From the NCBI GenBank assembly GCA_026391835.1, contig JAPLDF010000041.1:1-64000 (forward strand): a stretch of 64,000 bases of DNA, written 5' to 3'. Positions 1 to 64,000 of this stretch are shown here, one piece after another (position 1 is the stretch's first letter; each line of letters starts with the position of its first letter). The position numbers and the translations under genes were made by a program. The notes under the pieces were generated by a model. That model was not told the origin of the DNA. It saw nothing but the letters and a program-made list of their open reading frames with translations, and searched no databases. The DNA is from Bacteroidota bacterium. Lineage in GTDB: Bacteria; Bacteroidota; Bacteroidia; Bacteroidales; FEN-979.

Positions 1-132
1 GGATGGTTCAATTGGTTGATTGAAAAAACAGATTTTCAAAGAGCGAGTAAAGTGCGATCAGCCAAAGGCCTTCTTGTTCATGTTTTCGGTAAGTTGGCTG
101 CCGCGTTTATTTATTTGATTTTTAACCCTTGA
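1..132 (+). CDS. C-terminal fragment of an unidentified protein truncated by the window edge
   Basis: Frame 1 is open from base 1 to a TGA at 130-132: GWFNWLIEKTDFQRASKVRSAKGLLVHVFGKLAAAFIYLIFNP*; hydrophobic C-terminus. Confidence 0.5.
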   Translation, partial: GWFNWLIEKTDFQRASKVRSAKGLLVHVFGKLAAAFIYLIFNP

Positions 133-278
133 TTCACATTACAAAGTTAATTAAGTTTCATATTACTTTATATCATCTCCGGATAATTGCAATCAGATTT
201 TTTCCGCGGTTAATCACGAGCGGTCCATCCTGAAGCGGATAATAATTTCTACTTTTGTAAGCATAGAAAACACAGACC

Positions 279-965
279 ATGCCAACATCCGTACCCAATT
301 CCAGGGAGATTGTAAAATCGATCATCCAGAAGAGCAGCCTGAAGCAGGAGGTATACCATAAAACCCTTGATGTATTCAATGTTTTCAAGCGGGAATGTGA
401 AGATTTTATCGAATCGAACAAAGGAAAAATGAAAAAAGCTCCTTTCCCCACTTTGTTTGAATACAGCGACAGGGGCGTTTTTGAATTTCAACTGAAATTC
501 GGTTCCGATATCCTGATTTTTTTCATGCACTCCAATGTATTCGAAATACCCCGCGACCATGTTGTGATGAAAAGCAGCTACATCAGGGAGGATAAAAACC
601 GATCCTACTGCGGGATCATCCACATATTCAACTTCCTGGCCGATTCATTCAAATATTCCAGGACAAACGACATCGGGTATTGCATCGGGCGGGTTTTTGT
701 GAACCGGGAAAACCATTATTTTACTGAAGGGAAACGTGAGATCGGGCTGCTCTATAACAACTTCACAGGCAACATCCTTGACCAGAAAGCCATTCAGACC
801 ATCATCCACTCATCAATCCTGTACACACTAAATTTTGACCTGCTCACCCCGCCGTATGACAACATCAAGGAAGTTACAGTTGCCGAAATGCAGACAACGC
901 TTGACGCCATGTCGATCAGCACGGGCAAACGCCTGGGATTCAGATTCCAGGCAGATCCTGAGTGA
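279..965 (+). CDS. conserved hypothetical protein
   Basis: Long 228-aa ORF with globular composition; no family recognised. Confidence 0.75.
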   Translation: MPTSVPNSREIVKSIIQKSSLKQEVYHKTLDVFNVFKRECEDFIESNKGKMKKAPFPTLFEYSDRGVFEFQLKFGSDILIFFMHSNVFEIPRDHVVMKSSYIREDKNRSYCGIIHIFNFLADSFKYSRTNDIGYCIGRVFVNRENHYFTEGKREIGLLYNNFTGNILDQKAIQTIIHSSILYTLNFDLLTPPYDNIKEVTVAEMQTTLDAMSISTGKRLGFRFQADPE

Positions 966-970
966 TTGTG

Positions 971-1627
971 TCAGAAAATAATTTCCACCAGGAGTTCCCT
1001 GATGGAGGCATAGGTATGCGACAGGACGCAGTGAATAGCACCGGGAGGTGTCCACTTGACAAGGAAAATTCCTTCGCGGGTTTCTGGTTTTAAAACCTGG
1101 CCGGAACCGGCCTCCATTTCAAACCATTGTGTCTTCTTCAGGATCCATTTTTCTTTCAAAGTATAGATATGCCAGGTAACAGCAAGTTCCCTGCTTATTG
1201 TAACCGTTTCAAGGCCTGTCTCTTCTTTGACTTCACGGATGGCGGCGGCCTGTGCCGACGGCATGTCCTCTTTTGAATTTCCGGTGCCGGAAATATCCTT
1301 TTTCTCAATTTTGCCCTTGGGCAGATCCCAGAAACCCAGGCGGTGAATAAACAGGTACTCTCCTTTTTCATTTTTCACCAGTCCGCCCGCTGCCTTGATA
1401 ACCTTAAAAAACGATGCAAACCGGGCAAAAGCTTCAGACGTTTTAGCCGATTGGAATTCCGGTTCAATGATAACCAGCTTCTGGAATTTCTCATATCGTT
1501 TAAATTCCTCCCAGGCTGTTTCCAGTTTTTCAACCGATGTATATTCAATCACCATGGAGGTAGCCAATGAGTTTTCCGGTTGAACTGGAAGGAATTCTAT
1601 GATACGGTCATTCAGGAATATTTTCAT
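971..1627 (-). CDS. NUDIX hydrolase domain protein
   Basis: Nudix box-like PKGKIEK...AAIREVKEETGL. Confidence 0.9.
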   Translation of the reverse strand: MKIFLNDRIIEFLPVQPENSLATSMVIEYTSVEKLETAWEEFKRYEKFQKLVIIEPEFQSAKTSEAFARFASFFKVIKAAGGLVKNEKGEYLFIHRLGFWDLPKGKIEKKDISGTGNSKEDMPSAQAAAIREVKEETGLETVTISRELAVTWHIYTLKEKWILKKTQWFEMEAGSGQVLKPETREGIFLVKWTPPGAIHCVLSHTYASIRELLVEIIF

Positions 1628-1699
1628 TCATTCAAAATTTACCCGGTAAAATTACGTTTTTTCACAACGCATGATCAAAGGTATTCCTCCATTTTTTGT

Positions 1700-1707
1700 T
1701 ACCTTTG
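1700..1707 (+). promoter_or_regulatory. Bacteroidetes-type -7 element upstream of pyrE
   Basis: TACCTTTG matches TAnnTTTG, 26 bp before the pyrE ATG; no clear -33 element seen. Confidence 0.5.
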
Positions 1708-1732
1708 CGGTTGAAAAAACTCAAATTACCAT

Positions 1733-2362
1733 ATGATCTATAACAAAGACATTGCATCCAGGACCGCCGAACTGCTGCTGAAAATCAAAGCGGTGAAGCT
1801 CAGTCCCAAAGAGTTATTCACCTGGGCATCAGGCATCAAATCGCCCATTTATTGCGACAATCGCATCACCCTCTCCTACCCCGAAATCCGTACCTTTATC
1901 CGGCAGCATTTCGTGAGGGCCATTGAAGAAAACAATTTCGAGCCGGAAGCAATTTCAGGAGTCGCCACTGGTGGTATTGCCCAGGGCGTGCTCGTTGCCC
2001 AGGAACTTGGACTTCCGTTTTCCTATGTACGGCCTGGGAAGAAAGAACATGGGCTGGCGAACCAGATTGAAGGTGAAGTTAGGGATGGCCAGCGCATTGT
2101 TGTCGTTGAAGATCTCATATCAACGGGAGGCTCCAGCCTGGGCGCTGTGCAAACACTGCGTGATGCAGGCTGCAACATCAAAGGTATGCTGGCCATTTTC
2201 ACCTACAACCTCCCCAAGGCTGAAAAAGCGTTTAAAGAGGCCGATTGCGCCCTGGTCACCCTGACAGATTACGACCACCTTGTACAGAAAGCCCTTGAAA
2301 TCGGCTACATCTCCCAGGATGACATTAAGGTCCTGCAGGATTTCAAGAAATCGCTCGCTTAA
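1733..2362 (+). CDS. pyrE: orotate phosphoribosyltransferase
   Basis: PRPP motif VVVEDLISTGGSS; GVATGGIAQG, SYVRPGKKEHG. Confidence 0.95.
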   Translation: MIYNKDIASRTAELLLKIKAVKLSPKELFTWASGIKSPIYCDNRITLSYPEIRTFIRQHFVRAIEENNFEPEAISGVATGGIAQGVLVAQELGLPFSYVRPGKKEHGLANQIEGEVRDGQRIVVVEDLISTGGSSLGAVQTLRDAGCNIKGMLAIFTYNLPKAEKAFKEADCALVTLTDYDHLVQKALEIGYISQDDIKVLQDFKKSLA

Positions 2363-2417
2363 AACCGGGTTCCTGTACATTTCAAATTCCCGTTATTGCT
2401 TCGAAACATATAATCAA

Positions 2418-2453
2418 ACAAGGAGGGATGCCCGTATGAGCATCCCTCCTTGT
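2418..2453. terminator. bidirectional terminator hairpin between convergent genes
   Basis: ACAAGGAGGGATGC-CCGTATGA-GCATCCCTCCTTGT: perfect 14-bp stem with 8-nt loop, between pyrE (+) and the 2483 gene (-). Confidence 0.9.
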
Positions 2454-2482
2454 ATTTTGCATTGAATGAAGTAAAAGCGCTG

Positions 2483-5332
2483 TTAGAGTTTTACGATTTT
2501 CCCGTAACCGGTACCGATCTTAACAATATAAGTGCCATGAGCAAGGCTGCTTAAATTGATGGTCGTGTTAAAGACTCCTTTGGGCTGATTTCCATAGGAA
2601 GTATTTAACAGCAGCCTGCCGGTGAGGTCATATACCAAAAGGCTGAGGTTCCCTGATTTTTCATTTGTGTAGCTGATGTTCAGGTTGTCCTTTACGGGGT
2701 TAGGGTTCACATTCAAACTGCCGCTTGTTCTGACCGATCCCGGTCCGGGATCCATTCCAACAACAGCATACGTTGTTTCCATCCATAAGCCCCTGCCATA
2801 GGAAGAAGCATAGATGACACCCGTGTTGAGCACATGGTAATCAAAGATCACCTGCTGACGGAGGTCCGTAACAGGAACATTGCCGATATTCTGAATGTCT
2901 GCAGCCCACAATGGCGTGGCGTCATTCAGGTTCGTTGTGGTGAACACACCAAGATCACTCCCTACAAGTGCATTGTTGTTCCCTGTCATTTCGATCAGGC
3001 CGCTGTAAATCGGTGCCTGGGGCAGGTTGCTTTGGATGGACGTAAACACCGGCGTGGCATCATGTGCATTTTGCGTATAGTATACATAGTTCTGATTTCC
3101 GTAATTGCCAAGGGTTACCATCACCATGGCAGAATTGTTTGGATTGATAGAAATGGAACTGACCGTTCGTCCTGTGAAAGGGGTAGTGGTGAACAACGTA
3201 TTGGTAAGAACACACTGGGAACTGGCTATGTTCGCAGTTGCTGAATCGTATGCATTGATAACATTCGCAATCCGGATCAGCCTGCCTTTGGAGGTTCCTG
3301 CCCAAACGGTACTAAGATCTTTTGAAACAGCAAGCGCCGTAACCAGGTCGTCGGTAACAAGGTCCTTGAAAATGAGGTAATATTCAGTGACCTTGTTGAA
3401 TTTAAGCAGGTCCTTGGTCATATAAATGCCCTTCACCGCCAGGGTATCTCCATAAATGAAGAAGCGGCTGGCGTATGGATCAGCCACGATGATGCTGTCG
3501 CCTTTGGGAATGGGGGCGGTAGTGTAATACGGGAACAGCAAGCTGTTGGAACCACTCCGGACCATGATTGTCGTATCGGCGGGGACTGCTTTTTGCTCGG
3601 CAAAATACTTAACACTGTCGCGGGTGATGCCAAAAACCTTGCCCTGGTCGAAGGTCTCCCACAAACGCATGGGCATGTGGGCGGAGAGGACAGTGTTTAC
3701 ACCTTTTAAAAAGAAATCATTGTCATAGTTGATATCGGTGAAATCCTGGCGGCGAACTTTCAGAGTTCCAGCCTTTGTATACACCGCTACACGTGAATCG
3801 ACGCTGGACCATTCGCAGGTTCCGCCATTGCCGCCATAATTGGAGTGCTGTGGCTGGTAATTGGCCCCGTATTTTGTTTCATCCTCGCGCCAAACCTGGT
3901 ATCCGTCGTTTGGAAAACTGACCTGGGACGGGCAGAAGAAGCCCAATGCAAGTGTACCGATCCGGTCGCCGCCACCCATCACGTAACCCCTCTGGGCTGA
4001 ATAGGCAACAGTGGTAAACTGACTGGATTGCATTTGTTTGTTGCTGGTCTGATAGGTAACACCGTTCGTTCCGATGGTGGCAATGCTCACGCCGCCGTCA
4101 GTCGCCATCAATACCTGGTTGGCATTGTTCGGGCGGAAAATGTAGCTGTGATGGTACGAAGGTGAAAAATACGGGCTCAGGGAGCCATAATCGCCAAAAC
4201 TGATCTTCTCCCAATTGAAGAATCCAGTAGGATCAACCCGTTTGCCGTACCACATGTTCGTGCCGCCGAGGAAGATTTTGTCGGGATCATTCGGAAATAC
4301 ACCCAGGGTATTGGCATAACATCCGATATCGGTTCCAAAAGGCTCAAAAGTCGGGTTGTTGGGGAAAACGATCGACCAGGTGGTGCCTTTATCAATGGAA
4401 CAGTAAATGTTGAGTAATTTTCCATCGGCTGCTGCCAAGCTGGCATACATCACATTTGTATTGGAAGGAGCAATTGCAAATACCATCCATCCGATCCCGC
4501 TGTTCGGGAGTGAGTTTTCTTTTCCCGTGGTAAGCGTGACCCAGGAATCAAGATTGCCGCCAATGGACATATAGGCTGAATCGCCTACTGCCGATATAAC
4601 GGTACCATCGGTTCCTACACAAACATCCATGGCATAACCGGCTTTGACTCTTGTCCAGTCATTGCCGTTATCGCTGAAATACAGGCCGCCCTTTGTGGCA
4701 GCGAACAAACGGTTCGACTGAGGGGCAACTGCCAGCTTTGCAACGCCGTAAAAATCAGCATTTCCCTGTGTTCCGGTAACTGCGGTGAATGCTCCCCCGT
4801 TGACAGAACGGTAGATCCCGCTGCCATTCAGCTTAACTGTTTTACAGGTAGTAACACCGGTAGCGGCATAAATAGTACCGGTGGAGGTTTGTACCAGGGA
4901 GGAAACATTGAGTACAAGGTTGTTCTCTACGGTCATTTGTGTCCAGGTAAGACCAATGTTGACCGACTTCCAGACACCACCATTTGCAGATCCCGCGACG
5001 AGCGTCAGCCCGCTTGTATCAGTGTTGTCGAAAATTGCACTCCATACCATACCTGGATAATTGTCAGGTCCGGCACTCAGCCAGTTGAGCCCCATTGCTC
5101 CCGAGGTAGATTTAACCCGAAGCGCGTCAGCTTGCCGGCGGGCGTTCATAACATCCTGCGGATTGACCATCCCTGTGTTTTGGTTGGCACGGATGCTCTC
5201 CACCCATGATCCGTCAGTTTTCCGAAAATCCGGATTTCCAGGTTGGCCGGTAACAGTCAACACAGAGAATAAAAGCAAGGAAAGGCCTAAGAAAGCTGTG
5301 ATCAGGCGAAGGGGTAAAAATCTATTTTTCAT
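2483..5332 (-). CDS. secreted BNR/sortilin-like repeat protein with T9SS type A C-terminal sorting domain
   Basis: Signal peptide; repeated beta-propeller-like GGVWKSVNIGLTWTQM/GIYRSVNGG motifs; C-terminal NPNPVKDNLNISY...GTYIVKIGTGYGKIVKL. Confidence 0.85.
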   Translation of the reverse strand: MKNRFLPLRLITAFLGLSLLLFSVLTVTGQPGNPDFRKTDGSWVESIRANQNTGMVNPQDVMNARRQADALRVKSTSGAMGLNWLSAGPDNYPGMVWSAIFDNTDTSGLTLVAGSANGGVWKSVNIGLTWTQMTVENNLVLNVSSLVQTSTGTIYAATGVTTCKTVKLNGSGIYRSVNGGAFTAVTGTQGNADFYGVAKLAVAPQSNRLFAATKGGLYFSDNGNDWTRVKAGYAMDVCVGTDGTVISAVGDSAYMSIGGNLDSWVTLTTGKENSLPNSGIGWMVFAIAPSNTNVMYASLAAADGKLLNIYCSIDKGTTWSIVFPNNPTFEPFGTDIGCYANTLGVFPNDPDKIFLGGTNMWYGKRVDPTGFFNWEKISFGDYGSLSPYFSPSYHHSYIFRPNNANQVLMATDGGVSIATIGTNGVTYQTSNKQMQSSQFTTVAYSAQRGYVMGGGDRIGTLALGFFCPSQVSFPNDGYQVWREDETKYGANYQPQHSNYGGNGGTCEWSSVDSRVAVYTKAGTLKVRRQDFTDINYDNDFFLKGVNTVLSAHMPMRLWETFDQGKVFGITRDSVKYFAEQKAVPADTTIMVRSGSNSLLFPYYTTAPIPKGDSIIVADPYASRFFIYGDTLAVKGIYMTKDLLKFNKVTEYYLIFKDLVTDDLVTALAVSKDLSTVWAGTSKGRLIRIANVINAYDSATANIASSQCVLTNTLFTTTPFTGRTVSSISINPNNSAMVMVTLGNYGNQNYVYYTQNAHDATPVFTSIQSNLPQAPIYSGLIEMTGNNNALVGSDLGVFTTTNLNDATPLWAADIQNIGNVPVTDLRQQVIFDYHVLNTGVIYASSYGRGLWMETTYAVVGMDPGPGSVRTSGSLNVNPNPVKDNLNISYTNEKSGNLSLLVYDLTGRLLLNTSYGNQPKGVFNTTINLSSLAHGTYIVKIGTGYGKIVKL

Positions 5333-5534
5333 ATCACTCTTTTTAATTTGGCTTATATGTTTCTGGAATTAATACTTTCTAAACCCGGGATAATCAATGG
5401 ATAGGAAATTGAGAAACCATGTTGTTTTTAATCGAACAAATATAAAGCAAAAAAAGTATCCTGCAAAATTATTTTACCTGCTGGATGATTTCTTCGGCAA
5501 ACAACAAAGAATGACCGCTGAGAAGGACCTGGAA

Positions 5535-6299
5535 TCAGATTTTTTCCAGGGAATTTTTCGGGAGCCAGCCCACACTGCCATTGGCAATCCGGATTTCATA
5601 CCAGCCGCTGATGTTATCGAGCAGCTTGACTTTGGTACCTTCGTGAACCACGAAAAGATCCGTACTTTTATCGTCGGGAGAACTTTTAACTGTTATGGTA
5701 GGAGCAAAAATGATGGCCTCGCTGGCCGAATTGGCAAAATTATAACCATTCCAGGCAAATACAAAGGAGACAAATGATAGGAGAAACAATCCGAGGGCAG
5801 CCCAAAAGCCAATTTTCCGAAGGACCAGCACCCGGGAGGCAAGATACATAACAAGACCTAACAACCCGGCGACGACCATGCAAATAAACATCATTGCCCA
5901 GGTATCGGCCGGAAGGAACTGGATCAGACCGTTGAACCACCTTTTATAAAACAATTCCGGCAGCGGTTCAATTTTATCGGAAATTTTCGTGTTTGCCACA
6001 TTGAGATTGAAGTTGATGTCTTCATTGCCAGGATCAAGCCGCCTCGCACGTTCATACCACAAAATCGCCCTTGAATAATCATTCATTTTAAAATACGTAT
6101 TCCCCAGGTTGTAAAAAAGCTCCGGGGAGGCAAAGCCGGCATCGGCGACCTTCTGGTAGAGATCGGCTGCAATGGAATATGAACCAGCCGAATATGCCTT
6201 GTTTGCCTTGGCAACATTCAGCTGTTCAACAGATGGGAAAGCAGTGAAGGCTGCAAAAAGGAAAATAATTACTATGCCGAAAGGTTTCATATGCATCAT
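5535..6299 (-). CDS. batE: TPR and SH3-like domain protein of the Bat operon (BatE-like)
   Basis: TPR (FYNLGNTYFKMNDYSRAILWYERA), two TM segments, C-terminal SH3-like domain; operon position. Confidence 0.8.
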   Translation of the reverse strand: MMHMKPFGIVIIFLFAAFTAFPSVEQLNVAKANKAYSAGSYSIAADLYQKVADAGFASPELFYNLGNTYFKMNDYSRAILWYERARRLDPGNEDINFNLNVANTKISDKIEPLPELFYKRWFNGLIQFLPADTWAMMFICMVVAGLLGLVMYLASRVLVLRKIGFWAALGLFLLSFVSFVFAWNGYNFANSASEAIIFAPTITVKSSPDDKSTDLFVVHEGTKVKLLDNISGWYEIRIANGSVGWLPKNSLEKI

Positions 6300-8203
6300 C
6301 TTAATTCCCGTTCCATTTTTGCTATTATTTCGAGCGCTTCATTATAGATCCGCTCCATGTTGACGGTTTTTTCGCCGGGGGCAAACCGTGCAAATTCAGT
6401 GTTATTCAACGTTTCGATGAACTGTGAGATGATCGTTTCGCTGACATTGCGGTGGACCAGGGCTTCGCGTACCGAATCGATGCTGAGTTCGGCCATGGGT
6501 ATGCTGAATTTATCGCTCAGGTAGCCCCAGAGCGACTGGGAAATGGCAATATAAAAGTTGTCCTGTTCCCCGGATTTCTGGAACTCCTCCGCTTTTTTAA
6601 GCCGTTTTCGCGCAATTTTCGTCGCCTTCAGGTTCTTCATGAGGATGGTGTCGCTGCGACGGGCGGCCAGTTTGCGCCACAAAATCAGGAATGTCAGAAA
6701 AAGAAGGACCGGAACCACAAGCAGCGACCAGAAGAGCAGTGAGTTGAAAAACCAGCTGCCAGCCTGCTTCAGTCCGAAATTGTTATCCCTGATATGCCGG
6801 ATATCACTGCCGATGTATTTTATCTCCTCCTTGTTTGCACCTGAATAGGTCATGACGGCTCCCGATTCGCCGCTGCCCTTTTCAACATCAAGCATAAATT
6901 CAGGACTGGTGAGCGATACATATTTCTTTTTGTCAAGGTCGAAATAGCTGAACGTGATGGGTTTGATATTGAACTTGCCGGGCTTCCGGGGAATTAAGAG
7001 ATATTCAAACACCTGGTTTCCTGAGATCCCGGCAGCGGTTGTCTGGATATCACTGGTTACTTTAGGATCATAACTTTCAAAGTCGGGAGGGAATACAACA
7101 TTCATTTTGTCAATAAGCTGAATGTTCCCTTTCCCGCTCACGGTGCATTTCAGCGTGACGGCTTCATTTGTTTTCAACCGGGTTTTATCCACCTCCGAAT
7201 GAAACGTGAAATTACCGACGGCACCGCTGAAATCTGCCGGTTTACCTGCTTCCGGGAGCGGCTGAACATTGATGATGATCGGATTCGACTTCAGGTTTTT
7301 CTCAACATTGGCTACTCCCGAGTTGAAGAACGAGTCGTTGAAAAAGTCATCGAAAAACGGATCGCCTGTTTTTGTTTTTGTCGGCCTCCTGACCTGGGCA
7401 ACACATGCCAGTTCAAGCGGTTCTATCACCAGCCGGCCGCTTTTCAGCGGGAAAAGTGCGATTTTCCGGATGTCGGCAACAATGTATTGTTCTCCGTCGA
7501 TAACCTGGGTTGATTGCTGCAATTTGTCATTTTCCTTCATTAAATTCTGGGACCAGAACCCTGAAAACGACGAGAGTTTGCTGATATTGATCTGCGCGAT
7601 GGGAACCTTGGTGAAAATCTTGTAGGTAACCACGATGCCTTCGCCCTGGAGCGGGCTCGGGTTGGATGCGAAAGCTTTTACATAGACATCGTTGGCGTTC
7701 CCGGCAGGTGCCCCGGCTTGCGAACCGCCCGACCGGTACTGGTTCCCGGCTCCCTGCCCTTGTGTACTGCCGGCATTTGAATTTTTCACCACCTTGACAG
7801 TGAGCGTGTTCGAAGATATCTGCTTGCCGTTGGCATTCACACTTGCCGCAGGAATGTCAAATGTACCTTCCCTGTTCGCCTGCAGCAGGTAGGTAAACGT
7901 GTAGGTTATAGACATGGTGGTACTTCCGTTGACAAACCTGACACTGGAGCTTTGACTGGTGTTCGGGCCGCTCAGCACGTCAAAGCCCTGGATATTCGGT
8001 CCGCGGAAACCACTTCCCTGCGCATTGAGCGTGTAAACGAGCGTGAATGTCTCACCTGTGACCACAAGTTGTTTGGTCTGGCCGGTCAGCCTTACATCCT
8101 GGGTGTACGCGGCAGTTCCTGACAGAAGAACAAAAGCAATGAAGGAGAAAATGATCTTTCTTAACATATCGTTTAAATCTTTACCAATCCTTTTCAATTC
8201 CAA
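6296..8203 (-). CDS. batD: BatD family protein; likely real start at the internal Met at 8167
   Basis: Signal peptide MLRKIIFSFIAFVLLSGTAAYTQ, then BatD-like beta domains, TM and C-terminal region; operon context. Confidence 0.85.
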   Translation of the reverse strand: MELKRIGKDLNDMLRKIIFSFIAFVLLSGTAAYTQDVRLTGQTKQLVVTGETFTLVYTLNAQGSGFRGPNIQGFDVLSGPNTSQSSSVRFVNGSTTMSITYTFTYLLQANREGTFDIPAASVNANGKQISSNTLTVKVVKNSNAGSTQGQGAGNQYRSGGSQAGAPAGNANDVYVKAFASNPSPLQGEGIVVTYKIFTKVPIAQINISKLSSFSGFWSQNLMKENDKLQQSTQVIDGEQYIVADIRKIALFPLKSGRLVIEPLELACVAQVRRPTKTKTGDPFFDDFFNDSFFNSGVANVEKNLKSNPIIINVQPLPEAGKPADFSGAVGNFTFHSEVDKTRLKTNEAVTLKCTVSGKGNIQLIDKMNVVFPPDFESYDPKVTSDIQTTAAGISGNQVFEYLLIPRKPGKFNIKPITFSYFDLDKKKYVSLTSPEFMLDVEKGSGESGAVMTYSGANKEEIKYIGSDIRHIRDNNFGLKQAGSWFFNSLLFWSLLVVPVLLFLTFLILWRKLAARRSDTILMKNLKATKIARKRLKKAEEFQKSGEQDNFYIAISQSLWGYLSDKFSIPMAELSIDSVREALVHRNVSETIISQFIETLNNTEFARFAPGEKTVNMERIYNEALEIIAKMERELR

Positions 8204-8867
8204 TCACCTGGACCTTTGCTTTTTGTTTTTTAACTTTTTGCATCGTCTTCTTTTCATCGTTCTTTAAGGCCTCCAGCATTCGCTCAGCGTCATCTTTGCT
8301 GATCTTTTTCTGATCCTGGGGCTGTTTCTGCTGATCATTTTTTTGCTTCTGGTCCTGCTTCTCGTCCTTTTTATCCTTCTGATCTTTCTTATCGTCCTTC
8401 TTGTCTTTGTTGTCCTTGTTCTGCTGCTGTTGTTGCTGCTGCTTTTTCAGCATCATCTTTGCATATTCCAGGTTATACTTGGTGTCAACATTTTTCGGAT
8501 TGTTCATGAGTGCATTTTTGTAGGCAAGAATGCTTTTCTCATACTCTTTCGACTGCAGGTAGGAATTTCCCAGGTTATGAAAAACCTTCGACTGCACCTC
8601 ACGGTCTGTATTCTTTTCGGCTAAGTTATTATAAATCTTGGTGGCTTCCTCAAAGTTGTTGTTCTTATATACGGCAGCGCCCAGGTTGAACTGCCCTTTA
8701 ACCGACTCTTTGTTCAGCTCAAGGGCCTTGCGGTAATCCTTTTCGGCTTCCTTATATTCACCGTTTTCAAATTTCCGGTTTCCCTGGCGCAGCAAGGCAT
8801 TCTCCTTTTGCGAGAATGAATCGTAACCGGCAAGGGTCAGAAGTATGACAATTAAAATGTATCTCAT
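8181..8867 (-). CDS. batC: TPR protein with Q/K/D-rich low-complexity tail (BatC-like)
   Basis: TPR repeats; QQQQQQQNKDNKDKKDDKKDQKDKKDEKQDQKQ tract; operon context. Confidence 0.8.
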   Translation of the reverse strand: MRYILIVILLTLAGYDSFSQKENALLRQGNRKFENGEYKEAEKDYRKALELNKESVKGQFNLGAAVYKNNNFEEATKIYNNLAEKNTDREVQSKVFHNLGNSYLQSKEYEKSILAYKNALMNNPKNVDTKYNLEYAKMMLKKQQQQQQQNKDNKDKKDDKKDQKDKKDEKQDQKQKNDQQKQPQDQKKISKDDAERMLEALKNDEKKTMQKVKKQKAKVQVIGIEKDW

Positions 8868-9901
8868 TTCGAATCAAAATCAAATGGTTTAAAACGCCTC
8901 ATCCATTTTGTTTTGCGTTCAAAAACAAACAAATCAAGGATCAAAAGAAAAACTGCAAAGGCAACAAAGTATTGAAAACGGTCCTCATAGTCGCTGAACT
9001 GCTTCTCTTCGATCTCTGATTTCTCAATTTTGCTGATGTCGTCGAAGATCTTGCTAAGCCCCGTTTCAGAGGTAGTTGCACGCACATACATGCCTTTTCC
9101 CACACTTGCAATCTGCTGCAGCAGGGTCTCATCAAGTTTGCTCATGATGGTCTGGCCGTCGCTGTCTTTCCTGTATCCTGTCTGGATGTCGCCGCTGTAT
9201 ACCGGGATAGGGGCTCCCTCGGGCAATCCCATCCCGATTGTATAGATGGCTATGTTTTTTTTCACGGCAGACTCTGCCTGTTCCAGCACATTGCCTTCAT
9301 GATCTTCACCATCGGTGATCACAACGATCGCCTTGTTGTGCTTGGACTCGCCGAAACCGTTTGCAGCCACTTCAAGCGCTTCGGCAATTGCGGTTCCCTG
9401 CGTGGGGACAATGCCCGTATTGATCGAGGAAGTAAACATCTTGGCGGCGGCGTAATCGGTAGTGATAGGCAATTGTGTGTATGCTTTCCCGGCAAATACA
9501 ATTATTCCAAGGCGGTCGCCTTCCAGGTTATCGATCAGTCGGACAATGGATTGTTTCGCCCGTTCGAGCCGGTTGGGTTTTATATCCTGGGCCATCATTG
9601 AATTGGAGACATCAAGACATATCATCAGGTCAATCCCTTTCCGCTTGACCTTTTCCATGCGTGAGCCTGTTTGCGGATCAGCCATGGCAATGACAAGGGA
9701 GACAAGGGCCGTCGCGACCAGGAAGAACTTAAAGATGGTTTTAAAAACCGAATAATCGGGCATCAGTTGCCTGATCACATTCCAGTCGCCATAGGTTGCC
9801 AGTGTCCTTTTCTTCCAGAGTAAAAACAAGACAAGCAGGCCGGCAAGCACCGGGATGACCGCCAGCAGGTAGAAATAATATATGTGTGCGAACCTGAACA
9901 A
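8864..9901 (-). CDS. batB: VWA-domain membrane protein (BatB-like)
   Basis: MIDAS DVSNSMMAQDIKPNRLERAK; VITDGEDHEG; flanking TM segments. Confidence 0.88.
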   Translation of the reverse strand: MFRFAHIYYFYLLAVIPVLAGLLVLFLLWKKRTLATYGDWNVIRQLMPDYSVFKTIFKFFLVATALVSLVIAMADPQTGSRMEKVKRKGIDLMICLDVSNSMMAQDIKPNRLERAKQSIVRLIDNLEGDRLGIIVFAGKAYTQLPITTDYAAAKMFTSSINTGIVPTQGTAIAEALEVAANGFGESKHNKAIVVITDGEDHEGNVLEQAESAVKKNIAIYTIGMGLPEGAPIPVYSGDIQTGYRKDSDGQTIMSKLDETLLQQIASVGKGMYVRATTSETGLSKIFDDISKIEKSEIEEKQFSDYEDRFQYFVAFAVFLLILDLFVFERKTKWMRRFKPFDFDSK

Positions 9902-9903
9902 GG

Positions 9904-9959
9904 GTTGAGTGTTAAGGGTTAAGTGTTAAGTGTTAAGTGTTAAGTGTTAAGTGTTAAGT
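9904..9959. repeat. intergenic 7-bp tandem repeat (GTTAAGT)x8
   Basis: GTTGAGT GTTAAGG then six GTTAAGT units, read directly. Confidence 0.95.
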
Positions 9960-10003
9960 TTTATGTGCCGATGATTTGTGGTTTACAAGGGTTGTTAAAG
10001 TTG

Positions 10004-10999
10004 TTAGGGTATGTTTTTCAAATAAAGATAGCGCAGGAGCATTTCCAGGCCAAGGAAAATGAATGCAAGTAAAACAAGTGGCAAAAACTCTTCTTTCTTT
10101 TTGCGGAATTCAGTGACATCGATCTTGGATTTTTCCATTTTGTCGATCTCCTGGTATATGGCACGAAGTTTTGCATTGTTGGTGGCCCGGAAATATTTTC
10201 CGTCGGATCCTTTTGCGATTTCCATCAATGTAGGCTCATCAATCTTCACCTCCATCATCTGGGTTTGCATACCAAAGGGTGTTTGCACCGGATATGGTGC
10301 CTGCCCCATCGTACCCATGCCAATGGTATAGATGCGTATTCCGTAAAGTTTTGCAATTTCGGCAGCGGACCTTGGGTCAAGTGCGCCCATATTGCTCTGA
10401 CCATCGGTGAGCAGGATAATTACTTTACTTACGGCTTTACTTCCCCTGAGCCTGTTTACAGCCGTAGCCAGCCCGTCGCCCAGTGCGGTGCCGTCATCGA
10501 TCATGCCGCTGTGTATGTCACGGAAAAGATTTTTCAATACGGCATGGTCAGTAGTAAGGGGACATTGCGTGAATGTTTCACCACTGAAAATCACCAGCCC
10601 GATGCGGTCGTTCGGACGGCCGTCAATGAATTCAATGGCAAGGTCTTTTGCTGCTTCCAGGCGGTCGGGTTTGAAGTCCATGGCCAGCATCGATCCGCTT
10701 ATGTCCAAAGCAATAACAAGGTCAATCCCTTCAACGCTGATATCCTGCCTGCTCAGGCTTGTCTGGGGCCGGGCCAATGCAATGAAAAGCAACGTAAGGG
10801 CCAGCAGGCGCAGGATGTACAGGCTGTGATAGATGTAATACTTGAAGTTCCGTCCTACCTGGGCAAACCCCTCCGTCGTACTCATCTGGAGGTCTGCAGT
10901 ATTCTTTTTCCTCCGGTAAAAATACCACACTGCCAGCAACGGAATTACCAGGAGCAGGACCAGGAAGCCAGGATTGCCGAAAGTGACCGGTTTAAACAT
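10004..10999 (-). CDS. batA: VWA-domain membrane protein (BatA-like)
   Basis: MIDAS LDISGSMLAMDFKPDRLEAAK; LLTDGQSNMG; TM segments. Confidence 0.88.
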   Translation of the reverse strand: MFKPVTFGNPGFLVLLLVIPLLAVWYFYRRKKNTADLQMSTTEGFAQVGRNFKYYIYHSLYILRLLALTLLFIALARPQTSLSRQDISVEGIDLVIALDISGSMLAMDFKPDRLEAAKDLAIEFIDGRPNDRIGLVIFSGETFTQCPLTTDHAVLKNLFRDIHSGMIDDGTALGDGLATAVNRLRGSKAVSKVIILLTDGQSNMGALDPRSAAEIAKLYGIRIYTIGMGTMGQAPYPVQTPFGMQTQMMEVKIDEPTLMEIAKGSDGKYFRATNNAKLRAIYQEIDKMEKSKIDVTEFRKKKEEFLPLVLLAFIFLGLEMLLRYLYLKNIP

Positions 11000-11934
11000 T
11001 ATGAAGCGTTTGTTGTTTCATGAACGAATTCAATTCCATCATTCAGGCTCTTTTCATTCTCATTCGCCAATGGCTGGACTTTGGCAAACTTAACCATATC
11101 GGCCAGAATCAATATAGTACCCAGTTTGTCGAGTGCCGCATGCGGGCACCCGGAAATATCCCTGAGGCTTTGGGTGATTTCGGCACTTGTTTGCTCAAGT
11201 GCAGGCACCCTGAAGCGGTCTTCAATATATCTTCTGAGGATTTCGGTCAGTTCCGAATGGTATTCCTTCACCCTTCCGGCCTGCCATAGTTTTTTAACCC
11301 TGAGTTGTTCAATTTCCCGGAGGGCCCTTTCATGCGGCGGCAATACTACTTTGGGCTTTAAAGTGAATACCGGTTGATTTTTCCGTCGTTTGTTAAAATA
11401 CCAGATGCCGCCGATGATCACCAGGATAGCGGCAAGTGCTGCAAGGATCCAGGGCAGCATCTCGCGGAAAGTGATGGGAACCTTCAATGGGCCGATAATT
11501 GGTTTAATTGCCTGGGTCGTATCTACTTTCACGGTATGTACTGCCAGCAACATCATGGATGTTTGTGCGACAATGCCGCTGGTATCAGGCATCAGCCTGT
11601 ATTTGAACGGGATCGAAGGAACTGTATAAAACCCTGAATCGTAGCAGGTTATGTTCAGTGCCTGCGTATAGATAACCGATTTTTTGTCGGATGAAAATGT
11701 CGTGTCGATTTTGCCCCGTCCGATCACCGTAATGGACCCCAGGATGGTGTCGGGGAGGAAAGGCCAGAGAACCTGTGATTTTGAAGGACCGGTGTACTTT
11801 AATGTCAGCCCGACGTGATCGCCGATAAGCATGGCATTGGTGTCAAGCTTGGCTGTAACGGTAACTTCCTGGCAGTACCCTGCGGCAAATAAAAAAATAA
11901 AAGCGATTAATATACAGGTTTTAAAAAATCTCAT
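10999..11934 (-). CDS. conserved membrane protein of the Bat operon
   Basis: Signal peptide, beta-rich domain, TM segment, C-terminal helical domain; between batA and the DUF58 gene. Confidence 0.75.
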   Translation of the reverse strand: MRFFKTCILIAFIFLFAAGYCQEVTVTAKLDTNAMLIGDHVGLTLKYTGPSKSQVLWPFLPDTILGSITVIGRGKIDTTFSSDKKSVIYTQALNITCYDSGFYTVPSIPFKYRLMPDTSGIVAQTSMMLLAVHTVKVDTTQAIKPIIGPLKVPITFREMLPWILAALAAILVIIGGIWYFNKRRKNQPVFTLKPKVVLPPHERALREIEQLRVKKLWQAGRVKEYHSELTEILRRYIEDRFRVPALEQTSAEITQSLRDISGCPHAALDKLGTILILADMVKFAKVQPLANENEKSLNDGIEFVHETTNAS

Positions 11935-11945
11935 TCCTTTGTCAG

Positions 11946-12821
11946 TTATCTGCGTGCTCCTCTTTTTCTGAATAATCCCAGCAGTGGTTTGATATAGTCC
12001 TGGTCTGTTGCAATCTTTGCAACATCCACCCCGCTGCGCAAAAAAGTGTCGGCGAGGTATTCATGATGTGCCTTGTACCAGTTGTTATATTGCCGGCGTA
12101 CCTTCCGGTCGGACGAATCAACCCATATCTGTTTGCCGGTCTCCGCATCGCGGGCCCGGATAAGGCCAACATCGGGCAATTCAATTTCACGTTCATCAAA
12201 AATCCTTACCGCGATCAGGTCATGCTTCTTATTTGCAATTTTAATCGCATCTTCAAAGCCCCTGTCCAGAAAATCACTCAGCAGGAAGGCCGTACACCTC
12301 TTTTTAATGGCATTTGTAAGAAAACGCAGGGGATCTGTGAGGTTGGTTTCATGTTGCTGCGGCTTGAACTCTATCAATTCGCGGATGATCCTCAGGATAT
12401 GCGATGTGCCTTTTTTCGGGGGAATGAATTTCTCGACAGTTTTACTGAAAAAAATTACACCGACTTTATCATTGTTGTTGATGGCACTGAATGCAAGGAC
12501 TGCCGCAATTTCTGTAATCACCTCCTGCTTAAAGGTCTTTTTTGTCCCAAACTGGTTGGAGGCACTAACGTCGATCAGGAGCATCACTGTAAGTTCGCGC
12601 TCTTCGTCGAAAATTTTAATGTAGGGGTGGTTGAAGCGGGCTGTGACATTCCAGTCGATATTCCGGATATCGTCACCAGGCTGGTATTCACGTACCTCAG
12701 AAAAAGCCATGCCCCGTCCCTTGAACACGGAGTGATACTCACCCGAAAAGATATGATTGCTCAACCCCCGGGTTTTGATTTCAATTTTTCGAACCTTTTT
12801 GAAAAGCTGAGCAGACTCCAT
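11946..12821 (-). CDS. DUF58 domain protein
   Basis: GRGMAFSEVREYQPGDDIRNIDWNVTAR typical of DUF58; next to moxR. Confidence 0.9.
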   Translation of the reverse strand: MESAQLFKKVRKIEIKTRGLSNHIFSGEYHSVFKGRGMAFSEVREYQPGDDIRNIDWNVTARFNHPYIKIFDEERELTVMLLIDVSASNQFGTKKTFKQEVITEIAAVLAFSAINNNDKVGVIFFSKTVEKFIPPKKGTSHILRIIRELIEFKPQQHETNLTDPLRFLTNAIKKRCTAFLLSDFLDRGFEDAIKIANKKHDLIAVRIFDEREIELPDVGLIRARDAETGKQIWVDSSDRKVRRQYNNWYKAHHEYLADTFLRSGVDVAKIATDQDYIKPLLGLFRKRGARR

Positions 12822-12878
12822 CTGGTTTAACTAGTGAAATGATAAAATGGTGAAATGGCAAATGGCAAAATGGCTGGT

Positions 12879-13895
12879 TTAAGGCACTTCCACCGTGTTA
12901 AGGATCTCACTGATGATGTCTTCCGACGTGATGTTTTCAGCTTCAGCCTCGTAGGTGAGGCCAATGCGGTGGCGCAGCACATCATAGGCAACCGCGCGGA
13001 TATCCTCGGGAATTACATAACCGCGCCGTTTGATAAAGGCGTATGCTTTTGAAGCAAGGGCCAGGTATATGCTGGCACGTGGTGACCCGCCATAACTGAT
13101 AAGGCCCTCAAATTTTTTCAGTTTATAATCGGCAGGAAAACGACTTGCAAATACGATATCGGTAATGTAGTTTTCGATCTTTTCATCCAGGTATACCTCC
13201 CGGGTGATCGCCCGTGCCCGCATGATATCGGCTGTTTTAATGATCGGGCTTGTATGGAATGTCTCATTGCCGATATTTTGGCGGATGATCATCTTCTCTT
13301 CTTTTTTGTCGGGATAGCCGATGACCACCTTCAGCATGAAACGGTCGATCTGGGCTTCGGGAAGCGGATAGGTTCCTTCCTGCTCGATCGGGTTCTCCGT
13401 TGCCAGTACCAGGAAAGGTTCCGGTAACGCAAACGTTTCATCCCCGATGGTTACCTGCCGCTCCTGCATGGCCTCAAGCAATGCACTCTGGACTTTGGCC
13501 GGGCTCCGGTTTATTTCATCCGCCAGGATGAAGTTTGCAAATATAGGGCCCTTGCGCACCTTGAACTCCTCGTTTTTCTGACTGTAGATCAGCGTACCCA
13601 GCAAGTCGGCCGGGAGAAGGTCGGGAGTGAACTGGATTCTGCTGAACTTTGCTTCAATACAGTTTGCCAACGATTTAATTGCCAAAGTCTTTGCCAGGCC
13701 GGGCACACCTTCAAGCAGGATGTGTCCGTTGGCCAGCAGGCCGATCATCAGACGTTCAATCATCTGCTTCTGGCCTACAATCACCTTGTGCATTTCCATC
13801 GTCACCATATCAACAAACGCGCTCTCCTTCTGGATCCGTTCGTTCAACTCTTTGATGTCGGTTTCAACCATGTCATTGTATTTTTGAGGGTGCAA
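12879..13895 (-). CDS. MoxR family AAA ATPase
   Basis: Walker A GVPGLAKT, LADEINRSPAKVQSALLEAMQE, ATENPIEQEGTYPLPEAQIDRF. Confidence 0.95.
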   Translation of the reverse strand: MHPQKYNDMVETDIKELNERIQKESAFVDMVTMEMHKVIVGQKQMIERLMIGLLANGHILLEGVPGLAKTLAIKSLANCIEAKFSRIQFTPDLLPADLLGTLIYSQKNEEFKVRKGPIFANFILADEINRSPAKVQSALLEAMQERQVTIGDETFALPEPFLVLATENPIEQEGTYPLPEAQIDRFMLKVVIGYPDKKEEKMIIRQNIGNETFHTSPIIKTADIMRARAITREVYLDEKIENYITDIVFASRFPADYKLKKFEGLISYGGSPRASIYLALASKAYAFIKRRGYVIPEDIRAVAYDVLRHRIGLTYEAEAENITSEDIISEILNTVEVP

Positions 13896-13992
13896 ATTTA
13901 TAAAATGAAAAAGTTACAATACTACCATTGATGTTAATATTTGTTAACCATTTCGTTAAAAAAATGTTAATGCAGCAAATCCGGCCGGGTAT

Positions 13993-14487
13993 TCATTCAT
14001 GATGATAGGATTCGCCACGCATAATTGTGAGGCCCCGGTAGAGCTGTTCGGTGAAAAAAAGGCGCACCATCTGGTGAGAGAACGTCATCCTGGACAAGGA
14101 AAGTATTGATGATGCCTGTTTTTTTAAAGAAGGGTCGATGCCATATGGCCCGCCGACGACAAATACAAGATTTTTACTGCCCGACAAAAACTGCCTGTTT
14201 AAAAACGAAGCAAATTCTACCGATCTCATCTCTTTCCCATGTTCATCAAGTAATACGATGACATCGCCGGCTGAAAAATGTTTGCTGATCATCACCGACT
14301 CACGGGCGTTCTGTTCGGCCAGGGACAAATTGGCCGCGTTTTTCAGCGCAGGTATTTCAACTATTTGAAAAGGGACATACCTGTTGATCCGCATTTCATA
14401 TTCGCGAATCCCCGTTTTCAGAAATTCCTCTTCAGTTTTCCCGCAAAGCAGTAACTTGATTTTCATAATTCGGCTGCAAAGATGCAA
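13993..14487 (-). CDS. rlmH: 23S rRNA (pseudouridine1915-N3)-methyltransferase RlmH; likely start at internal MKIKLL
   Basis: VVGGPYGIDPSLK...LSLSRMTFSHQMVRLFFTEQLYRGLTIMRGESYHHE. Confidence 0.95.
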   Translation of the reverse strand: MHLCSRIMKIKLLLCGKTEEEFLKTGIREYEMRINRYVPFQIVEIPALKNAANLSLAEQNARESVMISKHFSAGDVIVLLDEHGKEMRSVEFASFLNRQFLSGSKNLVFVVGGPYGIDPSLKKQASSILSLSRMTFSHQMVRLFFTEQLYRGLTIMRGESYHHE

Positions 14488-14580
14488 AAATCAACGGATT
14501 TTTAGTATGTTTGTCACGAAGAAGGTGTAAAACAATGACATAAGAAATGTCGTGAATATGGTTGTAAACAATTTATGATG

Positions 14581-14588
14581 TACCTTTG
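14581..14588 (+). promoter_or_regulatory. Bacteroidetes-type -7 element
   Basis: TACCTTTG (TAnnTTTG) 31 bp before the ATG at 14620; TTG at 14562-14564 as a possible upstream element. Confidence 0.5.
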
Positions 14589-14619
14589 TATTCATTATCA
14601 CTTCACATCCTGAGTCAAT

Positions 14620-15027
14620 ATGAGAAATATCCGCTTCAACCTGATTGCCCTGTTTTTAACAGTTTTCATCTTCACCGGGTTAAAAACTTTTTCGGGGCCG
14701 GAGGAGACGGCTACCCAGGTCTCTGCAGCCATCCAGGCCGGGAATGCAGCTGATGTTGCTAAATATTTCAATGCGATGGTCGACCTTACCCTACCTGGTT
14801 ATGACGACACCTACAGCAAAATCCAGGCAGGCCAGATCCTGAAGGACTTCTTTACCCAAAATCCGGTGAAGGGGTTTAAAATCACACGGCAGGGCTCCTC
14901 TCCCGATGGCTCGCAATATACCATTGGCAGCCTTGAAGCCGGAAAAAAAGTCTTTCGTGTCTATTTCATCATTAAAACCGTAAACGGGCAGAACCTGGTT
15001 CAGCAACTGCAAGTCCAGGAAAATTAA
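14620..15027 (+). CDS. DUF4783 domain protein
   Basis: Signal peptide; GNAADVAKYFNAMVDLTLPGYDDTYSKIQAGQILKDFFTQNPVKGF. Confidence 0.8.
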   Translation: MRNIRFNLIALFLTVFIFTGLKTFSGPEETATQVSAAIQAGNAADVAKYFNAMVDLTLPGYDDTYSKIQAGQILKDFFTQNPVKGFKITRQGSSPDGSQYTIGSLEAGKKVFRVYFIIKTVNGQNLVQQLQVQEN

Positions 15028-15047
15028 CCGAAACCCTGGCCATCAAA

Positions 15048-15103
15048 CCCTGTCACCCTGTTACCTTGTCACCTTGTCACCCTGTTACCCTGTCACCCTG
15101 TAA
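15048..15103. repeat. intergenic 8-bp tandem repeat (CCCTGTCA-type)x7
   Basis: CCCTGTCA CCCTGTTA CCTTGTCA CCTTGTCA CCCTGTTA CCCTGTCA CCCTGTAA. Confidence 0.9.
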
Positions 15104-15155
15104 CCATCAACCCTAACATCCCGCCCCCTTTCCTCCACCACTAACATTTGCCCCC

Positions 15156-16001
15156 ATGACTGTTGACGAAATAATTTCCAAAGCTCTCGCTGAAGACATT
15201 GGCGATGGCGATCATACAACCCTGGCTACCATCCCGGGTAATATCCCTGGAAAGGCAAGGTTGCTGGTTAAAGACAATGGGATTTTATGCGGTGTTGATC
15301 TCGCCGGAAAGATATTTCATGCCGTGGATCCTTCACTTTGTCTGGACATCTTTATGCATGATGGTACCGCAATAAAATATGGCGATGTTGTTTTTAACGT
15401 GTCAGGAAACAAGGCTTCCATTCTCAAGGCCGAAAGGGTGGTGCTGAATTTTATGCAACGGCTGAGCGGGATTGCCACGGCTACAAACAAGGCAGTCAAG
15501 CGGATTGAAGGATTGAACACCAAGATCCTCGACACGCGCAAGACCACTCCCCTGCTCCGTGAACTCGAAAAGTATGCTGTAAAGACAGGGGGTGGGGAAA
15601 ACCACCGCATGGGACTTTATGATATGGTAATGATTAAAGATAACCATGTTGACTATGCCGGTGGGATCGTGCAGGCCATCGATTCTGTTGAGCAATACCT
15701 CAGCCGGACCGGTAAAAAACTGAAAATCGAAATCGAAGTCCGCAACCTTGATGAATTGCAACTGGTGCTGGATCATGGAAAAGTAGACAGGATCATGCTC
15801 GACAACTTTTCAGTGAAAAACATGCAGGAGGCAGTGCGCCGGATAGGCAGGCGGTTCGAAACAGAGGCCAGTGGCGGTATTACAGAGGAAACCCTTTGGG
15901 ATTATGCCGAAACAGGGGTGGATTATATTTCAATGGGGGCACTTACACACCAGATCAGGAGCCTTGACATGAGCCTGAAAGCAGAAACAACCATTAGCTG
16001 A
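15156..16001 (+). CDS. nadC: nicotinate-nucleotide pyrophosphorylase (carboxylating)
   Basis: DTRKTTPLLRELEKYAVKTGGGENHRMGLYDMVMIKDNH; EASGGI. Confidence 0.95.
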   Translation: MTVDEIISKALAEDIGDGDHTTLATIPGNIPGKARLLVKDNGILCGVDLAGKIFHAVDPSLCLDIFMHDGTAIKYGDVVFNVSGNKASILKAERVVLNFMQRLSGIATATNKAVKRIEGLNTKILDTRKTTPLLRELEKYAVKTGGGENHRMGLYDMVMIKDNHVDYAGGIVQAIDSVEQYLSRTGKKLKIEIEVRNLDELQLVLDHGKVDRIMLDNFSVKNMQEAVRRIGRRFETEASGGITEETLWDYAETGVDYISMGALTHQIRSLDMSLKAETTIS

Positions 16002-16011
16002 AGCTGGAATC

Positions 16012-16938
16012 ATGCCCCTCCCAAAACAAATAAAAAACTGGCTCCTGGCACTCCTCCCCGTTGTCTGGGCCCTGAAAATCTCAAAACAAATTGTCCTGCC
16101 CGGCTTCAATGGAATCCCGATTTATGATGTTGCGGTCTTTTTCTTCCGCGGGCTTACCGAAGGCTATATCAATTCACGCGCCGCCGCAATCTCCTACTCG
16201 GTATTTCTGGCAATCTTCCCTTTTTTAATATTCCTGTTCAACATTATCCCCTTTATTCCCATTGATAATTTTCAACAGCAGCTTTTAGGGATCATTGAGG
16301 ATTTTATGCCTAAAATGGCCTATGAAACCGTTAAAGAGACCATCATTGACATCGTCACAAGGCCCAGGAGCAGCTTATTGATCCTCAACCTGGCACTTAC
16401 ACTCTATTTTTCAACCAACGGCGTAAACAGCCTGATCGAGGCCTTCAACAACACCTACCATGACCTTGAAACCCGCGCAAGCTACAAACAGTACCTGGTC
16501 TCTATTTTCATCGTTCTCATCAACAGCTTCCTGCTGATCATCGCAATCGGCCTGATCACCTTCGGCTCGGAAGTGTTGACATGGATACTTCCCGATTCCA
16601 TCGAAAACAGCTGGATCGTGGTGCTTCTCCTTCAGATGCTGAGATGGCTCATCATCCTGGGATTGCTGCTAATGGCGATTTCAATTATTTATTACCTCGC
16701 TCCTGCAAGGCGGAAAAATTTTCGCTTTTTCTCTCCCGGATCATTGCTGGCCACCTCGCTGATCGTAATCACAACGCTTGCCTTCAACTTCTATGTCGAT
16801 AACTTCTCGCGGTACAATGTCCTGTATGGCTCCCTGGGGACCTTAATGATCGTACTGGTTTGGATCTACATCAACGCGATCAGTTTGATAGTGGGATTTG
16901 AGCTGAACGCAAGCATCAGGACCGCAAAACGGGTGTGA
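16012..16938 (+). CDS. YihY/UPF0761 family inner membrane protein
   Basis: RAAAISYSVFLAIFPFLIFL and LYGSLGTLMIVLVWIYINAISLIVGFELNA. Confidence 0.9.
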   Translation: MPLPKQIKNWLLALLPVVWALKISKQIVLPGFNGIPIYDVAVFFFRGLTEGYINSRAAAISYSVFLAIFPFLIFLFNIIPFIPIDNFQQQLLGIIEDFMPKMAYETVKETIIDIVTRPRSSLLILNLALTLYFSTNGVNSLIEAFNNTYHDLETRASYKQYLVSIFIVLINSFLLIIAIGLITFGSEVLTWILPDSIENSWIVVLLLQMLRWLIILGLLLMAISIIYYLAPARRKNFRFFSPGSLLATSLIVITTLAFNFYVDNFSRYNVLYGSLGTLMIVLVWIYINAISLIVGFELNASIRTAKRV

Positions 16939-16968
16939 CACCTCAAAACGCATGATAATCAACAGGCA

Positions 16969-18420
16969 TTATTTTCCCATATATTTCCTGGCGAGGGGTA
17001 TAAGTTCTTTACGGTAGGCAAAATAAACAAGAATAACCGCCACCACGAACTGCCCGATTTCTATCCTGAACTTCATGCCGGCTGGCGCAATTGTTTCTGA
17101 AATGATCACGGCCAGTATATAAATGGCCGGGGTGTAAAAGATCTTCCAGGCATTGAGTTTGAATGAATAGACTTTCCTGCATTCAAAATACATGAGCAGG
17201 GCCTGTACCGGTTTAACCATGAAGTTCGTCCATACGGCGCCGATAATGCCGAAGTAATGGATCAGCGTGATCCCCACAACAACGTTGAAAACGGCGCTGA
17301 TAACAAATACGCGGGGCAAGGCAGCAGTACGCTTGAAGAACATCAGGGGCGCCAGGTACATATAAAACCACACCCGTGTGGCATATCCGGCAGCAAGAAT
17401 TGCAAGGTATCCAAAAGCCTGGTAGTAAATCGGTTTGAAGATGACCAGGGGGATGACAAGCGGGACAATGATCACAAACAACGGGATCACCATCAGGAAC
17501 AGCGCCGTAATTCCATTGTAATACCGGTTTATCTCCGTATTGCTTCCCTGCAGGTTCTTATCCTTCCATATGTTGTAAATTTTCGGATTAACGGTGTTTA
17601 TGAGCCCTGTCATCACCAGGTCAAGACCAATGACCAGCTTTACTGCAATGTCGTATATGCCCACATAGGTTGTATCGCCCATCATCCGGGCGATGATGAA
17701 ACGATCGACATAGGTCACCACCCAGGTCAGCAGCGAATAAATGATGATTGGAGTGCAATAGGCGAAAATCTTTTTAATATAGGCCGGGTTCCATGTAAGT
17801 CCGTATTCACGGCCAACCATTGAAAGAGAGGCAGAAGCCACTACAACCGCCGGGATCAGCCTGCCAAGGATGGGTCCGTACATCGTAAACGGGAAAAGAT
17901 ACAGGATCGTAAGCGATCCGCCAATCGTCAGCACGAAATTTGTGATGTTCAGCCAGAAAAACCTGACTGGCCGCTGCTGGTAAATGAGCAGGCCTGAATA
18001 GGTCTTGAAAATACTGTTGAACACACCCGAGATGATTGTAAAGAGCCCGAATGGAAATAATTCAATGAAATCACCGCTTTGAAAGGCAAAGTTGAACAGC
18101 CTGAACCCGCCCAATAAGAAGATAACAAAGGTAACCCCGCCCAGCATGACAAGTGCGATGAAAACTGTACCCAGGAATTCGCGGACCTTCTGCTTATCGT
18201 CCTTATAATCAAAATAGAGTACCCCGGTCGACATGTCGAGTCCGTACGAGGAGATGATCTGGATCAGGTACATCAGGGCAATATACATGGCATTGACACC
18301 AAACTGGCGTGGCGTGAGATAATTCGTAAACCAGGGCAGCAGCAGGAAACCCGAAGCATACGGAAGGGCCCCCACCAGTGAATAGATGATTGAAGATTTA
18401 AAGAAACTGCGGGAGATCAT
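16969..18420 (-). CDS. polysaccharide flippase (oligosaccharide exporter/MATE-like)
   Basis: 483 aa, multi-TM, N-terminal SSIIYSLVGALPYASGFLLLPWFTNYLTPRQFG. Confidence 0.88.
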   Translation of the reverse strand: MISRSFFKSSIIYSLVGALPYASGFLLLPWFTNYLTPRQFGVNAMYIALMYLIQIISSYGLDMSTGVLYFDYKDDKQKVREFLGTVFIALVMLGGVTFVIFLLGGFRLFNFAFQSGDFIELFPFGLFTIISGVFNSIFKTYSGLLIYQQRPVRFFWLNITNFVLTIGGSLTILYLFPFTMYGPILGRLIPAVVVASASLSMVGREYGLTWNPAYIKKIFAYCTPIIIYSLLTWVVTYVDRFIIARMMGDTTYVGIYDIAVKLVIGLDLVMTGLINTVNPKIYNIWKDKNLQGSNTEINRYYNGITALFLMVIPLFVIIVPLVIPLVIFKPIYYQAFGYLAILAAGYATRVWFYMYLAPLMFFKRTAALPRVFVISAVFNVVVGITLIHYFGIIGAVWTNFMVKPVQALLMYFECRKVYSFKLNAWKIFYTPAIYILAVIISETIAPAGMKFRIEIGQFVVAVILVYFAYRKELIPLARKYMGK

Positions 18421-18552
18421 TGTTTTGGTCCAGGTTTAAACGCAGTAAGGCGAAACGACAATATTTTGTATATTTGGTGCTGAAAAGAAAACCGGAATTC
18501 ATATAAATCCTGCCTTTTCCACAGAACGTAATGCCACGCAAATATCAACAAA

Positions 18553-19467
18553 ATGATTGAGATGAGACTGTTATTTTATCAAGTAATTTATGCACCGGCG
18601 ATCAATCTTGTTTTACGGAATATCAACAAAATCGTTTCCGGAATATTGCCCGGGGTACCCAAATTACCACCATCCGGGATCATTTGCCTGCACACCGACC
18701 GCGGGAACCTGAAAATTAAAACAAACCAGACCAACTACCTGACACACCTGGTATTTTGGGAAGGATTTAAGAATTTCGAATATACGGAACTGTTTCTTGA
18801 TCTCATCAAAAACGTCAAAACCTTTTACGATATCGGTGCCAATATCGGGTATTACTCGCTTCTGGCTTCAATTGAAAATCCCGGCATACAGGTCTATAGT
18901 TTTGAACCAGCTACCGGCCCCCTGTACTACCTGCGGGAAAATATCAAGCTGAACAACATGCATAATATTCATGTCGAACCTGTTGCACTCTCCCATATTA
19001 TCGACGGCCAGATCGAATTCTACGAAATTCATAACAAAAAATACTCCTACCTTCAATATAACCTTGCCGGTGAAGGGAATGCGGGAAGTCAGACCACCGG
19101 CCGGAACTTTGTCATCAACAAGGTCCCCACAACGACGCTTGACCATTTTTCGGCCACCCACGCTGAAAACCCGGTTGATCTGATCAAAATGGATACCGAA
19201 GGCACCGAACATCTCATCCTGGAAAACGCAGCGGAGGTCCTTGGAAAATTAAAGCCGGTCATTATCTGTGAAACCCTCTTCAACACCATCGAACCTGACC
19301 TGGAACGGATTATGCTGAAGTACGGTTACCAGTTTTACAACCATGTTCCCGGTGGACTGGAAAAAGTTGAAACAATCACGAGAACGGTGGATAATGGTGT
19401 CAGGAACTGCTTCTTTGTCCATCCTGACCGGTTTCATTTGATCGGAAAATATATCAGGAAAAAATAG
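18553..19467 (+). CDS. FkbM family methyltransferase
   Basis: TFYDIGANIGYYSLLA, VYSFEPATGPLYYLRENIKLNN, DLIKMDTEGTEHLIL. Confidence 0.9.
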   Translation: MIEMRLLFYQVIYAPAINLVLRNINKIVSGILPGVPKLPPSGIICLHTDRGNLKIKTNQTNYLTHLVFWEGFKNFEYTELFLDLIKNVKTFYDIGANIGYYSLLASIENPGIQVYSFEPATGPLYYLRENIKLNNMHNIHVEPVALSHIIDGQIEFYEIHNKKYSYLQYNLAGEGNAGSQTTGRNFVINKVPTTTLDHFSATHAENPVDLIKMDTEGTEHLILENAAEVLGKLKPVIICETLFNTIEPDLERIMLKYGYQFYNHVPGGLEKVETITRTVDNGVRNCFFVHPDRFHLIGKYIRKK

Positions 19468-19521
19468 GAAAACCTCCTCCATCTTTCAGGCCAATGGCTG
19501 CTCCGGCGAAATTATGAATAT

Positions 19522-20574
19522 ATGAAGCCAAAAGTAATATACATAATGTCAGCCCGGTCATCCTTTGTTGATGTCGACCTGGCAATTCTGTCAAAACGGT
19601 ACCAGGTGCTCATCAATACATACCGCTGGCAGAAGAAAGCGCTGGTGCCTTTCTTTATGATACACCAGTTGTTTGTTTTGTTCAAAAACGCCTTCTCCGT
19701 AAAACAGATCATGATCTCTTCGGGCGGATACTGGTCACTGGTGCCCGTTGTTTTTGGCAAACTTTTTTCAATTCCGGTTTTTATCATCCTTAACGGATCC
19801 GACTGTGCTTCGCTTCCCCTCGTGAATTACGGGAACTTAAGAAAACCCGGCCTTAAGCAGGTATGCCGGCTTTCATATGAATATGCCACGTTGCTCCTCC
19901 CGGTAAGCGAATCTCTGGTTTCAACCCAAAACAACTACTTTTCCCATGAACATGCCGACCAACAGGGATACCGGCACTTTTTCCCTGACATCAAAACAAA
20001 ATATACAGTTGTGTTCAATGGATTGGATGGCTGTTTCTGGAAGAAAGACCCCGGCATTGAAAAGGAAAAGAATTCCTTTCTCTCTGTTTTTTCACAAAGC
20101 CAGTATATACTCAAAGGAGGCGACCTGATTGTTGCAGTTGCCAGGCGTTTCCCCGAATGCACCTTTTACATGGCCGGTTTGAAACAGCCTCCCGGTGAGA
20201 CCGAAGTGAGCGGCAACATCCGTTTTCTTGGCCACTTAAAACCAGGCGAATTGCTGCAATATTACAGCAGGAGCCAGTTTCATTTCCAGCTGTCGGTCTT
20301 CGAGGGATTTGGCTGTACTTTGTGCGAAGCCATGCTGTGCCAGTGCATCCCAATCGGGTCAGCAGTCAACTTCATCCCCGGGATCATCGGCGAAACCGGT
20401 TTCATCTTAAAACACAGGGACAATGACCTCCTGGAAGAGTTGATTCAGCAGGCGCTTGCTTGTGAAGACAAGGAAATCCGCGGGGAGAGTGCCAGGCAAC
20501 GAGTGCTTGAAAACTTCAGCATTGAAAACCGGGAACAGCAGTTGTACGCCCTGATTGAACAAAACAAAAATTAG
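19522..20574 (+). CDS. glycosyltransferase (GT4-like)
   Basis: C-terminal SQFHFQLSVFEGFGCTLCEAMLCQCIPIGSAVNFIPGIIGETGFIL. Confidence 0.85.
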   Translation: MKPKVIYIMSARSSFVDVDLAILSKRYQVLINTYRWQKKALVPFFMIHQLFVLFKNAFSVKQIMISSGGYWSLVPVVFGKLFSIPVFIILNGSDCASLPLVNYGNLRKPGLKQVCRLSYEYATLLLPVSESLVSTQNNYFSHEHADQQGYRHFFPDIKTKYTVVFNGLDGCFWKKDPGIEKEKNSFLSVFSQSQYILKGGDLIVAVARRFPECTFYMAGLKQPPGETEVSGNIRFLGHLKPGELLQYYSRSQFHFQLSVFEGFGCTLCEAMLCQCIPIGSAVNFIPGIIGETGFILKHRDNDLLEELIQQALACEDKEIRGESARQRVLENFSIENREQQLYALIEQNKN

Positions 20575-21323
20575 TCCCTGCCTTTTTTGCTGAATTGCCT
20601 GTTGGCAGCCATGGCAGCCGACAATTCCTCTTTGTCCCACAAACCAAGATGCCTGACCGGATATCCTTCGATCCAGTCTGCAATGTACATTTTAGGTTTT
20701 CCAAAATTAAAAGGAGGCAGTTCAAGGTTAATCAACCGAAAATCACCTGTTGTGATATTGCTGTTCTTCCGGCATTCGGTGTGCGTCGAAGTGAGTAAAT
20801 ACCGGATATCGCTCCTGAGAAAATTTTGTATCGTTGTAAAAACATCATCATAGGAAAAATGGAACAAACAATCGCGGCAAAGCCAGAGCCCTGCAGCAGG
20901 AAGCTTGTCATGGATTATGTCCAGGTCAAGAAATATTGTGGTCTCGTTTTCATAAAGATCCCTGTTTTTCAGGATCAGGGGTTTGACAATATCGCCGCCG
21001 ATATAGGTGAAACCTGCCCCGCGGTCTATCAGGCGGAACCAGTTGTAATCACCGCAAGGTGCATCAAGAATGGTGTCTGTTTTCAGCTGTGCCAGCAGCG
21101 TGGGGATTTCTTTCCGGATGTTTTCCGTGTATTCTGCCGAAGATCCGTGTCCCGAGATACTTTCCGTATTGCCCCAGTTGTTGGCGGTATAAATGGAGGT
21201 AAATACATCCTGCGGACTCCCCATTTTAGAAAAATGGATGCTCCGCTTCATGTGCATGTAACGTTCAATACACCAGGCGCCTCCCGGGAGACGACCCAGA
21301 AATTTTACTATTTTTTGTTTCAT
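20571..21323 (-). CDS. class I SAM-dependent methyltransferase
   Basis: ILDAPCGDYNWFRLID motif I; DLDIIHDKLP. Confidence 0.8.
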   Translation of the reverse strand: MKQKIVKFLGRLPGGAWCIERYMHMKRSIHFSKMGSPQDVFTSIYTANNWGNTESISGHGSSAEYTENIRKEIPTLLAQLKTDTILDAPCGDYNWFRLIDRGAGFTYIGGDIVKPLILKNRDLYENETTIFLDLDIIHDKLPAAGLWLCRDCLFHFSYDDVFTTIQNFLRSDIRYLLTSTHTECRKNSNITTGDFRLINLELPPFNFGKPKMYIADWIEGYPVRHLGLWDKEELSAAMAANRQFSKKGRD

Positions 21324-21491
21324 TGCTGTGGCTCAGGGGAATATCGTATGGAATATTGTTTTGCCCATTTGTACAATCCGAATGTGACAAAATTAAGATA
21401 TTTTTCTATTTTTGCTAGGAATTAAGTTCCACCTGCACAAATCATCATCAATGACAGAAAGTAAGTCCGCAAGTCATCCGTGCGGTGAGAA

Positions 21492-23876
21492 TTGCCGGAA
21501 TGCAGTGCTGATGCAGAAAATAATATCAGGACGATGAAAATCTTGGGGATATTGCTGATCCTTGTGTTTTCACATGCCATTGCGTTACCGGCCGGGCCGC
21601 AGGAATGGAATGGAAAGCGGGACAGTTTCCTTGTCGCTGATTCCCTCAATAATTTCGCTGAGATTTTCATGGAAAATTATCCTGAAATATCAAAATACTA
21701 TTCCGAAAATGCATTTTTCCTTTCAAGCCAGATAAATTACATTAAAGGAGAGGTCGACGCACTGTCTTCCCTGTCAAAATACTACTTAACCAGGGACGAT
21801 TATATTAAAACGCTTGAGATGTATTTTAAAATTATCGACATCTCCGAGCATAACCATGATATTGACAACCTTGTTTACGGATACTCCCTGGTTGCCCAGT
21901 TTTTCAGGCTGATCAAGGATTACGATCTTTCAGAAAAATACCTTGTCCTGCTCGACAAAGCTGCCCATAAATCACTGAATACCAAAATACAGGCACAGGG
22001 TTTCCTCAGCTATGCCCAGTATTATCTCGCCAAAAGCGAGTACGATCTGGCCATCCGCAACCTTTATCTGTGTATTCCCTATTTTCGAAAAGGATGCAAC
22101 CCATGCAGTGAAGGAGGGGTTTATAAGTTTCTTGGTGATGCATACCTGCAGAAGAAGATGTATTCCCAGTCCGAATACAACTACAGGATGGCCGTTGACA
22201 TTTTCACTAAGATGCCCAACCCGACCGAATTGGCAATCCTCTACACCCGCATCGCTCATATCCACCAGGTGCTGAACAACAACGAACTGAACCTGAAATT
22301 CAATTTGGCCGCCCTCCGGATCCGGCAGCAGATCGGCCATTCAAAATTGATCTCATCCTCCTTTCTGAATGTCGGAGAAGCCTACTGGCTGCTTGGCCGG
22401 AAAGACTCAGCAAGCTTTTACCTGAAGAAATCGCTTCAACTTGCTGAAAGGATCAAAGATACATACCAGCTGGAGGTAATTTATTCGCAGCTCTCCATTT
22501 TTGCGAAAGCCGAAAACAGGTACGCCGATGCCCTGGAATATTATAAAATATGCATGGAGCACAAAACCAGGCTCAATCTTGACCGGAACCGGTTGGAAAT
22601 TTTAACGCTTGAAGCAAACCGCACCATCAGGGCCGGTGAAATGCAAAATGACCTCCTGAACCAGGAAATCCTTTTCCAGGACCTGCAAATCAAAAACCGA
22701 AGGATACAAATTTTCCTGTATGAGGTTGCATTTCTGATCATGCTCTCGCTGATCCTGTTTGTTGACACCCTGGCACGCAGGAACCGGAACCGTAAGAATG
22801 AGCTCAAGGAACTGAATACAAGGCTTACACAGGAAATTGATATCCGCATCGAGGCAGAGGGGAGATTGAACCGGAGCGAAGAACTGCACCGGTTCCTGGC
22901 CGAAAATACGGTTGATGTCATATCGCTGATGGATGCCAATATGCAGCGGCTCTATATCAGCCCCTCCTGCGAAAAGTTTTACGGATATACCGCCAGGGAG
23001 ATCCTTCAGATGCGCAGCCCGCTTGATTTAATTGAACCGACCTATCATGTCACTGTAAATCAGCACCTTCTTGAAATGCTCCGTTCAAAAAGTTCCACCC
23101 GTTATATTTACAAAGTACTGCGTAAAGATGGTTCAACATTCTGGGCAGAAGCAAATATCAACCCGATTATGAACCATGCAACACACGATGTGAAAAACCT
23201 GATAACCGTGGTTCGTGATATTTCTGAACGGATGAAACATGAAGAAGAACTCTCGGAAAATTCCAGGCAAAAAGAGTACCTTCTGCGTGAAATACACAAC
23301 CGGGTTAAAAATAATTTTGCCATCCTTGTAAGCCTCATGAACATGCAGCGGGACCAGTCCGCCAATCCTGAATTAAGCAGTTCGCTCACCGATCTGCAGT
23401 TAAGGGTTCGCACCATGTCGCTGGTGCATGAACAGCTTTACCAAACCCAGGAAATCAGCACCATCCCCTTCGATAACTACCTGCATCACCTTGCCCTTAT
23501 CATATCAACTTCATTTAACAACAATCGTATCCAGTTGCAAACGGAAATACATCCCTGCAATGTGGCCATCGAAATGGCACTGCCGCTTGGACTGATCATC
23601 AATGAACTCATCACAAACGCTTACAAATATGCTTTCCCGGGCGACCGGACCGGTAAAATCTGGGTAAGACTCTTACCGGAAAATGAGGATAAATTCTGTA
23701 TCTCCATCAGTGACGACGGAGTTGGATTGCCGCCCGATTTTACCATGAACACAACCCAGTCAATGGGGTCACAGATCGTCGGAATACTGGTCGAGCAAAT
23801 TGAAGCAATCCTGGAGGTTTCAAGCAATGAAGGTGCCTGCTTCCGGATTTTGTTTTCAACCGCACAAGAAAAATAA
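21492..23876 (+). CDS. TPR-PAS sensor histidine kinase (HisKA_2 type); probable start at 21534
   Basis: N-terminal TPRs, TM, PAS domain, LLREIHNRVKNNFAILVSLMNMQ phosphoacceptor region, HATPase ELITNAYKYAFPG, SDDGVGLP. Confidence 0.9.
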   Translation: MPECSADAENNIRTMKILGILLILVFSHAIALPAGPQEWNGKRDSFLVADSLNNFAEIFMENYPEISKYYSENAFFLSSQINYIKGEVDALSSLSKYYLTRDDYIKTLEMYFKIIDISEHNHDIDNLVYGYSLVAQFFRLIKDYDLSEKYLVLLDKAAHKSLNTKIQAQGFLSYAQYYLAKSEYDLAIRNLYLCIPYFRKGCNPCSEGGVYKFLGDAYLQKKMYSQSEYNYRMAVDIFTKMPNPTELAILYTRIAHIHQVLNNNELNLKFNLAALRIRQQIGHSKLISSSFLNVGEAYWLLGRKDSASFYLKKSLQLAERIKDTYQLEVIYSQLSIFAKAENRYADALEYYKICMEHKTRLNLDRNRLEILTLEANRTIRAGEMQNDLLNQEILFQDLQIKNRRIQIFLYEVAFLIMLSLILFVDTLARRNRNRKNELKELNTRLTQEIDIRIEAEGRLNRSEELHRFLAENTVDVISLMDANMQRLYISPSCEKFYGYTAREILQMRSPLDLIEPTYHVTVNQHLLEMLRSKSSTRYIYKVLRKDGSTFWAEANINPIMNHATHDVKNLITVVRDISERMKHEEELSENSRQKEYLLREIHNRVKNNFAILVSLMNMQRDQSANPELSSSLTDLQLRVRTMSLVHEQLYQTQEISTIPFDNYLHHLALIISTSFNNNRIQLQTEIHPCNVAIEMALPLGLIINELITNAYKYAFPGDRTGKIWVRLLPENEDKFCISISDDGVGLPPDFTMNTTQSMGSQIVGILVEQIEAILEVSSNEGACFRILFSTAQEK

Positions 23877-23879
23877 GAC

Positions 23880-24872
23880 ATGGAAAACCAACAATATAAA
23901 ATCGTACTGATCGGCGCCGGAACAATTGGAACAGCCCTGGGGAATATCCTTGCTGAAGCCGGCAGGGAAAGCGTGCTGCTGCATTCGATCGAACACCAGG
24001 TTGTGGATGATATCAACAGGACACATATCAATTCAAAATATTTCCCCACACTGCACCTGCATCCCGGGCTAACGGCAACCACGGATGACAGCATGCTCAG
24101 CCATAGCAACATCATCTTCCTGGCAATTCCGTCCGTTATCATGGTTGATTACCTGAAAAAAATACAAAAACACCTTCCGCCCGATGCGATATTAATCAAC
24201 CTGGCCAAAGGGTTCGGTATCGGGAACAGAACTATTCCAGAATGCCTCCGGGAGGAATTTCCTAACCCGGTATGCACCATGAAAGGCCCGAGTTTTGCAC
24301 GTGAAATCATAAACCGCCTGCCAACAGGGTTTACGCTTGGTTCACTCCACGCCGACCACTTCACAAAAATCAGGAGTGTCTTTACCAATACAAACATTCA
24401 CCTGGATTATTCCGCTGATATCCGCGGTGTTGAAATTCTCAGCATCCTGAAAAACATTTACGCCATCGCACTGGGAATTGTCGATGCCCAGTTCAATTCA
24501 CCGAATCTCCGGTTCCTGATTCTTACCAGGGCATTCCAGGAGATGCGAAAGGTTTTGCTGTCGTCGGGCGGACAAGTGGACACCCTGTTCAATTACTGCG
24601 GGTATGGCGACTTTACCCTTACCGCGCTGAACGATCTCAGCCGCAACCGGACACTCGGGCTTCTCATCGGCAAAGGCTTTTTTACCGAGCATGTTTCACA
24701 TGAACTGGTCCTTGAAGGAAAAACAGCGGTGGATGTTTTTTATGAACAGATCTCAAAAACGATGAGTGTTGAAGATAATTTTCCTATAATTGCAGAACTT
24801 TACCGTATCTTTCACACGAAATACGACATTGCGATGTTTGTGAATACGATCCTGAATTTCCCTGAAAAATAA
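23880..24872 (+). CDS. gpsA: NAD(P)-dependent glycerol-3-phosphate dehydrogenase
   Basis: GAGTIGTALGNILAEAG, LAIPSVIMVDYLKKI, GPSFAREI, LKNIYAIALGI. Confidence 0.88.
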   Translation: MENQQYKIVLIGAGTIGTALGNILAEAGRESVLLHSIEHQVVDDINRTHINSKYFPTLHLHPGLTATTDDSMLSHSNIIFLAIPSVIMVDYLKKIQKHLPPDAILINLAKGFGIGNRTIPECLREEFPNPVCTMKGPSFAREIINRLPTGFTLGSLHADHFTKIRSVFTNTNIHLDYSADIRGVEILSILKNIYAIALGIVDAQFNSPNLRFLILTRAFQEMRKVLLSSGGQVDTLFNYCGYGDFTLTALNDLSRNRTLGLLIGKGFFTEHVSHELVLEGKTAVDVFYEQISKTMSVEDNFPIIAELYRIFHTKYDIAMFVNTILNFPEK

Positions 24873-24928
24873 ACCTTTTGAGACCATTAAATCGTAAATC
24901 AAAAACCGTAAATCGTAAATCCTTTTCG

Positions 24929-24936
24929 TATCTTTG
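24929..24936 (+). promoter_or_regulatory. -7 element of the ssrA promoter
   Basis: TATCTTTG (TAnnTTTG) ending 12 nt before the tmRNA 5' end. Confidence 0.7.
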
Positions 24937-24947
24937 CAACCATTTTC

Positions 24948-25318
24948 GGGGCTGACTGGTTTTGACAGCAGGGAAGTGGGATTGTAAGCATGCCGAGTGT
25001 TCGTGAGCCGGCCTCGTAAAAAGTCAGTTCACACAGCCATTAACTGGCGACAATTATTCTTACAGACTTGCTGCTTAATTTTAGAAATTAGGCGCGTCTT
25101 GTCTCCCGGGAAACCCTTCTCAACGGTGTTCCGGATGAGGCATCGCAAATGTTGAGATAGCCGGGTTATCGTTCCGCTGACCATGCGAAATAACAGGAAC
25201 TAAGGATCTGGTAGGTTTGCCACTGACCGGCCGGTTCCCGACAATTAACCAGAGGCTAAGCATGTAGAAAGCATTTTTGCTACTTGTTTGGACGAGGGTT
25301 CGAATCCCTCCAGCTCCA
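24948..25318 (+). ncRNA. ssrA: transfer-messenger RNA (tmRNA); tag reading frame at 25046-25078
   Basis: 5' GGGGCUGACUGGUUUUGACAG, 3' T-arm GGGUUCGAAUCCC + CAGCUCC pairing with 5' GGGGCUG; tag GGC GAC AAT TAT TCT TAC AGA CTT GCT GCT TAA = GDNYSYRLAA*; CCA not encoded. Confidence 0.95.
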
Positions 25319-25417
25319 CAAAGTACAGGAAATCAGTGAAAGGGTGGACTTGAAAGTATTCATATTCACCCTTTTCGATATTAAGAGCATTCATGGATTG
25401 ATATTTACAGAAATTCA

Positions 25418-25445
25418 ATCGTAAATCGTAAATCGTAAATTGTAA
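25418..25445. repeat. 7-bp tandem repeat (ATCGTAA)x4
   Basis: ATCGTAA ATCGTAA ATCGTAA ATTGTAA; related copies at 24891-24920 on the other side of ssrA. Confidence 0.9.
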
Positions 25446-25455
25446 CCCTTCCCTC

Positions 25456-26202
25456 ATGTTGCTAGGAAAAAAAATAATAGTTGTCCTTCCCGCTTATAAT
25501 GCCGGGAAAACAATTGCACAAACCATTGCAGAAATCCCCTTTGATCTTGTGGATGAATATGTTGTTGTGGACGATGCCAGTACAGACAATACCATTGAGG
25601 TAGCAAGCTCCCTCAATGTTAAAAACCTGATCCGGCATGACAAGAACAAGGGCTATGGCGGTAATCAGAAAACCTGTTACAATACGGCACTCAGTTTGGG
25701 TGGTGATATCGTCATCATGTTGCACCCTGATTACCAGTATACGCCCAAGCTGATTCCTTCCATGGCGTATATGATCGCAAGCGGCCTGTACCCGGTGGTA
25801 ATTGCCTCGCGAATTCTGGGCAAAGGGGCGCTTAAAGGTGGAATGCCGATGTACAAGTACATATCAAACAGGTTCCTGACCTGGTCTCAGAATGTACTGA
25901 TAAATCAAAAACTTTCCGAATACCATTCCGGTTACCGAGCCTTTTCACGCGAAGTTCTTGAAAAAGTCAACTACCAGGCGAACTCCGACGACTTTGTATT
26001 CGATAACCAGATGCTTGCCCAGATCTTCTATTCGGGTTTCGAAATTGCCGAAATAACCTGCCCCACAAAATATTTTGAAGAGGCCTCCTCCATTAACCTC
26101 AAACGAAGCATCAAATACGGGCTTGGCGTGCTCAGAACATCATTTGGCTACTTCCTCCAAAAGAAAGGCCTGGTGTCTCTTCCGATGTATAAGTCCAAAT
26201 AG
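25456..26202 (+). CDS. family 2 glycosyltransferase, DPM1-like (polyprenyl-phosphate hexose synthase candidate)
   Basis: VVLPAYNAGKTIAQTIAEIP, VVVDDASTDNT, HDKNKGYGGNQKTCYNTAL, HPDYQY; no obvious C-terminal TM. Confidence 0.88.
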   Translation: MLLGKKIIVVLPAYNAGKTIAQTIAEIPFDLVDEYVVVDDASTDNTIEVASSLNVKNLIRHDKNKGYGGNQKTCYNTALSLGGDIVIMLHPDYQYTPKLIPSMAYMIASGLYPVVIASRILGKGALKGGMPMYKYISNRFLTWSQNVLINQKLSEYHSGYRAFSREVLEKVNYQANSDDFVFDNQMLAQIFYSGFEIAEITCPTKYFEEASSINLKRSIKYGLGVLRTSFGYFLQKKGLVSLPMYKSK

Positions 26203-26211
26203 GCGCTGAAC

Positions 26212-27915
26212 ATGGCAATTAAAAAGAAGATCATCAGCAAAGAAGCTAACCTGTTGAACTGGAAGGTCCTCCTGCTGATCGCTGTTTCTTTTATTGCCTT
26301 CATCCCGTCGCTGAACAACGAATTTGTAAACTGGGACGACATTGTTTACATCATGAACAATGACATGATTACCACCTTTTCGTGGGCACACCTTCGGCAG
26401 ATCTTTTCCACTTATTTCATGGGAAATTACCATCCGTTCATTCTCCTTAGCTTTTCCCTTGATTTTCACTTTTTTAAGTTCGATGCCCCCGGGTATCACT
26501 TCCATAACCTGGTGCTGCATCTTCTTAACACTTTTCTTGTCTATGTCTTTTTTTTCCGCCTGTTAAACAAGAATGCGAATATTGCCATCACGATTGCATT
26601 GCTTTTCGCAATCCATCCGATGCACGTGGAATCAGTTTCCTGGGTTTCTGAGCGAAAAGACCTGCTCTACACAGCCTATTTCCTGCTCTCCTTAATTGCA
26701 TATTTAACTTACCTGCGCAAAGAACGGGCGTCTTATTTCATTCTTGCCCTCCTGCTCTTCGTTTTTTCCTTGTTGTCAAAAGCCCAGGCAGTTACGCTGC
26801 CCCTGGTGTTGCTGCTGGTTGATTATTTCCTGTCCCGGAAATTTGAATGGAAGATTGTGTTTGAAAAAATTCCTTTCTTTATTTTATCACTCGTATTCGG
26901 CATCGTAGCTGTTTTTGCCCAGAAAGCCAGCAGCTATATCAACCCGCAGGGAATACCCCTGTCTCAGAGCATTTTTTATGCGCCATACGGAATTTGCGTC
27001 TACCTCGTCAAGTTCCTGCTACCCTTTTATCAGACAGCTGTTTATAACTACCCTGTAACCCTGCATGGGAGCATCCCGTTTTACATCTATTTTTCACCGG
27101 TTGTCTTCTTTGTTATCGCCTTTGCGCTCCTGAAGACATGGAAACATCATAAATACATCACATTTGGAGTGCTGTTTTTTCTTGTAACGGTCTTCCCCGT
27201 GCTGCAATTTCTGCCGGTGGGATGGGCTGTTGTCGCAGAACGTTATACCTATGTCCCCTATATTGGCCTGGCAGCGATTGCGGCCATTGCGTTCTGGGAG
27301 AACAGGCCGCTTCAGGCCGGCCGGCGGAGAACCATCCTGGATGCATCTGGCTTGCTGATAATCCTCCTGTTATTCATCCTGACATGGAACCGGAACATGG
27401 TTTGGAAAGACAGTGTGTCGTTGTGGACCGATGTAATGGAAAAAAATCCGCGATGTGTTTCAGCCTATATCAACCGGGCATTTATTTTCAACGAAAACAA
27501 ACGTTATGACGATGCGCTTAAGGACTGTTCCGATGGATTGAAGATTGATTCAACCAACTTTACCTTGTACAAAAACCGGGGCATCGCATATGGCATTATC
27601 GGGAAATTTGACCTTGCACTTGCCGATTATTCAAGTGCAATAAAAAACAACCCGGCCGATTTCGACTCCTATCTCTACCGTGGCATCCTCTATACCGACA
27701 AATTCGCCAGACACGATTCTGCAATTGCTGATTTTAAAAAATATCTCAGCCACTCTCCCGGCAATCTCAATGCCACCTTCAACCTGATCGTGGCAAATTA
27801 CAACAAAGGCAGTTACGACAGCGCCCGGGTTTATTGCCTGAAAGTGTTAAGATTAAATCCCGGGAATGAACAAGCCAGGCAACTTTTAGAGAAAATTGAT
27901 AAACTAAAGCCATGA
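26212..27915 (+). CDS. TMTC/PMT-like multi-TM protein with C-terminal TPRs (putative GT-C O-glycosyltransferase)
   Basis: NNEFVNWDDIVYI, GNYHPFILLS, HPMHVESVSWVSERKDLLYTAYFLL; TPRs. Confidence 0.8.
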   Translation: MAIKKKIISKEANLLNWKVLLLIAVSFIAFIPSLNNEFVNWDDIVYIMNNDMITTFSWAHLRQIFSTYFMGNYHPFILLSFSLDFHFFKFDAPGYHFHNLVLHLLNTFLVYVFFFRLLNKNANIAITIALLFAIHPMHVESVSWVSERKDLLYTAYFLLSLIAYLTYLRKERASYFILALLLFVFSLLSKAQAVTLPLVLLLVDYFLSRKFEWKIVFEKIPFFILSLVFGIVAVFAQKASSYINPQGIPLSQSIFYAPYGICVYLVKFLLPFYQTAVYNYPVTLHGSIPFYIYFSPVVFFVIAFALLKTWKHHKYITFGVLFFLVTVFPVLQFLPVGWAVVAERYTYVPYIGLAAIAAIAFWENRPLQAGRRRTILDASGLLIILLLFILTWNRNMVWKDSVSLWTDVMEKNPRCVSAYINRAFIFNENKRYDDALKDCSDGLKIDSTNFTLYKNRGIAYGIIGKFDLALADYSSAIKNNPADFDSYLYRGILYTDKFARHDSAIADFKKYLSHSPGNLNATFNLIVANYNKGSYDSARVYCLKVLRLNPGNEQARQLLEKIDKLKP

Positions 27916-29843
27916 AATTCTTATCGGTCAGGTACCTGCCACATCTTCTGATATTCCTGTTCGCATTTGTGCTGTATGGAAACACCCTGACAAACGATTA
28001 TGCACTTGACGACCTGATCGTTATCAAAGACAACACCTTTACAAAAAAGGGCTTCTCCGGGATAAAGGAAATATTCAGCTACGACTCCTTTACAGGTTTC
28101 TTTGGCACCGAAAAAAAACTTGTTGCAGGCGGAAGGTACCGGCCATTGTCCATCGCCTCTTTTGCAGTTGAATATGCAGTGACAGGCGGACTCAACCCGT
28201 TTTTCAGTCACCTGATCAACATCCTGCTTTATGCGCTGACAGGAAGTTTTATCTTTATTATCCTCTCCAGGTTGATAAAATCACCCCCGGGCAAACCCTG
28301 GCACCTTGGTATTCCGTTCATCGCTTCCGTTCTGTTCATGGCCCACCCTGTTCACACTGAAGTAGTGGCCAACATCAAGGGCAGGGATGAGATTTTCGCC
28401 CTGCTGTTCCCCCTGATGGCCGTATGGTTTACGTTACGTTATTTTGAGACCAATAAAGTGGTTCTTCTGCTGGTTGCCAACCTTTTCTTTTTCCTGGGCC
28501 TGCTCTCCAAGGAAAATGCAATCATGTTCGTGGTCATCATACCTTTGACCATCTACTTTTTCACAAGGGTTCCGTTGAGGAAGAACATTGCGGTGAGCCT
28601 CTCGTTCCTGTTTACGGCACTGCTCTTTGTCTTTATTAGGTTCCTGGTACTCGGGTACCTCAACTCCGGTGAATTACCAAAGGAATTGTTAAACAATCCC
28701 TTTCTCTATGCGACGCAGGGTGAGAAATTCGGGACAATCCTCTACACCCTTGGCCTATACGTCAAACTGCTCTTTTTTCCCTACCCGCTCACGCATGACT
28801 ATTATCCGTATCATATTCCACTTGTATCCATGACCGACTGGAAGGCGGCGATTTCATTGGTCTTGTATATCGGGATGATCGTTTATGCAGTGTTGAAATT
28901 CAGGTCGAAAGACATCTTCTCATTTGGCATCCTCTTTTACCTGTTAACCTTATTTATTGTATCAAACCTGCTTTTCCCTGTCGGGACATTCATGAATGAG
29001 CGGTTTATCTATATGCCTTCACTTGGTTTTGCAATAATCATCGCGTACCTGGTTGCTGATAAACTGCCGCTGCTCTTAAACAAAGGAACGTCTTATAAAA
29101 ATGTTGCAACAGGGATGTTGCTCGTTGTCCTGGTTTTGTTTACCTTTCAGACATACAGCAGGAACAAAGCCTGGAAGGACGATTTCACCCTTTTTACAAC
29201 AGATGTGCTGGTCTCGGAAAACAGCATTAAATGCAATATTTCAGCAGGGGGAGATTATCAGAAAAAGGCCGGATTGGAAACCGATCCGGTAAAACAGGCA
29301 GATGATTACCAGCATTCTGTCACCTATCTTGAAAAAGCGCTCAGCATATACCCGAAAGCCGTTAACGGGCTTGTATTATATGGTAATGTATTGGCACTAT
29401 ACAAAAAAGACTACAAGCAATCGATTGTGCAATATTTGAAAGTACTGGAGGTGGATCCCTACAACAAAAATGCTTTCTCAAATGCATTGCAGGTGCTGGG
29501 TTCCCTTGAAAGCAGCCGGGAATCAGCTTATAAAGTGGGTATTTTAAAACAACTAAATTCCATAGATCCCAACAATGCCGATGTGAACTACAACCTCGGG
29601 AAAATATACGGCCAGTTCCGTGGAAACCTTGATTCTGCAAGCTATTTCCTCGAAAGGTCTATAAGCCTTAACCCGGGCAGCATCGCTGCATACAAGGACC
29701 TTGGCATCGTTTACAGCATGAAAGGTGAGTATACCAAGGCACTCAACATCTTCTCAAGAGGTCAGAAAATAGATCCCTCCGACCAGCAGATTCGTCAAAA
29801 CATCCAGATTACAAATCAGATGATGAATCAAAGGAGAAAATAA
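27912..29843 (+). CDS. TMTC/PMT-like multi-TM TPR protein
   Basis: TNDYALDDLIVI, GGRYRPLSIASFAVEY, HPVHTEVVANIKGRDEIFALLF; TPRs. Confidence 0.78.
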   Translation: MKFLSVRYLPHLLIFLFAFVLYGNTLTNDYALDDLIVIKDNTFTKKGFSGIKEIFSYDSFTGFFGTEKKLVAGGRYRPLSIASFAVEYAVTGGLNPFFSHLINILLYALTGSFIFIILSRLIKSPPGKPWHLGIPFIASVLFMAHPVHTEVVANIKGRDEIFALLFPLMAVWFTLRYFETNKVVLLLVANLFFFLGLLSKENAIMFVVIIPLTIYFFTRVPLRKNIAVSLSFLFTALLFVFIRFLVLGYLNSGELPKELLNNPFLYATQGEKFGTILYTLGLYVKLLFFPYPLTHDYYPYHIPLVSMTDWKAAISLVLYIGMIVYAVLKFRSKDIFSFGILFYLLTLFIVSNLLFPVGTFMNERFIYMPSLGFAIIIAYLVADKLPLLLNKGTSYKNVATGMLLVVLVLFTFQTYSRNKAWKDDFTLFTTDVLVSENSIKCNISAGGDYQKKAGLETDPVKQADDYQHSVTYLEKALSIYPKAVNGLVLYGNVLALYKKDYKQSIVQYLKVLEVDPYNKNAFSNALQVLGSLESSRESAYKVGILKQLNSIDPNNADVNYNLGKIYGQFRGNLDSASYFLERSISLNPGSIAAYKDLGIVYSMKGEYTKALNIFSRGQKIDPSDQQIRQNIQITNQMMNQRRK

Positions 29844-29877
29844 CCGTTATGGCAGCGGAAAAATCAACTTCCTGAAC

Positions 29878-31836
29878 TTACCTTGTTTTCGACAATTCCT
29901 TTGCCTTTTCAACATTGCCCATGTTGTAATACGAAGCGGCCAGGTTCTGCCTGATCTTCATATCGTTCGGAACGATCTTCAGCGCCTTTTCAAGATAGAA
30001 TGCCGACATGGGAAAATCACCTTTCATGGCAAAAGCCACCCCGAGATCGCTGAGGCAATCCAGTTTCGTACTGTCAATCCTGCTGGCCCTTACAAGGTTG
30101 CGGATGGATGAATCCAGGAGATTCATCTCCTTTCCGAATACAAGCCCCTTGTAGTAATACGCTTCATACTTTTCCCCGGCAGTTTTTATCAGAAGGTCGT
30201 AATATTTAATTTTCAAGGCAGGTGAGCTTATCCGGTTAACCGAGACGATGTAGTTGGCCAGGGCTTTTTCATAATTCGCATTGATCCTGAGTGTCTCAAC
30301 ATACATGTTAAGGGCCTTTTCGTATGAACCATCCTCATAATACGCATTTCCGAGTAAGAAAGTCTCAGTGGTTGTCTTGTTCATTTTTGCAGCCTGCTCG
30401 AGATAGGGAATGGCTTTTTCAGCAAAAGCCCTTTTTTCCACATTGTCTTTTGTTGCTTCCGCCCTTAACAGCAATTCATGCCCTGCTCCCTTGGTGATTA
30501 CAGCGCTGTTTACCGAAGTGAGCACATCCTGCGTATAAAGCGTAAAGCTATCCTTCCAGTCAAAGTTCCTCGAAATGGTCTTTCCTGAATACAGCAACAA
30601 TAACATGACCATAACATACGGCAGGGCCCTGGCTGATTTGCTTTGTTCAGCAATTCGAATCAATATCCAGGCAAGGGCAAGGGTAAAACCCACCGAAGGA
30701 ATGAACGCAAACCGTTCACCCATAAAAGGTCCGATAATAAAGAGGATGTTTGAAACAGGGAAAAGTGCGACAAGATAAAACAGCAGGCCGAAGCCGGCTG
30801 CATTTTTGCGGAAAGTATAATACAGGGCGGCTGCAACAAGTCCTGCATACAGCAGCAACGGCAGGATTGCCCGGATGTCCGTGAGCCCGACATATGGTAT
30901 GTAATACGGATAATAATCAATGGTGAGCGGATGGGGTACAAACAATAGTTTCAGGTAGAGCCAGAGCGTATAAAGGGTTGTTCCATATCGCTCTGAGAGT
31001 CCGGAGGCATACATGAAGGAGTTGCTCAGTATGTTATCTTCCATTGTTGGTTTTGCATTCCAGCCAAGCACACTTTGCCGGATGAACATAAACACGGCAA
31101 AACCTGTAAACAGGCTCAATGATGAGACCAAAACCGATTTTCTGAAAATCGGTTTGCTTCTGAAACAATACACGGAAAGAGGTATCAGTAAAAGAAATGG
31201 TGCGGCACTCTCTTTCGACATCAGGGAGAGAAAAAAGAACAAGCCCCCGTAAAAGGCCTGTACGGGTTTTGCTTTGTCAGTATAAATGATGATTGAATTC
31301 CACGCCAGCAGGCCAAACAGCAATGCCATCAATTCATCCCTCCCTTTGATATTCGCTGCAACCTCGGTGTGGATGGGATGCGCTGCAAAAAGAAGTGCGG
31401 CCATCAGGGACAGGCTCAAAAAGTAATCCCTGTATTTTTTAAACACCAGTTTATCCTGGAATAATGCGGCAAGCACTTTGAACAGGAGCATGCAGATCAA
31501 TCCGTATAAAATGACATTCACCAGATGGCTCACAAAAGGATTTGCACCGAAAAACTGGTATTCAATGCTGAAGGTGATCAATGAAAGCGGCCGGTACCGG
31601 CCGCCCCTGAACAGATTTTTCTGCCCGGTGAACCCGGTAAAACTGTCATTGAACAGATGTCCGAAAATCCCTGTCAACCCCGCGGTTGTGTACCTGTTTC
31701 CTGCCACAACACTGAAATCGTCATAGGCATATTTATTGGGGAGCGTATTAATGTACAGGGCGGTTCCGAACAGAAACACAAACAGATATAGATACTTCCT
31801 CTTCATAGGTCCGATGGTATCACGGGTGTTACGCAC
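29878..31836 (-). CDS. TMTC/PMT-like multi-TM TPR protein
   Basis: NKYAYDDFSVV, GGRYRPLSLITFSIEY, HPIHTEVAANIKGRDELMALLF; TPRs. Confidence 0.78.
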   Translation of the reverse strand: MRNTRDTIGPMKRKYLYLFVFLFGTALYINTLPNKYAYDDFSVVAGNRYTTAGLTGIFGHLFNDSFTGFTGQKNLFRGGRYRPLSLITFSIEYQFFGANPFVSHLVNVILYGLICMLLFKVLAALFQDKLVFKKYRDYFLSLSLMAALLFAAHPIHTEVAANIKGRDELMALLFGLLAWNSIIIYTDKAKPVQAFYGGLFFFLSLMSKESAAPFLLLIPLSVYCFRSKPIFRKSVLVSSLSLFTGFAVFMFIRQSVLGWNAKPTMEDNILSNSFMYASGLSERYGTTLYTLWLYLKLLFVPHPLTIDYYPYYIPYVGLTDIRAILPLLLYAGLVAAALYYTFRKNAAGFGLLFYLVALFPVSNILFIIGPFMGERFAFIPSVGFTLALAWILIRIAEQSKSARALPYVMVMLLLLYSGKTISRNFDWKDSFTLYTQDVLTSVNSAVITKGAGHELLLRAEATKDNVEKRAFAEKAIPYLEQAAKMNKTTTETFLLGNAYYEDGSYEKALNMYVETLRINANYEKALANYIVSVNRISSPALKIKYYDLLIKTAGEKYEAYYYKGLVFGKEMNLLDSSIRNLVRASRIDSTKLDCLSDLGVAFAMKGDFPMSAFYLEKALKIVPNDMKIRQNLAASYYNMGNVEKAKELSKTR

Positions 31837-33831
31837 TTATTTTTTATTCTTCAGCCCTTCCAGGTAGGATGGCTCCACAGGGTAATTGACCGATTTGGCC
31901 TTGAGGGCATACTGGTATGCCTTCACGAAATCATTCTGGTTGCTGTACAGTACCGAACTGTTATAACAGGCAGCCCCGTTCGAAGGATTCAGGGCAAGAC
32001 AACGGGAATAATCAGCCAATGCTTCCTGGTTCCGTTTCAGCATGTACTGGCAGGTACCCCTTTTCAGAAAATAATCGTCATTCCCCGGAATTTGGTCAAT
32101 TAAAAATGTGTAGTCCTTTATTGCATCCTCGTACCGCCCCATCTCCAGGAGCGTATACGCCTTGTTCATATACACTTCAATTGTTCCGGGTTTCAGCACC
32201 AGTGCTTTCTCATAATCCTTCACCGCAAGATCAAATTGTCTGGCCTTTGCATAAGTAATCGCACGGTTTAAATAGGTTTCAGGATTGACACTGTCAAGTG
32301 CTATAGACTTTGAATAGGAATCCAGGGCTTTGTCAATCTCATTTCTCAAACCATAGATGTTCCCGATGTTGCTGAATGCCCGTGGATCGTCGGGCTTCAG
32401 TTTGACGTAAACCTTGTAATCGTTTAGCGCCTTGTCGGTAATATTCAGGGCACCATAGTAATTCCCACGGTTTTTATACGACACTTCTGCCTGCGGATAT
32501 TTTGAAATCACATCTGTCCATAGGGTTTCAGAGTTTTCCCAGACTTTAACCTGGTCATAGGCAACTTTACAGATCATGACCGAAAACAAGACCAGAACAC
32601 CCGCCAATAACCATCGCACCTGGTGAAGGAGGTTCTCTTTACTGGTGAAACCCCGGTCAACATACCAGCCAATGATAAAAAAAACGCCTATTGAAGCAAT
32701 GTAGGAATACCGGTCGGCCATAATGGCACTGCCTACCGAGATAAACTGAAGCACCAGCAACAGGGAGAACAGGTAGAAAAGGAACCCAAAAACAAAAACA
32801 CGGGTGTACCGAACGGATAAAAACACAAGCCCCCCGAGGATGATCGCAATCAAAGGCGACAGGTAAAATATCGCCGGCAGGCCTCCCGAAGGGGTCAGCT
32901 GCGGATAAGGATAAAAAGCTGAGAAATTCCAGGGTACAAGCAATTTAAAGAGGTACATCACAAAACCATATGTTGCAAACATCAGGCGCTGAACCATGGT
33001 GAATACTTTAATGTCGGCAATAGCATCTTTTGACTGAATGAGCACGGTAATCAATCCAAAAACAATGGAAAGTGCGAAAAATGGAATTTTTTCCACCCAG
33101 AGACTGGTTGAGAACTTTCGCCCGTTAAAATAGTCAATTGCCAGCAGAATCAATGGAAAGACAACGGCTGACGGTTTGGAAAACAACGAACATATAAAAA
33201 GCATAAAGGTGACCAGCAGCAGCAACATCGATTTTCGCTCGAGATATCTAAGGTAACCGATCAACCCGGCCATAAAGAAGAAAGTATAGAGCACATCCTT
33301 CCGTTCAGCGATCCATGCAACTGACTCAACGTGCATCGGATGAATGGCAAAGAGCAGCGCAGTTATTGAAGCCACCCAGACTCTTTTGCGCGACAGCAGA
33401 AAAACAAATATAAAAACCAGCAAAACGTTAAACAAATGCAGGACTATATTTGTCATGTGAAACCTTGCCGCAACCGGTCCTTTGGCTTTTTCTGCCCCTA
33501 TATTGTCCCTGGTTGCGTAATAATAATCAATGCCAAGCGAAATCATCGTAAACGGATGATAGTTTGAGGCAGACGGGTTTGAAAAAAAGTACCCGATATT
33601 TTCATTGTTCAGGTTTTTCACACGTGGATTTTCGAGGACATACGTAGGATCATCCCAATTTGTGAACCCATGATTGATCGCCGGCCGGTAAAGGAACCAC
33701 GTAATTATCAGCAACAAACCCATTGGCAGCAAATAATGCCATGCCTGCATGGCATTATTTGCTGTTTTCTTTTTAGGGGATTGTTTTGCCGGTTGTGCCT
33801 TTTTACCTGGTCCTTTTGATATCTGCTTCAT
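31837..33831 (-). CDS. TMTC/PMT-like multi-TM TPR protein
   Basis: FTNWDDPTYVLENP, NYHPFTMISLGIDY, HPMHVESVAWIAERKDVLYTFFF; TPRs. Confidence 0.8.
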   Translation of the reverse strand: MKQISKGPGKKAQPAKQSPKKKTANNAMQAWHYLLPMGLLLIITWFLYRPAINHGFTNWDDPTYVLENPRVKNLNNENIGYFFSNPSASNYHPFTMISLGIDYYYATRDNIGAEKAKGPVAARFHMTNIVLHLFNVLLVFIFVFLLSRKRVWVASITALLFAIHPMHVESVAWIAERKDVLYTFFFMAGLIGYLRYLERKSMLLLLVTFMLFICSLFSKPSAVVFPLILLAIDYFNGRKFSTSLWVEKIPFFALSIVFGLITVLIQSKDAIADIKVFTMVQRLMFATYGFVMYLFKLLVPWNFSAFYPYPQLTPSGGLPAIFYLSPLIAIILGGLVFLSVRYTRVFVFGFLFYLFSLLLVLQFISVGSAIMADRYSYIASIGVFFIIGWYVDRGFTSKENLLHQVRWLLAGVLVLFSVMICKVAYDQVKVWENSETLWTDVISKYPQAEVSYKNRGNYYGALNITDKALNDYKVYVKLKPDDPRAFSNIGNIYGLRNEIDKALDSYSKSIALDSVNPETYLNRAITYAKARQFDLAVKDYEKALVLKPGTIEVYMNKAYTLLEMGRYEDAIKDYTFLIDQIPGNDDYFLKRGTCQYMLKRNQEALADYSRCLALNPSNGAACYNSSVLYSNQNDFVKAYQYALKAKSVNYPVEPSYLEGLKNKK

Positions 33832-33926
33832 GTGCTGGTAATTTGTGTTTCAGCTATAAAAATAATTTCCGGGAGTAGGGTCCCGCTATTTAACAATGAT
33901 AAAATGCCTGAGGCTCTCGCCTGTTA

Positions 33927-35885
33927 TCACCGGAGTGATTGAATATATTCCGGAGGGACCTTCACACCACAGTCAATCGCCTTGAGTCCGTCGGCAAGAG
34001 CTTTGGCACGATTCCCCAGGATTTTGTAGGACTGTGACCTGAAGTAATAGTAACTCCCGAAACCTGGTTTTTGAAGAATTGCTTTGTCAAACCAGTCAAT
34101 GCTCTCCTGATATTTGCCAAGCCTCTGGTAAGCCAGGGCTATACTCATAAAAACCCGTTCATCATCAGGCTTAATTAAAAGATAGTGTTTAAAATCAGCG
34201 ATCGATGCTTCCGTGTTACCCAATCCTCCATTCGCAACCGCCCGATTGGCAAAGGAGACCGCCACGGTTGAATCGAGCATGATTGATTTGGAAAGATAAT
34301 ATACCGCGGAATCGAATTGGTTTCTTCGCACATAGATCGCACCTAAATTTCCCATTGCAAGCGAATTGTCCATTTTTATTTTTAAAACGCGCAGATAGTC
34401 CGAATAGGCAGAATCATCCTTTCCCAGATCGAAATAAATGTTTCCGCGCATAAGCATGATCTCAGCATCATTCCTGTCAAGGGCAAGCGAGGTATTCAAG
34501 TCGGCGAGTGCTTTCTCATTTTGTTTTTCCGCCCGGTAATACAAGCCCCTGCAAGCATAGGGCCGCGAATCCCTTCCAGGGTATTTCTGAATGACATCGG
34601 ACCACAGCGCCCCTCCATTCTTCCATACTTCACACCTGTGATAAGTCGTTATCATTAAAAATATGCTGAAAGCTGCGTAAACCATCCATATAAACGGTAC
34701 ACCATATTTATATTTAACAGGGATATGCATCATCCCCCAGCCGGCAATAAAAACCAGGCCCAGGTATGGAACTTTTATGTACCTGTCGGCAAGGAAGCCC
34801 TGACCGGCACCAAATATCTGAAGCATAAAAATGACGGAAAAAAGAAAAAAGAGAGATCCAAATACAATGCTCCGGGTTTTCCTTGCAGTGAGGAACACTG
34901 CAAAACCAACCAGGACAATAAATACCGGGCTTAAATAATAAATTAACGGCAGCGCGTTTCCGGTGCTGACAGGGTACGGATATAAGGAACTCAGGAGAGT
35001 TGGTGCGAAAAATTTCAAAAAATAGGCACTCAGCGAATATATCCCGAAAAATAATCTTTCGGAAAAAGTAAAAATTTCATTGATTTTAAACGCTCCCACA
35101 CTTCTGAGGACAAATATACCGGCGATGCCAAATACAAGCGATAAAAAAAAGTAAGGAATTTTCTCAAAAACGATCTTTTTCAAACCTTGCCGTTTGAAAT
35201 AATAATCAACCAGGACCAGCACAAGCGGCAGGGAAACTGCCTGGATCTTTGAAAAAAGTGCAAGGACAAACAGGCCGAGGCTGGCAATATAGAAAACTGC
35301 CCTGCGTGATTTCGCCTTTACATAATATATATATAACAACAGGGAGGAAAAGTAAAACACACAATACAGCAGATCTTTCCTTTCGGTAACCCAGGCAACC
35401 GATTCAACACCCATAGGATGAACACCATATATCAAGGCTGCGGCAGCAGCATAAAGCCTATCGATCTGCAACCGGCGGAGTATCTTGAAAACCAACAATG
35501 TACATAACAGATGCAGTACAAGGTTCGTCAGGTGAAACGGCAACGGGTTAAGTCCCCATATTTTGTATTCTATCGCATATGAAAGAAGCGGCAATGGCAC
35601 ATAAGTGCCCCCTACCTGGGAAGTAAACATCCCCTTTACTGTTGCAGGGGAGATATTCCGGATCAGTGCATTGTCAATTACATAGGCGTTATCATCCCAG
35701 GTATCAATAAAATCACTTTTCAGTGTGGGTAAATAAGAAAAGAAAGTAATTGTCAGAAAAATAAAGATCAGGAAAGTTTGATTCAGGAATACAGCCTTGA
35801 ATAAACCGGGATCATGGGTGGATGATTTGTTTGCAGATCTCTGGGGGCTTTTACTTTGGTTTTTTAAATGTCCTTTAGGTTTCAT
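33927..35885 (-). CDS. TMTC/PMT-like multi-TM TPR protein
   Basis: DTWDDNAYVIDN, HPMGVESVAWVTERKDLLYCVFYF; TPRs. Confidence 0.8.
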   Translation of the reverse strand: MKPKGHLKNQSKSPQRSANKSSTHDPGLFKAVFLNQTFLIFIFLTITFFSYLPTLKSDFIDTWDDNAYVIDNALIRNISPATVKGMFTSQVGGTYVPLPLLSYAIEYKIWGLNPLPFHLTNLVLHLLCTLLVFKILRRLQIDRLYAAAAALIYGVHPMGVESVAWVTERKDLLYCVFYFSSLLLYIYYVKAKSRRAVFYIASLGLFVLALFSKIQAVSLPLVLVLVDYYFKRQGLKKIVFEKIPYFFLSLVFGIAGIFVLRSVGAFKINEIFTFSERLFFGIYSLSAYFLKFFAPTLLSSLYPYPVSTGNALPLIYYLSPVFIVLVGFAVFLTARKTRSIVFGSLFFLFSVIFMLQIFGAGQGFLADRYIKVPYLGLVFIAGWGMMHIPVKYKYGVPFIWMVYAAFSIFLMITTYHRCEVWKNGGALWSDVIQKYPGRDSRPYACRGLYYRAEKQNEKALADLNTSLALDRNDAEIMLMRGNIYFDLGKDDSAYSDYLRVLKIKMDNSLAMGNLGAIYVRRNQFDSAVYYLSKSIMLDSTVAVSFANRAVANGGLGNTEASIADFKHYLLIKPDDERVFMSIALAYQRLGKYQESIDWFDKAILQKPGFGSYYYFRSQSYKILGNRAKALADGLKAIDCGVKVPPEYIQSLR

Positions 35886-35892
35886 AATATAG

Positions 35893-36564
35893 TCAATGAA
35901 TTAGCAGGCCATTTTCAACGGCCACTCTGACCAGTTGGGCCGTGTTACGTAATTGCATTTTCTTAAACAAATTTGATTTATGCCGTTCCACTGTTTGATT
36001 GCTGATGAACAATTTTTCGGATATCTCTTTTGTAGAACAGCCATCAGACAAATAACCTATTATTTCAATTTCCCTGGGCGTAATGTTCCGGAAATCAACT
36101 GTCCCTTCAACCGCATCAGATGCATAATCCCGCAGTATCACCTTGGAGCATAAACTGCAAAAATAGGTTTTTCCATCGTAAACTCTTTTAATACCTTCAT
36201 GAAGTTCCTCAACCGTGCAATTTTTCGACAAAAACCCTTTTGCTCCATGTTTCAGCATCTCCTTAATAAAAAAAGGATGGTTGTGCCTTGAAAGAGATAT
36301 AACTTTAACCCAGGGCATCTTCTCATCAATGATCCTGGTAACATCGATCCCGGTCAAGCCAGGCTTTTTTATATCAAGTAAAATAACATCCGGCTTTGTA
36401 ACCTCAAGCTTTTTCAGCAACTCATATCCGTCAGAGGCAGTCCCTGTAATTTCAAAATCACCAAAAGACCTTATAAGCGAAATAAGTGAGTGAAGAATGA
36501 TTCCCTGGTTCTCAGCGATCATGATTCTGATCTTGCCGTTTTCACTGTGAATATTTTCCATCAT
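35893..36564 (-). CDS. NarL/FixJ-type response regulator (REC + LuxR HTH)
   Basis: DVILLDIKKPGLTGIDV; ITPREIEIIGYLSDGCSTKEISEKLFISNQTVERHKSNLFKKM. Confidence 0.93.
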   Translation of the reverse strand: MMENIHSENGKIRIMIAENQGIILHSLISLIRSFGDFEITGTASDGYELLKKLEVTKPDVILLDIKKPGLTGIDVTRIIDEKMPWVKVISLSRHNHPFFIKEMLKHGAKGFLSKNCTVEELHEGIKRVYDGKTYFCSLCSKVILRDYASDAVEGTVDFRNITPREIEIIGYLSDGCSTKEISEKLFISNQTVERHKSNLFKKMQLRNTAQLVRVAVENGLLIH

Positions 36565-36812
36565 GCTGCCAAATTTAACATTTAATTAACTTTCAGCCCT
36601 CTTAATAAAATGCAATTCTATATATCTTTGGTTCGATAAAATATTTTCTAAAACATATAAAAAGCATAAACCGGAATCAAAATTGAATTTTAATTTTCCA
36701 AAAATAATAAAAATACATGATTTTAGTCATTAAATGATAAAAATCTCAAAAATGAATTAAAATTCTCATATTTATATATCCAATTCAGGAGAAATATTTT
36801 TAATTTCGTCTA

Positions 36813-36842
36813 TTGTTTATATTAAATTTAAAACTAAATTTG
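36813..36842 (+). promoter_or_regulatory. candidate promoter for the giant SprB-repeat gene
   Basis: TTG at 36813-36815, 19 nt spacer, TAAATTTG at 36835-36842 (TAnnTTTG); AT-rich intergenic. Confidence 0.45.
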
Positions 36843-37120
36843 TCAACAAAATAGCAGACTTTCAGCATGTTAGGGAATCACTCTAACAAAATAATGAAGA
36901 AAGAGCTAATTATTAGACATTTGTCAAATTAGATAATGCGCTGTTATAAAAGTAATATTTACAAAACTAAATTTAACGATATGCAGATAACAAAAATTTA
37001 CATCCTGTTAGAGCCTCCGCCTTAGAGGCACCAAAGATTGTTTCATTACCATTGAAATTAATCAACCCACTATATTTTACCCATTATTAAATAAACCTAG
37101 TTTAAACTAATCACTAAATT

Positions 37121-40100
37121 ATGAAAACACTTTACCTGAAGACAACAATGAAGTTGTTAAGGCTTTTACCGGTCTTAATATTCTTCATGCTGGCATTGTC
37201 ATACAATGCCAGATCACAGTATGCTTCACCTAACCCTGTGTGTTACGGACAGCCCATCAACCTGTTCTGTTCCTTAACCGGGTGTGAAGTTACTGGAGCC
37301 ACCTATACTTGGACCAACGTTTCTGGTTCCTGGACCGTTGGTCCTGGATCCGGGCCATTTGCCACCCAAAGCCCCCGCCTTTATCCACTGGGGTCTAACA
37401 TCATTGGTGACGGTCAGGCTGAAACCTTTCCTGGTTCTGGAATCTGCAACGGTGTGGGTTATGCAGAAGACAGATTTTTCCTTCAAGTGCAATTTCAACC
37501 ACCTCCGGGAAGTTTCTCGGGAGGAACTGTCAAGGTCAATCTTTTACCTGGTGTTTTTGTCACCGGAGTCCCGACCAACATTCTTTGTTTCGGATTTTCA
37601 ACCGGCTCAATTGATATTACGCCAACAGGTGGCAGACCACCTTATACCTATTTATGGAGCAACAATTCCACTGTTCAGGATCCTACAGGGTTAGCAGCTG
37701 GAACTTATTCTGTCACAGTAACTGATTTTGTCGGATGTTTCAATGACACGCAGTTCTGGACAATTACTTCACCAACACAATTGGACGTGACCGGATCAGT
37801 AACACCTGTTTTATGCAGTGGAGCCAGTACAGGCGCCATTGACATTTCAGTTTCCGGCGGAACTACCAATTATTCCTACCACTGGAATACCGGAGCCATT
37901 ACACAAGACCTCGGCGGATTAGTAGCCGGTGATTATGCTGTAACGGTTACTGACGCCAATGGTTGTCATTTATCAAAAAGTTATACAGTAGGCACTTCAA
38001 GCCCGATTGTTCTTGGCGCTGTTCCATCAAACGTGTTATGCAATGGTGGATCCAGTGGCTCAATCGACCTTTCGGTTACAGGCGGAGTTACAGCTTACGG
38101 CTACCTGTGGAATACGGGAGCAGTTTCGCAAGACATCTCCGGGTTAACTGCAGGTGTATATACAGTTGTGGTAACAGATGGAAATGGTTGTACAAAGTCA
38201 GGCAGCTGGCAGGTTATAGAACCTTCCGCTATTTCTCTTACAGGCAGCGCAACCCCTGTCCTTTGTAATGGCGGCAGCAGCGGTTCTATTGATATCACTG
38301 TAACAGGTGGTACAACAGGATACGGCTACCTCTGGAACACAGGAGCCATCTCACAAGATATCAACGGTTTAACAGCCGGTGTTTATACTGTGACCGTTTC
38401 TGATGCAAATGGTTGTCAGAAAACAGACACTTATAATGTATCGCAGCCATTGGCACCGCTTGCATTAAGTGCAACTCCAGCCAATGTTAATTGCAATGGT
38501 AATCATAATGGCAGCATCGACCTTTCCGTAACAGGTGGTACGACTCCTTATGGTTATGTCTGGAATACATCGCAAACAACTCAGGATATCACCGGATTGT
38601 ATCCAGGAGATTATTCTGTAGCTGTAACTGATGCCAATGGCTGTTCAGCCACAGGCAGCTGGTCGATTACCGAACCAACCGATATCTCCTGGTATGGCAG
38701 TGTTACCAATGTAAGTTGTTTTGGTGGCAGCAACGGTCATATTGAAGGTGGTGCCGATGGCGGTACTCCTCCTTATACCTATTTATGGAGTAATGGTGCA
38801 ACTACCCAGGACATCTCCAACCTGGTTGCTGGTACATACACAGTAACCCCGACAGATGCTGTTGGTTGTTATACCTTCACTTCAAGGACAATTGGCCAGC
38901 CAACGGAATTGATTGTTGATGAAATCGCAGTTATCACCAATGTTTCATGTTTTGGTGGCAGCAACGGTGCAATTGACATCACTGTTTCCGGCGGTACACC
39001 TGATTATGGCTACTTATGGAGCAATGGTGCAACCACTCAGGATATCAGTGGTTTAACTGTTGGTGGCTATTCTGTACAAGTTACGGATGCCAATGGCTGT
39101 CAGAAATCAGGCTTCTGGACTGTTACAGAACCCACTGTAATTTCTATCAGCGGTACACCATCACCTGTTCTGTGTAATGGAGGCAGCAGCGGTTCGATCG
39201 ACATTTCTGTGTCTGGTGGAACAACTGCATATACCTACTTATGGAACAACATGGCTGTAACACAGGACATCAGCGGATTGACCGCAGGTGTTTATACAGT
39301 TGTTGTTACTGATGGCAATAGCTGTCAGAAATCAGCAAACTTTACTGTTGGTGAACCATCAGCGCTTACACTTACAGGCTCGGCTTCGCCCGTGTTGTGT
39401 AATGGCGGCAGCACCGGTTCAATCAACATCTCTGTTTCTGGTGGAACAACAGATTATTCATATATGTGGTCCAATTTCGCAACAACTGCAAACATCAGCG
39501 GCTTGACTTACGGTGCTTACACTGTCGTTGTTACTGATGCCAATGGTTGTACGAAATATAACTCATGGATGGTAGATCAGGCTTCACCTGTTACACTTTC
39601 CGGCGTACCTTCGCCTGTTTTATGTAATGGTGGCAGCACCGGTTCAATCGACATCACTGTTGCCGGCGGAACTACTGCATACGCATATTCCTGGAGCAAC
39701 GGCGCTTCCTCAGAAGATATCAACGGCTTGAATGCAGGTGTTTACACTGTAACTGTAACGGATGGTAATGGTTGTTTAAAATCTGATATGTGGACGGTTA
39801 CAGAACCTTCCGCACTGTCACTTTCCGGCATCCCAACTCCTATTGCATGTTACGGAGCCAGCAACGGTTCCATTGACATCACTGTCACAGGCGGAACTAC
39901 TGCTTACACATATCAATGGAGCAATGGTGCTTTAACACAAGACATCAACGGATTAACCGCAGGTGTTTATGTTGTAACTGTAACGGATGGCAATGGTTGT
40001 CAAAAATCTGACAGCTGGACGATTACCGGGCCTCTGGCTCCTCTGAACGCTACAGCAGTGATTACCAATGTAAATTGCAATGGCAATCACAATGGCAACC

Positions 40101-43100
40101 TTGATCTCACTGTAACTGGTGGTACCAGCCCTTATGGCTACTTATGGAACAACTTAGAAACTGTTGAAGATCTCACTGGTTTATATCCGGGTACCTATAC
40201 TGTTTCTGTAACTGATGCAAACGGTTGTGGAACGACCGGCAGCTGGATGATTACAGAACCTACCGATATTTCCTGGTATGGCAGCGTAACCAACGTAAGT
40301 TGTTTCGGTGGCAGCAATGGACATATTGAAGGAGAAGCCTCTGGTGGCACACCTCCTTATACCTATTTATGGAGCAATGGTGCAACTACCCAGGACATCT
40401 CCAACCTGGTTGCTGGTACATACACAGTAACCCCGACAGATGCCGTAGGTTGTTATACCTTTACTTCAAGGATCATTGGTCAGCCAACAGAACTGATTAT
40501 TGACGAAGTTGCAATTATCACCAATGTTTCATGCAATGGTGGCAGCAACGGAGCAATTGACATCACTGTTTCAGGCGGCACAATGGCCTATGGATATTCA
40601 TGGAGCAACGGCGCATCATCAGAAGACATCAGCGGTTTAGCAGCTGGTAGTTATACTGTGACTGTGACTGATGCCAATGGTTGTCAGAAATCAGGCATGT
40701 GGACTGTTAACGAACCTACTCCTCTTGCAATAACCGGCATCGTATCGCCAGTTTTATGCAATGGTGGCAGCTCAGGTGCAATTGACATCTCCGTGTCAGG
40801 CGGAACAACCAATTATACTTACCTGTGGAATACCACGGCAGTTACCCAGGACATCAGTGGATTAACCGCTGGCGTTTACACTGTTGTTGTAACAGATGCA
40901 AATGGTTGTCAGAAATCTGACAGCTTTACTGTTACCGAACCAACCGCACTCTCTATTACCGGCACATCATATCCTGTGTTATGTAACGGAGGCAGCACCG
41001 GTTCGATCAACATCACCGTTACTGGCGGAACAACCGCTTACAGTTACTCATGGAGCACCGGTGCCGGAACAGAAGATATCTCCGGATTAGCCGCAGGTTG
41101 CTACACTGTAACCGTAATGGATGCCAATAACTGTTCGATCACCGGCAGCTGGTGTGTAACCCAGCCTGATGCTCTTACACTTACGGGTGTTGTAACCCCG
41201 GTATTGTGTAATGGCGGAAGCAATGGTTCTATCGACATCACAGTTGTTGGCGGAACTACTGCTTATGGATATTCCTGGAGCAATGGTGCATCATCTGAAG
41301 ACATTGGCGGATTGAACGCCGGTGTATACACGGTGACGATCACTGATGCAAATGGCTGTACGACTTCAAACTACTGGCAAATCACAGAACCATCGATGCT
41401 TGAACTTTCAGGAACAGCATCACCAGCTCTCTGCAATGGCGGAAGCACCGGTTCTATCGACATCACTGTTGCAGGTGGAACCACAGCTTACGGTTACGCA
41501 TGGAACAATGGTGCAATCACAGAAGACATCAGTGGATTAACTGCTGGTACCTATACAGTGATTGTTACAGATGCCAATGGTTGTACCAAGACTGACAGTT
41601 GGACTGTTTTAGAACCTTCAGCGCTTACTTTACAAGCTGTTGTGACCAACATTAAATGTCATGGTGATTATGAAACCTCTTCTATCGATCTGACCGTAAC
41701 AGGCGGAACTACTGCCTACAGTTACCTCTGGAGCAATTCGTTTACTACCGAAGATATCACCAACTTGATGGAAGGCAATTATACTGTTACAGTAACAGAT
41801 GCCAACGGTTGTTCTTCAACTGGCAGCTGGATGGTATCAGAACCTTCTGACATCTCCTGGTTCGGCAGTGTAACAAACGTAAGTTGTTTCGGCGGAAGCA
41901 ATGGACATATTGAAGGTGAAGCCTCTGGTGGCACACCTCCTTATACCTATTTATGGAGCAATGGTGAAACCACCCAGAACATCTCGAACTTAGTTGCTGG
42001 TACATACACAGTAACCCCGACAGATGCTTCAGGTTGTTATACCTTCACATCCAGAATAGTTGGTGAGCCAACGGAACTGATTATTTCCCAGCTCGCACTT
42101 GTTACCAATGTTTCATGTAATGGCGGCAGCAACGGAGCAATCGACATCACGGTTTCCGGTGGTACCACACCTTACGGATATTCCTGGAGCAATGGTGCCT
42201 CATCCGAAGACATCAGCGGATTAGCCGCAGGTGTTTACACAGTTACTGTTACCGATGCCAATGGCTGTCAGAAATCTGACAACTGGAGGGTGACAGAACC
42301 ATCAGCACTCACACTTACCGGCACGGCTTTGCCTGCATTGTGTAACGGTGGCAGCACTGGTTCTATCGACATCACTGTAACCGGTGGCACTACAGCTTAC
42401 TCGTATTTATGGAACAACGGTGCAACTTCGGAAGACATCAACGGTTTAACCGCTGGTACCTATACAGTAGTTGTTACTGATGCAAACGGTTGTACAAAAT
42501 CAGATATGTGGACTGTTGGAGAACCCTCTGCACTCACCCTTACCGGCACGGCTTCGCCTGTGTTATGTAACGGAGGCAGTTCAGGTTCAGTCGACATCAC
42601 CGTATCAGGCGGAACTACAGCTTATGGCTATTTATGGAACACTGGTGAACTCACACAGGACATCTCCGGATTGACTGCAGGTGTTTATACAGTGGTTGTA
42701 ACTGACGGCAATGGTTGTACAATTACAAACTCATGGCAGGTTACTGAACCTCCTGCACTTTCACTTACCGGTATAGTAACACCTATCCTGTGTAACGGAG
42801 GAAGCAACGGGGCTATCAATATCACTGTTTCAGGCGGTACTACTGCTTACAGTTACTCATGGAGCACCGGAGCCGGATCAGAAGACATCAGCGGATTGAC
42901 CGCAGGATGCTACACTGTTACGGTAATGGATGCCAACAATTGTATGATTACCGGCAGCTGGTGTATCACTGAACCTACTGCTATTATCATTACTGAACCA
43001 ATCATCAGGGATGTAACCTGCAACGGTGCCGACAATGGAGCCCTCTTCATTACGGTTTCCGGAGGTACTTCACCTTATGGTTATATCTGGAGCAACGGAT

Positions 43101-45673
43101 TAACAACAGAAGACTTACCATGTTGCATCACTGCAGGATGTTATACTGTTACTGTTACCGACGCCAACGGATGCCAGGCAACCGGCAGCTGGTGTGTTAC
43201 TGAACCACCTGCTATAACGCTTACCGGCGTACCTACGCCAGTATTGTGTTATGGAAATTCAAACGGTTCAATTGACATCACTGTTATTGGTGGTACTCCT
43301 GATTACACATATCTGTGGAGCAATGCTGAAACTACCGAAGACATCACCGGTTTAGTTGCAGGTACCTATACAGTTACTGCTACGGATGCCAATGGCTGTC
43401 CGAAAGTTGGTAGCTGGACTGTAACAACCCCGACTGAGCTCTTTATTACAGGTATATCTTCTGATGTATTATGTAATGGCGGTAGCACAGGCGCCATCAA
43501 TATCACAGTAACCGGAGGCACAACAGCTTATGGTTACCAGTGGAGCAATGGATTCTCAACAGAAGACATCAGCGATTTAACTGCAGGTGTTTATACTGTT
43601 ACTGTAACTGATGCAAATGGTTGTCCGAAATCAGAATCATGGATGATCAATGAGCCATCGGCCTTGTCACTTGAAGGTTCAGTAACCAGCGTTACCTGTT
43701 ACCAGGGAAGCAATGGTGCCATTGACCTGACAGTTACTGGTGGAACAACTGCATATGTTTATGCTTGGAGCACTGGTGCCAGCACACAGGATATCAGCGG
43801 CCTTACGGTCGGTACATATACTGTTACTGTTACCGATGCACATCTGTGTCAGGCTACGAAGAGTTTTGTGGTTGTTGGACCGCCGGCATGGTGGGTTGAC
43901 ATCACCGGACATTCACATGCTTGCTGCACTTCCGACATCGACGTAGATTATTATGCCACAGTAGGTGGTGAACCAGGGTACTTAGGCAACTGTCCTCCAT
44001 GTAACACCTTTGAATGGGTTGTTATTGGTGGTACAATCACCTCAGGCTGGAACACTAACCATATAACAGTACATTGGAATTGTTGTACACAAGGTACAGT
44101 CACTGTTGTTGCCACATTATGCAACAATTGTACTGTGACAAGTACCAAGGTTGTTACAGTGAGCCTGCCACCAGCACCGGTTGTTACCGGCCCGGCTTCA
44201 GTCACTGCCAACCAGGTTGGTGTGGTCTATACCACTCCATTTGTGGCCAACCATCTCTATACATGGACCGTTATCGGTGGTACAGTTACCGCTGGTCAGG
44301 GAACCAACACCATCACTGTAACATGGGGCCCATTCCCAGCATGCGGATGCGGAACAGTTACAGTTTGTGAAACTGAAACCTATATCAGTGGTTGTACAGG
44401 TTGTCCCACAAACGGTTGCACCGGATGTGATACACAGCATATAACCATCCTGCCTGATCCTTTAAGCATTCAGCTGCAAGGATACGTATTCTACAAAAAC
44501 GACTTCAATACTGCATTGAATGGCGTTACCGTTAAGTTGAGAAACACAACTAACAATACCATCGCAGCGACCACCGTTACTGGTCCTAACTTCAATTCTG
44601 CCGGTGAACCAGGCTATTTCTCCTTCGATGGAGTTGCCGCTGGCAGCAATTACAAGCTGGAAGCTACCTTTAACGGAACATGGGGTGGAAACAATGCAAC
44701 CGATGCTCTTCTCGTACAACTGGAAGCCGCTAACCCGGGGACTGTACTTGTACCTACATTCGGTTTGAACTGGACTGCCGGCGATGTTAATGGCAGCACT
44801 TCAATTACTGCATTGGATGCTCTCTATATCAAACTGCGTACAGTTGGATCAATCTCCTCATACCCTGCAGGTAACTGGGTATTCGAGAGCCCGGCTGTAA
44901 CCATCCCAACCGTACCTCTGACGAATCTCTTTGGTCTCTGCGTAGGTGACGTGAACGGTTCCTATATCCCAACAGGCTTGAAGGATGTTTCCTTCCTGTC
45001 AGTTATTGATAACGAAACCCAAACCATCCCTGTCGAAGAAACCTTTGCTTATGAAATCAGAAGCAACATGGTTGCTCAACTCGGCGCTATGACCCTCTTC
45101 ATGGGTTATGACAAAGATCGTTTCGAAGTTATGGATGTTACTGCTTCATCGAATGATGAAATGAAGTATGTAATTGAAGATGGCAACGTTGCGATTGCTT
45201 GGGCTGACACCAAACCAATGTCGGTAAGAAATAACGATCAGCTCTTTACACTGACTGTGAAAGCTAAAGCTCCTATTGCTGAAGCAACACAGATCTTCAA
45301 TGTGAAAACTGGAAGTGAATTTGCAAGCCCGACTGGTACAAGATACGACAACTTCGATCTTAAGATGTCCAAGGTTATCACCGTGGGCGGTTCGAACGAG
45401 TTCTCTATCTTCAACTATCCTAACCCATTCTCAGTTAGCACGAAGATCGTTTACACTCTTCCTGAAGATGCCAAGGTAACCCTTGTTATTACCGATATGT
45501 ATGGTAAAACAGTGCGCACCCTTGTTACTGACTTCCAGGCTGCAGGTAATTACTCGATCGCTGTTAACGCAGCTGAACTCAATCTGGCCTCAGGCGCATA
45601 CCTGTACCGGATTGAAGCAGCGGGAGCAACGGATACCTTTGTGAAGGTTAACAAAATGATCTTCGCACGGTAG
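37121..45673 (+). CDS. giant secreted SprB-repeat protein with CnaB-like + dockerin-like module, cohesin-like segment and T9SS type A sorting domain
   Basis: 2850 aa; 28 repeats of type VLCNGGSxGSIDITVxGGTTxYxYxWSNG...DIxGLxAGxYTVTVTDANGC; GDVNGSTSITALDALYIKL...GDVNGSY; LGAMTLFMGYDKDRFEV; C-terminal YPNPFSVSTKIVYTL...KMIFAR. Confidence 0.92.
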   Translation: MKTLYLKTTMKLLRLLPVLIFFMLALSYNARSQYASPNPVCYGQPINLFCSLTGCEVTGATYTWTNVSGSWTVGPGSGPFATQSPRLYPLGSNIIGDGQAETFPGSGICNGVGYAEDRFFLQVQFQPPPGSFSGGTVKVNLLPGVFVTGVPTNILCFGFSTGSIDITPTGGRPPYTYLWSNNSTVQDPTGLAAGTYSVTVTDFVGCFNDTQFWTITSPTQLDVTGSVTPVLCSGASTGAIDISVSGGTTNYSYHWNTGAITQDLGGLVAGDYAVTVTDANGCHLSKSYTVGTSSPIVLGAVPSNVLCNGGSSGSIDLSVTGGVTAYGYLWNTGAVSQDISGLTAGVYTVVVTDGNGCTKSGSWQVIEPSAISLTGSATPVLCNGGSSGSIDITVTGGTTGYGYLWNTGAISQDINGLTAGVYTVTVSDANGCQKTDTYNVSQPLAPLALSATPANVNCNGNHNGSIDLSVTGGTTPYGYVWNTSQTTQDITGLYPGDYSVAVTDANGCSATGSWSITEPTDISWYGSVTNVSCFGGSNGHIEGGADGGTPPYTYLWSNGATTQDISNLVAGTYTVTPTDAVGCYTFTSRTIGQPTELIVDEIAVITNVSCFGGSNGAIDITVSGGTPDYGYLWSNGATTQDISGLTVGGYSVQVTDANGCQKSGFWTVTEPTVISISGTPSPVLCNGGSSGSIDISVSGGTTAYTYLWNNMAVTQDISGLTAGVYTVVVTDGNSCQKSANFTVGEPSALTLTGSASPVLCNGGSTGSINISVSGGTTDYSYMWSNFATTANISGLTYGAYTVVVTDANGCTKYNSWMVDQASPVTLSGVPSPVLCNGGSTGSIDITVAGGTTAYAYSWSNGASSEDINGLNAGVYTVTVTDGNGCLKSDMWTVTEPSALSLSGIPTPIACYGASNGSIDITVTGGTTAYTYQWSNGALTQDINGLTAGVYVVTVTDGNGCQKSDSWTITGPLAPLNATAVITNVNCNGNHNGNLDLTVTGGTSPYGYLWNNLETVEDLTGLYPGTYTVSVTDANGCGTTGSWMITEPTDISWYGSVTNVSCFGGSNGHIEGEASGGTPPYTYLWSNGATTQDISNLVAGTYTVTPTDAVGCYTFTSRIIGQPTELIIDEVAIITNVSCNGGSNGAIDITVSGGTMAYGYSWSNGASSEDISGLAAGSYTVTVTDANGCQKSGMWTVNEPTPLAITGIVSPVLCNGGSSGAIDISVSGGTTNYTYLWNTTAVTQDISGLTAGVYTVVVTDANGCQKSDSFTVTEPTALSITGTSYPVLCNGGSTGSINITVTGGTTAYSYSWSTGAGTEDISGLAAGCYTVTVMDANNCSITGSWCVTQPDALTLTGVVTPVLCNGGSNGSIDITVVGGTTAYGYSWSNGASSEDIGGLNAGVYTVTITDANGCTTSNYWQITEPSMLELSGTASPALCNGGSTGSIDITVAGGTTAYGYAWNNGAITEDISGLTAGTYTVIVTDANGCTKTDSWTVLEPSALTLQAVVTNIKCHGDYETSSIDLTVTGGTTAYSYLWSNSFTTEDITNLMEGNYTVTVTDANGCSSTGSWMVSEPSDISWFGSVTNVSCFGGSNGHIEGEASGGTPPYTYLWSNGETTQNISNLVAGTYTVTPTDASGCYTFTSRIVGEPTELIISQLALVTNVSCNGGSNGAIDITVSGGTTPYGYSWSNGASSEDISGLAAGVYTVTVTDANGCQKSDNWRVTEPSALTLTGTALPALCNGGSTGSIDITVTGGTTAYSYLWNNGATSEDINGLTAGTYTVVVTDANGCTKSDMWTVGEPSALTLTGTASPVLCNGGSSGSVDITVSGGTTAYGYLWNTGELTQDISGLTAGVYTVVVTDGNGCTITNSWQVTEPPALSLTGIVTPILCNGGSNGAINITVSGGTTAYSYSWSTGAGSEDISGLTAGCYTVTVMDANNCMITGSWCITEPTAIIITEPIIRDVTCNGADNGALFITVSGGTSPYGYIWSNGLTTEDLPCCITAGCYTVTVTDANGCQATGSWCVTEPPAITLTGVPTPVLCYGNSNGSIDITVIGGTPDYTYLWSNAETTEDITGLVAGTYTVTATDANGCPKVGSWTVTTPTELFITGISSDVLCNGGSTGAINITVTGGTTAYGYQWSNGFSTEDISDLTAGVYTVTVTDANGCPKSESWMINEPSALSLEGSVTSVTCYQGSNGAIDLTVTGGTTAYVYAWSTGASTQDISGLTVGTYTVTVTDAHLCQATKSFVVVGPPAWWVDITGHSHACCTSDIDVDYYATVGGEPGYLGNCPPCNTFEWVVIGGTITSGWNTNHITVHWNCCTQGTVTVVATLCNNCTVTSTKVVTVSLPPAPVVTGPASVTANQVGVVYTTPFVANHLYTWTVIGGTVTAGQGTNTITVTWGPFPACGCGTVTVCETETYISGCTGCPTNGCTGCDTQHITILPDPLSIQLQGYVFYKNDFNTALNGVTVKLRNTTNNTIAATTVTGPNFNSAGEPGYFSFDGVAAGSNYKLEATFNGTWGGNNATDALLVQLEAANPGTVLVPTFGLNWTAGDVNGSTSITALDALYIKLRTVGSISSYPAGNWVFESPAVTIPTVPLTNLFGLCVGDVNGSYIPTGLKDVSFLSVIDNETQTIPVEETFAYEIRSNMVAQLGAMTLFMGYDKDRFEVMDVTASSNDEMKYVIEDGNVAIAWADTKPMSVRNNDQLFTLTVKAKAPIAEATQIFNVKTGSEFASPTGTRYDNFDLKMSKVITVGGSNEFSIFNYPNPFSVSTKIVYTLPEDAKVTLVITDMYGKTVRTLVTDFQAAGNYSIAVNAAELNLASGAYLYRIEAAGATDTFVKVNKMIFAR
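37562..43890 (+). repeat. array of 28 SprB-type repeats (~75 aa each) within the 2850-aa CDS
   Basis: Repeats counted by eye in the translation; mean spacing ~226 nt; 7-repeat superperiod of 1584 bp. Confidence 0.9.
44465..44975 (+). other. CnaB-like + dockerin-like module in the giant protein (approximate bounds)
   Basis: LQGYVFYKNDFNTALNGVTVKL...AGDVNGSTSITALDALYIKLRTVG...NWVFESP...GDVNGSYIP, similar to the C-terminus of the 715-aa protein. Confidence 0.65.
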
Positions 45674-45682
45674 TCATACCTG

Positions 45683-45722
45683 AAACAAGAAGGCAACAGT
45701 TCATTCTGTTGCCCTCTTGTTT
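45683..45722 (+). terminator. long-stem terminator/attenuator after the giant repeat gene
   Basis: AAACAAGA-a-GGCAACAG-TTCATT-CTGTTGCC-c-TCTTGTTT: 16 bp paired around one A/C mismatch. Confidence 0.85.
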
Positions 45723-45736
45723 TCTTAAAAATTAAA

Positions 45737-46798
45737 ATGAATCAAACACTTCCAAGCCTGAGTTTTAGAATGAAAAGTAAAATTATCTTCTTCTTTTTGT
45801 TTATTCAGTGCTCCTTCATGTCTGCGCAGACCATCAATATTAATACCATTGAGGTCTGCGCAGGACAGGAAGTGTTACTTCCTGTTACCTGCTCCTCCTT
45901 GTTAAATGTTGGCGCAATCACCCTTTTTATAAGTTTTGACACCCTTAATCTTACGTTTAGTTCATTAGAAAACATTGATCCGCAACTCACAGGCATGAGT
46001 ACCAATATGATGACATTTCCTTCCCAACTTGCCTTTGCCTGGAGTAGTACAACCCCAATTAATTTTTCAACCGGAAAATTGTTTGATCTTAAATTTATCA
46101 CCAATGGGCAAACTTCGCCGGTGATTCACAATCCAGGTTGTGAAGTTGCTGATCCAATTGGTGTAATAATTCCGGTTATTTATAACGATGGTGCTGTTAA
46201 TTCCGGACTCCCGTCTGTAACAGTCCAGCCAAAAGATACTGTGATTACCGAAAATTGCAAAGCCGTTTTTTCACTGGTCTCCCAAAATGCCATTTCCTAT
46301 TTCTGGAAAGAAAGTCAGGACAACGGAACCAGTTGGCTGACCCTGGAAGATGGAGGCATATATTCAGGTACTCATTCTGAAGAACTTTCAATTTTCCCGG
46401 TTCCATTGTCATTTGACAATAACCAATATCAATGTGTGTTGATCAGAGAAAGTTGCCAGGCACTCTCTGCATCTGCCACCCTTTCTGTTGACGCGCTTAT
46501 TTCAACCAACAATTTATCAAGTCCAGGCAAAAAAGATTTTTATATTACCCCTGTCCCGTTTACAGATCATACAAATATTGAATTTACACTTCCGGAAAAT
46601 GGAAGCGCCATGATACAGGTGATGAATTGTCTGGGACAACTTGTTTATGAAATGAACCTGCCCTCTCAATCCAGGGGTGCCCGTCATATTTTGCTTAACA
46701 CTCCGGACTGGCAGCCCGGAATATACTTTGTGAAGTTAACCAGAACAACAACGGAGCAAAAAACACAACAGGTCATTAAAATAATGAAGAACAAATAA
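45737..46798 (+). CDS. secreted cohesin-like + Ig-like protein with T9SS CTD
   Basis: VCAGQEVLLPVTCSSLLNVGAITLFISFDTLNLTFSSLENIDPQL; Ig-like SYFWKESQDNGTSW; CTD ending VIKIMKNK. Confidence 0.75.
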   Translation: MNQTLPSLSFRMKSKIIFFFLFIQCSFMSAQTININTIEVCAGQEVLLPVTCSSLLNVGAITLFISFDTLNLTFSSLENIDPQLTGMSTNMMTFPSQLAFAWSSTTPINFSTGKLFDLKFITNGQTSPVIHNPGCEVADPIGVIIPVIYNDGAVNSGLPSVTVQPKDTVITENCKAVFSLVSQNAISYFWKESQDNGTSWLTLEDGGIYSGTHSEELSIFPVPLSFDNNQYQCVLIRESCQALSASATLSVDALISTNNLSSPGKKDFYITPVPFTDHTNIEFTLPENGSAMIQVMNCLGQLVYEMNLPSQSRGARHILLNTPDWQPGIYFVKLTRTTTEQKTQQVIKIMKNK

Positions 46799-46821
46799 AT
46801 CCAAAATTAACTGATCGCATT

Positions 46822-47910
46822 ATGCATATCGTGAAAACAAGTTTATTAAACAGGAATTTCAGCTTGAGCGTTACTTCGCTTGTGATGATGTTTTTGTTTT
46901 GCAGCTTGGTCATGAAGGCACAATCCCCCGGCCTTTCGCTCGGGAAAGTGGGCGTATGCAATAATACAACTGTTTTAATACCTTTAACAGGAAACAATTT
47001 ATCCAATATCGGCGCAATCACCCTCTTTATCAATTACGATTCACTTTCCCTTTCGTTCAATGCCATCGAAAATGTAGATCCGCAGTTAACGAATGGCCTC
47101 ATATTTAATAAACTGTCAAACCCTCCCAGGATCGCAATTGTTTGGAGTAAAACGTCCGGGGCTAATTTTCAGAACTCAACCCTGCTGAATTTAAAGTTTG
47201 ATATTTTACAAAAAACCGGGAACGTGGGTTTTGTTAAAGGCAACTGTGAAATTGCCAACATTGCATTGCCCCCTGAAGTTCTCACTGTCGGTTACACTGA
47301 CGGGTCGATATTTGAGGCCACCCCTGTCATTTCATCCGAACCTGAGAATAAAACAGTGCCATCCCAGTCAAATGCTGTTTTTCAGGTTGTCTCACCAAAT
47401 GCTTCGGGCTATTCCTGGCAAGAAACCCGAAATGACGGGATACTCTGGTCGAACCTTTCTGAAACAACCAGGTATTCAGGAACACAAACAAATACATTGA
47501 CACTCAGGCAGGTTCCTGCAGGGTATGACAATTTCATGTACCGCTGCATCCTTAGCTCCAACAGTTGTCTTTCAATTTCCGCATCTGCAAAATTGTCTGT
47601 TGATTCTCTTGCCGGTATTGCCGGGCAACCTTCACGGCCAATTTTACATCTCACAAATAGCCCTAATCCGTTTTCAGGACAAACGACCATTGAGTATTCT
47701 GTTCCGGGAAACGGCAATGCAACCATAAAGATTTTTTCCATGACCGGGCAGATCATGGGCAAACCCGTTGACAGGGTGCATGTAGCCGGGCTTTACCGGG
47801 TAGAAGATAATTTAGTATATTTGCCGGCAGGTGTTTATTTTTGCCAATATGTGTTCAAAGGCACTGCCGGGGTGTACGAATCCTATCGAAAAATGATCAA
47901 AATCAATTAA
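46822..47910 (+). CDS. secreted cohesin-like + Ig-like protein with T9SS CTD (tandem paralogue)
   Basis: NIGAITLFINYDSLSLSFNAIENVDPQL; GYSWQETRNDGILW; NSPNPFSGQTTIEYSV...KMIKIN. Confidence 0.75.
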   Translation: MHIVKTSLLNRNFSLSVTSLVMMFLFCSLVMKAQSPGLSLGKVGVCNNTTVLIPLTGNNLSNIGAITLFINYDSLSLSFNAIENVDPQLTNGLIFNKLSNPPRIAIVWSKTSGANFQNSTLLNLKFDILQKTGNVGFVKGNCEIANIALPPEVLTVGYTDGSIFEATPVISSEPENKTVPSQSNAVFQVVSPNASGYSWQETRNDGILWSNLSETTRYSGTQTNTLTLRQVPAGYDNFMYRCILSSNSCLSISASAKLSVDSLAGIAGQPSRPILHLTNSPNPFSGQTTIEYSVPGNGNATIKIFSMTGQIMGKPVDRVHVAGLYRVEDNLVYLPAGVYFCQYVFKGTAGVYESYRKMIKIN

Positions 47911-47975
47911 AAATAAACAATCATATATACGACCCATTGAACCTATAAAAATTAATAACAATAAAAATAAATACC

Positions 47976-50123
47976 ATGATGAGAAAATTTACTTTTACAC
48001 TGCTGATGGTGTTGGTTTTCGGATCTTTATCATTCGGACAATACACCGCAATGCTGCAAACTGTTACTGCTAGCCCCAATGAGAACGTATCCGTTAACCT
48101 TACCGTTACCGGGTTCTCCAGCATTAACTCATTCCAATTCTACATTCAGGTTGACCCGGCCGTGTTGACATTTCAAAATGTCACCAATTTTCTGCCTGCT
48201 CAACAAGCCAACATGACTGTTGGAGCGTCCGGAGGAAATGTAATAACCATTGTCTGGACAAACCCAACTCCTACTTCATTTGCACCGGGCACATTGTTGA
48301 CACTAAACTTTAAATATAACGGATTAACAAGCCCAATTGCTTTTCAGCCCTCAAACTGTGAGGTTGCAAAATTGGTTGGCGTAACCCCGGTTGTGCTAAC
48401 CGGCACCTTCACCGATGGTGCAATCAGTCCTGTTACCAGTAACACTGCGCAGGCAAACATAGGTCACATCACAGCGCCCCTGGGAACTGTTGTTGTACCT
48501 GTTACTTACACTGGTTTCCCCACCAATGTTGGCTCGATTACACAAAGAATTTCCTACGATCCTACAAAACTTACATACATCAGCACTACAGGAACGGGAA
48601 ATTTAACCGGCTCAACTGCTGCTCTTTCTGCAGGAGTCGTTATCATAACCTGGACAAACCCATTGGGTAAGGACATCAATACCAGCCAGTTCAACCTGAA
48701 CTTCAGCTATACGACCCTTGCCACAACCAATGTCAATTTCAGCACCGGATGCGTGATCACCACCACAACCCCTGTAACAAATATTCCTGTAACCTATAAC
48801 AATGGCAGTGTTGCCCCTGGTGTTCCGATAACAGCTTTTGCTTCGATGCCTGCAATTACCACGGGTGTACAGGGACAAGTGGTTGACGTTCCGCTTACCT
48901 TCACAGGAATGCCAGCCGGTACCAATAATTTTGATATCAAATTGGTCTATGACAATCCACGGATGTCATTCATCGGCGTATTCAACCCATTATATCCTAT
49001 TACCACCTATGCTTCAGGTAGCAATATCAACATAGTTTATACAGGTGCCGCACCTTCCATCAACGGACAATTCCTGGTGCTGCGTTTTATGTATAATGGT
49101 GTAGGTACGGCCAACATTAATTTCGCAAACGGAACCCAGTTCTCGAATGGCAGTCCGGTCAGTGTCGGATATACAAACGGATCTGTTTCCCCAGCTCCGG
49201 CAATTGTAAATGCAAACATTGCTTTCGTAAATGCGACCAGTCCATCCTCAGTGGCAGTACCTGTTACATTTAACAACATCCCCGTAGGAACGGAAATTGG
49301 TGCAGTGACCATGAATATAGGATTTGATGCAACAAAACTCACCTATGTGAATGCCTCGAATCCTCATGGTGCTACGATTCAGCTGACTGGAAACATACTT
49401 CACATTGCATGGAGCAACACATTGCCTACCATTGTCAACGGATCAGCCTTTGTTACACTCAATTTCCTTTATTCCGCTTCAGGTAACGCTACGACACAAA
49501 TCATTTTCAAGGATGGTTGCCAGTTGGCCAATATGGCCGGTACAATTGTTCCAGCCAACTGGAATTATGGCGGAATAAACGTGAATTTACAATACACCAT
49601 CAGTGGTCACCTTGAGTACAACAGTGCACCCCTGGCAAATGGTCCTATCGCAGGCGCAACTATTTATATCAAGGACGGACCTGAACCTGTACCTCCTGCT
49701 GTTGCACCTGTTCCAAATGTAATTGCAACGACAACAACTGACGCTTCTGGTTTTTACACGGTTAATGTTCTCAACGGAACCTACTACATTTACGCTTCAA
49801 GTACAGGCGTTTGGACTGGTGTTGACCAGGGTGATGTCATTAATTTAAGACGATATATCGCCGGTTTGACCAGTACCATCGATCCACCCAATGGAGGTCC
49901 GCTGAGAGTTCGTGCTGCAGATATCAACCAGGACGGAGCTGTGGATAACGGTGATGTTATCCCGTTACGCCGCAGAATTGCTGGTCTTACACCAAATGCA
50001 AATTATCTGGCGCCAGATTGGTTATTCGAGAACCCTGCCATCATAGTTAACAACGCGAACCTTCCTGGCACCAATTTTCTTGGTATTGTTTCAGGGGATG
50101 TTAACGGAACATATCCGTACTAG
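47976..50123 (+). CDS. secreted protein with four cohesin-like modules, CnaB-like module and C-terminal dockerin-like module
   Basis: Four units ending FTDGAIS/YNNGSVAPG/YTNGSVSPA/WNYGGINV; GVDQGDVINLRRYIAGL and ADINQDGAVDNGDVIPLRRRIAGL; ends GDVNGTYPY. Confidence 0.8.
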   Translation: MMRKFTFTLLMVLVFGSLSFGQYTAMLQTVTASPNENVSVNLTVTGFSSINSFQFYIQVDPAVLTFQNVTNFLPAQQANMTVGASGGNVITIVWTNPTPTSFAPGTLLTLNFKYNGLTSPIAFQPSNCEVAKLVGVTPVVLTGTFTDGAISPVTSNTAQANIGHITAPLGTVVVPVTYTGFPTNVGSITQRISYDPTKLTYISTTGTGNLTGSTAALSAGVVIITWTNPLGKDINTSQFNLNFSYTTLATTNVNFSTGCVITTTTPVTNIPVTYNNGSVAPGVPITAFASMPAITTGVQGQVVDVPLTFTGMPAGTNNFDIKLVYDNPRMSFIGVFNPLYPITTYASGSNINIVYTGAAPSINGQFLVLRFMYNGVGTANINFANGTQFSNGSPVSVGYTNGSVSPAPAIVNANIAFVNATSPSSVAVPVTFNNIPVGTEIGAVTMNIGFDATKLTYVNASNPHGATIQLTGNILHIAWSNTLPTIVNGSAFVTLNFLYSASGNATTQIIFKDGCQLANMAGTIVPANWNYGGINVNLQYTISGHLEYNSAPLANGPIAGATIYIKDGPEPVPPAVAPVPNVIATTTTDASGFYTVNVLNGTYYIYASSTGVWTGVDQGDVINLRRYIAGLTSTIDPPNGGPLRVRAADINQDGAVDNGDVIPLRRRIAGLTPNANYLAPDWLFENPAIIVNNANLPGTNFLGIVSGDVNGTYPY

Positions 50124-50163
50124 ATAATCGACATATTATTGTAACTTTAAAATATTCAAACAT

Positions 50164-52257
50164 ATGAAAATTAACTTTATGAATTTCGTAAAAGGCCTTC
50201 TAGTGCTCTTTATTGGATTTTGCTCTCTTATAACGTTGGGCCAAGATCCACAAGCACCAACCGCTGTCAGTTCAATCACTTTAGGAACTGATCTGACTGG
50301 ACTTAATGTAGGCGATATTGTTCATATTCCTGTCATTTTAAATACAGCAACTGGACCAAATAAACCAATTGCATCAGCAATTATCTATATTGACTACAAT
50401 ACTAATGTATTATCACCACTTGGACCTGATGGAATCACCTTAGAATATGGAGGTTCAACTTACAATCCATTTTTTGGTGGCGTAGGAAATAATAGGCTTG
50501 TAATTTTATGGGAATCTCCAACTCTTGGTAATGTCAATTTAGTCAATAAGGAAATTGCAACATTGGATTTTATTTATATCGGTGGAACTACCACAGCAAT
50601 GCACCTTAGACATTCTCCAGATGCAGGTAATTTATGCTCATTTGCAGATATTAATGGAGTAGTGACTATCAGTTCTTTCACAGACAAGACTATTTCAGGG
50701 GCTGCTTCAGGAACATATGATCTACATTCAGTTGCAACAGGTGGCCCATTTGACTGGAATGATCAATTTGCCTGGACAGAAGGCAAAACCCCATCAGTTG
50801 CATCCAACATTTTTATTACTGGTGAAGAAATGCAACTTTTCATGAACACTCCCAACTACACAATAATCCCGAAATGTAATAATTTGACAATCAACCCAAT
50901 CGGCCAATTCACAATCGCATCAGGAATTTCACTAGCAGTTGCAGGAAATCTCCTTATCGAAAGTAATCCAACAGGAACCGGCTCACTCTTAAATGCAGGT
51001 ACTCTTACTGTTACCGGTACAACTTCTGCACAGCGTTATGTCACTGCGAACTGGAGCATTGGTTTCCCAAATTCATCGACGCTCTGGCATTATGTTTCTT
51101 CGCCAGTTAACGATGCAACCATTGCAACTTTTATGGGCAGCCTGTTGAACAAATGGAATGAACCAAGTAATTATTGGGATACGCTCACAAAGCCAACCAC
51201 AATTCCTCTTGTTCCCGGAATTGGATATGGACTTGCAAAACTTGCACCGAACGGGATTGTTACCTTTACAGGCTCGCATTTGAACAACAATGCATCCTAT
51301 TCACCTGCTGTAGCATACAGTGGTGCTTCCTATGGGTGGAATCTCCTCGGAAATCCTTATCCATGCGCCATTAGCTGGGCTTTAATAGGCAAGACAAATG
51401 TTAATGGTGCTGTTTATACGTGGAATGCGGCTACGGGAAACTATTTTTCCTACGCTAGTGGAGTTGGAACACTTACAGGTGGGATCATTCCTGCTGAACA
51501 AGCATTTTTCGTACAGGCCAATGCAGCTTCACCATCCGTTACGATTCCGGCTGCTGCCAGGTTGCATTCAGATATTTTACTTTACAAGAACAGCATAGAA
51601 AACCTGCTTACACTGAAAGTTAAGGGCAGCGAAGCATCCGAAGATATTGCTTTCATCCATTTCAGGCCTGAAGCCACTGCCGGATTTGACCAGGAATATG
51701 ACGCCTATAAAATGTTTGGCATGGAAGATGCGCCACAACTTTATTCAATCACCCCTTCTGAAAATCTCACAATCAACTCATTGCCTGATGTAACTTCACG
51801 TCCGACTGTTGCCATGGGATTAAAGGTTGGCCTGAGTGGCACCTATACGTTAACAGCTTCCGATCTCGGCACATTTGCTGCCGGCTCCGACATCTTCCTG
51901 GAAGATGTTCTGACAAGCAATGTTCAGAACCTGAATTCGAACCCGGTTTACACTTTTTCAGCAGCCCCCGGAGATGTTACACACAGGTTTAACATTCACT
52001 TCGCACCTGTTGGTGTATCTGACCACAAAACATCCGGAGTTAAAATTTACAGCAACGAAAGTACTGTTTATGTTAACATACCTGCAGACATGAAAGGCAA
52101 CATCGTTGTTTATAACATGCTTGGAACTGAAATCACAAGGACAACCATACAGGCCTATTCCCTGAATAAAATCAATTTGAATGTACCTACAGGAATTTAC
52201 CTTGTTAAAGTTGATGGCGATTCCAATACGAATGCCGGGAAAGTCTTTATCAAGTAA
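50164..52257 (+). CDS. secreted cohesin-like protein with T9SS CTD
   Basis: N-terminal LNVGDIVHIPVILNTATGPNKPIASAIIYIDYNTNVLSPLG; C-terminal GVKIYSNESTVYVNIPADMKGNIVVYNMLG...GIYLVKVDGDSNTNAGKVFIK. Confidence 0.75.
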   Translation: MKINFMNFVKGLLVLFIGFCSLITLGQDPQAPTAVSSITLGTDLTGLNVGDIVHIPVILNTATGPNKPIASAIIYIDYNTNVLSPLGPDGITLEYGGSTYNPFFGGVGNNRLVILWESPTLGNVNLVNKEIATLDFIYIGGTTTAMHLRHSPDAGNLCSFADINGVVTISSFTDKTISGAASGTYDLHSVATGGPFDWNDQFAWTEGKTPSVASNIFITGEEMQLFMNTPNYTIIPKCNNLTINPIGQFTIASGISLAVAGNLLIESNPTGTGSLLNAGTLTVTGTTSAQRYVTANWSIGFPNSSTLWHYVSSPVNDATIATFMGSLLNKWNEPSNYWDTLTKPTTIPLVPGIGYGLAKLAPNGIVTFTGSHLNNNASYSPAVAYSGASYGWNLLGNPYPCAISWALIGKTNVNGAVYTWNAATGNYFSYASGVGTLTGGIIPAEQAFFVQANAASPSVTIPAAARLHSDILLYKNSIENLLTLKVKGSEASEDIAFIHFRPEATAGFDQEYDAYKMFGMEDAPQLYSITPSENLTINSLPDVTSRPTVAMGLKVGLSGTYTLTASDLGTFAAGSDIFLEDVLTSNVQNLNSNPVYTFSAAPGDVTHRFNIHFAPVGVSDHKTSGVKIYSNESTVYVNIPADMKGNIVVYNMLGTEITRTTIQAYSLNKINLNVPTGIYLVKVDGDSNTNAGKVFIK

Positions 52258-52311
52258 TCTTCCGAAAAGGTCGGGTTAGTTAAAACATTAGAAAATTAAA
52301 AACACATATAT

Positions 52312-52560
52312 ATGAAAAAGATCAAATTGGTTTTTATTCTGCTAGCAATATTCGCCTTGCCATTAATTTCTTTGCCTGATCCTCCGGGCCCTCCGGGTAG
52401 TGGCGGCACTGCCGGTGGCGGTGGTGGTCAAACTCCGGTTGGTGCTCCGATTGATGGCGGCCTGGGCATCCTGCTTGCCCTTGGATTGGGTTATGGCGGT
52501 AAAAAGCTCTACAATGCCCGTAAACTCAAGCATGAGAACATTGCTGAACCTGAGAATTAG
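52312..52560 (+). CDS. small protein with PID-CTERM-like sorting signal
   Basis: Signal peptide, Pro/Gly-rich middle, then APIDGGLGILLALGLGYGGKKLYNARK (PIDGG + hydrophobic + basic). Confidence 0.75.
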   Translation: MKKIKLVFILLAIFALPLISLPDPPGPPGSGGTAGGGGGQTPVGAPIDGGLGILLALGLGYGGKKLYNARKLKHENIAEPEN

Positions 52561-52627
52561 TCAGTCGCATCAGCAGATATTGTTTCATCTTTTTACGCCA
52601 TACGTAATTAGTTTATTTTAATTACAA

Positions 52628-52668
52628 CTTATTGACCTTATTGTAGTTCTTACAATAGGGTCAATAAG
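52628..52668. terminator. perfect 18-bp inverted repeat (terminator or RNA-processing hairpin)
   Basis: CTTATTGACCTTATTGTA-GTTCT-TACAATAGGGTCAATAAG; one G.U pair, all others Watson-Crick; no U tract follows on +. Confidence 0.7.
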
Positions 52669-52719
52669 TAAATGGACATGGATTCACTAATCAATTTAAT
52701 ATTTTAATAAACAATATTT

Positions 52720-53154
52720 ATGAGAAAATTCATTCTTATCGCGGCTCTTGCTTTTTTCGGAATGTATGGTTTTTCCCAGCAACTGGCTCCAAGCCAGGTT
52801 CCTCAGAATGTCAAGGACCGGCTGCAAGCCAAGTTTCCCCAAACAATTGAAATTCCGGTGGACTGGTCAAAGGAACAGGGAAATTACAAGGCAAGCCTCA
52901 CCATCATGGATTCACCGGCATTTATGGTTCTTGACTCCCTTGGCCGCACCGTGCGGATTGAGCGGAAAATTCATGAATCATATCTTCCCAAAAAGGCCAA
53001 AGCGAAACTCTACAAACTGGATCCTAATTATACAGTTGTGAACGTGATGCAGGTTACCGACAGTAAAGAAAAGATATCATATAAGGCAGTCGTGAAAATA
53101 ACCAACAACTTTTCTTTTGATACCGAAGGAAACACAATTCCAGCTGTAAAATAA
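52720..53154 (+). CDS. secreted PepSY-like small protein
   Basis: Signal peptide; VPQNVKDRLQAKFPQTIEIPVDWSKEQGNYKASL resembles PepSY-like periplasmic proteins of Bacteroidetes. Confidence 0.6.
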   Translation: MRKFILIAALAFFGMYGFSQQLAPSQVPQNVKDRLQAKFPQTIEIPVDWSKEQGNYKASLTIMDSPAFMVLDSLGRTVRIERKIHESYLPKKAKAKLYKLDPNYTVVNVMQVTDSKEKISYKAVVKITNNFSFDTEGNTIPAVK

Positions 53155-53172
53155 GCATAAATCCCTTTTTCA

Positions 53173-54948
53173 TCAAGGGCTGATCAGGTTCCCGGTGCCC
53201 CCGTGTTTATTGAATTCACGGGCAAACCAGGCTGCCGAATCAGCCTTTTTTACGTCGTAATGGTAATAAAGAAACAGGCTGCGGTAAGCTTCGGACAGGT
53301 CAGGTTTCAGGCGTATTGCAAGTTGCCACATTGACGCAGCACGTTCTTTTTCACCCAGGTTTACATAATACAGACCCAGGTTATACGCTACTACACCGTT
53401 TGAAGGATCGTTTGCAAGAGCTTCCTCACACCGTGCTATTGCTTTCACATATGATCCCTTCTGGAAGAACTCATTGCTTGATTCAACACATAAGGTAACA
53501 AAATTCGCGTGGGCTTCAGGGCTGCCATATCCAAGTCTGAAAGCTTCCTTGAAATAAGCATAGGCCTTTTCCAAGTCCTTTTTATCCTGTAATGCAACCA
53601 TACCGAGGTGATATTTGAATTCAGGATATGATTTAATGCTGTCGGCTGTTTGCAGATACTGTTCAAACCGTAAATAGTCCTTTTGTTTAAAATAATACCG
53701 GCCCAGATAGTAGTGAAACCATGCCTTGCCAGGGGCGTATTGAATGGCAGATCCCCAATACGAAATCGCATCCCTGTACTTTTTCTGCTGTACCAGCGAA
53801 GAAACAAACAAGATCACGAGCATGCTGCCAATGATGAAATTATATGTCTTTGTTTTAAGTTCAAACCATTTATCGGGACAAATCGCCAGCAGCATGATAA
53901 GAAATCCAACATAGGGGAGGTAAGTGCGGTGGAGAAGATATTCAAAGCTGTCATTTGCAGCGACCAGCCTGACAAACATATTCGGCAAACAAAAGCCCAG
54001 AAACCAGGCAGCACCGAAAAGAATAACCGGTAGTGAATTCCGGGTTTTCATTTTTATGATAAAAACTGTCACCATGATGGCGGCCAATATTCCGCCAATG
54101 GTATATGCAATTGAAAAGACAGGCGTCACGGGAAGCATAAACGGGAAGAAAAACCTGGAAACGGCTTCCGGCACGAAAGGCAGGTTCCGAAGAAGGGAAG
54201 CGAAACCCTGCTGTCCATCGCTGCGCTGATCAATCGTAATCATCCGGAGGTAGTACCAAAAAGAGAGTACCAATATCCAGGAAAAACAAACAACAAGCAT
54301 CCTGCGGTCAATGACTCTCTCTTTTTTAACCAGAAGCCAAAGGACGAAAAGCACAGGAAAAAGAACTGCAGATTCCTTGGAGAAGATGGCCCCGGCAAAA
54401 CACAGGATATGGGCAACCAGGTATTGAACTTTATTTTCCTTTAGAAACCGCAGAAACATAACAAATGACAGCAACCCAAACAGGGTCACCAAAAGATCGC
54501 CGCGCGCAGGAATCCAGAGCACAGCGTGACCCATCATTGGGTGAACGGCGAAAACCAGTGCCCCGATCAAAGCTTTTTGCTTGCTGAAACCCATAAGTGA
54601 CAATAGCCATAAGAGGCTGACGCATGACAACAAATGATAAACCAGGTTAGCAAAATGATACATGACGGGCGACTTCCCTCCTATTGCCGCATCCAACATG
54701 AACGAAACATTCATGAGCGGACGATAGTAGGGACTCAGGCTGGCAAAGAAGGCATCGGTGCGGAAAGCCTTGCCTAAATTCGCCAGGTGGCTGAGTTTTT
54801 CATAATTGTCAAGCACCAGGATGTCATCATCAAAATAGACGAAACCCAGCCTAAGGGCGGAAATATATAAAAGAAAGGGAACAATTATGACTAGAAGAGC
54901 TGAGTATTGATATATTTTCGATTCTCCGGCAATCAGTTTTTTCTTCAA
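53173..54948 (-). CDS. TMTC/PMT-like multi-TM TPR protein (divergent)
   Basis: FVYFDDDILVLDN, YYRPLMNVSFMLD, HPMMGHAVLWIPARGDLLVTLF; TPRs. Confidence 0.75.
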   Translation of the reverse strand: MKKKLIAGESKIYQYSALLVIIVPFLLYISALRLGFVYFDDDILVLDNYEKLSHLANLGKAFRTDAFFASLSPYYRPLMNVSFMLDAAIGGKSPVMYHFANLVYHLLSCVSLLWLLSLMGFSKQKALIGALVFAVHPMMGHAVLWIPARGDLLVTLFGLLSFVMFLRFLKENKVQYLVAHILCFAGAIFSKESAVLFPVLFVLWLLVKKERVIDRRMLVVCFSWILVLSFWYYLRMITIDQRSDGQQGFASLLRNLPFVPEAVSRFFFPFMLPVTPVFSIAYTIGGILAAIMVTVFIIKMKTRNSLPVILFGAAWFLGFCLPNMFVRLVAANDSFEYLLHRTYLPYVGFLIMLLAICPDKWFELKTKTYNFIIGSMLVILFVSSLVQQKKYRDAISYWGSAIQYAPGKAWFHYYLGRYYFKQKDYLRFEQYLQTADSIKSYPEFKYHLGMVALQDKKDLEKAYAYFKEAFRLGYGSPEAHANFVTLCVESSNEFFQKGSYVKAIARCEEALANDPSNGVVAYNLGLYYVNLGEKERAASMWQLAIRLKPDLSEAYRSLFLYYHYDVKKADSAAWFAREFNKHGGTGNLISP

Positions 54949-55026
54949 CAGTGTTCTGGTTAAAATGGCAGATAAAGGTAGAAATATTTATCATTCAGGA
55001 CAAAATTTGTAAATTCGCTAATTCTA

Positions 55027-57591
55027 ATGACAATGAAAACAAATAACCGAACTTTTACCCTGTTTGCTCCTCCGGCATTATGGATGGCACTTATTGCCAT
55101 TGCAACTTTTATTGCTTACTTCCCGGCTTTAAATGGAACTTTCACCAATTGGGATGACATGGTTTATGTTGGAGGCAACCCTTACATAAAATCATTATCC
55201 GCCAAGAATCTCGTGGCAATGTTTTCCGAGAATTATATGGGGAATTACCACCCGTTGGCGATGTTGTCGCTTGCAATTGATTACCAGATAAATAAATTCG
55301 ATCCGGTTGTTTTTCATCTGACAAATATCCTCATCCACATCATAAATTCCATGTTGGTTCTGCTGGTCCTTAAACGGCTCACAGGGAAGCTCCAGCTGGC
55401 AGTTATTGCCGCATTGCTTTTCGGCGTGCATGCTCTTCATGTTGAATCTGTTGCCTGGATTTCGGAACGAAAAGATGTGCTCTACACCTGTTTTTATCTT
55501 CTATCGCTTTACAGCTATGTCAGGTATGTCCCCGGCAGGGATAAAATGTGGTTTGGATTAAGTCTCCTGTTCTTTCTCCTTTCGTGCTTGTCGAAAGGGC
55601 AGGCGGTAACCCTGGCAGTGACATTGTTTCTGGTTGATGTTTTTATGGGACGGAAATGGACGGAATTGAAAATCCTGGTCGAAAAAGTTCCTTTTCTGAT
55701 ACTGGCTTTGATTTTTGGTATTGTGGCATTTCGTGCACAGGCGGGTGCTGATGCAACCATTATGGCAAATTTCCCGATCCAGCAGCGGGTGGCTTTTGCC
55801 TCTTATGGCCTGGTCATGTATATCCTTAAACTTTTTTATCCTTTTACACTGTCAGTGTATTACCCCTATCCTATCCTGGGAAATGTAGGCGAAGTGCCCT
55901 TCATCTATTGGTTGTGCATTCTGCCTGCCCTTGCGTTCGTTGTTGCACTCATTCTTTCGTGGAAAAGATCCAAACCTCTTTTTTTCGGACTCGGGTTTTT
56001 CCTGTTGAATATTGTCCTCCTTCTGCAACTCTTACCTGTTGGCCGCGCCATCATGGCCGACCGTTATGCCTATATTCCGTCGATTGGCTACTTCTTCCTT
56101 GTTGGGTATTATCTCACCGACCGAAAATATATCAAATCGGAAAAAGCAACCTGGGGTATTGTAGCTGTTTATGCGCTCATTCTGATATTCCTGACATTTC
56201 AGCAAAGCAAGGTATGGCGTAATTCCGACACTTTATGGAGCGATTGCATTGAAAAAAACGCGCGAGTTCCGGTTGCCTGGTATAACCGCGGCAATACCCG
56301 GATGGATTCAGCCAATTATAAAGGTGCCATTGCTGACTATACAGAATGTGTCAACCTTGATGCTACATTCTGGCGGGCATACATCAACAGGGGCCATGCG
56401 CGCAGTATGGAAAAAGATTACCTCGGATCGATTGCAGATTTCGACGCAACACTCAGGTTCGATTCAACCGTTGTCAATGCCTATATAAACAGGGCAGTAT
56501 CGCGGAAGATGCTGCAGGATTATGACAATTCTTTAAAAGATTACAACATAGCCATCCGGCTTAAACCGGAGCAACTTGAACTCTATACCAGCCGGGCGAG
56601 TCTGAAGTCGGACATGAAGGATTATGATGGCGCCCTCAGTGATTTGAACCTGGCACTGAAAATAGATCCAAAGTATACCTCCGCCTACACAAACCGGGCA
56701 GCCGTGAAGAAGACAATGAAGGACCTGGCAGGAGCGCTGGCGGATTATAATACAGCCATAGAACTTGATCCCAAGAACAGCGAGTTTTATAACAACCGTG
56801 GAAACCTGAAATTCCAGCTGGATGATTCCCAGGGTGCCATTGACGATTATACCACAAGTATCCGAATTAGCCCGAAAGATTTTCTTGGGTATAAAAACCG
56901 TGGTGCTGTGAGGTTTTCGCGAAAACTCTATACAGAGGCCCTTGCAGATTTAACCGAAGCAATCGGGTTAAGTCCGAAATCAGGCGATCTTTATTATACC
57001 AGGTCACTGGTAAAAAAGGCGATGAATGACCTTGCAGGAGCTAAAGCGGACTATACGAAAGCCGCTGAACTTGACCCAAATTATGCTGCCGAAGGATTTA
57101 TGAAAAACATTGGGATTTCAGCAGGGGAAATGCCCGGACTACAGCCTGCACAAATGAATAAACAGGCCATGTTAATGGAATCTTCGGGAAGGGTGCAGGA
57201 CGCCATCGTACTTTACAAGAAGGCTCTTGGTGTAAAGCCGGATTTCCCGGAAGCATGGTATAACCTTGGCAATGCATATGGAAAAACCAGGCAATTCGGT
57301 GAAGCCATGAACTGCCTGAACAATGCCATCAGGTACAAAAGCGATTATGTGCAGGCGTTATCAAGCAGGGGGATCGCCTATGCCAGCATGGGAAAAACCG
57401 ACCTGGCGATCAGCGACCTCAGTGCAGCCATCAAAGGAGACCCCACCTATGCCATAGCCTACTTTAACAGGGCTCTGGTTTATCTCAATTCTGGTAAACG
57501 TGACCTTGCCTGTTCCGACCTCCAGAAGGCTGTCAAAATGGGATATAATGCGGCTTACCCGATTTATAAGAAAGAATGCCAGGGGAAATAG
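55027..57591 (+). CDS. TMTC/PMT-like multi-TM protein with long TPR array
   Basis: FTNWDDMVYVGGNP, GNYHPLAMLSLAIDY, VHALHVESVAWISERKDVLYTCFYLL; many TPRs (YNRGNTRMDSANYKGAIADYTECVNLD). Confidence 0.82.
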   Translation: MTMKTNNRTFTLFAPPALWMALIAIATFIAYFPALNGTFTNWDDMVYVGGNPYIKSLSAKNLVAMFSENYMGNYHPLAMLSLAIDYQINKFDPVVFHLTNILIHIINSMLVLLVLKRLTGKLQLAVIAALLFGVHALHVESVAWISERKDVLYTCFYLLSLYSYVRYVPGRDKMWFGLSLLFFLLSCLSKGQAVTLAVTLFLVDVFMGRKWTELKILVEKVPFLILALIFGIVAFRAQAGADATIMANFPIQQRVAFASYGLVMYILKLFYPFTLSVYYPYPILGNVGEVPFIYWLCILPALAFVVALILSWKRSKPLFFGLGFFLLNIVLLLQLLPVGRAIMADRYAYIPSIGYFFLVGYYLTDRKYIKSEKATWGIVAVYALILIFLTFQQSKVWRNSDTLWSDCIEKNARVPVAWYNRGNTRMDSANYKGAIADYTECVNLDATFWRAYINRGHARSMEKDYLGSIADFDATLRFDSTVVNAYINRAVSRKMLQDYDNSLKDYNIAIRLKPEQLELYTSRASLKSDMKDYDGALSDLNLALKIDPKYTSAYTNRAAVKKTMKDLAGALADYNTAIELDPKNSEFYNNRGNLKFQLDDSQGAIDDYTTSIRISPKDFLGYKNRGAVRFSRKLYTEALADLTEAIGLSPKSGDLYYTRSLVKKAMNDLAGAKADYTKAAELDPNYAAEGFMKNIGISAGEMPGLQPAQMNKQAMLMESSGRVQDAIVLYKKALGVKPDFPEAWYNLGNAYGKTRQFGEAMNCLNNAIRYKSDYVQALSSRGIAYASMGKTDLAISDLSAAIKGDPTYAIAYFNRALVYLNSGKRDLACSDLQKAVKMGYNAAYPIYKKECQGK

Positions 57592-60098
57592 AAAGCAAAA
57601 TACCGAAGATAAAATTTATTATGAAGCAAAGACCTATACATAAAACACCAAATAAACCGGCTGCAAAGCCCTCTGATAAAAAGGACACCAAAAGAGCGAT
57701 TGCCAAACCATTTTTTCTTGACGCTTACATGGAAAAATACGGTCTGTGGATCACCCTTGGAATTGTTTCTCTCCTGATCCTGATTATTTTTTTCGATTTC
57801 ATCATCGGGAATAAATACTATTTGTTTAAAGATATCGGAAGTGATACCATCAATACGTTCTATCCGCACTTTATTTACCTCCACAAATATCTCAGAACCG
57901 AAGGGTTTCCGCTGTGGGCATTCGCACAGGGCATGGGGCAGAACATCATGGCCGGGAGTATCAATAACCCGTTTTATTGGATAATCTTTTTGGGTGACGG
58001 GGATTCGATCGCCTACAGGATCATCTGGATGGAGGTTGTGAAGATTATCCTGACAGGCTTTTTTATCTATAATTTTTTCAAATTATGGGGACTGAAGCCC
58101 GTTGCGATCATTATAGGAACCCTTTTATACTGTTTCAGCGGATTGATGATTGTTGGCGGAGGCTGGTACATCTTTTCCACCGAGGCATGCTACCTGGCCC
58201 TGTTACTCCTGGCTTTTGAAAAACTTTACCAACAAAATTCCTGGTATCTTTTCCCCATCTCGATCGCACTGATAGCTGCGGTTCAGCCATTTAACCTTTT
58301 CCTGTATGGCATATTCTTTATTCTGTATTTCCTGATGAGGCATTTTACCTCCGACAATCCTTCCTGGAAAAAATTCATTAATGTGGTGCTTCAGATGGCC
58401 GGATGCAGTTTGCTGGGGTTGCTTATCAGCAGTTTCTTTTTCTGGTCAAGCATGCAGATGTTGCTTGACAGCCCGAGAGTTGGCGGCCACTCCGGGTTAT
58501 TTGACAAACTGATGGCCACTTCCGTGTTCTCCTTCGGTGACCACAACCATAATACTGCGGCCATTTTGCGGTTTTTCTCAAATGATTTCCTGGGAAACGG
58601 ATCAAACTACAGGGGATGGTATAATTACCTGGAAGCACCTCTTGTGTATACAGGATTACTCCCTTTGCTGTTAATGCCACAGGTTTTTTTCCTGACCAGC
58701 AGGAAAAAGGCACTCTTTTTCGGGCTGTTTTTCTTTATTTTAATTTTCCCGGTCATTTTCCCCTATTTCAGATATGCCTTATGGCTTTTTAGCGGTGATT
58801 ATTACCGGGGCTTTTCATTGTTTGTTGGCCTGGCGTTTTTATTTCTTACCCTGTTTTCCATCAATGAAATCGTGGGAACCAGGAAGATCAACCTACTTGT
58901 CCTTCTTGGCACATTCGCAATCCTTATGGTATTGCTATATTACCCATACCAGAATGCAGGACAGATTATTGACAAAGGAATTCAGTCGACCGTACGTAAC
59001 TTCCTTGTGATTTATACGCTGTTCCTGTGCTTATATTACTTTGACAGTTACAAATCATACCTGAATTTACTGCTGGTACTCATCGTGTTTATCGAACTGG
59101 GTTCGGGCAATTACACCAGTCTTAACAAGCGCTCAGTGCTCACAAAGCAGGAATCCAGGCAAAAAACCGGTTACAATGATTACACACTGGAGGCAACGGC
59201 ATATCTTAATTCGACTGACAAACAATTTTTCAGGGTTCACAAAGATTTTACGGCAAGCCCGGCTGTTCATACCAGTTTCAATGACGGAAAAGCGCAGGGA
59301 TTCAATGGGACGATGGTATATGACTCATTCAATCAAAAATACTACATATTGTTTCTTGAGGAGATGGGGATTATTACCAGGGGGAAGGAAACCCAAAGCC
59401 GTTGGGCGATTGGATTTGCAAACAGGCCGATCCTTCAAAACCTTGCAAGTACAAAGTATAGCCTGACCAAAGGGCCGGCATCCCGGTTCATGATGTTCAA
59501 GTATGACTCTGTCACGCTTTTCGGGGATGTCAAGGTACTCAAAAACAAATACTTCCTTCCACTGGGCTTTACGTATGACAGATATATCCTGAGGGACAGC
59601 TTTTCAAGAGTTTCTTCCGCGAAAAAAGATTACATTCTGCAACAGGCATTTGTTGCCGACAGTCCTGTCGACAAGCGATACGCCGGTTTCAAGCAGTACA
59701 TGTTGCGTGACACAGCCATTAATTATACATTCGAAACCTATTATAAAGATGTAACAAATCTTAAAAAGGACACCCTTGCAATAACCAGTTTCAGCCAAAA
59801 TAAAATAAAAGGAACAATTGATCTGGATTCAGCCAGGCTGCTATTTCTCAGTATCCCGTTTGATAAGGGCTGGCATGCCAGGATCGACGGGAAAGAAGTC
59901 AAACCTTTGGTTTGCAGTATCGGGTTCATCGGGTTATTCATCGAAGCCGGCAAACATGAAGTAGAACTGTTTTATTCACCTCCCTATTTTTTCCTCACCC
60001 TGATGTTAACCTTTGGGGGTATTTTTATTTATTTTGGATTGCTGGGATTGAACAGAATTATGAAGAATAAAAAAAAGGAAAAAGAGTTTGCTGATTAG
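57576..60098 (+). CDS. YfhO family membrane protein
   Basis: 840 aa multi-TM; DIGSDTINTFYPHFIYLHKYLRTEGFPLWAFAQGMGQNIMAGSINNPFYW; C-terminal LSIPFDKGWHARIDGKEVKPL. Confidence 0.85.
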   Translation: MPGEIESKIPKIKFIMKQRPIHKTPNKPAAKPSDKKDTKRAIAKPFFLDAYMEKYGLWITLGIVSLLILIIFFDFIIGNKYYLFKDIGSDTINTFYPHFIYLHKYLRTEGFPLWAFAQGMGQNIMAGSINNPFYWIIFLGDGDSIAYRIIWMEVVKIILTGFFIYNFFKLWGLKPVAIIIGTLLYCFSGLMIVGGGWYIFSTEACYLALLLLAFEKLYQQNSWYLFPISIALIAAVQPFNLFLYGIFFILYFLMRHFTSDNPSWKKFINVVLQMAGCSLLGLLISSFFFWSSMQMLLDSPRVGGHSGLFDKLMATSVFSFGDHNHNTAAILRFFSNDFLGNGSNYRGWYNYLEAPLVYTGLLPLLLMPQVFFLTSRKKALFFGLFFFILIFPVIFPYFRYALWLFSGDYYRGFSLFVGLAFLFLTLFSINEIVGTRKINLLVLLGTFAILMVLLYYPYQNAGQIIDKGIQSTVRNFLVIYTLFLCLYYFDSYKSYLNLLLVLIVFIELGSGNYTSLNKRSVLTKQESRQKTGYNDYTLEATAYLNSTDKQFFRVHKDFTASPAVHTSFNDGKAQGFNGTMVYDSFNQKYYILFLEEMGIITRGKETQSRWAIGFANRPILQNLASTKYSLTKGPASRFMMFKYDSVTLFGDVKVLKNKYFLPLGFTYDRYILRDSFSRVSSAKKDYILQQAFVADSPVDKRYAGFKQYMLRDTAINYTFETYYKDVTNLKKDTLAITSFSQNKIKGTIDLDSARLLFLSIPFDKGWHARIDGKEVKPLVCSIGFIGLFIEAGKHEVELFYSPPYFFLTLMLTFGGIFIYFGLLGLNRIMKNKKKEKEFAD

Positions 60099-60165
60099 CC
60101 AATAGCTGCCAATAAGCATTTTTCATTCTTATCATGTTGTTTTTTTATTTTAAATTTGTCTAAAT

Positions 60166-60173
60166 TATCTTTG
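60166..60173 (+). promoter_or_regulatory. -7 element upstream of the FdtA-like operon
   Basis: TATCTTTG followed by CAAC, same 12-mer as upstream of ssrA; 25 bp before the ATG at 60199. Confidence 0.55.
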
Positions 60174-60198
60174 CAACAAAGAATTAACCTGGTTAACA

Positions 60199-60597
60199 AT
60201 GCAAGCGCAGATTGTACAACTTCCAAAATTTGAAGATCCGAGGGGAAATCTCTCTTTCCTTGAGGAGGAAAAACATATTCCGTTTACTATTGAAAGGGTT
60301 TACTGGATTTATGATGTTCCAGGCGGGCAGGTGCGCGGGGGGCATGCTTTTAAAGTTCAGCAGGAGTTGATCATAGCCCTTTCGGGCAGTTTTGACGTGG
60401 AAGTTGACGGAGGTACAGGGAAACAGGTTTTCTCATTAAACAGGTCGTATTACGGGCTCTATTTACCACCTGGTTTGTGGAGGCGCATGCAAAACTTCTC
60501 AACCAATTCACTGGCATTGGTATTGAGTTCTACCCCTTTTAACGAGGATGACTATATTCGTGACTACCAGGAATTTTTAAAATTCAGGCAATCATGA
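60199..60597 (+). CDS. FdtA/QdtA-like cupin (dTDP-4-keto-6-deoxyhexose isomerase family)
   Basis: FEDPRGNLSFLEEEKHIPFTIERVYWIYDVPGGQVRGGHAFKVQQELIIALSGSFDVEVDGG. Confidence 0.85.
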   Translation: MQAQIVQLPKFEDPRGNLSFLEEEKHIPFTIERVYWIYDVPGGQVRGGHAFKVQQELIIALSGSFDVEVDGGTGKQVFSLNRSYYGLYLPPGLWRRMQNFSTNSLALVLSSTPFNEDDYIRDYQEFLKFRQS

Positions 60598-61016
60598 GAA
60601 GGCCAACTGTATATGATTGCAGCATCATAACGCTTGCCAGTATTAAAAACCGGGCTGGTAACATCACGCCAATAACCAACAACACCGAAATCCCATTTGC
60701 AGTAAAGCGGATTTTTTATATTTATGACATACCGGGAGGCGCTGATCGCGGTGCACATGCTCACAAACAATGCCATCAATTCCTCATTGCTGCCAGCGGC
60801 AGTTTTGAAATAGAGCTGAACGACGGCATTGTACGGCGAACAGTAATGCTTAACCGGCCATACTTCGGGCTCCATATCCCTCCTGGTATCTGGGCAGCCG
60901 AAAAAGGCTTTTCTTCCGGGACAGTTTGCCTCGTGCTGACATCGGAAAAATTCCGGGAAGATGATTATATCAGGGATTATAAAGAATACATAAGGTATGT
61001 CGGGAATTGTGATTGA
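60594..61016 (+). CDS. FdtA/QdtA-like cupin (second tandem copy)
   Basis: IPFAVKRIFYIYDIPGGADRGAHAHKQCHQFLIAASGSFEIELNDG. Confidence 0.87.
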   Translation: MRRPTVYDCSIITLASIKNRAGNITPITNNTEIPFAVKRIFYIYDIPGGADRGAHAHKQCHQFLIAASGSFEIELNDGIVRRTVMLNRPYFGLHIPPGIWAAEKGFSSGTVCLVLTSEKFREDDYIRDYKEYIRYVGNCD

Positions 61017-61530
61017 AAAATATGGCATTATTCTCAGAACAGTTGAAGAGGATGACGCTGAGTTCATTGTCAGGTTGCGCACCAACGAACGTCTCGGCCG
61101 GTACATTTCATTGACATCATCTGATGTTGAAAAGCAAAAAGCCTGGACACGGGATTACCTGGTCAGGGAAAACAATGGACTGGAGTATTACTTTCTTTGT
61201 GTTGACAAAGATGGCAACCGGTATGGCACTTACCGTATTTATGACATCCGGCCCGGAAGTTTCGTTTGTGGAAGTTGGATTTTTGACGAAGCCTCTCCCA
61301 AAGATTATGCAATAAAAACTGAAATACTTTCAAAAGAATTTGCTTTCGAAAAAACAAAGGCTGCTTTTTTTTACGGCGAAAACAGAAAGGATAATAAAAA
61401 AGTCAACCGTTATAATTTAACCTATCAGCCGGAGTTGATAGGTTCTGATGAACTTAATTACTATTATAAATTCACACGGGCCAATTTTGAAAAGACCTCC
61501 TCAAGGCTTCTGGCCTTGCTGAATTACTGA
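60997..61530 (+). CDS. GNAT family acetyltransferase
   Basis: ILRTVEEDDAEFIVRLRTNERLGRYISLTSSDVEKQKAWTRDYL. Confidence 0.8.
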   Translation: MSGIVIEKYGIILRTVEEDDAEFIVRLRTNERLGRYISLTSSDVEKQKAWTRDYLVRENNGLEYYFLCVDKDGNRYGTYRIYDIRPGSFVCGSWIFDEASPKDYAIKTEILSKEFAFEKTKAAFFYGENRKDNKKVNRYNLTYQPELIGSDELNYYYKFTRANFEKTSSRLLALLNY

Positions 61531-61541
61531 TATTCACCCTT

Positions 61542-63071
61542 ATGCAGAAAAATGTCATAGAATACTTTGAAAAAAACGTTCGGTTGTATCCCGAACGCAT
61601 CGCGGTGATTGACGGGGAGAAAAGTATTACGTTTAACCAGTTGAACATACTTGTAAAATCACTTGCATTCAAACTGACAGGCTCAATCAGGGAGGAATGC
61701 AATAAACCGGTTGCCGTATTTCTTCCTAAAAGTATCGGAAGCGTCGTGGCTGACCTTGCCATCATTTATAGCAGCAACCTTTATATGAATCTCGACACAA
61801 AGTCGCCGGATTCACGAATAAGGAATGTCCTTGACCTGATTCAGCCTGCACTGATCATCACAGATAACAACAATGTTGATAAAGTAGTATCTATCTCAGG
61901 AGATTTCAGCATTGTCAACCTTGATGAATTCAATGAAGATCAACTGTACAGTGAAGAATTCCTGATGAACAGGTTAGAACAGTTAACAGATACCGATCCG
62001 CTGTGCATCATTAACACTTCAGGCTCCACAGGTACACCCAAAGGGGTGGTGTTAAATCACAGGAGTTTCATTGATTTTACCGAATGGGCCATCGAAACCC
62101 TTAAGATTGGTGATGCTGAAATTATAGGCTCCCTCTCGCCCCTGGTTTTCGATATTTACAGTTTTGAGTTGTGCATGCTCATGGCCAAAGGCAGCACCAT
62201 CGTATTGATCCAGGACAATTTATCTGCATTTCCTGCAGCAATATTGCAACTGATGCAGGAGAAACAGGTTTCCTTTATTTTTTGGGTACCCACCATCATG
62301 GTCAATGTGGCCAATATGGACCTGCTGCGCAAAATCCCCCTGCCAAGCCTGAAAACAGTATGGTTTGCGGGAGAAGTTTTCCCCACAAAACAATTCAATT
62401 ACTGGCAAAAACATCTTCCGGGTGCCATGTTTGTCAACCTGTATGGCCCGATTGAAATAACGCTCGATTGCACCTATTTCATCGTTGACCGCGAATTGAA
62501 AGACGAAGAGCCTATCCCGATAGGATTCCCTTGCAGAAACACAGATATCCTGATATTAAACGGGCACAATAAAAAAGCGGCTGTCAATGAAGAAGGAGAG
62601 CTTTGCGTGCGCGGAACTTCACTTGCAATGGGGTACTATAACAACCCGGAAAAGACAGCAACTGCCTTTGTGCAGAATCCCCTCAATACGTCCTATCCTG
62701 AAATCATTTACCGGACGGGTGACCTCGTTTATAAAAACGAACGAAACGAAATTATTTTTAAAGGGCGAAAAGACACCTTGATTAAACACCTGGGCTACAG
62801 GATAGAATTAGGCGAGATTGAGCATGTCATCATCAACACCCTGAAACTGGTCGAAAATGGCTGTATTGTGTATAACTTCACCAAAAAGGAGATCATCCTG
62901 TTTTATGAAGCACAACATGACATACCGGTTGCGGAGATTAGAAAAGCTATTGCCATGGCATTTCCCAAGTATATGATTCCAGGTACTTATATCAGGATGG
63001 AGGAACTGCCGCGAAATACAAATGGAAAAATTGACAGGTTGTTCCTGAACAACAAGGTAAACCACAATTAA
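61542..63071 (+). CDS. amino-acid adenylation (AMP-binding) enzyme
   Basis: NTSGSTGTPKGVVLNH, LVFDIYSFELCMLMAKGS, NLYGPIEITLDCTYF, YRTGDLVYKNERNEIIFKGRKDTLIKHLGYRIELGEIE, NGKIDR. Confidence 0.92.
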   Translation: MQKNVIEYFEKNVRLYPERIAVIDGEKSITFNQLNILVKSLAFKLTGSIREECNKPVAVFLPKSIGSVVADLAIIYSSNLYMNLDTKSPDSRIRNVLDLIQPALIITDNNNVDKVVSISGDFSIVNLDEFNEDQLYSEEFLMNRLEQLTDTDPLCIINTSGSTGTPKGVVLNHRSFIDFTEWAIETLKIGDAEIIGSLSPLVFDIYSFELCMLMAKGSTIVLIQDNLSAFPAAILQLMQEKQVSFIFWVPTIMVNVANMDLLRKIPLPSLKTVWFAGEVFPTKQFNYWQKHLPGAMFVNLYGPIEITLDCTYFIVDRELKDEEPIPIGFPCRNTDILILNGHNKKAAVNEEGELCVRGTSLAMGYYNNPEKTATAFVQNPLNTSYPEIIYRTGDLVYKNERNEIIFKGRKDTLIKHLGYRIELGEIEHVIINTLKLVENGCIVYNFTKKEIILFYEAQHDIPVAEIRKAIAMAFPKYMIPGTYIRMEELPRNTNGKIDRLFLNNKVNHN

Positions 63072-63072
63072 C

Positions 63073-63846
63073 TTGTTTTCAAAAATGAAAGTTGTTTTTG
63101 TCCAAGAGGAAGATGCCGTTTTGAATCACCATATCAGCCGGATCATAAACCTGAAACCGGTTTTATCAAACTATTTCGTTAAGGATCTGACCGGTTTTGA
63201 ATATTTCATGACTGAGAAAAGCATTATTCTACGAAAAAAGTATGATGATTTTTACAGGGTTTACATTATTACCACGGATATCAGTGAAATTGAAGTAATT
63301 TTATCTGATCTCGACGGAAAGAATGCCATAAATATTCCCGCAAAGGGTGAAATCGATGCGTGGAACAACCTTCTTTCGCTGTGTGGGTATGATCTTATTG
63401 GCGTGTATGAAAGATATTATAATCCGAACACAGAACCCGGAGAAGGGTTTACAGCCAGTTTCGCCGGTCCTGATGATTTTGAAAAGATCAAATCCATGAT
63501 GTACGGATATTTTAATCCAATGACAGACTGGCTGCCGACCGATGACATGTTGCAAAAAATGATACAAAACAACCAGGTTATTGTAAATGTGAAGCATCTT
63601 GAATTATCGGGTTTTTTTATTTATACATTTGAAGGAAAAAAATGCTATTTGAACTGCTGGTACGATAACAGCGGGGACGGTTTATACCTCTTGTACAATG
63701 TTTATGCATTGATGAAGATGAAAGATATCAGGTATTCCTATTTTTGGGTAAATGCCACAAACAATTATGTAACGAAGATTCATACCCTGCTTGGCTCAAG
63801 GCCGGATGGATTGAAAGACTATACCTTTTATAAACAAACTAACTGA
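63073..63846 (+). CDS. GNAT-like protein of the adenylation/ACP cluster
   Basis: C-terminal half resembles a GNAT fold (FWVNATNNYVTKIHTLLGSRPDGLKDYTFYK); low-confidence family. Confidence 0.55.
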   Translation: MFSKMKVVFVQEEDAVLNHHISRIINLKPVLSNYFVKDLTGFEYFMTEKSIILRKKYDDFYRVYIITTDISEIEVILSDLDGKNAINIPAKGEIDAWNNLLSLCGYDLIGVYERYYNPNTEPGEGFTASFAGPDDFEKIKSMMYGYFNPMTDWLPTDDMLQKMIQNNQVIVNVKHLELSGFFIYTFEGKKCYLNCWYDNSGDGLYLLYNVYALMKMKDIRYSYFWVNATNNYVTKIHTLLGSRPDGLKDYTFYKQTN

Positions 63847-63852
63847 TGTATT

Positions 63853-64000
63853 ATGGAACTGAATGATTTTATTAAGGATTTTGCGGATCAATTTGATGAG
63901 ACCGATTTTTCAGAATTTGCTGCTGAAACAAAATTCCGGGAATTGGAAGAGTGGAGTTCCCTGACGGGCCTTGCCCTGCTGAACATGATTAAGGCCAAGT
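63853..64000 (+). CDS. acyl carrier protein, truncated by window edge
   Basis: ATG at 63853: MELNDFIKDFADQFDETDFSEFAAETKFRELEEWSSLTGLALLNMIKAK..., ACP-like 'WSSLTGL' phosphopantetheine site; not in the ORF track because it lacks a stop. Confidence 0.8.
   Translation, partial: MELNDFIKDFADQFDETDFSEFAAETKFRELEEWSSLTGLALLNMIKAK

Follow-up and report, generated by a model that had tools for sequence, protein, structure and literature searches.

An old array of GT-C/TPR genes beside a putative sugar-lipid synthase and a giant adhesin gene in a Bacteroidales genome, probably for decoration of surface proteins

Introduction

Animal TMTC1 to TMTC4 are protein O-mannosyltransferases that modify Ig-like domains of adhesion molecules, and their TPRs have been proposed to act as recruiters (PMC11292533). 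In TMTCs, KE in motif 4 and DW in motif 5 form a modeled metal/phosphate site (PMC7801869). Prokaryotic TMTC-like GT-C/TPR proteins, such as AMJ42_05695, have been reported from many uncharacterized prokaryotes and have the same architecture as the genes studied here; in the portions of that report that we consulted, we found no description of subfamilies, a conserved array, a GT2 partner, or an adhesin linkage (PMC7801869). The prokaryotic proteins are already known, but we did not find the active-site split, the ancient array, or the adhesin linkage described in the literature.

For ArnT, another GT-C enzyme, the known acceptor is lipid A. To our knowledge, the known Gtr and YfhO systems have no TPR domains.

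Here we describe seven GT-C/TPR genes in a 64,000-nucleotide stretch of a Bacteroidales genome (contig JAPLDF010000041.1, positions 1 to 64,000; the window). Its neighbors are a probable synthase of a lipid-linked sugar and a giant adhesin of the cell surface, so the array probably decorates surface proteins; the acceptor and reaction that we propose are putative.

Results

A sequence-only reading of this DNA had reported seven TPR genes, five of them adjacent, with C-terminal TPRs. This was confirmed. All seven ORFs are open and intact (567 to 854 aa; Table 1), and Pfam finds C-terminal TPRs in 7/7, as in 36/36 family members scanned. The five adjacent genes form two convergent transcription units with a 34-bp gap between them, GT2-A-B on the plus strand and response regulator-A-A-B on the minus strand. 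Promoter and terminator scans gave nothing beyond chance level. The position of the response regulator is shared with G002, G003, G004, G014, G016, and G017, and the order of histidine kinase, glycerol-3-phosphate dehydrogenase-like gene, and GT2 is also present in relatives. On its two sides, the array has a DPM1-like synthase and a type IX secretion (T9SS) SprB adhesin operon. C1, A4, and the YfhO gene follow this operon in ten genomes, and G006 and G011, both of the genus, have the operon without this flank.

Table 1. Positions of the GT-C/TPR genes and their neighbors in the window
Feature	Coordinates	Strand	Remarks
Histidine kinase and glycerol-3-phosphate dehydrogenase-like gene	21492..24872	+	Pfam; conserved flank 5' of GT2
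GT2, DPM1-like polyprenyl-phosphate-sugar synthase, likely donor maker	25456..26202	+	248 aa; Pfam Glycos_transf_2
A1 GT-C/TPR gene	26212..27915	+	Starts 9 bp past GT2; 4-bp overlap with B1
B1 GT-C/TPR gene	27912..29843	+	Nearest TMTC: DUF1736 loop, KE and D-Y predicted ligands
B2 GT-C/TPR gene	29878..31836	-	Final gene of minus-strand unit
A2 GT-C/TPR gene	31837..33831	-	
A3 GT-C/TPR gene	33927..35885	-	Second motif is TYVP variant
LuxR/NarL-type response regulator	35893..36564	-	Response_reg and GerE; opens minus-strand unit
Giant adhesin carrying SprB repeats and a T9SS sorting tail; candidate acceptor	37121..45673	+	28 SprB repeat stretches; Por_Secre_tail
Remaining adhesin operon	45737..53154	+	Pfam; gene order kept in ten genomes
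Two T9SS-tail proteins in adhesin operon	45737, 46822	+	
Cohesin-domain protein in adhesin operon	47976	+	
T9SS-tail-like protein in adhesin operon	50164	+	
Small exported protein in adhesin operon	52720	+	
C1 GT-C/TPR gene	53173..54948	-	PMT_2 33.2 bits, above cutoff
A4 GT-C/TPR gene	55027..57591	+	Long TPR domain; 16-bp overlap with YfhO
YfhO-family GT-C membrane protein	57576..60098	+	PF09586, 223 bits

The genes had been sorted by motif into subfamilies A, B, and C. We set these labels by best profile score and built a 172-protein tree without using them, and each subfamily was one side of a single branch (support, 98, 99, and 100). Identity is 31 to 43% inside A, 33 to 49% inside B, and 24 to 43% inside C, compared with 18 to 25% across subfamilies. 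The motifs assigned to each subfamily were as claimed, except that A3 does not carry NYHP. Within the genome, PF08409 (TMTC_DUF1736), which describes the TMTC loop linking helices 7 and 8, matches exactly the four B copies, two of them above the cutoff, and no A or C copy. B1 scores 28.9 bits and B2 26.3 bits, the latter slightly below the cutoff of 27. PMT_2 is matched by 7/17 copies in the genome.

In AlphaFold2 models of A1 (pLDDT 95, pTM 0.92) and B1 (pLDDT 89.6), 11 membrane helices precede the C-terminal TPRs, and loops 1 and 4 are long. The predicted topology puts the catalytic loops and TPRs on the periplasmic side. In all seven window copies, the Lys-plus-Arg fraction is 0.20 to 0.29 in predicted cytoplasmic loops versus 0.04 to 0.09 in periplasmic ones. 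In hhalign comparisons with Bacteroidota PMT/ArnT (PF02366) proteins, A scored 94%, B 79%, and C 78%, whereas four unrelated membrane proteins used as controls scored at most 1.5%. Catalytic-domain profiles matched no solved structure among PDB sequences at an E value of 1. Foldseek searches of the PDB with both full-length models returned almost only TPR proteins, which swamped the rankings, so that no GT-C overlay was seen. The array genes share predicted GT-C superfamily membership, the acidic pair in the first periplasmic loop, profile similarity, and PMT_2 matches with ArnT and bacterial PMTs (PF02366, PF13231), which have no TPR domain. The tree, the models, the acidic site, and the profile comparison together support the earlier assignment as GT-C/PMT-type enzymes with TPRs, and we consider it highly probable that all seven genes encode active GT-C enzymes.

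An acidic pair had been claimed in the first loop of every copy. The site is kept throughout. Asp-1 is present in 171/171 sequences covering the site, and the Asp-2 position is Asp or Glu in every sequence covering it. A Lys is conserved in 172/172 sequences and an Arg in 129/130 A and 30/30 B sequences. In A1, the Asp, Lys, and Arg are Asp-42, Lys-190, and Arg-344. Subfamily A also has an extra Glu in loop 2, besides Asp-Asp, Lys, and Arg, that is kept almost without exception. The subfamilies differ at the TMTC metal site. In B, the motif 4 Glu and the motif 5 Asp (as D-Y) are each present in 29/30 sequences. In C, the Glu is present in 12/12 but the Asp in 0/12, and in A both are absent (0/130 and 0/130), so that A and C lack this TMTC feature. 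The predicted active site is therefore split: B has both putative metal ligands, C has one, and A has none.

This qualifies the description of the family as TMTC-like. The array genes share with animal TMTC1 to TMTC4 a GT-C domain followed by TPRs, several paralogues per genome, the 11 helices of the published TMTC topology, loop-1 DD, Y-x-P, R-x-D, the motif 4 Lys, and the motif 7 Arg (PMC7801869). B fits best. It additionally shares the DUF1736 loop, KE, and the motif 5 Asp, although it has RDE in place of RxD and D-Y in place of D-W. A and C do not have all the motif residues that a modeling study assigned to metal binding (PMC7801869). Judged by sequence, only B appears to match TMTCs closely, and the likeness comes from motifs and domains. 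Animals also have 4 copies, compared with up to 29 in the bacterial family.

The genome has 17 family copies (another profile counts 18 matches), and 10/17 sit elsewhere, beside unrelated genes. Within the genus, the copy number per genome varies between 0 and 27, with up to 29 transferases overall, and these gene counts among relatives are not phylogenetically independent. Among cultured relatives, Arcicella, Flectobacillus, and Emticicia strains have an A gene each. The array had been called a local expansion, which is misleading and needs correcting because each member has its own orthologues across the genus, mostly in the same position, and the members are not one another's closest relatives. 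The orthologue clades have 8 members for B1, 8 for B2 (support, 100), 4 for A2 (support, 98; arrays of G002, G003, and G017), 3 for A3 (support, 99; arrays of G002 and G014), and 5 for A4 (support, 100). A1 orthologues adjoin GT2 in G001, G002, G003, G005, and G015. Similarity among the array members does not exceed about 42%, whereas it is 67 to 85% for their orthologues across species. Given these per-member clades, we reject a recent tandem duplication of the array. Its members are old paralogues with differential loss. Genuine local duplications occur elsewhere, for example three near relatives at locus L127 and three at L134.

The GT2 protein has no C-terminal membrane domain. Its top NCBIfam matches, all below cutoff, are AglJ, PpgS, and dolichyl-phosphate hexose transferase, and its best solved relative is Pyrococcus furiosus dolichol-P-mannose synthase (5mlz; E value, 6e-10). 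Within the genus, at least 10 genomes have GT2 adjacent to family genes, and it also adjoins A genes in an Omnitrophota locus, a deltaproteobacterial locus, and a locus from another member of the Bacteroidota. Of the genomes in the phylum sample, 8 have both, 15 the family only, 12 GT2 only, and 113 neither (P = 0.004). In relatives, P is 0.0002, from counts that are not phylogenetically independent, and outside the genus the association is weak (P = 0.08). An obligate partnership is less plausible, as some genomes that lack the family altogether still have a GT2 orthologue. GT2 and GT-C genes share an operon here, while GtrA lies elsewhere. We consider it likely that the donor is a polyprenyl-phosphate-sugar, which would mean use of a lipid-phosphate-monosaccharide.

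The sequence-only reading had suggested specialized acceptors or donors. Acceptors are the likelier of the two and donors less likely, because there are two close copies of the linked synthase in the genome and one in most relatives, compared with up to 29 transferases. This reading is tentative because the genome has further GT2 genes.

The SprB-repeat adhesin is 25% Ser plus Thr. The general D-S/T sequon system is unlikely to act on it because that sequon is depleted in it. There is only loose support for the idea that the cohesin operon is confined to genomes with the array. In 2022, the transferase for general Bacteroidota O-glycosylation was reported to be unknown (PMC8729774). We rejected the family as this missing O-oligosaccharyltransferase because it is present in 23/148 genomes of the phylum sample. 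Its distribution is too patchy for such a role, which would suggest that a distinct second pathway exists.

Discussion

We propose that the products of all seven genes are GT-C glycosyltransferases of the inner membrane. The cytoplasmic GT2 would load one sugar onto polyprenyl phosphate, and a flippase, GtrA-type or other, would move the charged lipid to the periplasmic face. An A, B, or C enzyme would then pass the sugar to an acceptor gripped by its own periplasmic TPR domain, using a predicted catalytic set of the first-loop Asp pair, the third-outer-loop Lys, and the Arg ahead of the tenth membrane helix. The paralogues most likely differ by acceptor rather than donor. The likeliest acceptors would be exported proteins, foremost the adhesins between the clusters, before their type IX exit. 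We give about even odds to the whole model, in which one or a few lipid-linked donors serve many GT-C transferases that each have their own acceptors, plausibly exported adhesins. That the acceptor is a protein at all is similarly balanced, and we place the neighboring adhesin among the acceptors only tentatively. A bolder version makes the island a dedicated bacterial counterpart of the TMTC-cadherin system, with one synthase feeding many TPR-guided GT-Cs that O-glycosylate various folded domains in type IX-secreted adhesins and with a metal-independent A. We think this version unlikely.

Alternatively, the target of the enzymes might be a polysaccharide or lipid of the cell surface (LPS, capsule, or exopolysaccharide), to which each would add one side-branch sugar in the manner of GtrB/GtrA/Gtr or CsbB-GtcA-YfhO. 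Glycan acceptors also fit because the downstream neighborhood includes sugar-type biosynthesis genes (including FdtA-type and acetyltransferase genes at 60199-61530) and because YfhO proteins decorate teichoic acids; YfhO of Bacillus subtilis works in lipoteichoic acid glycosylation (PMC5836110 and PMC7389260). As in those systems, there is a GT2 synthase, a GT-C transferase, a YfhO gene overlapping A4, and a GtrA-type flippase in the genome, which lies beside a second GT2 in a biosynthetic cluster 7.5 kb past the window. However, the synthase here has no membrane domain, the flippase is outside the operon, and TPRs are present. Furthermore, what lies between the two arrays is a protein-adhesin operon and not an O-antigen cluster, and 17 distinct decorations on one polymer would be unusual. 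We regard glycan acceptors as a somewhat doubtful alternative.

Another possibility is that only some copies are enzymes and that A proteins are binding or chaperone-like partners in hetero-oligomers with B or C. The motif 4 Glu and motif 5 Asp are absent from 130/130 A sequences, A and B frequently share an operon, and PMTs act as dimers (PMC7759382). Even so, B and C genes are absent from the compared stretch around most A loci, and A almost always retains Asp-Asp, the loop-2 Glu, Lys, and Arg. Because its catalytic residues are invariant, we argue that A is active, perhaps independently of metal, and consider the partner role improbable. A neutral build-up of paralogues that arose through recent tandem duplication and serve no particular function would suit the variable copy number and the duplications at L127 and L134, but it is very improbable given the divergence of the members relative to their orthologues, the conserved gene order and neighbors, and the undisrupted state of all window copies.

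If acceptor-specific transfer to exported proteins is correct, this would be TMTC-type protein glycosylation in a bacterium that has at least a dozen paralogues, with candidate acceptors encoded nearby. It would offer a genetically simple system for studying what TPR domains choose and why animals retain four copies. Because of the A/B/C active-site split, what the metal does in this branch of GT-C enzymes can be tested directly.

We also compared the models with a viral structure library. Most matches were to TPRs, and one was to an uncharacterized phage protein, V5UQY6 (TM score, 0.45/0.55), which aligned across most of its own length.

Genes and transcription units

The seven GT-C/TPR open reading frames (the "family") claimed by the sequence-only reading were all found where it had placed them, each encoding a C-terminal TPR domain and, N-terminally, a hydrophobic region of ~400 residues. 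Five form an array of two convergent units, 34 bp apart, and an adhesin operon separates this cluster from the second one (see the table). The source genome is 5.35 Mb in 86 contigs, and its nearest named relatives are uncultured Bacteroidales. Own-genome searches with one A and one B query gave a family total of 17 (8 A, 4 B, and 5 C); profile A4 tallied an 18th match, which is absent from the listed matches. Separately, a set of VWA, TPR, BatD-like, and MoxR-like genes near the start of the window looks, from reading its translations, like a Bacteroidota Bat operon.

Features in and near the window (window positions unless marked)
Feature	Position	Strand	Remarks
VWA, TPR, BatD-like, and MoxR-like genes	5535-13895		
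GT2	25456-26202	+	plus-strand unit GT2-A1-B1, gaps 9 and -4 bp
A1	26212	+	
B1	27912	+	
B2	29878	-	
A2	31837	-	
A3	33927	-	
RR (LuxR/NarL-type response regulator)	35893-36564	-	minus-strand unit RR-A3-A2-B2, gaps 7, 95, and 0 bp
SprB adhesin	37121-45673		2,850-aa SprB-repeat protein with T9SS (type IX secretion) tail; same operon: two more T9SS-tail proteins, cohesin-domain protein, T9SS-like protein, small exported protein
C1	53173		
A4	55027		
YfhO	57576-60098	+	
Genes downstream of YfhO	60199-63846		FdtA-like 60199 (Pfam) and 60594 (by eye), acetyltransferase, AMP-binding enzyme
GtrA-like flippase, then second GT2	L017:7482-8815 (C5:71482-72815)		in biosynthetic cluster just past window
Another same-type GT2	G000:C22:252-989		58% identical; contig end

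The family has three subfamilies, and the array consists of old paralogues

We built a tree of 172 proteins from the source genome, its relatives, and 80 loci of a genome collection. The proposed motif subfamilies A (130 proteins), B (30), and C (12) each fell on one side of a single branch, with support of 98, 99, and 100, respectively. Identity was 31 to 43% within A, 33 to 49% within B, and 24 to 43% within C, versus 18 to 25% across subfamilies. The division into three therefore holds. A proteins also occur outside the Bacteroidota, at loci labelled Omnitrophota, Deltaproteobacteria, Eisenbacteria, Elusimicrobia, Fibrobacteres, Sumerlaeota, and Spirochaetes. One deltaproteobacterial genome (L097) has four tandem A genes, far from those of Bacteroidota. 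A locus labelled Bifidobacterium breve (L068) bears a Bacteroidota-type A gene, and that genome bin has probably been mislabelled or is a mixture.

The slot between GT2 and RR plus the SprB gene is conserved in same-genus relatives. It holds three to five family genes where a contig spans both ends (G002, G003, and G014), and shorter contigs of eight further genomes (G001, G004, G005, G013, G015, G016, G017, and G018) have similar gene sets. Each array gene clades with same-place orthologues of other species: A1 with five genes next to GT2 plus two local duplicates, B1 with seven further genes, B2 with four same-place genes and three from related arrays, A2 with three further genes, and A3 with two. 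Identity is 67 to 85% between the window copies and their closest orthologues, versus about 42% at most among the window copies themselves. Judged from these sequences, the array therefore holds old paralogues that were lost differentially and, in some cases, duplicated locally at a later stage. It is not a burst, and the suggested "local expansion" describes it poorly.

Copy number ranges from 0 to 27 across the genus (median, 12) and reaches 29 in a neighbouring genus. In a phylum sample, the family was present in 23 of 148 genomes, mostly in one to three copies. G019 (L020 and L133), from another genus of the same taxonomic family, has at least 10 family genes in a run on one contig, with A, B, and C mixed, and 29 copies in total.

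Fold, topology, and active-site residues

AlphaFold2 models of A1 and B1 had pLDDT values of 95.0 and 89.6. The models and hydropathy indicate 11 membrane spans; loops 1 and 4 are long and include short helices, as published for TMTCs in a modelling study (PMC7801869). In all seven window copies, the Lys+Arg fraction was 0.20 to 0.29 in predicted cytoplasmic loops versus 0.04 to 0.09 in periplasmic ones, so the catalytic loops and TPRs are predicted to be periplasmic. Profile-profile comparison with Bacteroidota PMT/ArnT proteins gave probabilities of 94% (A), 79% (B), and 78% (C), and controls (two single-sequence transporters, a YihY-type protein, and a flippase alignment) gave ≤1.5%. YfhO, a GT-C protein according to the literature, showed no link to A or B and only a weak one to C (26%) in this test, which is thus insensitive to some GT-C families. 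In PDB fold searches with the models, TPR matches crowded out the rest, and no GT-C overlay was seen.

We scored the motifs of PMC7801869 on the 172-protein alignment. As the sequence-only reading had noted, the acidic pair of the first loop is kept, its first Asp occurring in 171/171 covered sequences. The motif-4 Lys (172/172) and motif-2 Pro (171/171) are also invariant. The motif-7 Arg is present in 129/130 A and 30/30 B proteins and lies one column off in C (HR). A Glu in loop 2 is invariant in subfamilies A and B but missing from C. The Glu following the motif-4 Lys occurs in 29/30 B, 12/12 C, and 0/130 A proteins, and the motif-5 Asp in 29/30 B, 0/130 A, and 0/12 C proteins. The modelling study assigns metal coordination to motif-4 and motif-5 residues. 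If this assignment holds, the TMTC site would be complete in B and half present in C, and A would rely on different ligands or work without metal. In agreement, the TMTC_DUF1736 profile picked out the four B genes and no others across the source genome, two of them above its cut-off. Of the three subfamilies, B appears to come close to the TMTCs; the name does not fit A or C, which lack defining motif residues. Prokaryotic GT-C/TPR proteins had been noted earlier (PMC7801869), so the kind itself is known. We found no description of the active-site split, the ancient array, or its conserved adhesin-side place in the literature searched, which was mostly non-subscription.

Partner genes and possible acceptors

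Sequence comparison makes GT2 a DPM1-like candidate polyprenyl-phosphate-sugar synthase. Its metal site reads HPDYQY in place of the DADLQH of the Pyrococcus furiosus enzyme. All GT2 relatives examined share HPDYQY, including those at one Omnitrophota and one deltaproteobacterial locus, so it is a trait of the GT2 family rather than decay. Throughout the genus, GT2 has A or B genes next to it, and it also adjoins A genes at one Omnitrophota, one deltaproteobacterial, and another Bacteroidota locus. GT2 and family presence were correlated among relatives (P = 0.0002) and in the phylum sample (P = 0.004), neither corrected for relatedness; outside the genus, the correlation was not clear (P = 0.08). 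The source genome encodes three GtrA-type proteins, one beside the second GT2, 7.5 kb past the window.

Most simply, these genes can be read as a lipid-sugar pathway. In it, GT2 would make a polyprenyl-P-sugar, which would be flipped across the membrane; the GT-C enzymes would then move the sugar onto an acceptor in the periplasm, with the TPRs choosing that acceptor. Animal TMTC1-4 target Ig-like cadherin domains, and their TPRs have been proposed to recruit substrate (PMC11292533). With the arrays placed around the T9SS adhesin operon, exported adhesins are the suggested acceptors, although linkage is not proof. In ten genomes, the operon end is followed by C(-), A(+), and YfhO(+), a flank kept even where the cohesin protein falls to 44 to 47% identity, and both clusters share a contig in four (G000, G002, G004, and G014). 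The flank is missing from the adhesin operon in G006 and G011, two genomes poor in family genes. The main rival is that the GT-C enzymes decorate a surface glycan, which is favoured by the adjoining YfhO and the biosynthetic genes past it.

FdtA-like genes are found downstream of YfhO in some relatives as well. The SprB adhesin contains 0 strict sequons (D[ST][AILVMT]) versus 13.8 expected from shuffling and 2 extended O-glycosylation sequons versus 22 expected, counts that are nonindependent owing to its repeats. Partial adhesins of three relatives (L118, L121, and L122) are likewise depleted of the Bacteroidota O-glycosylation sequon.
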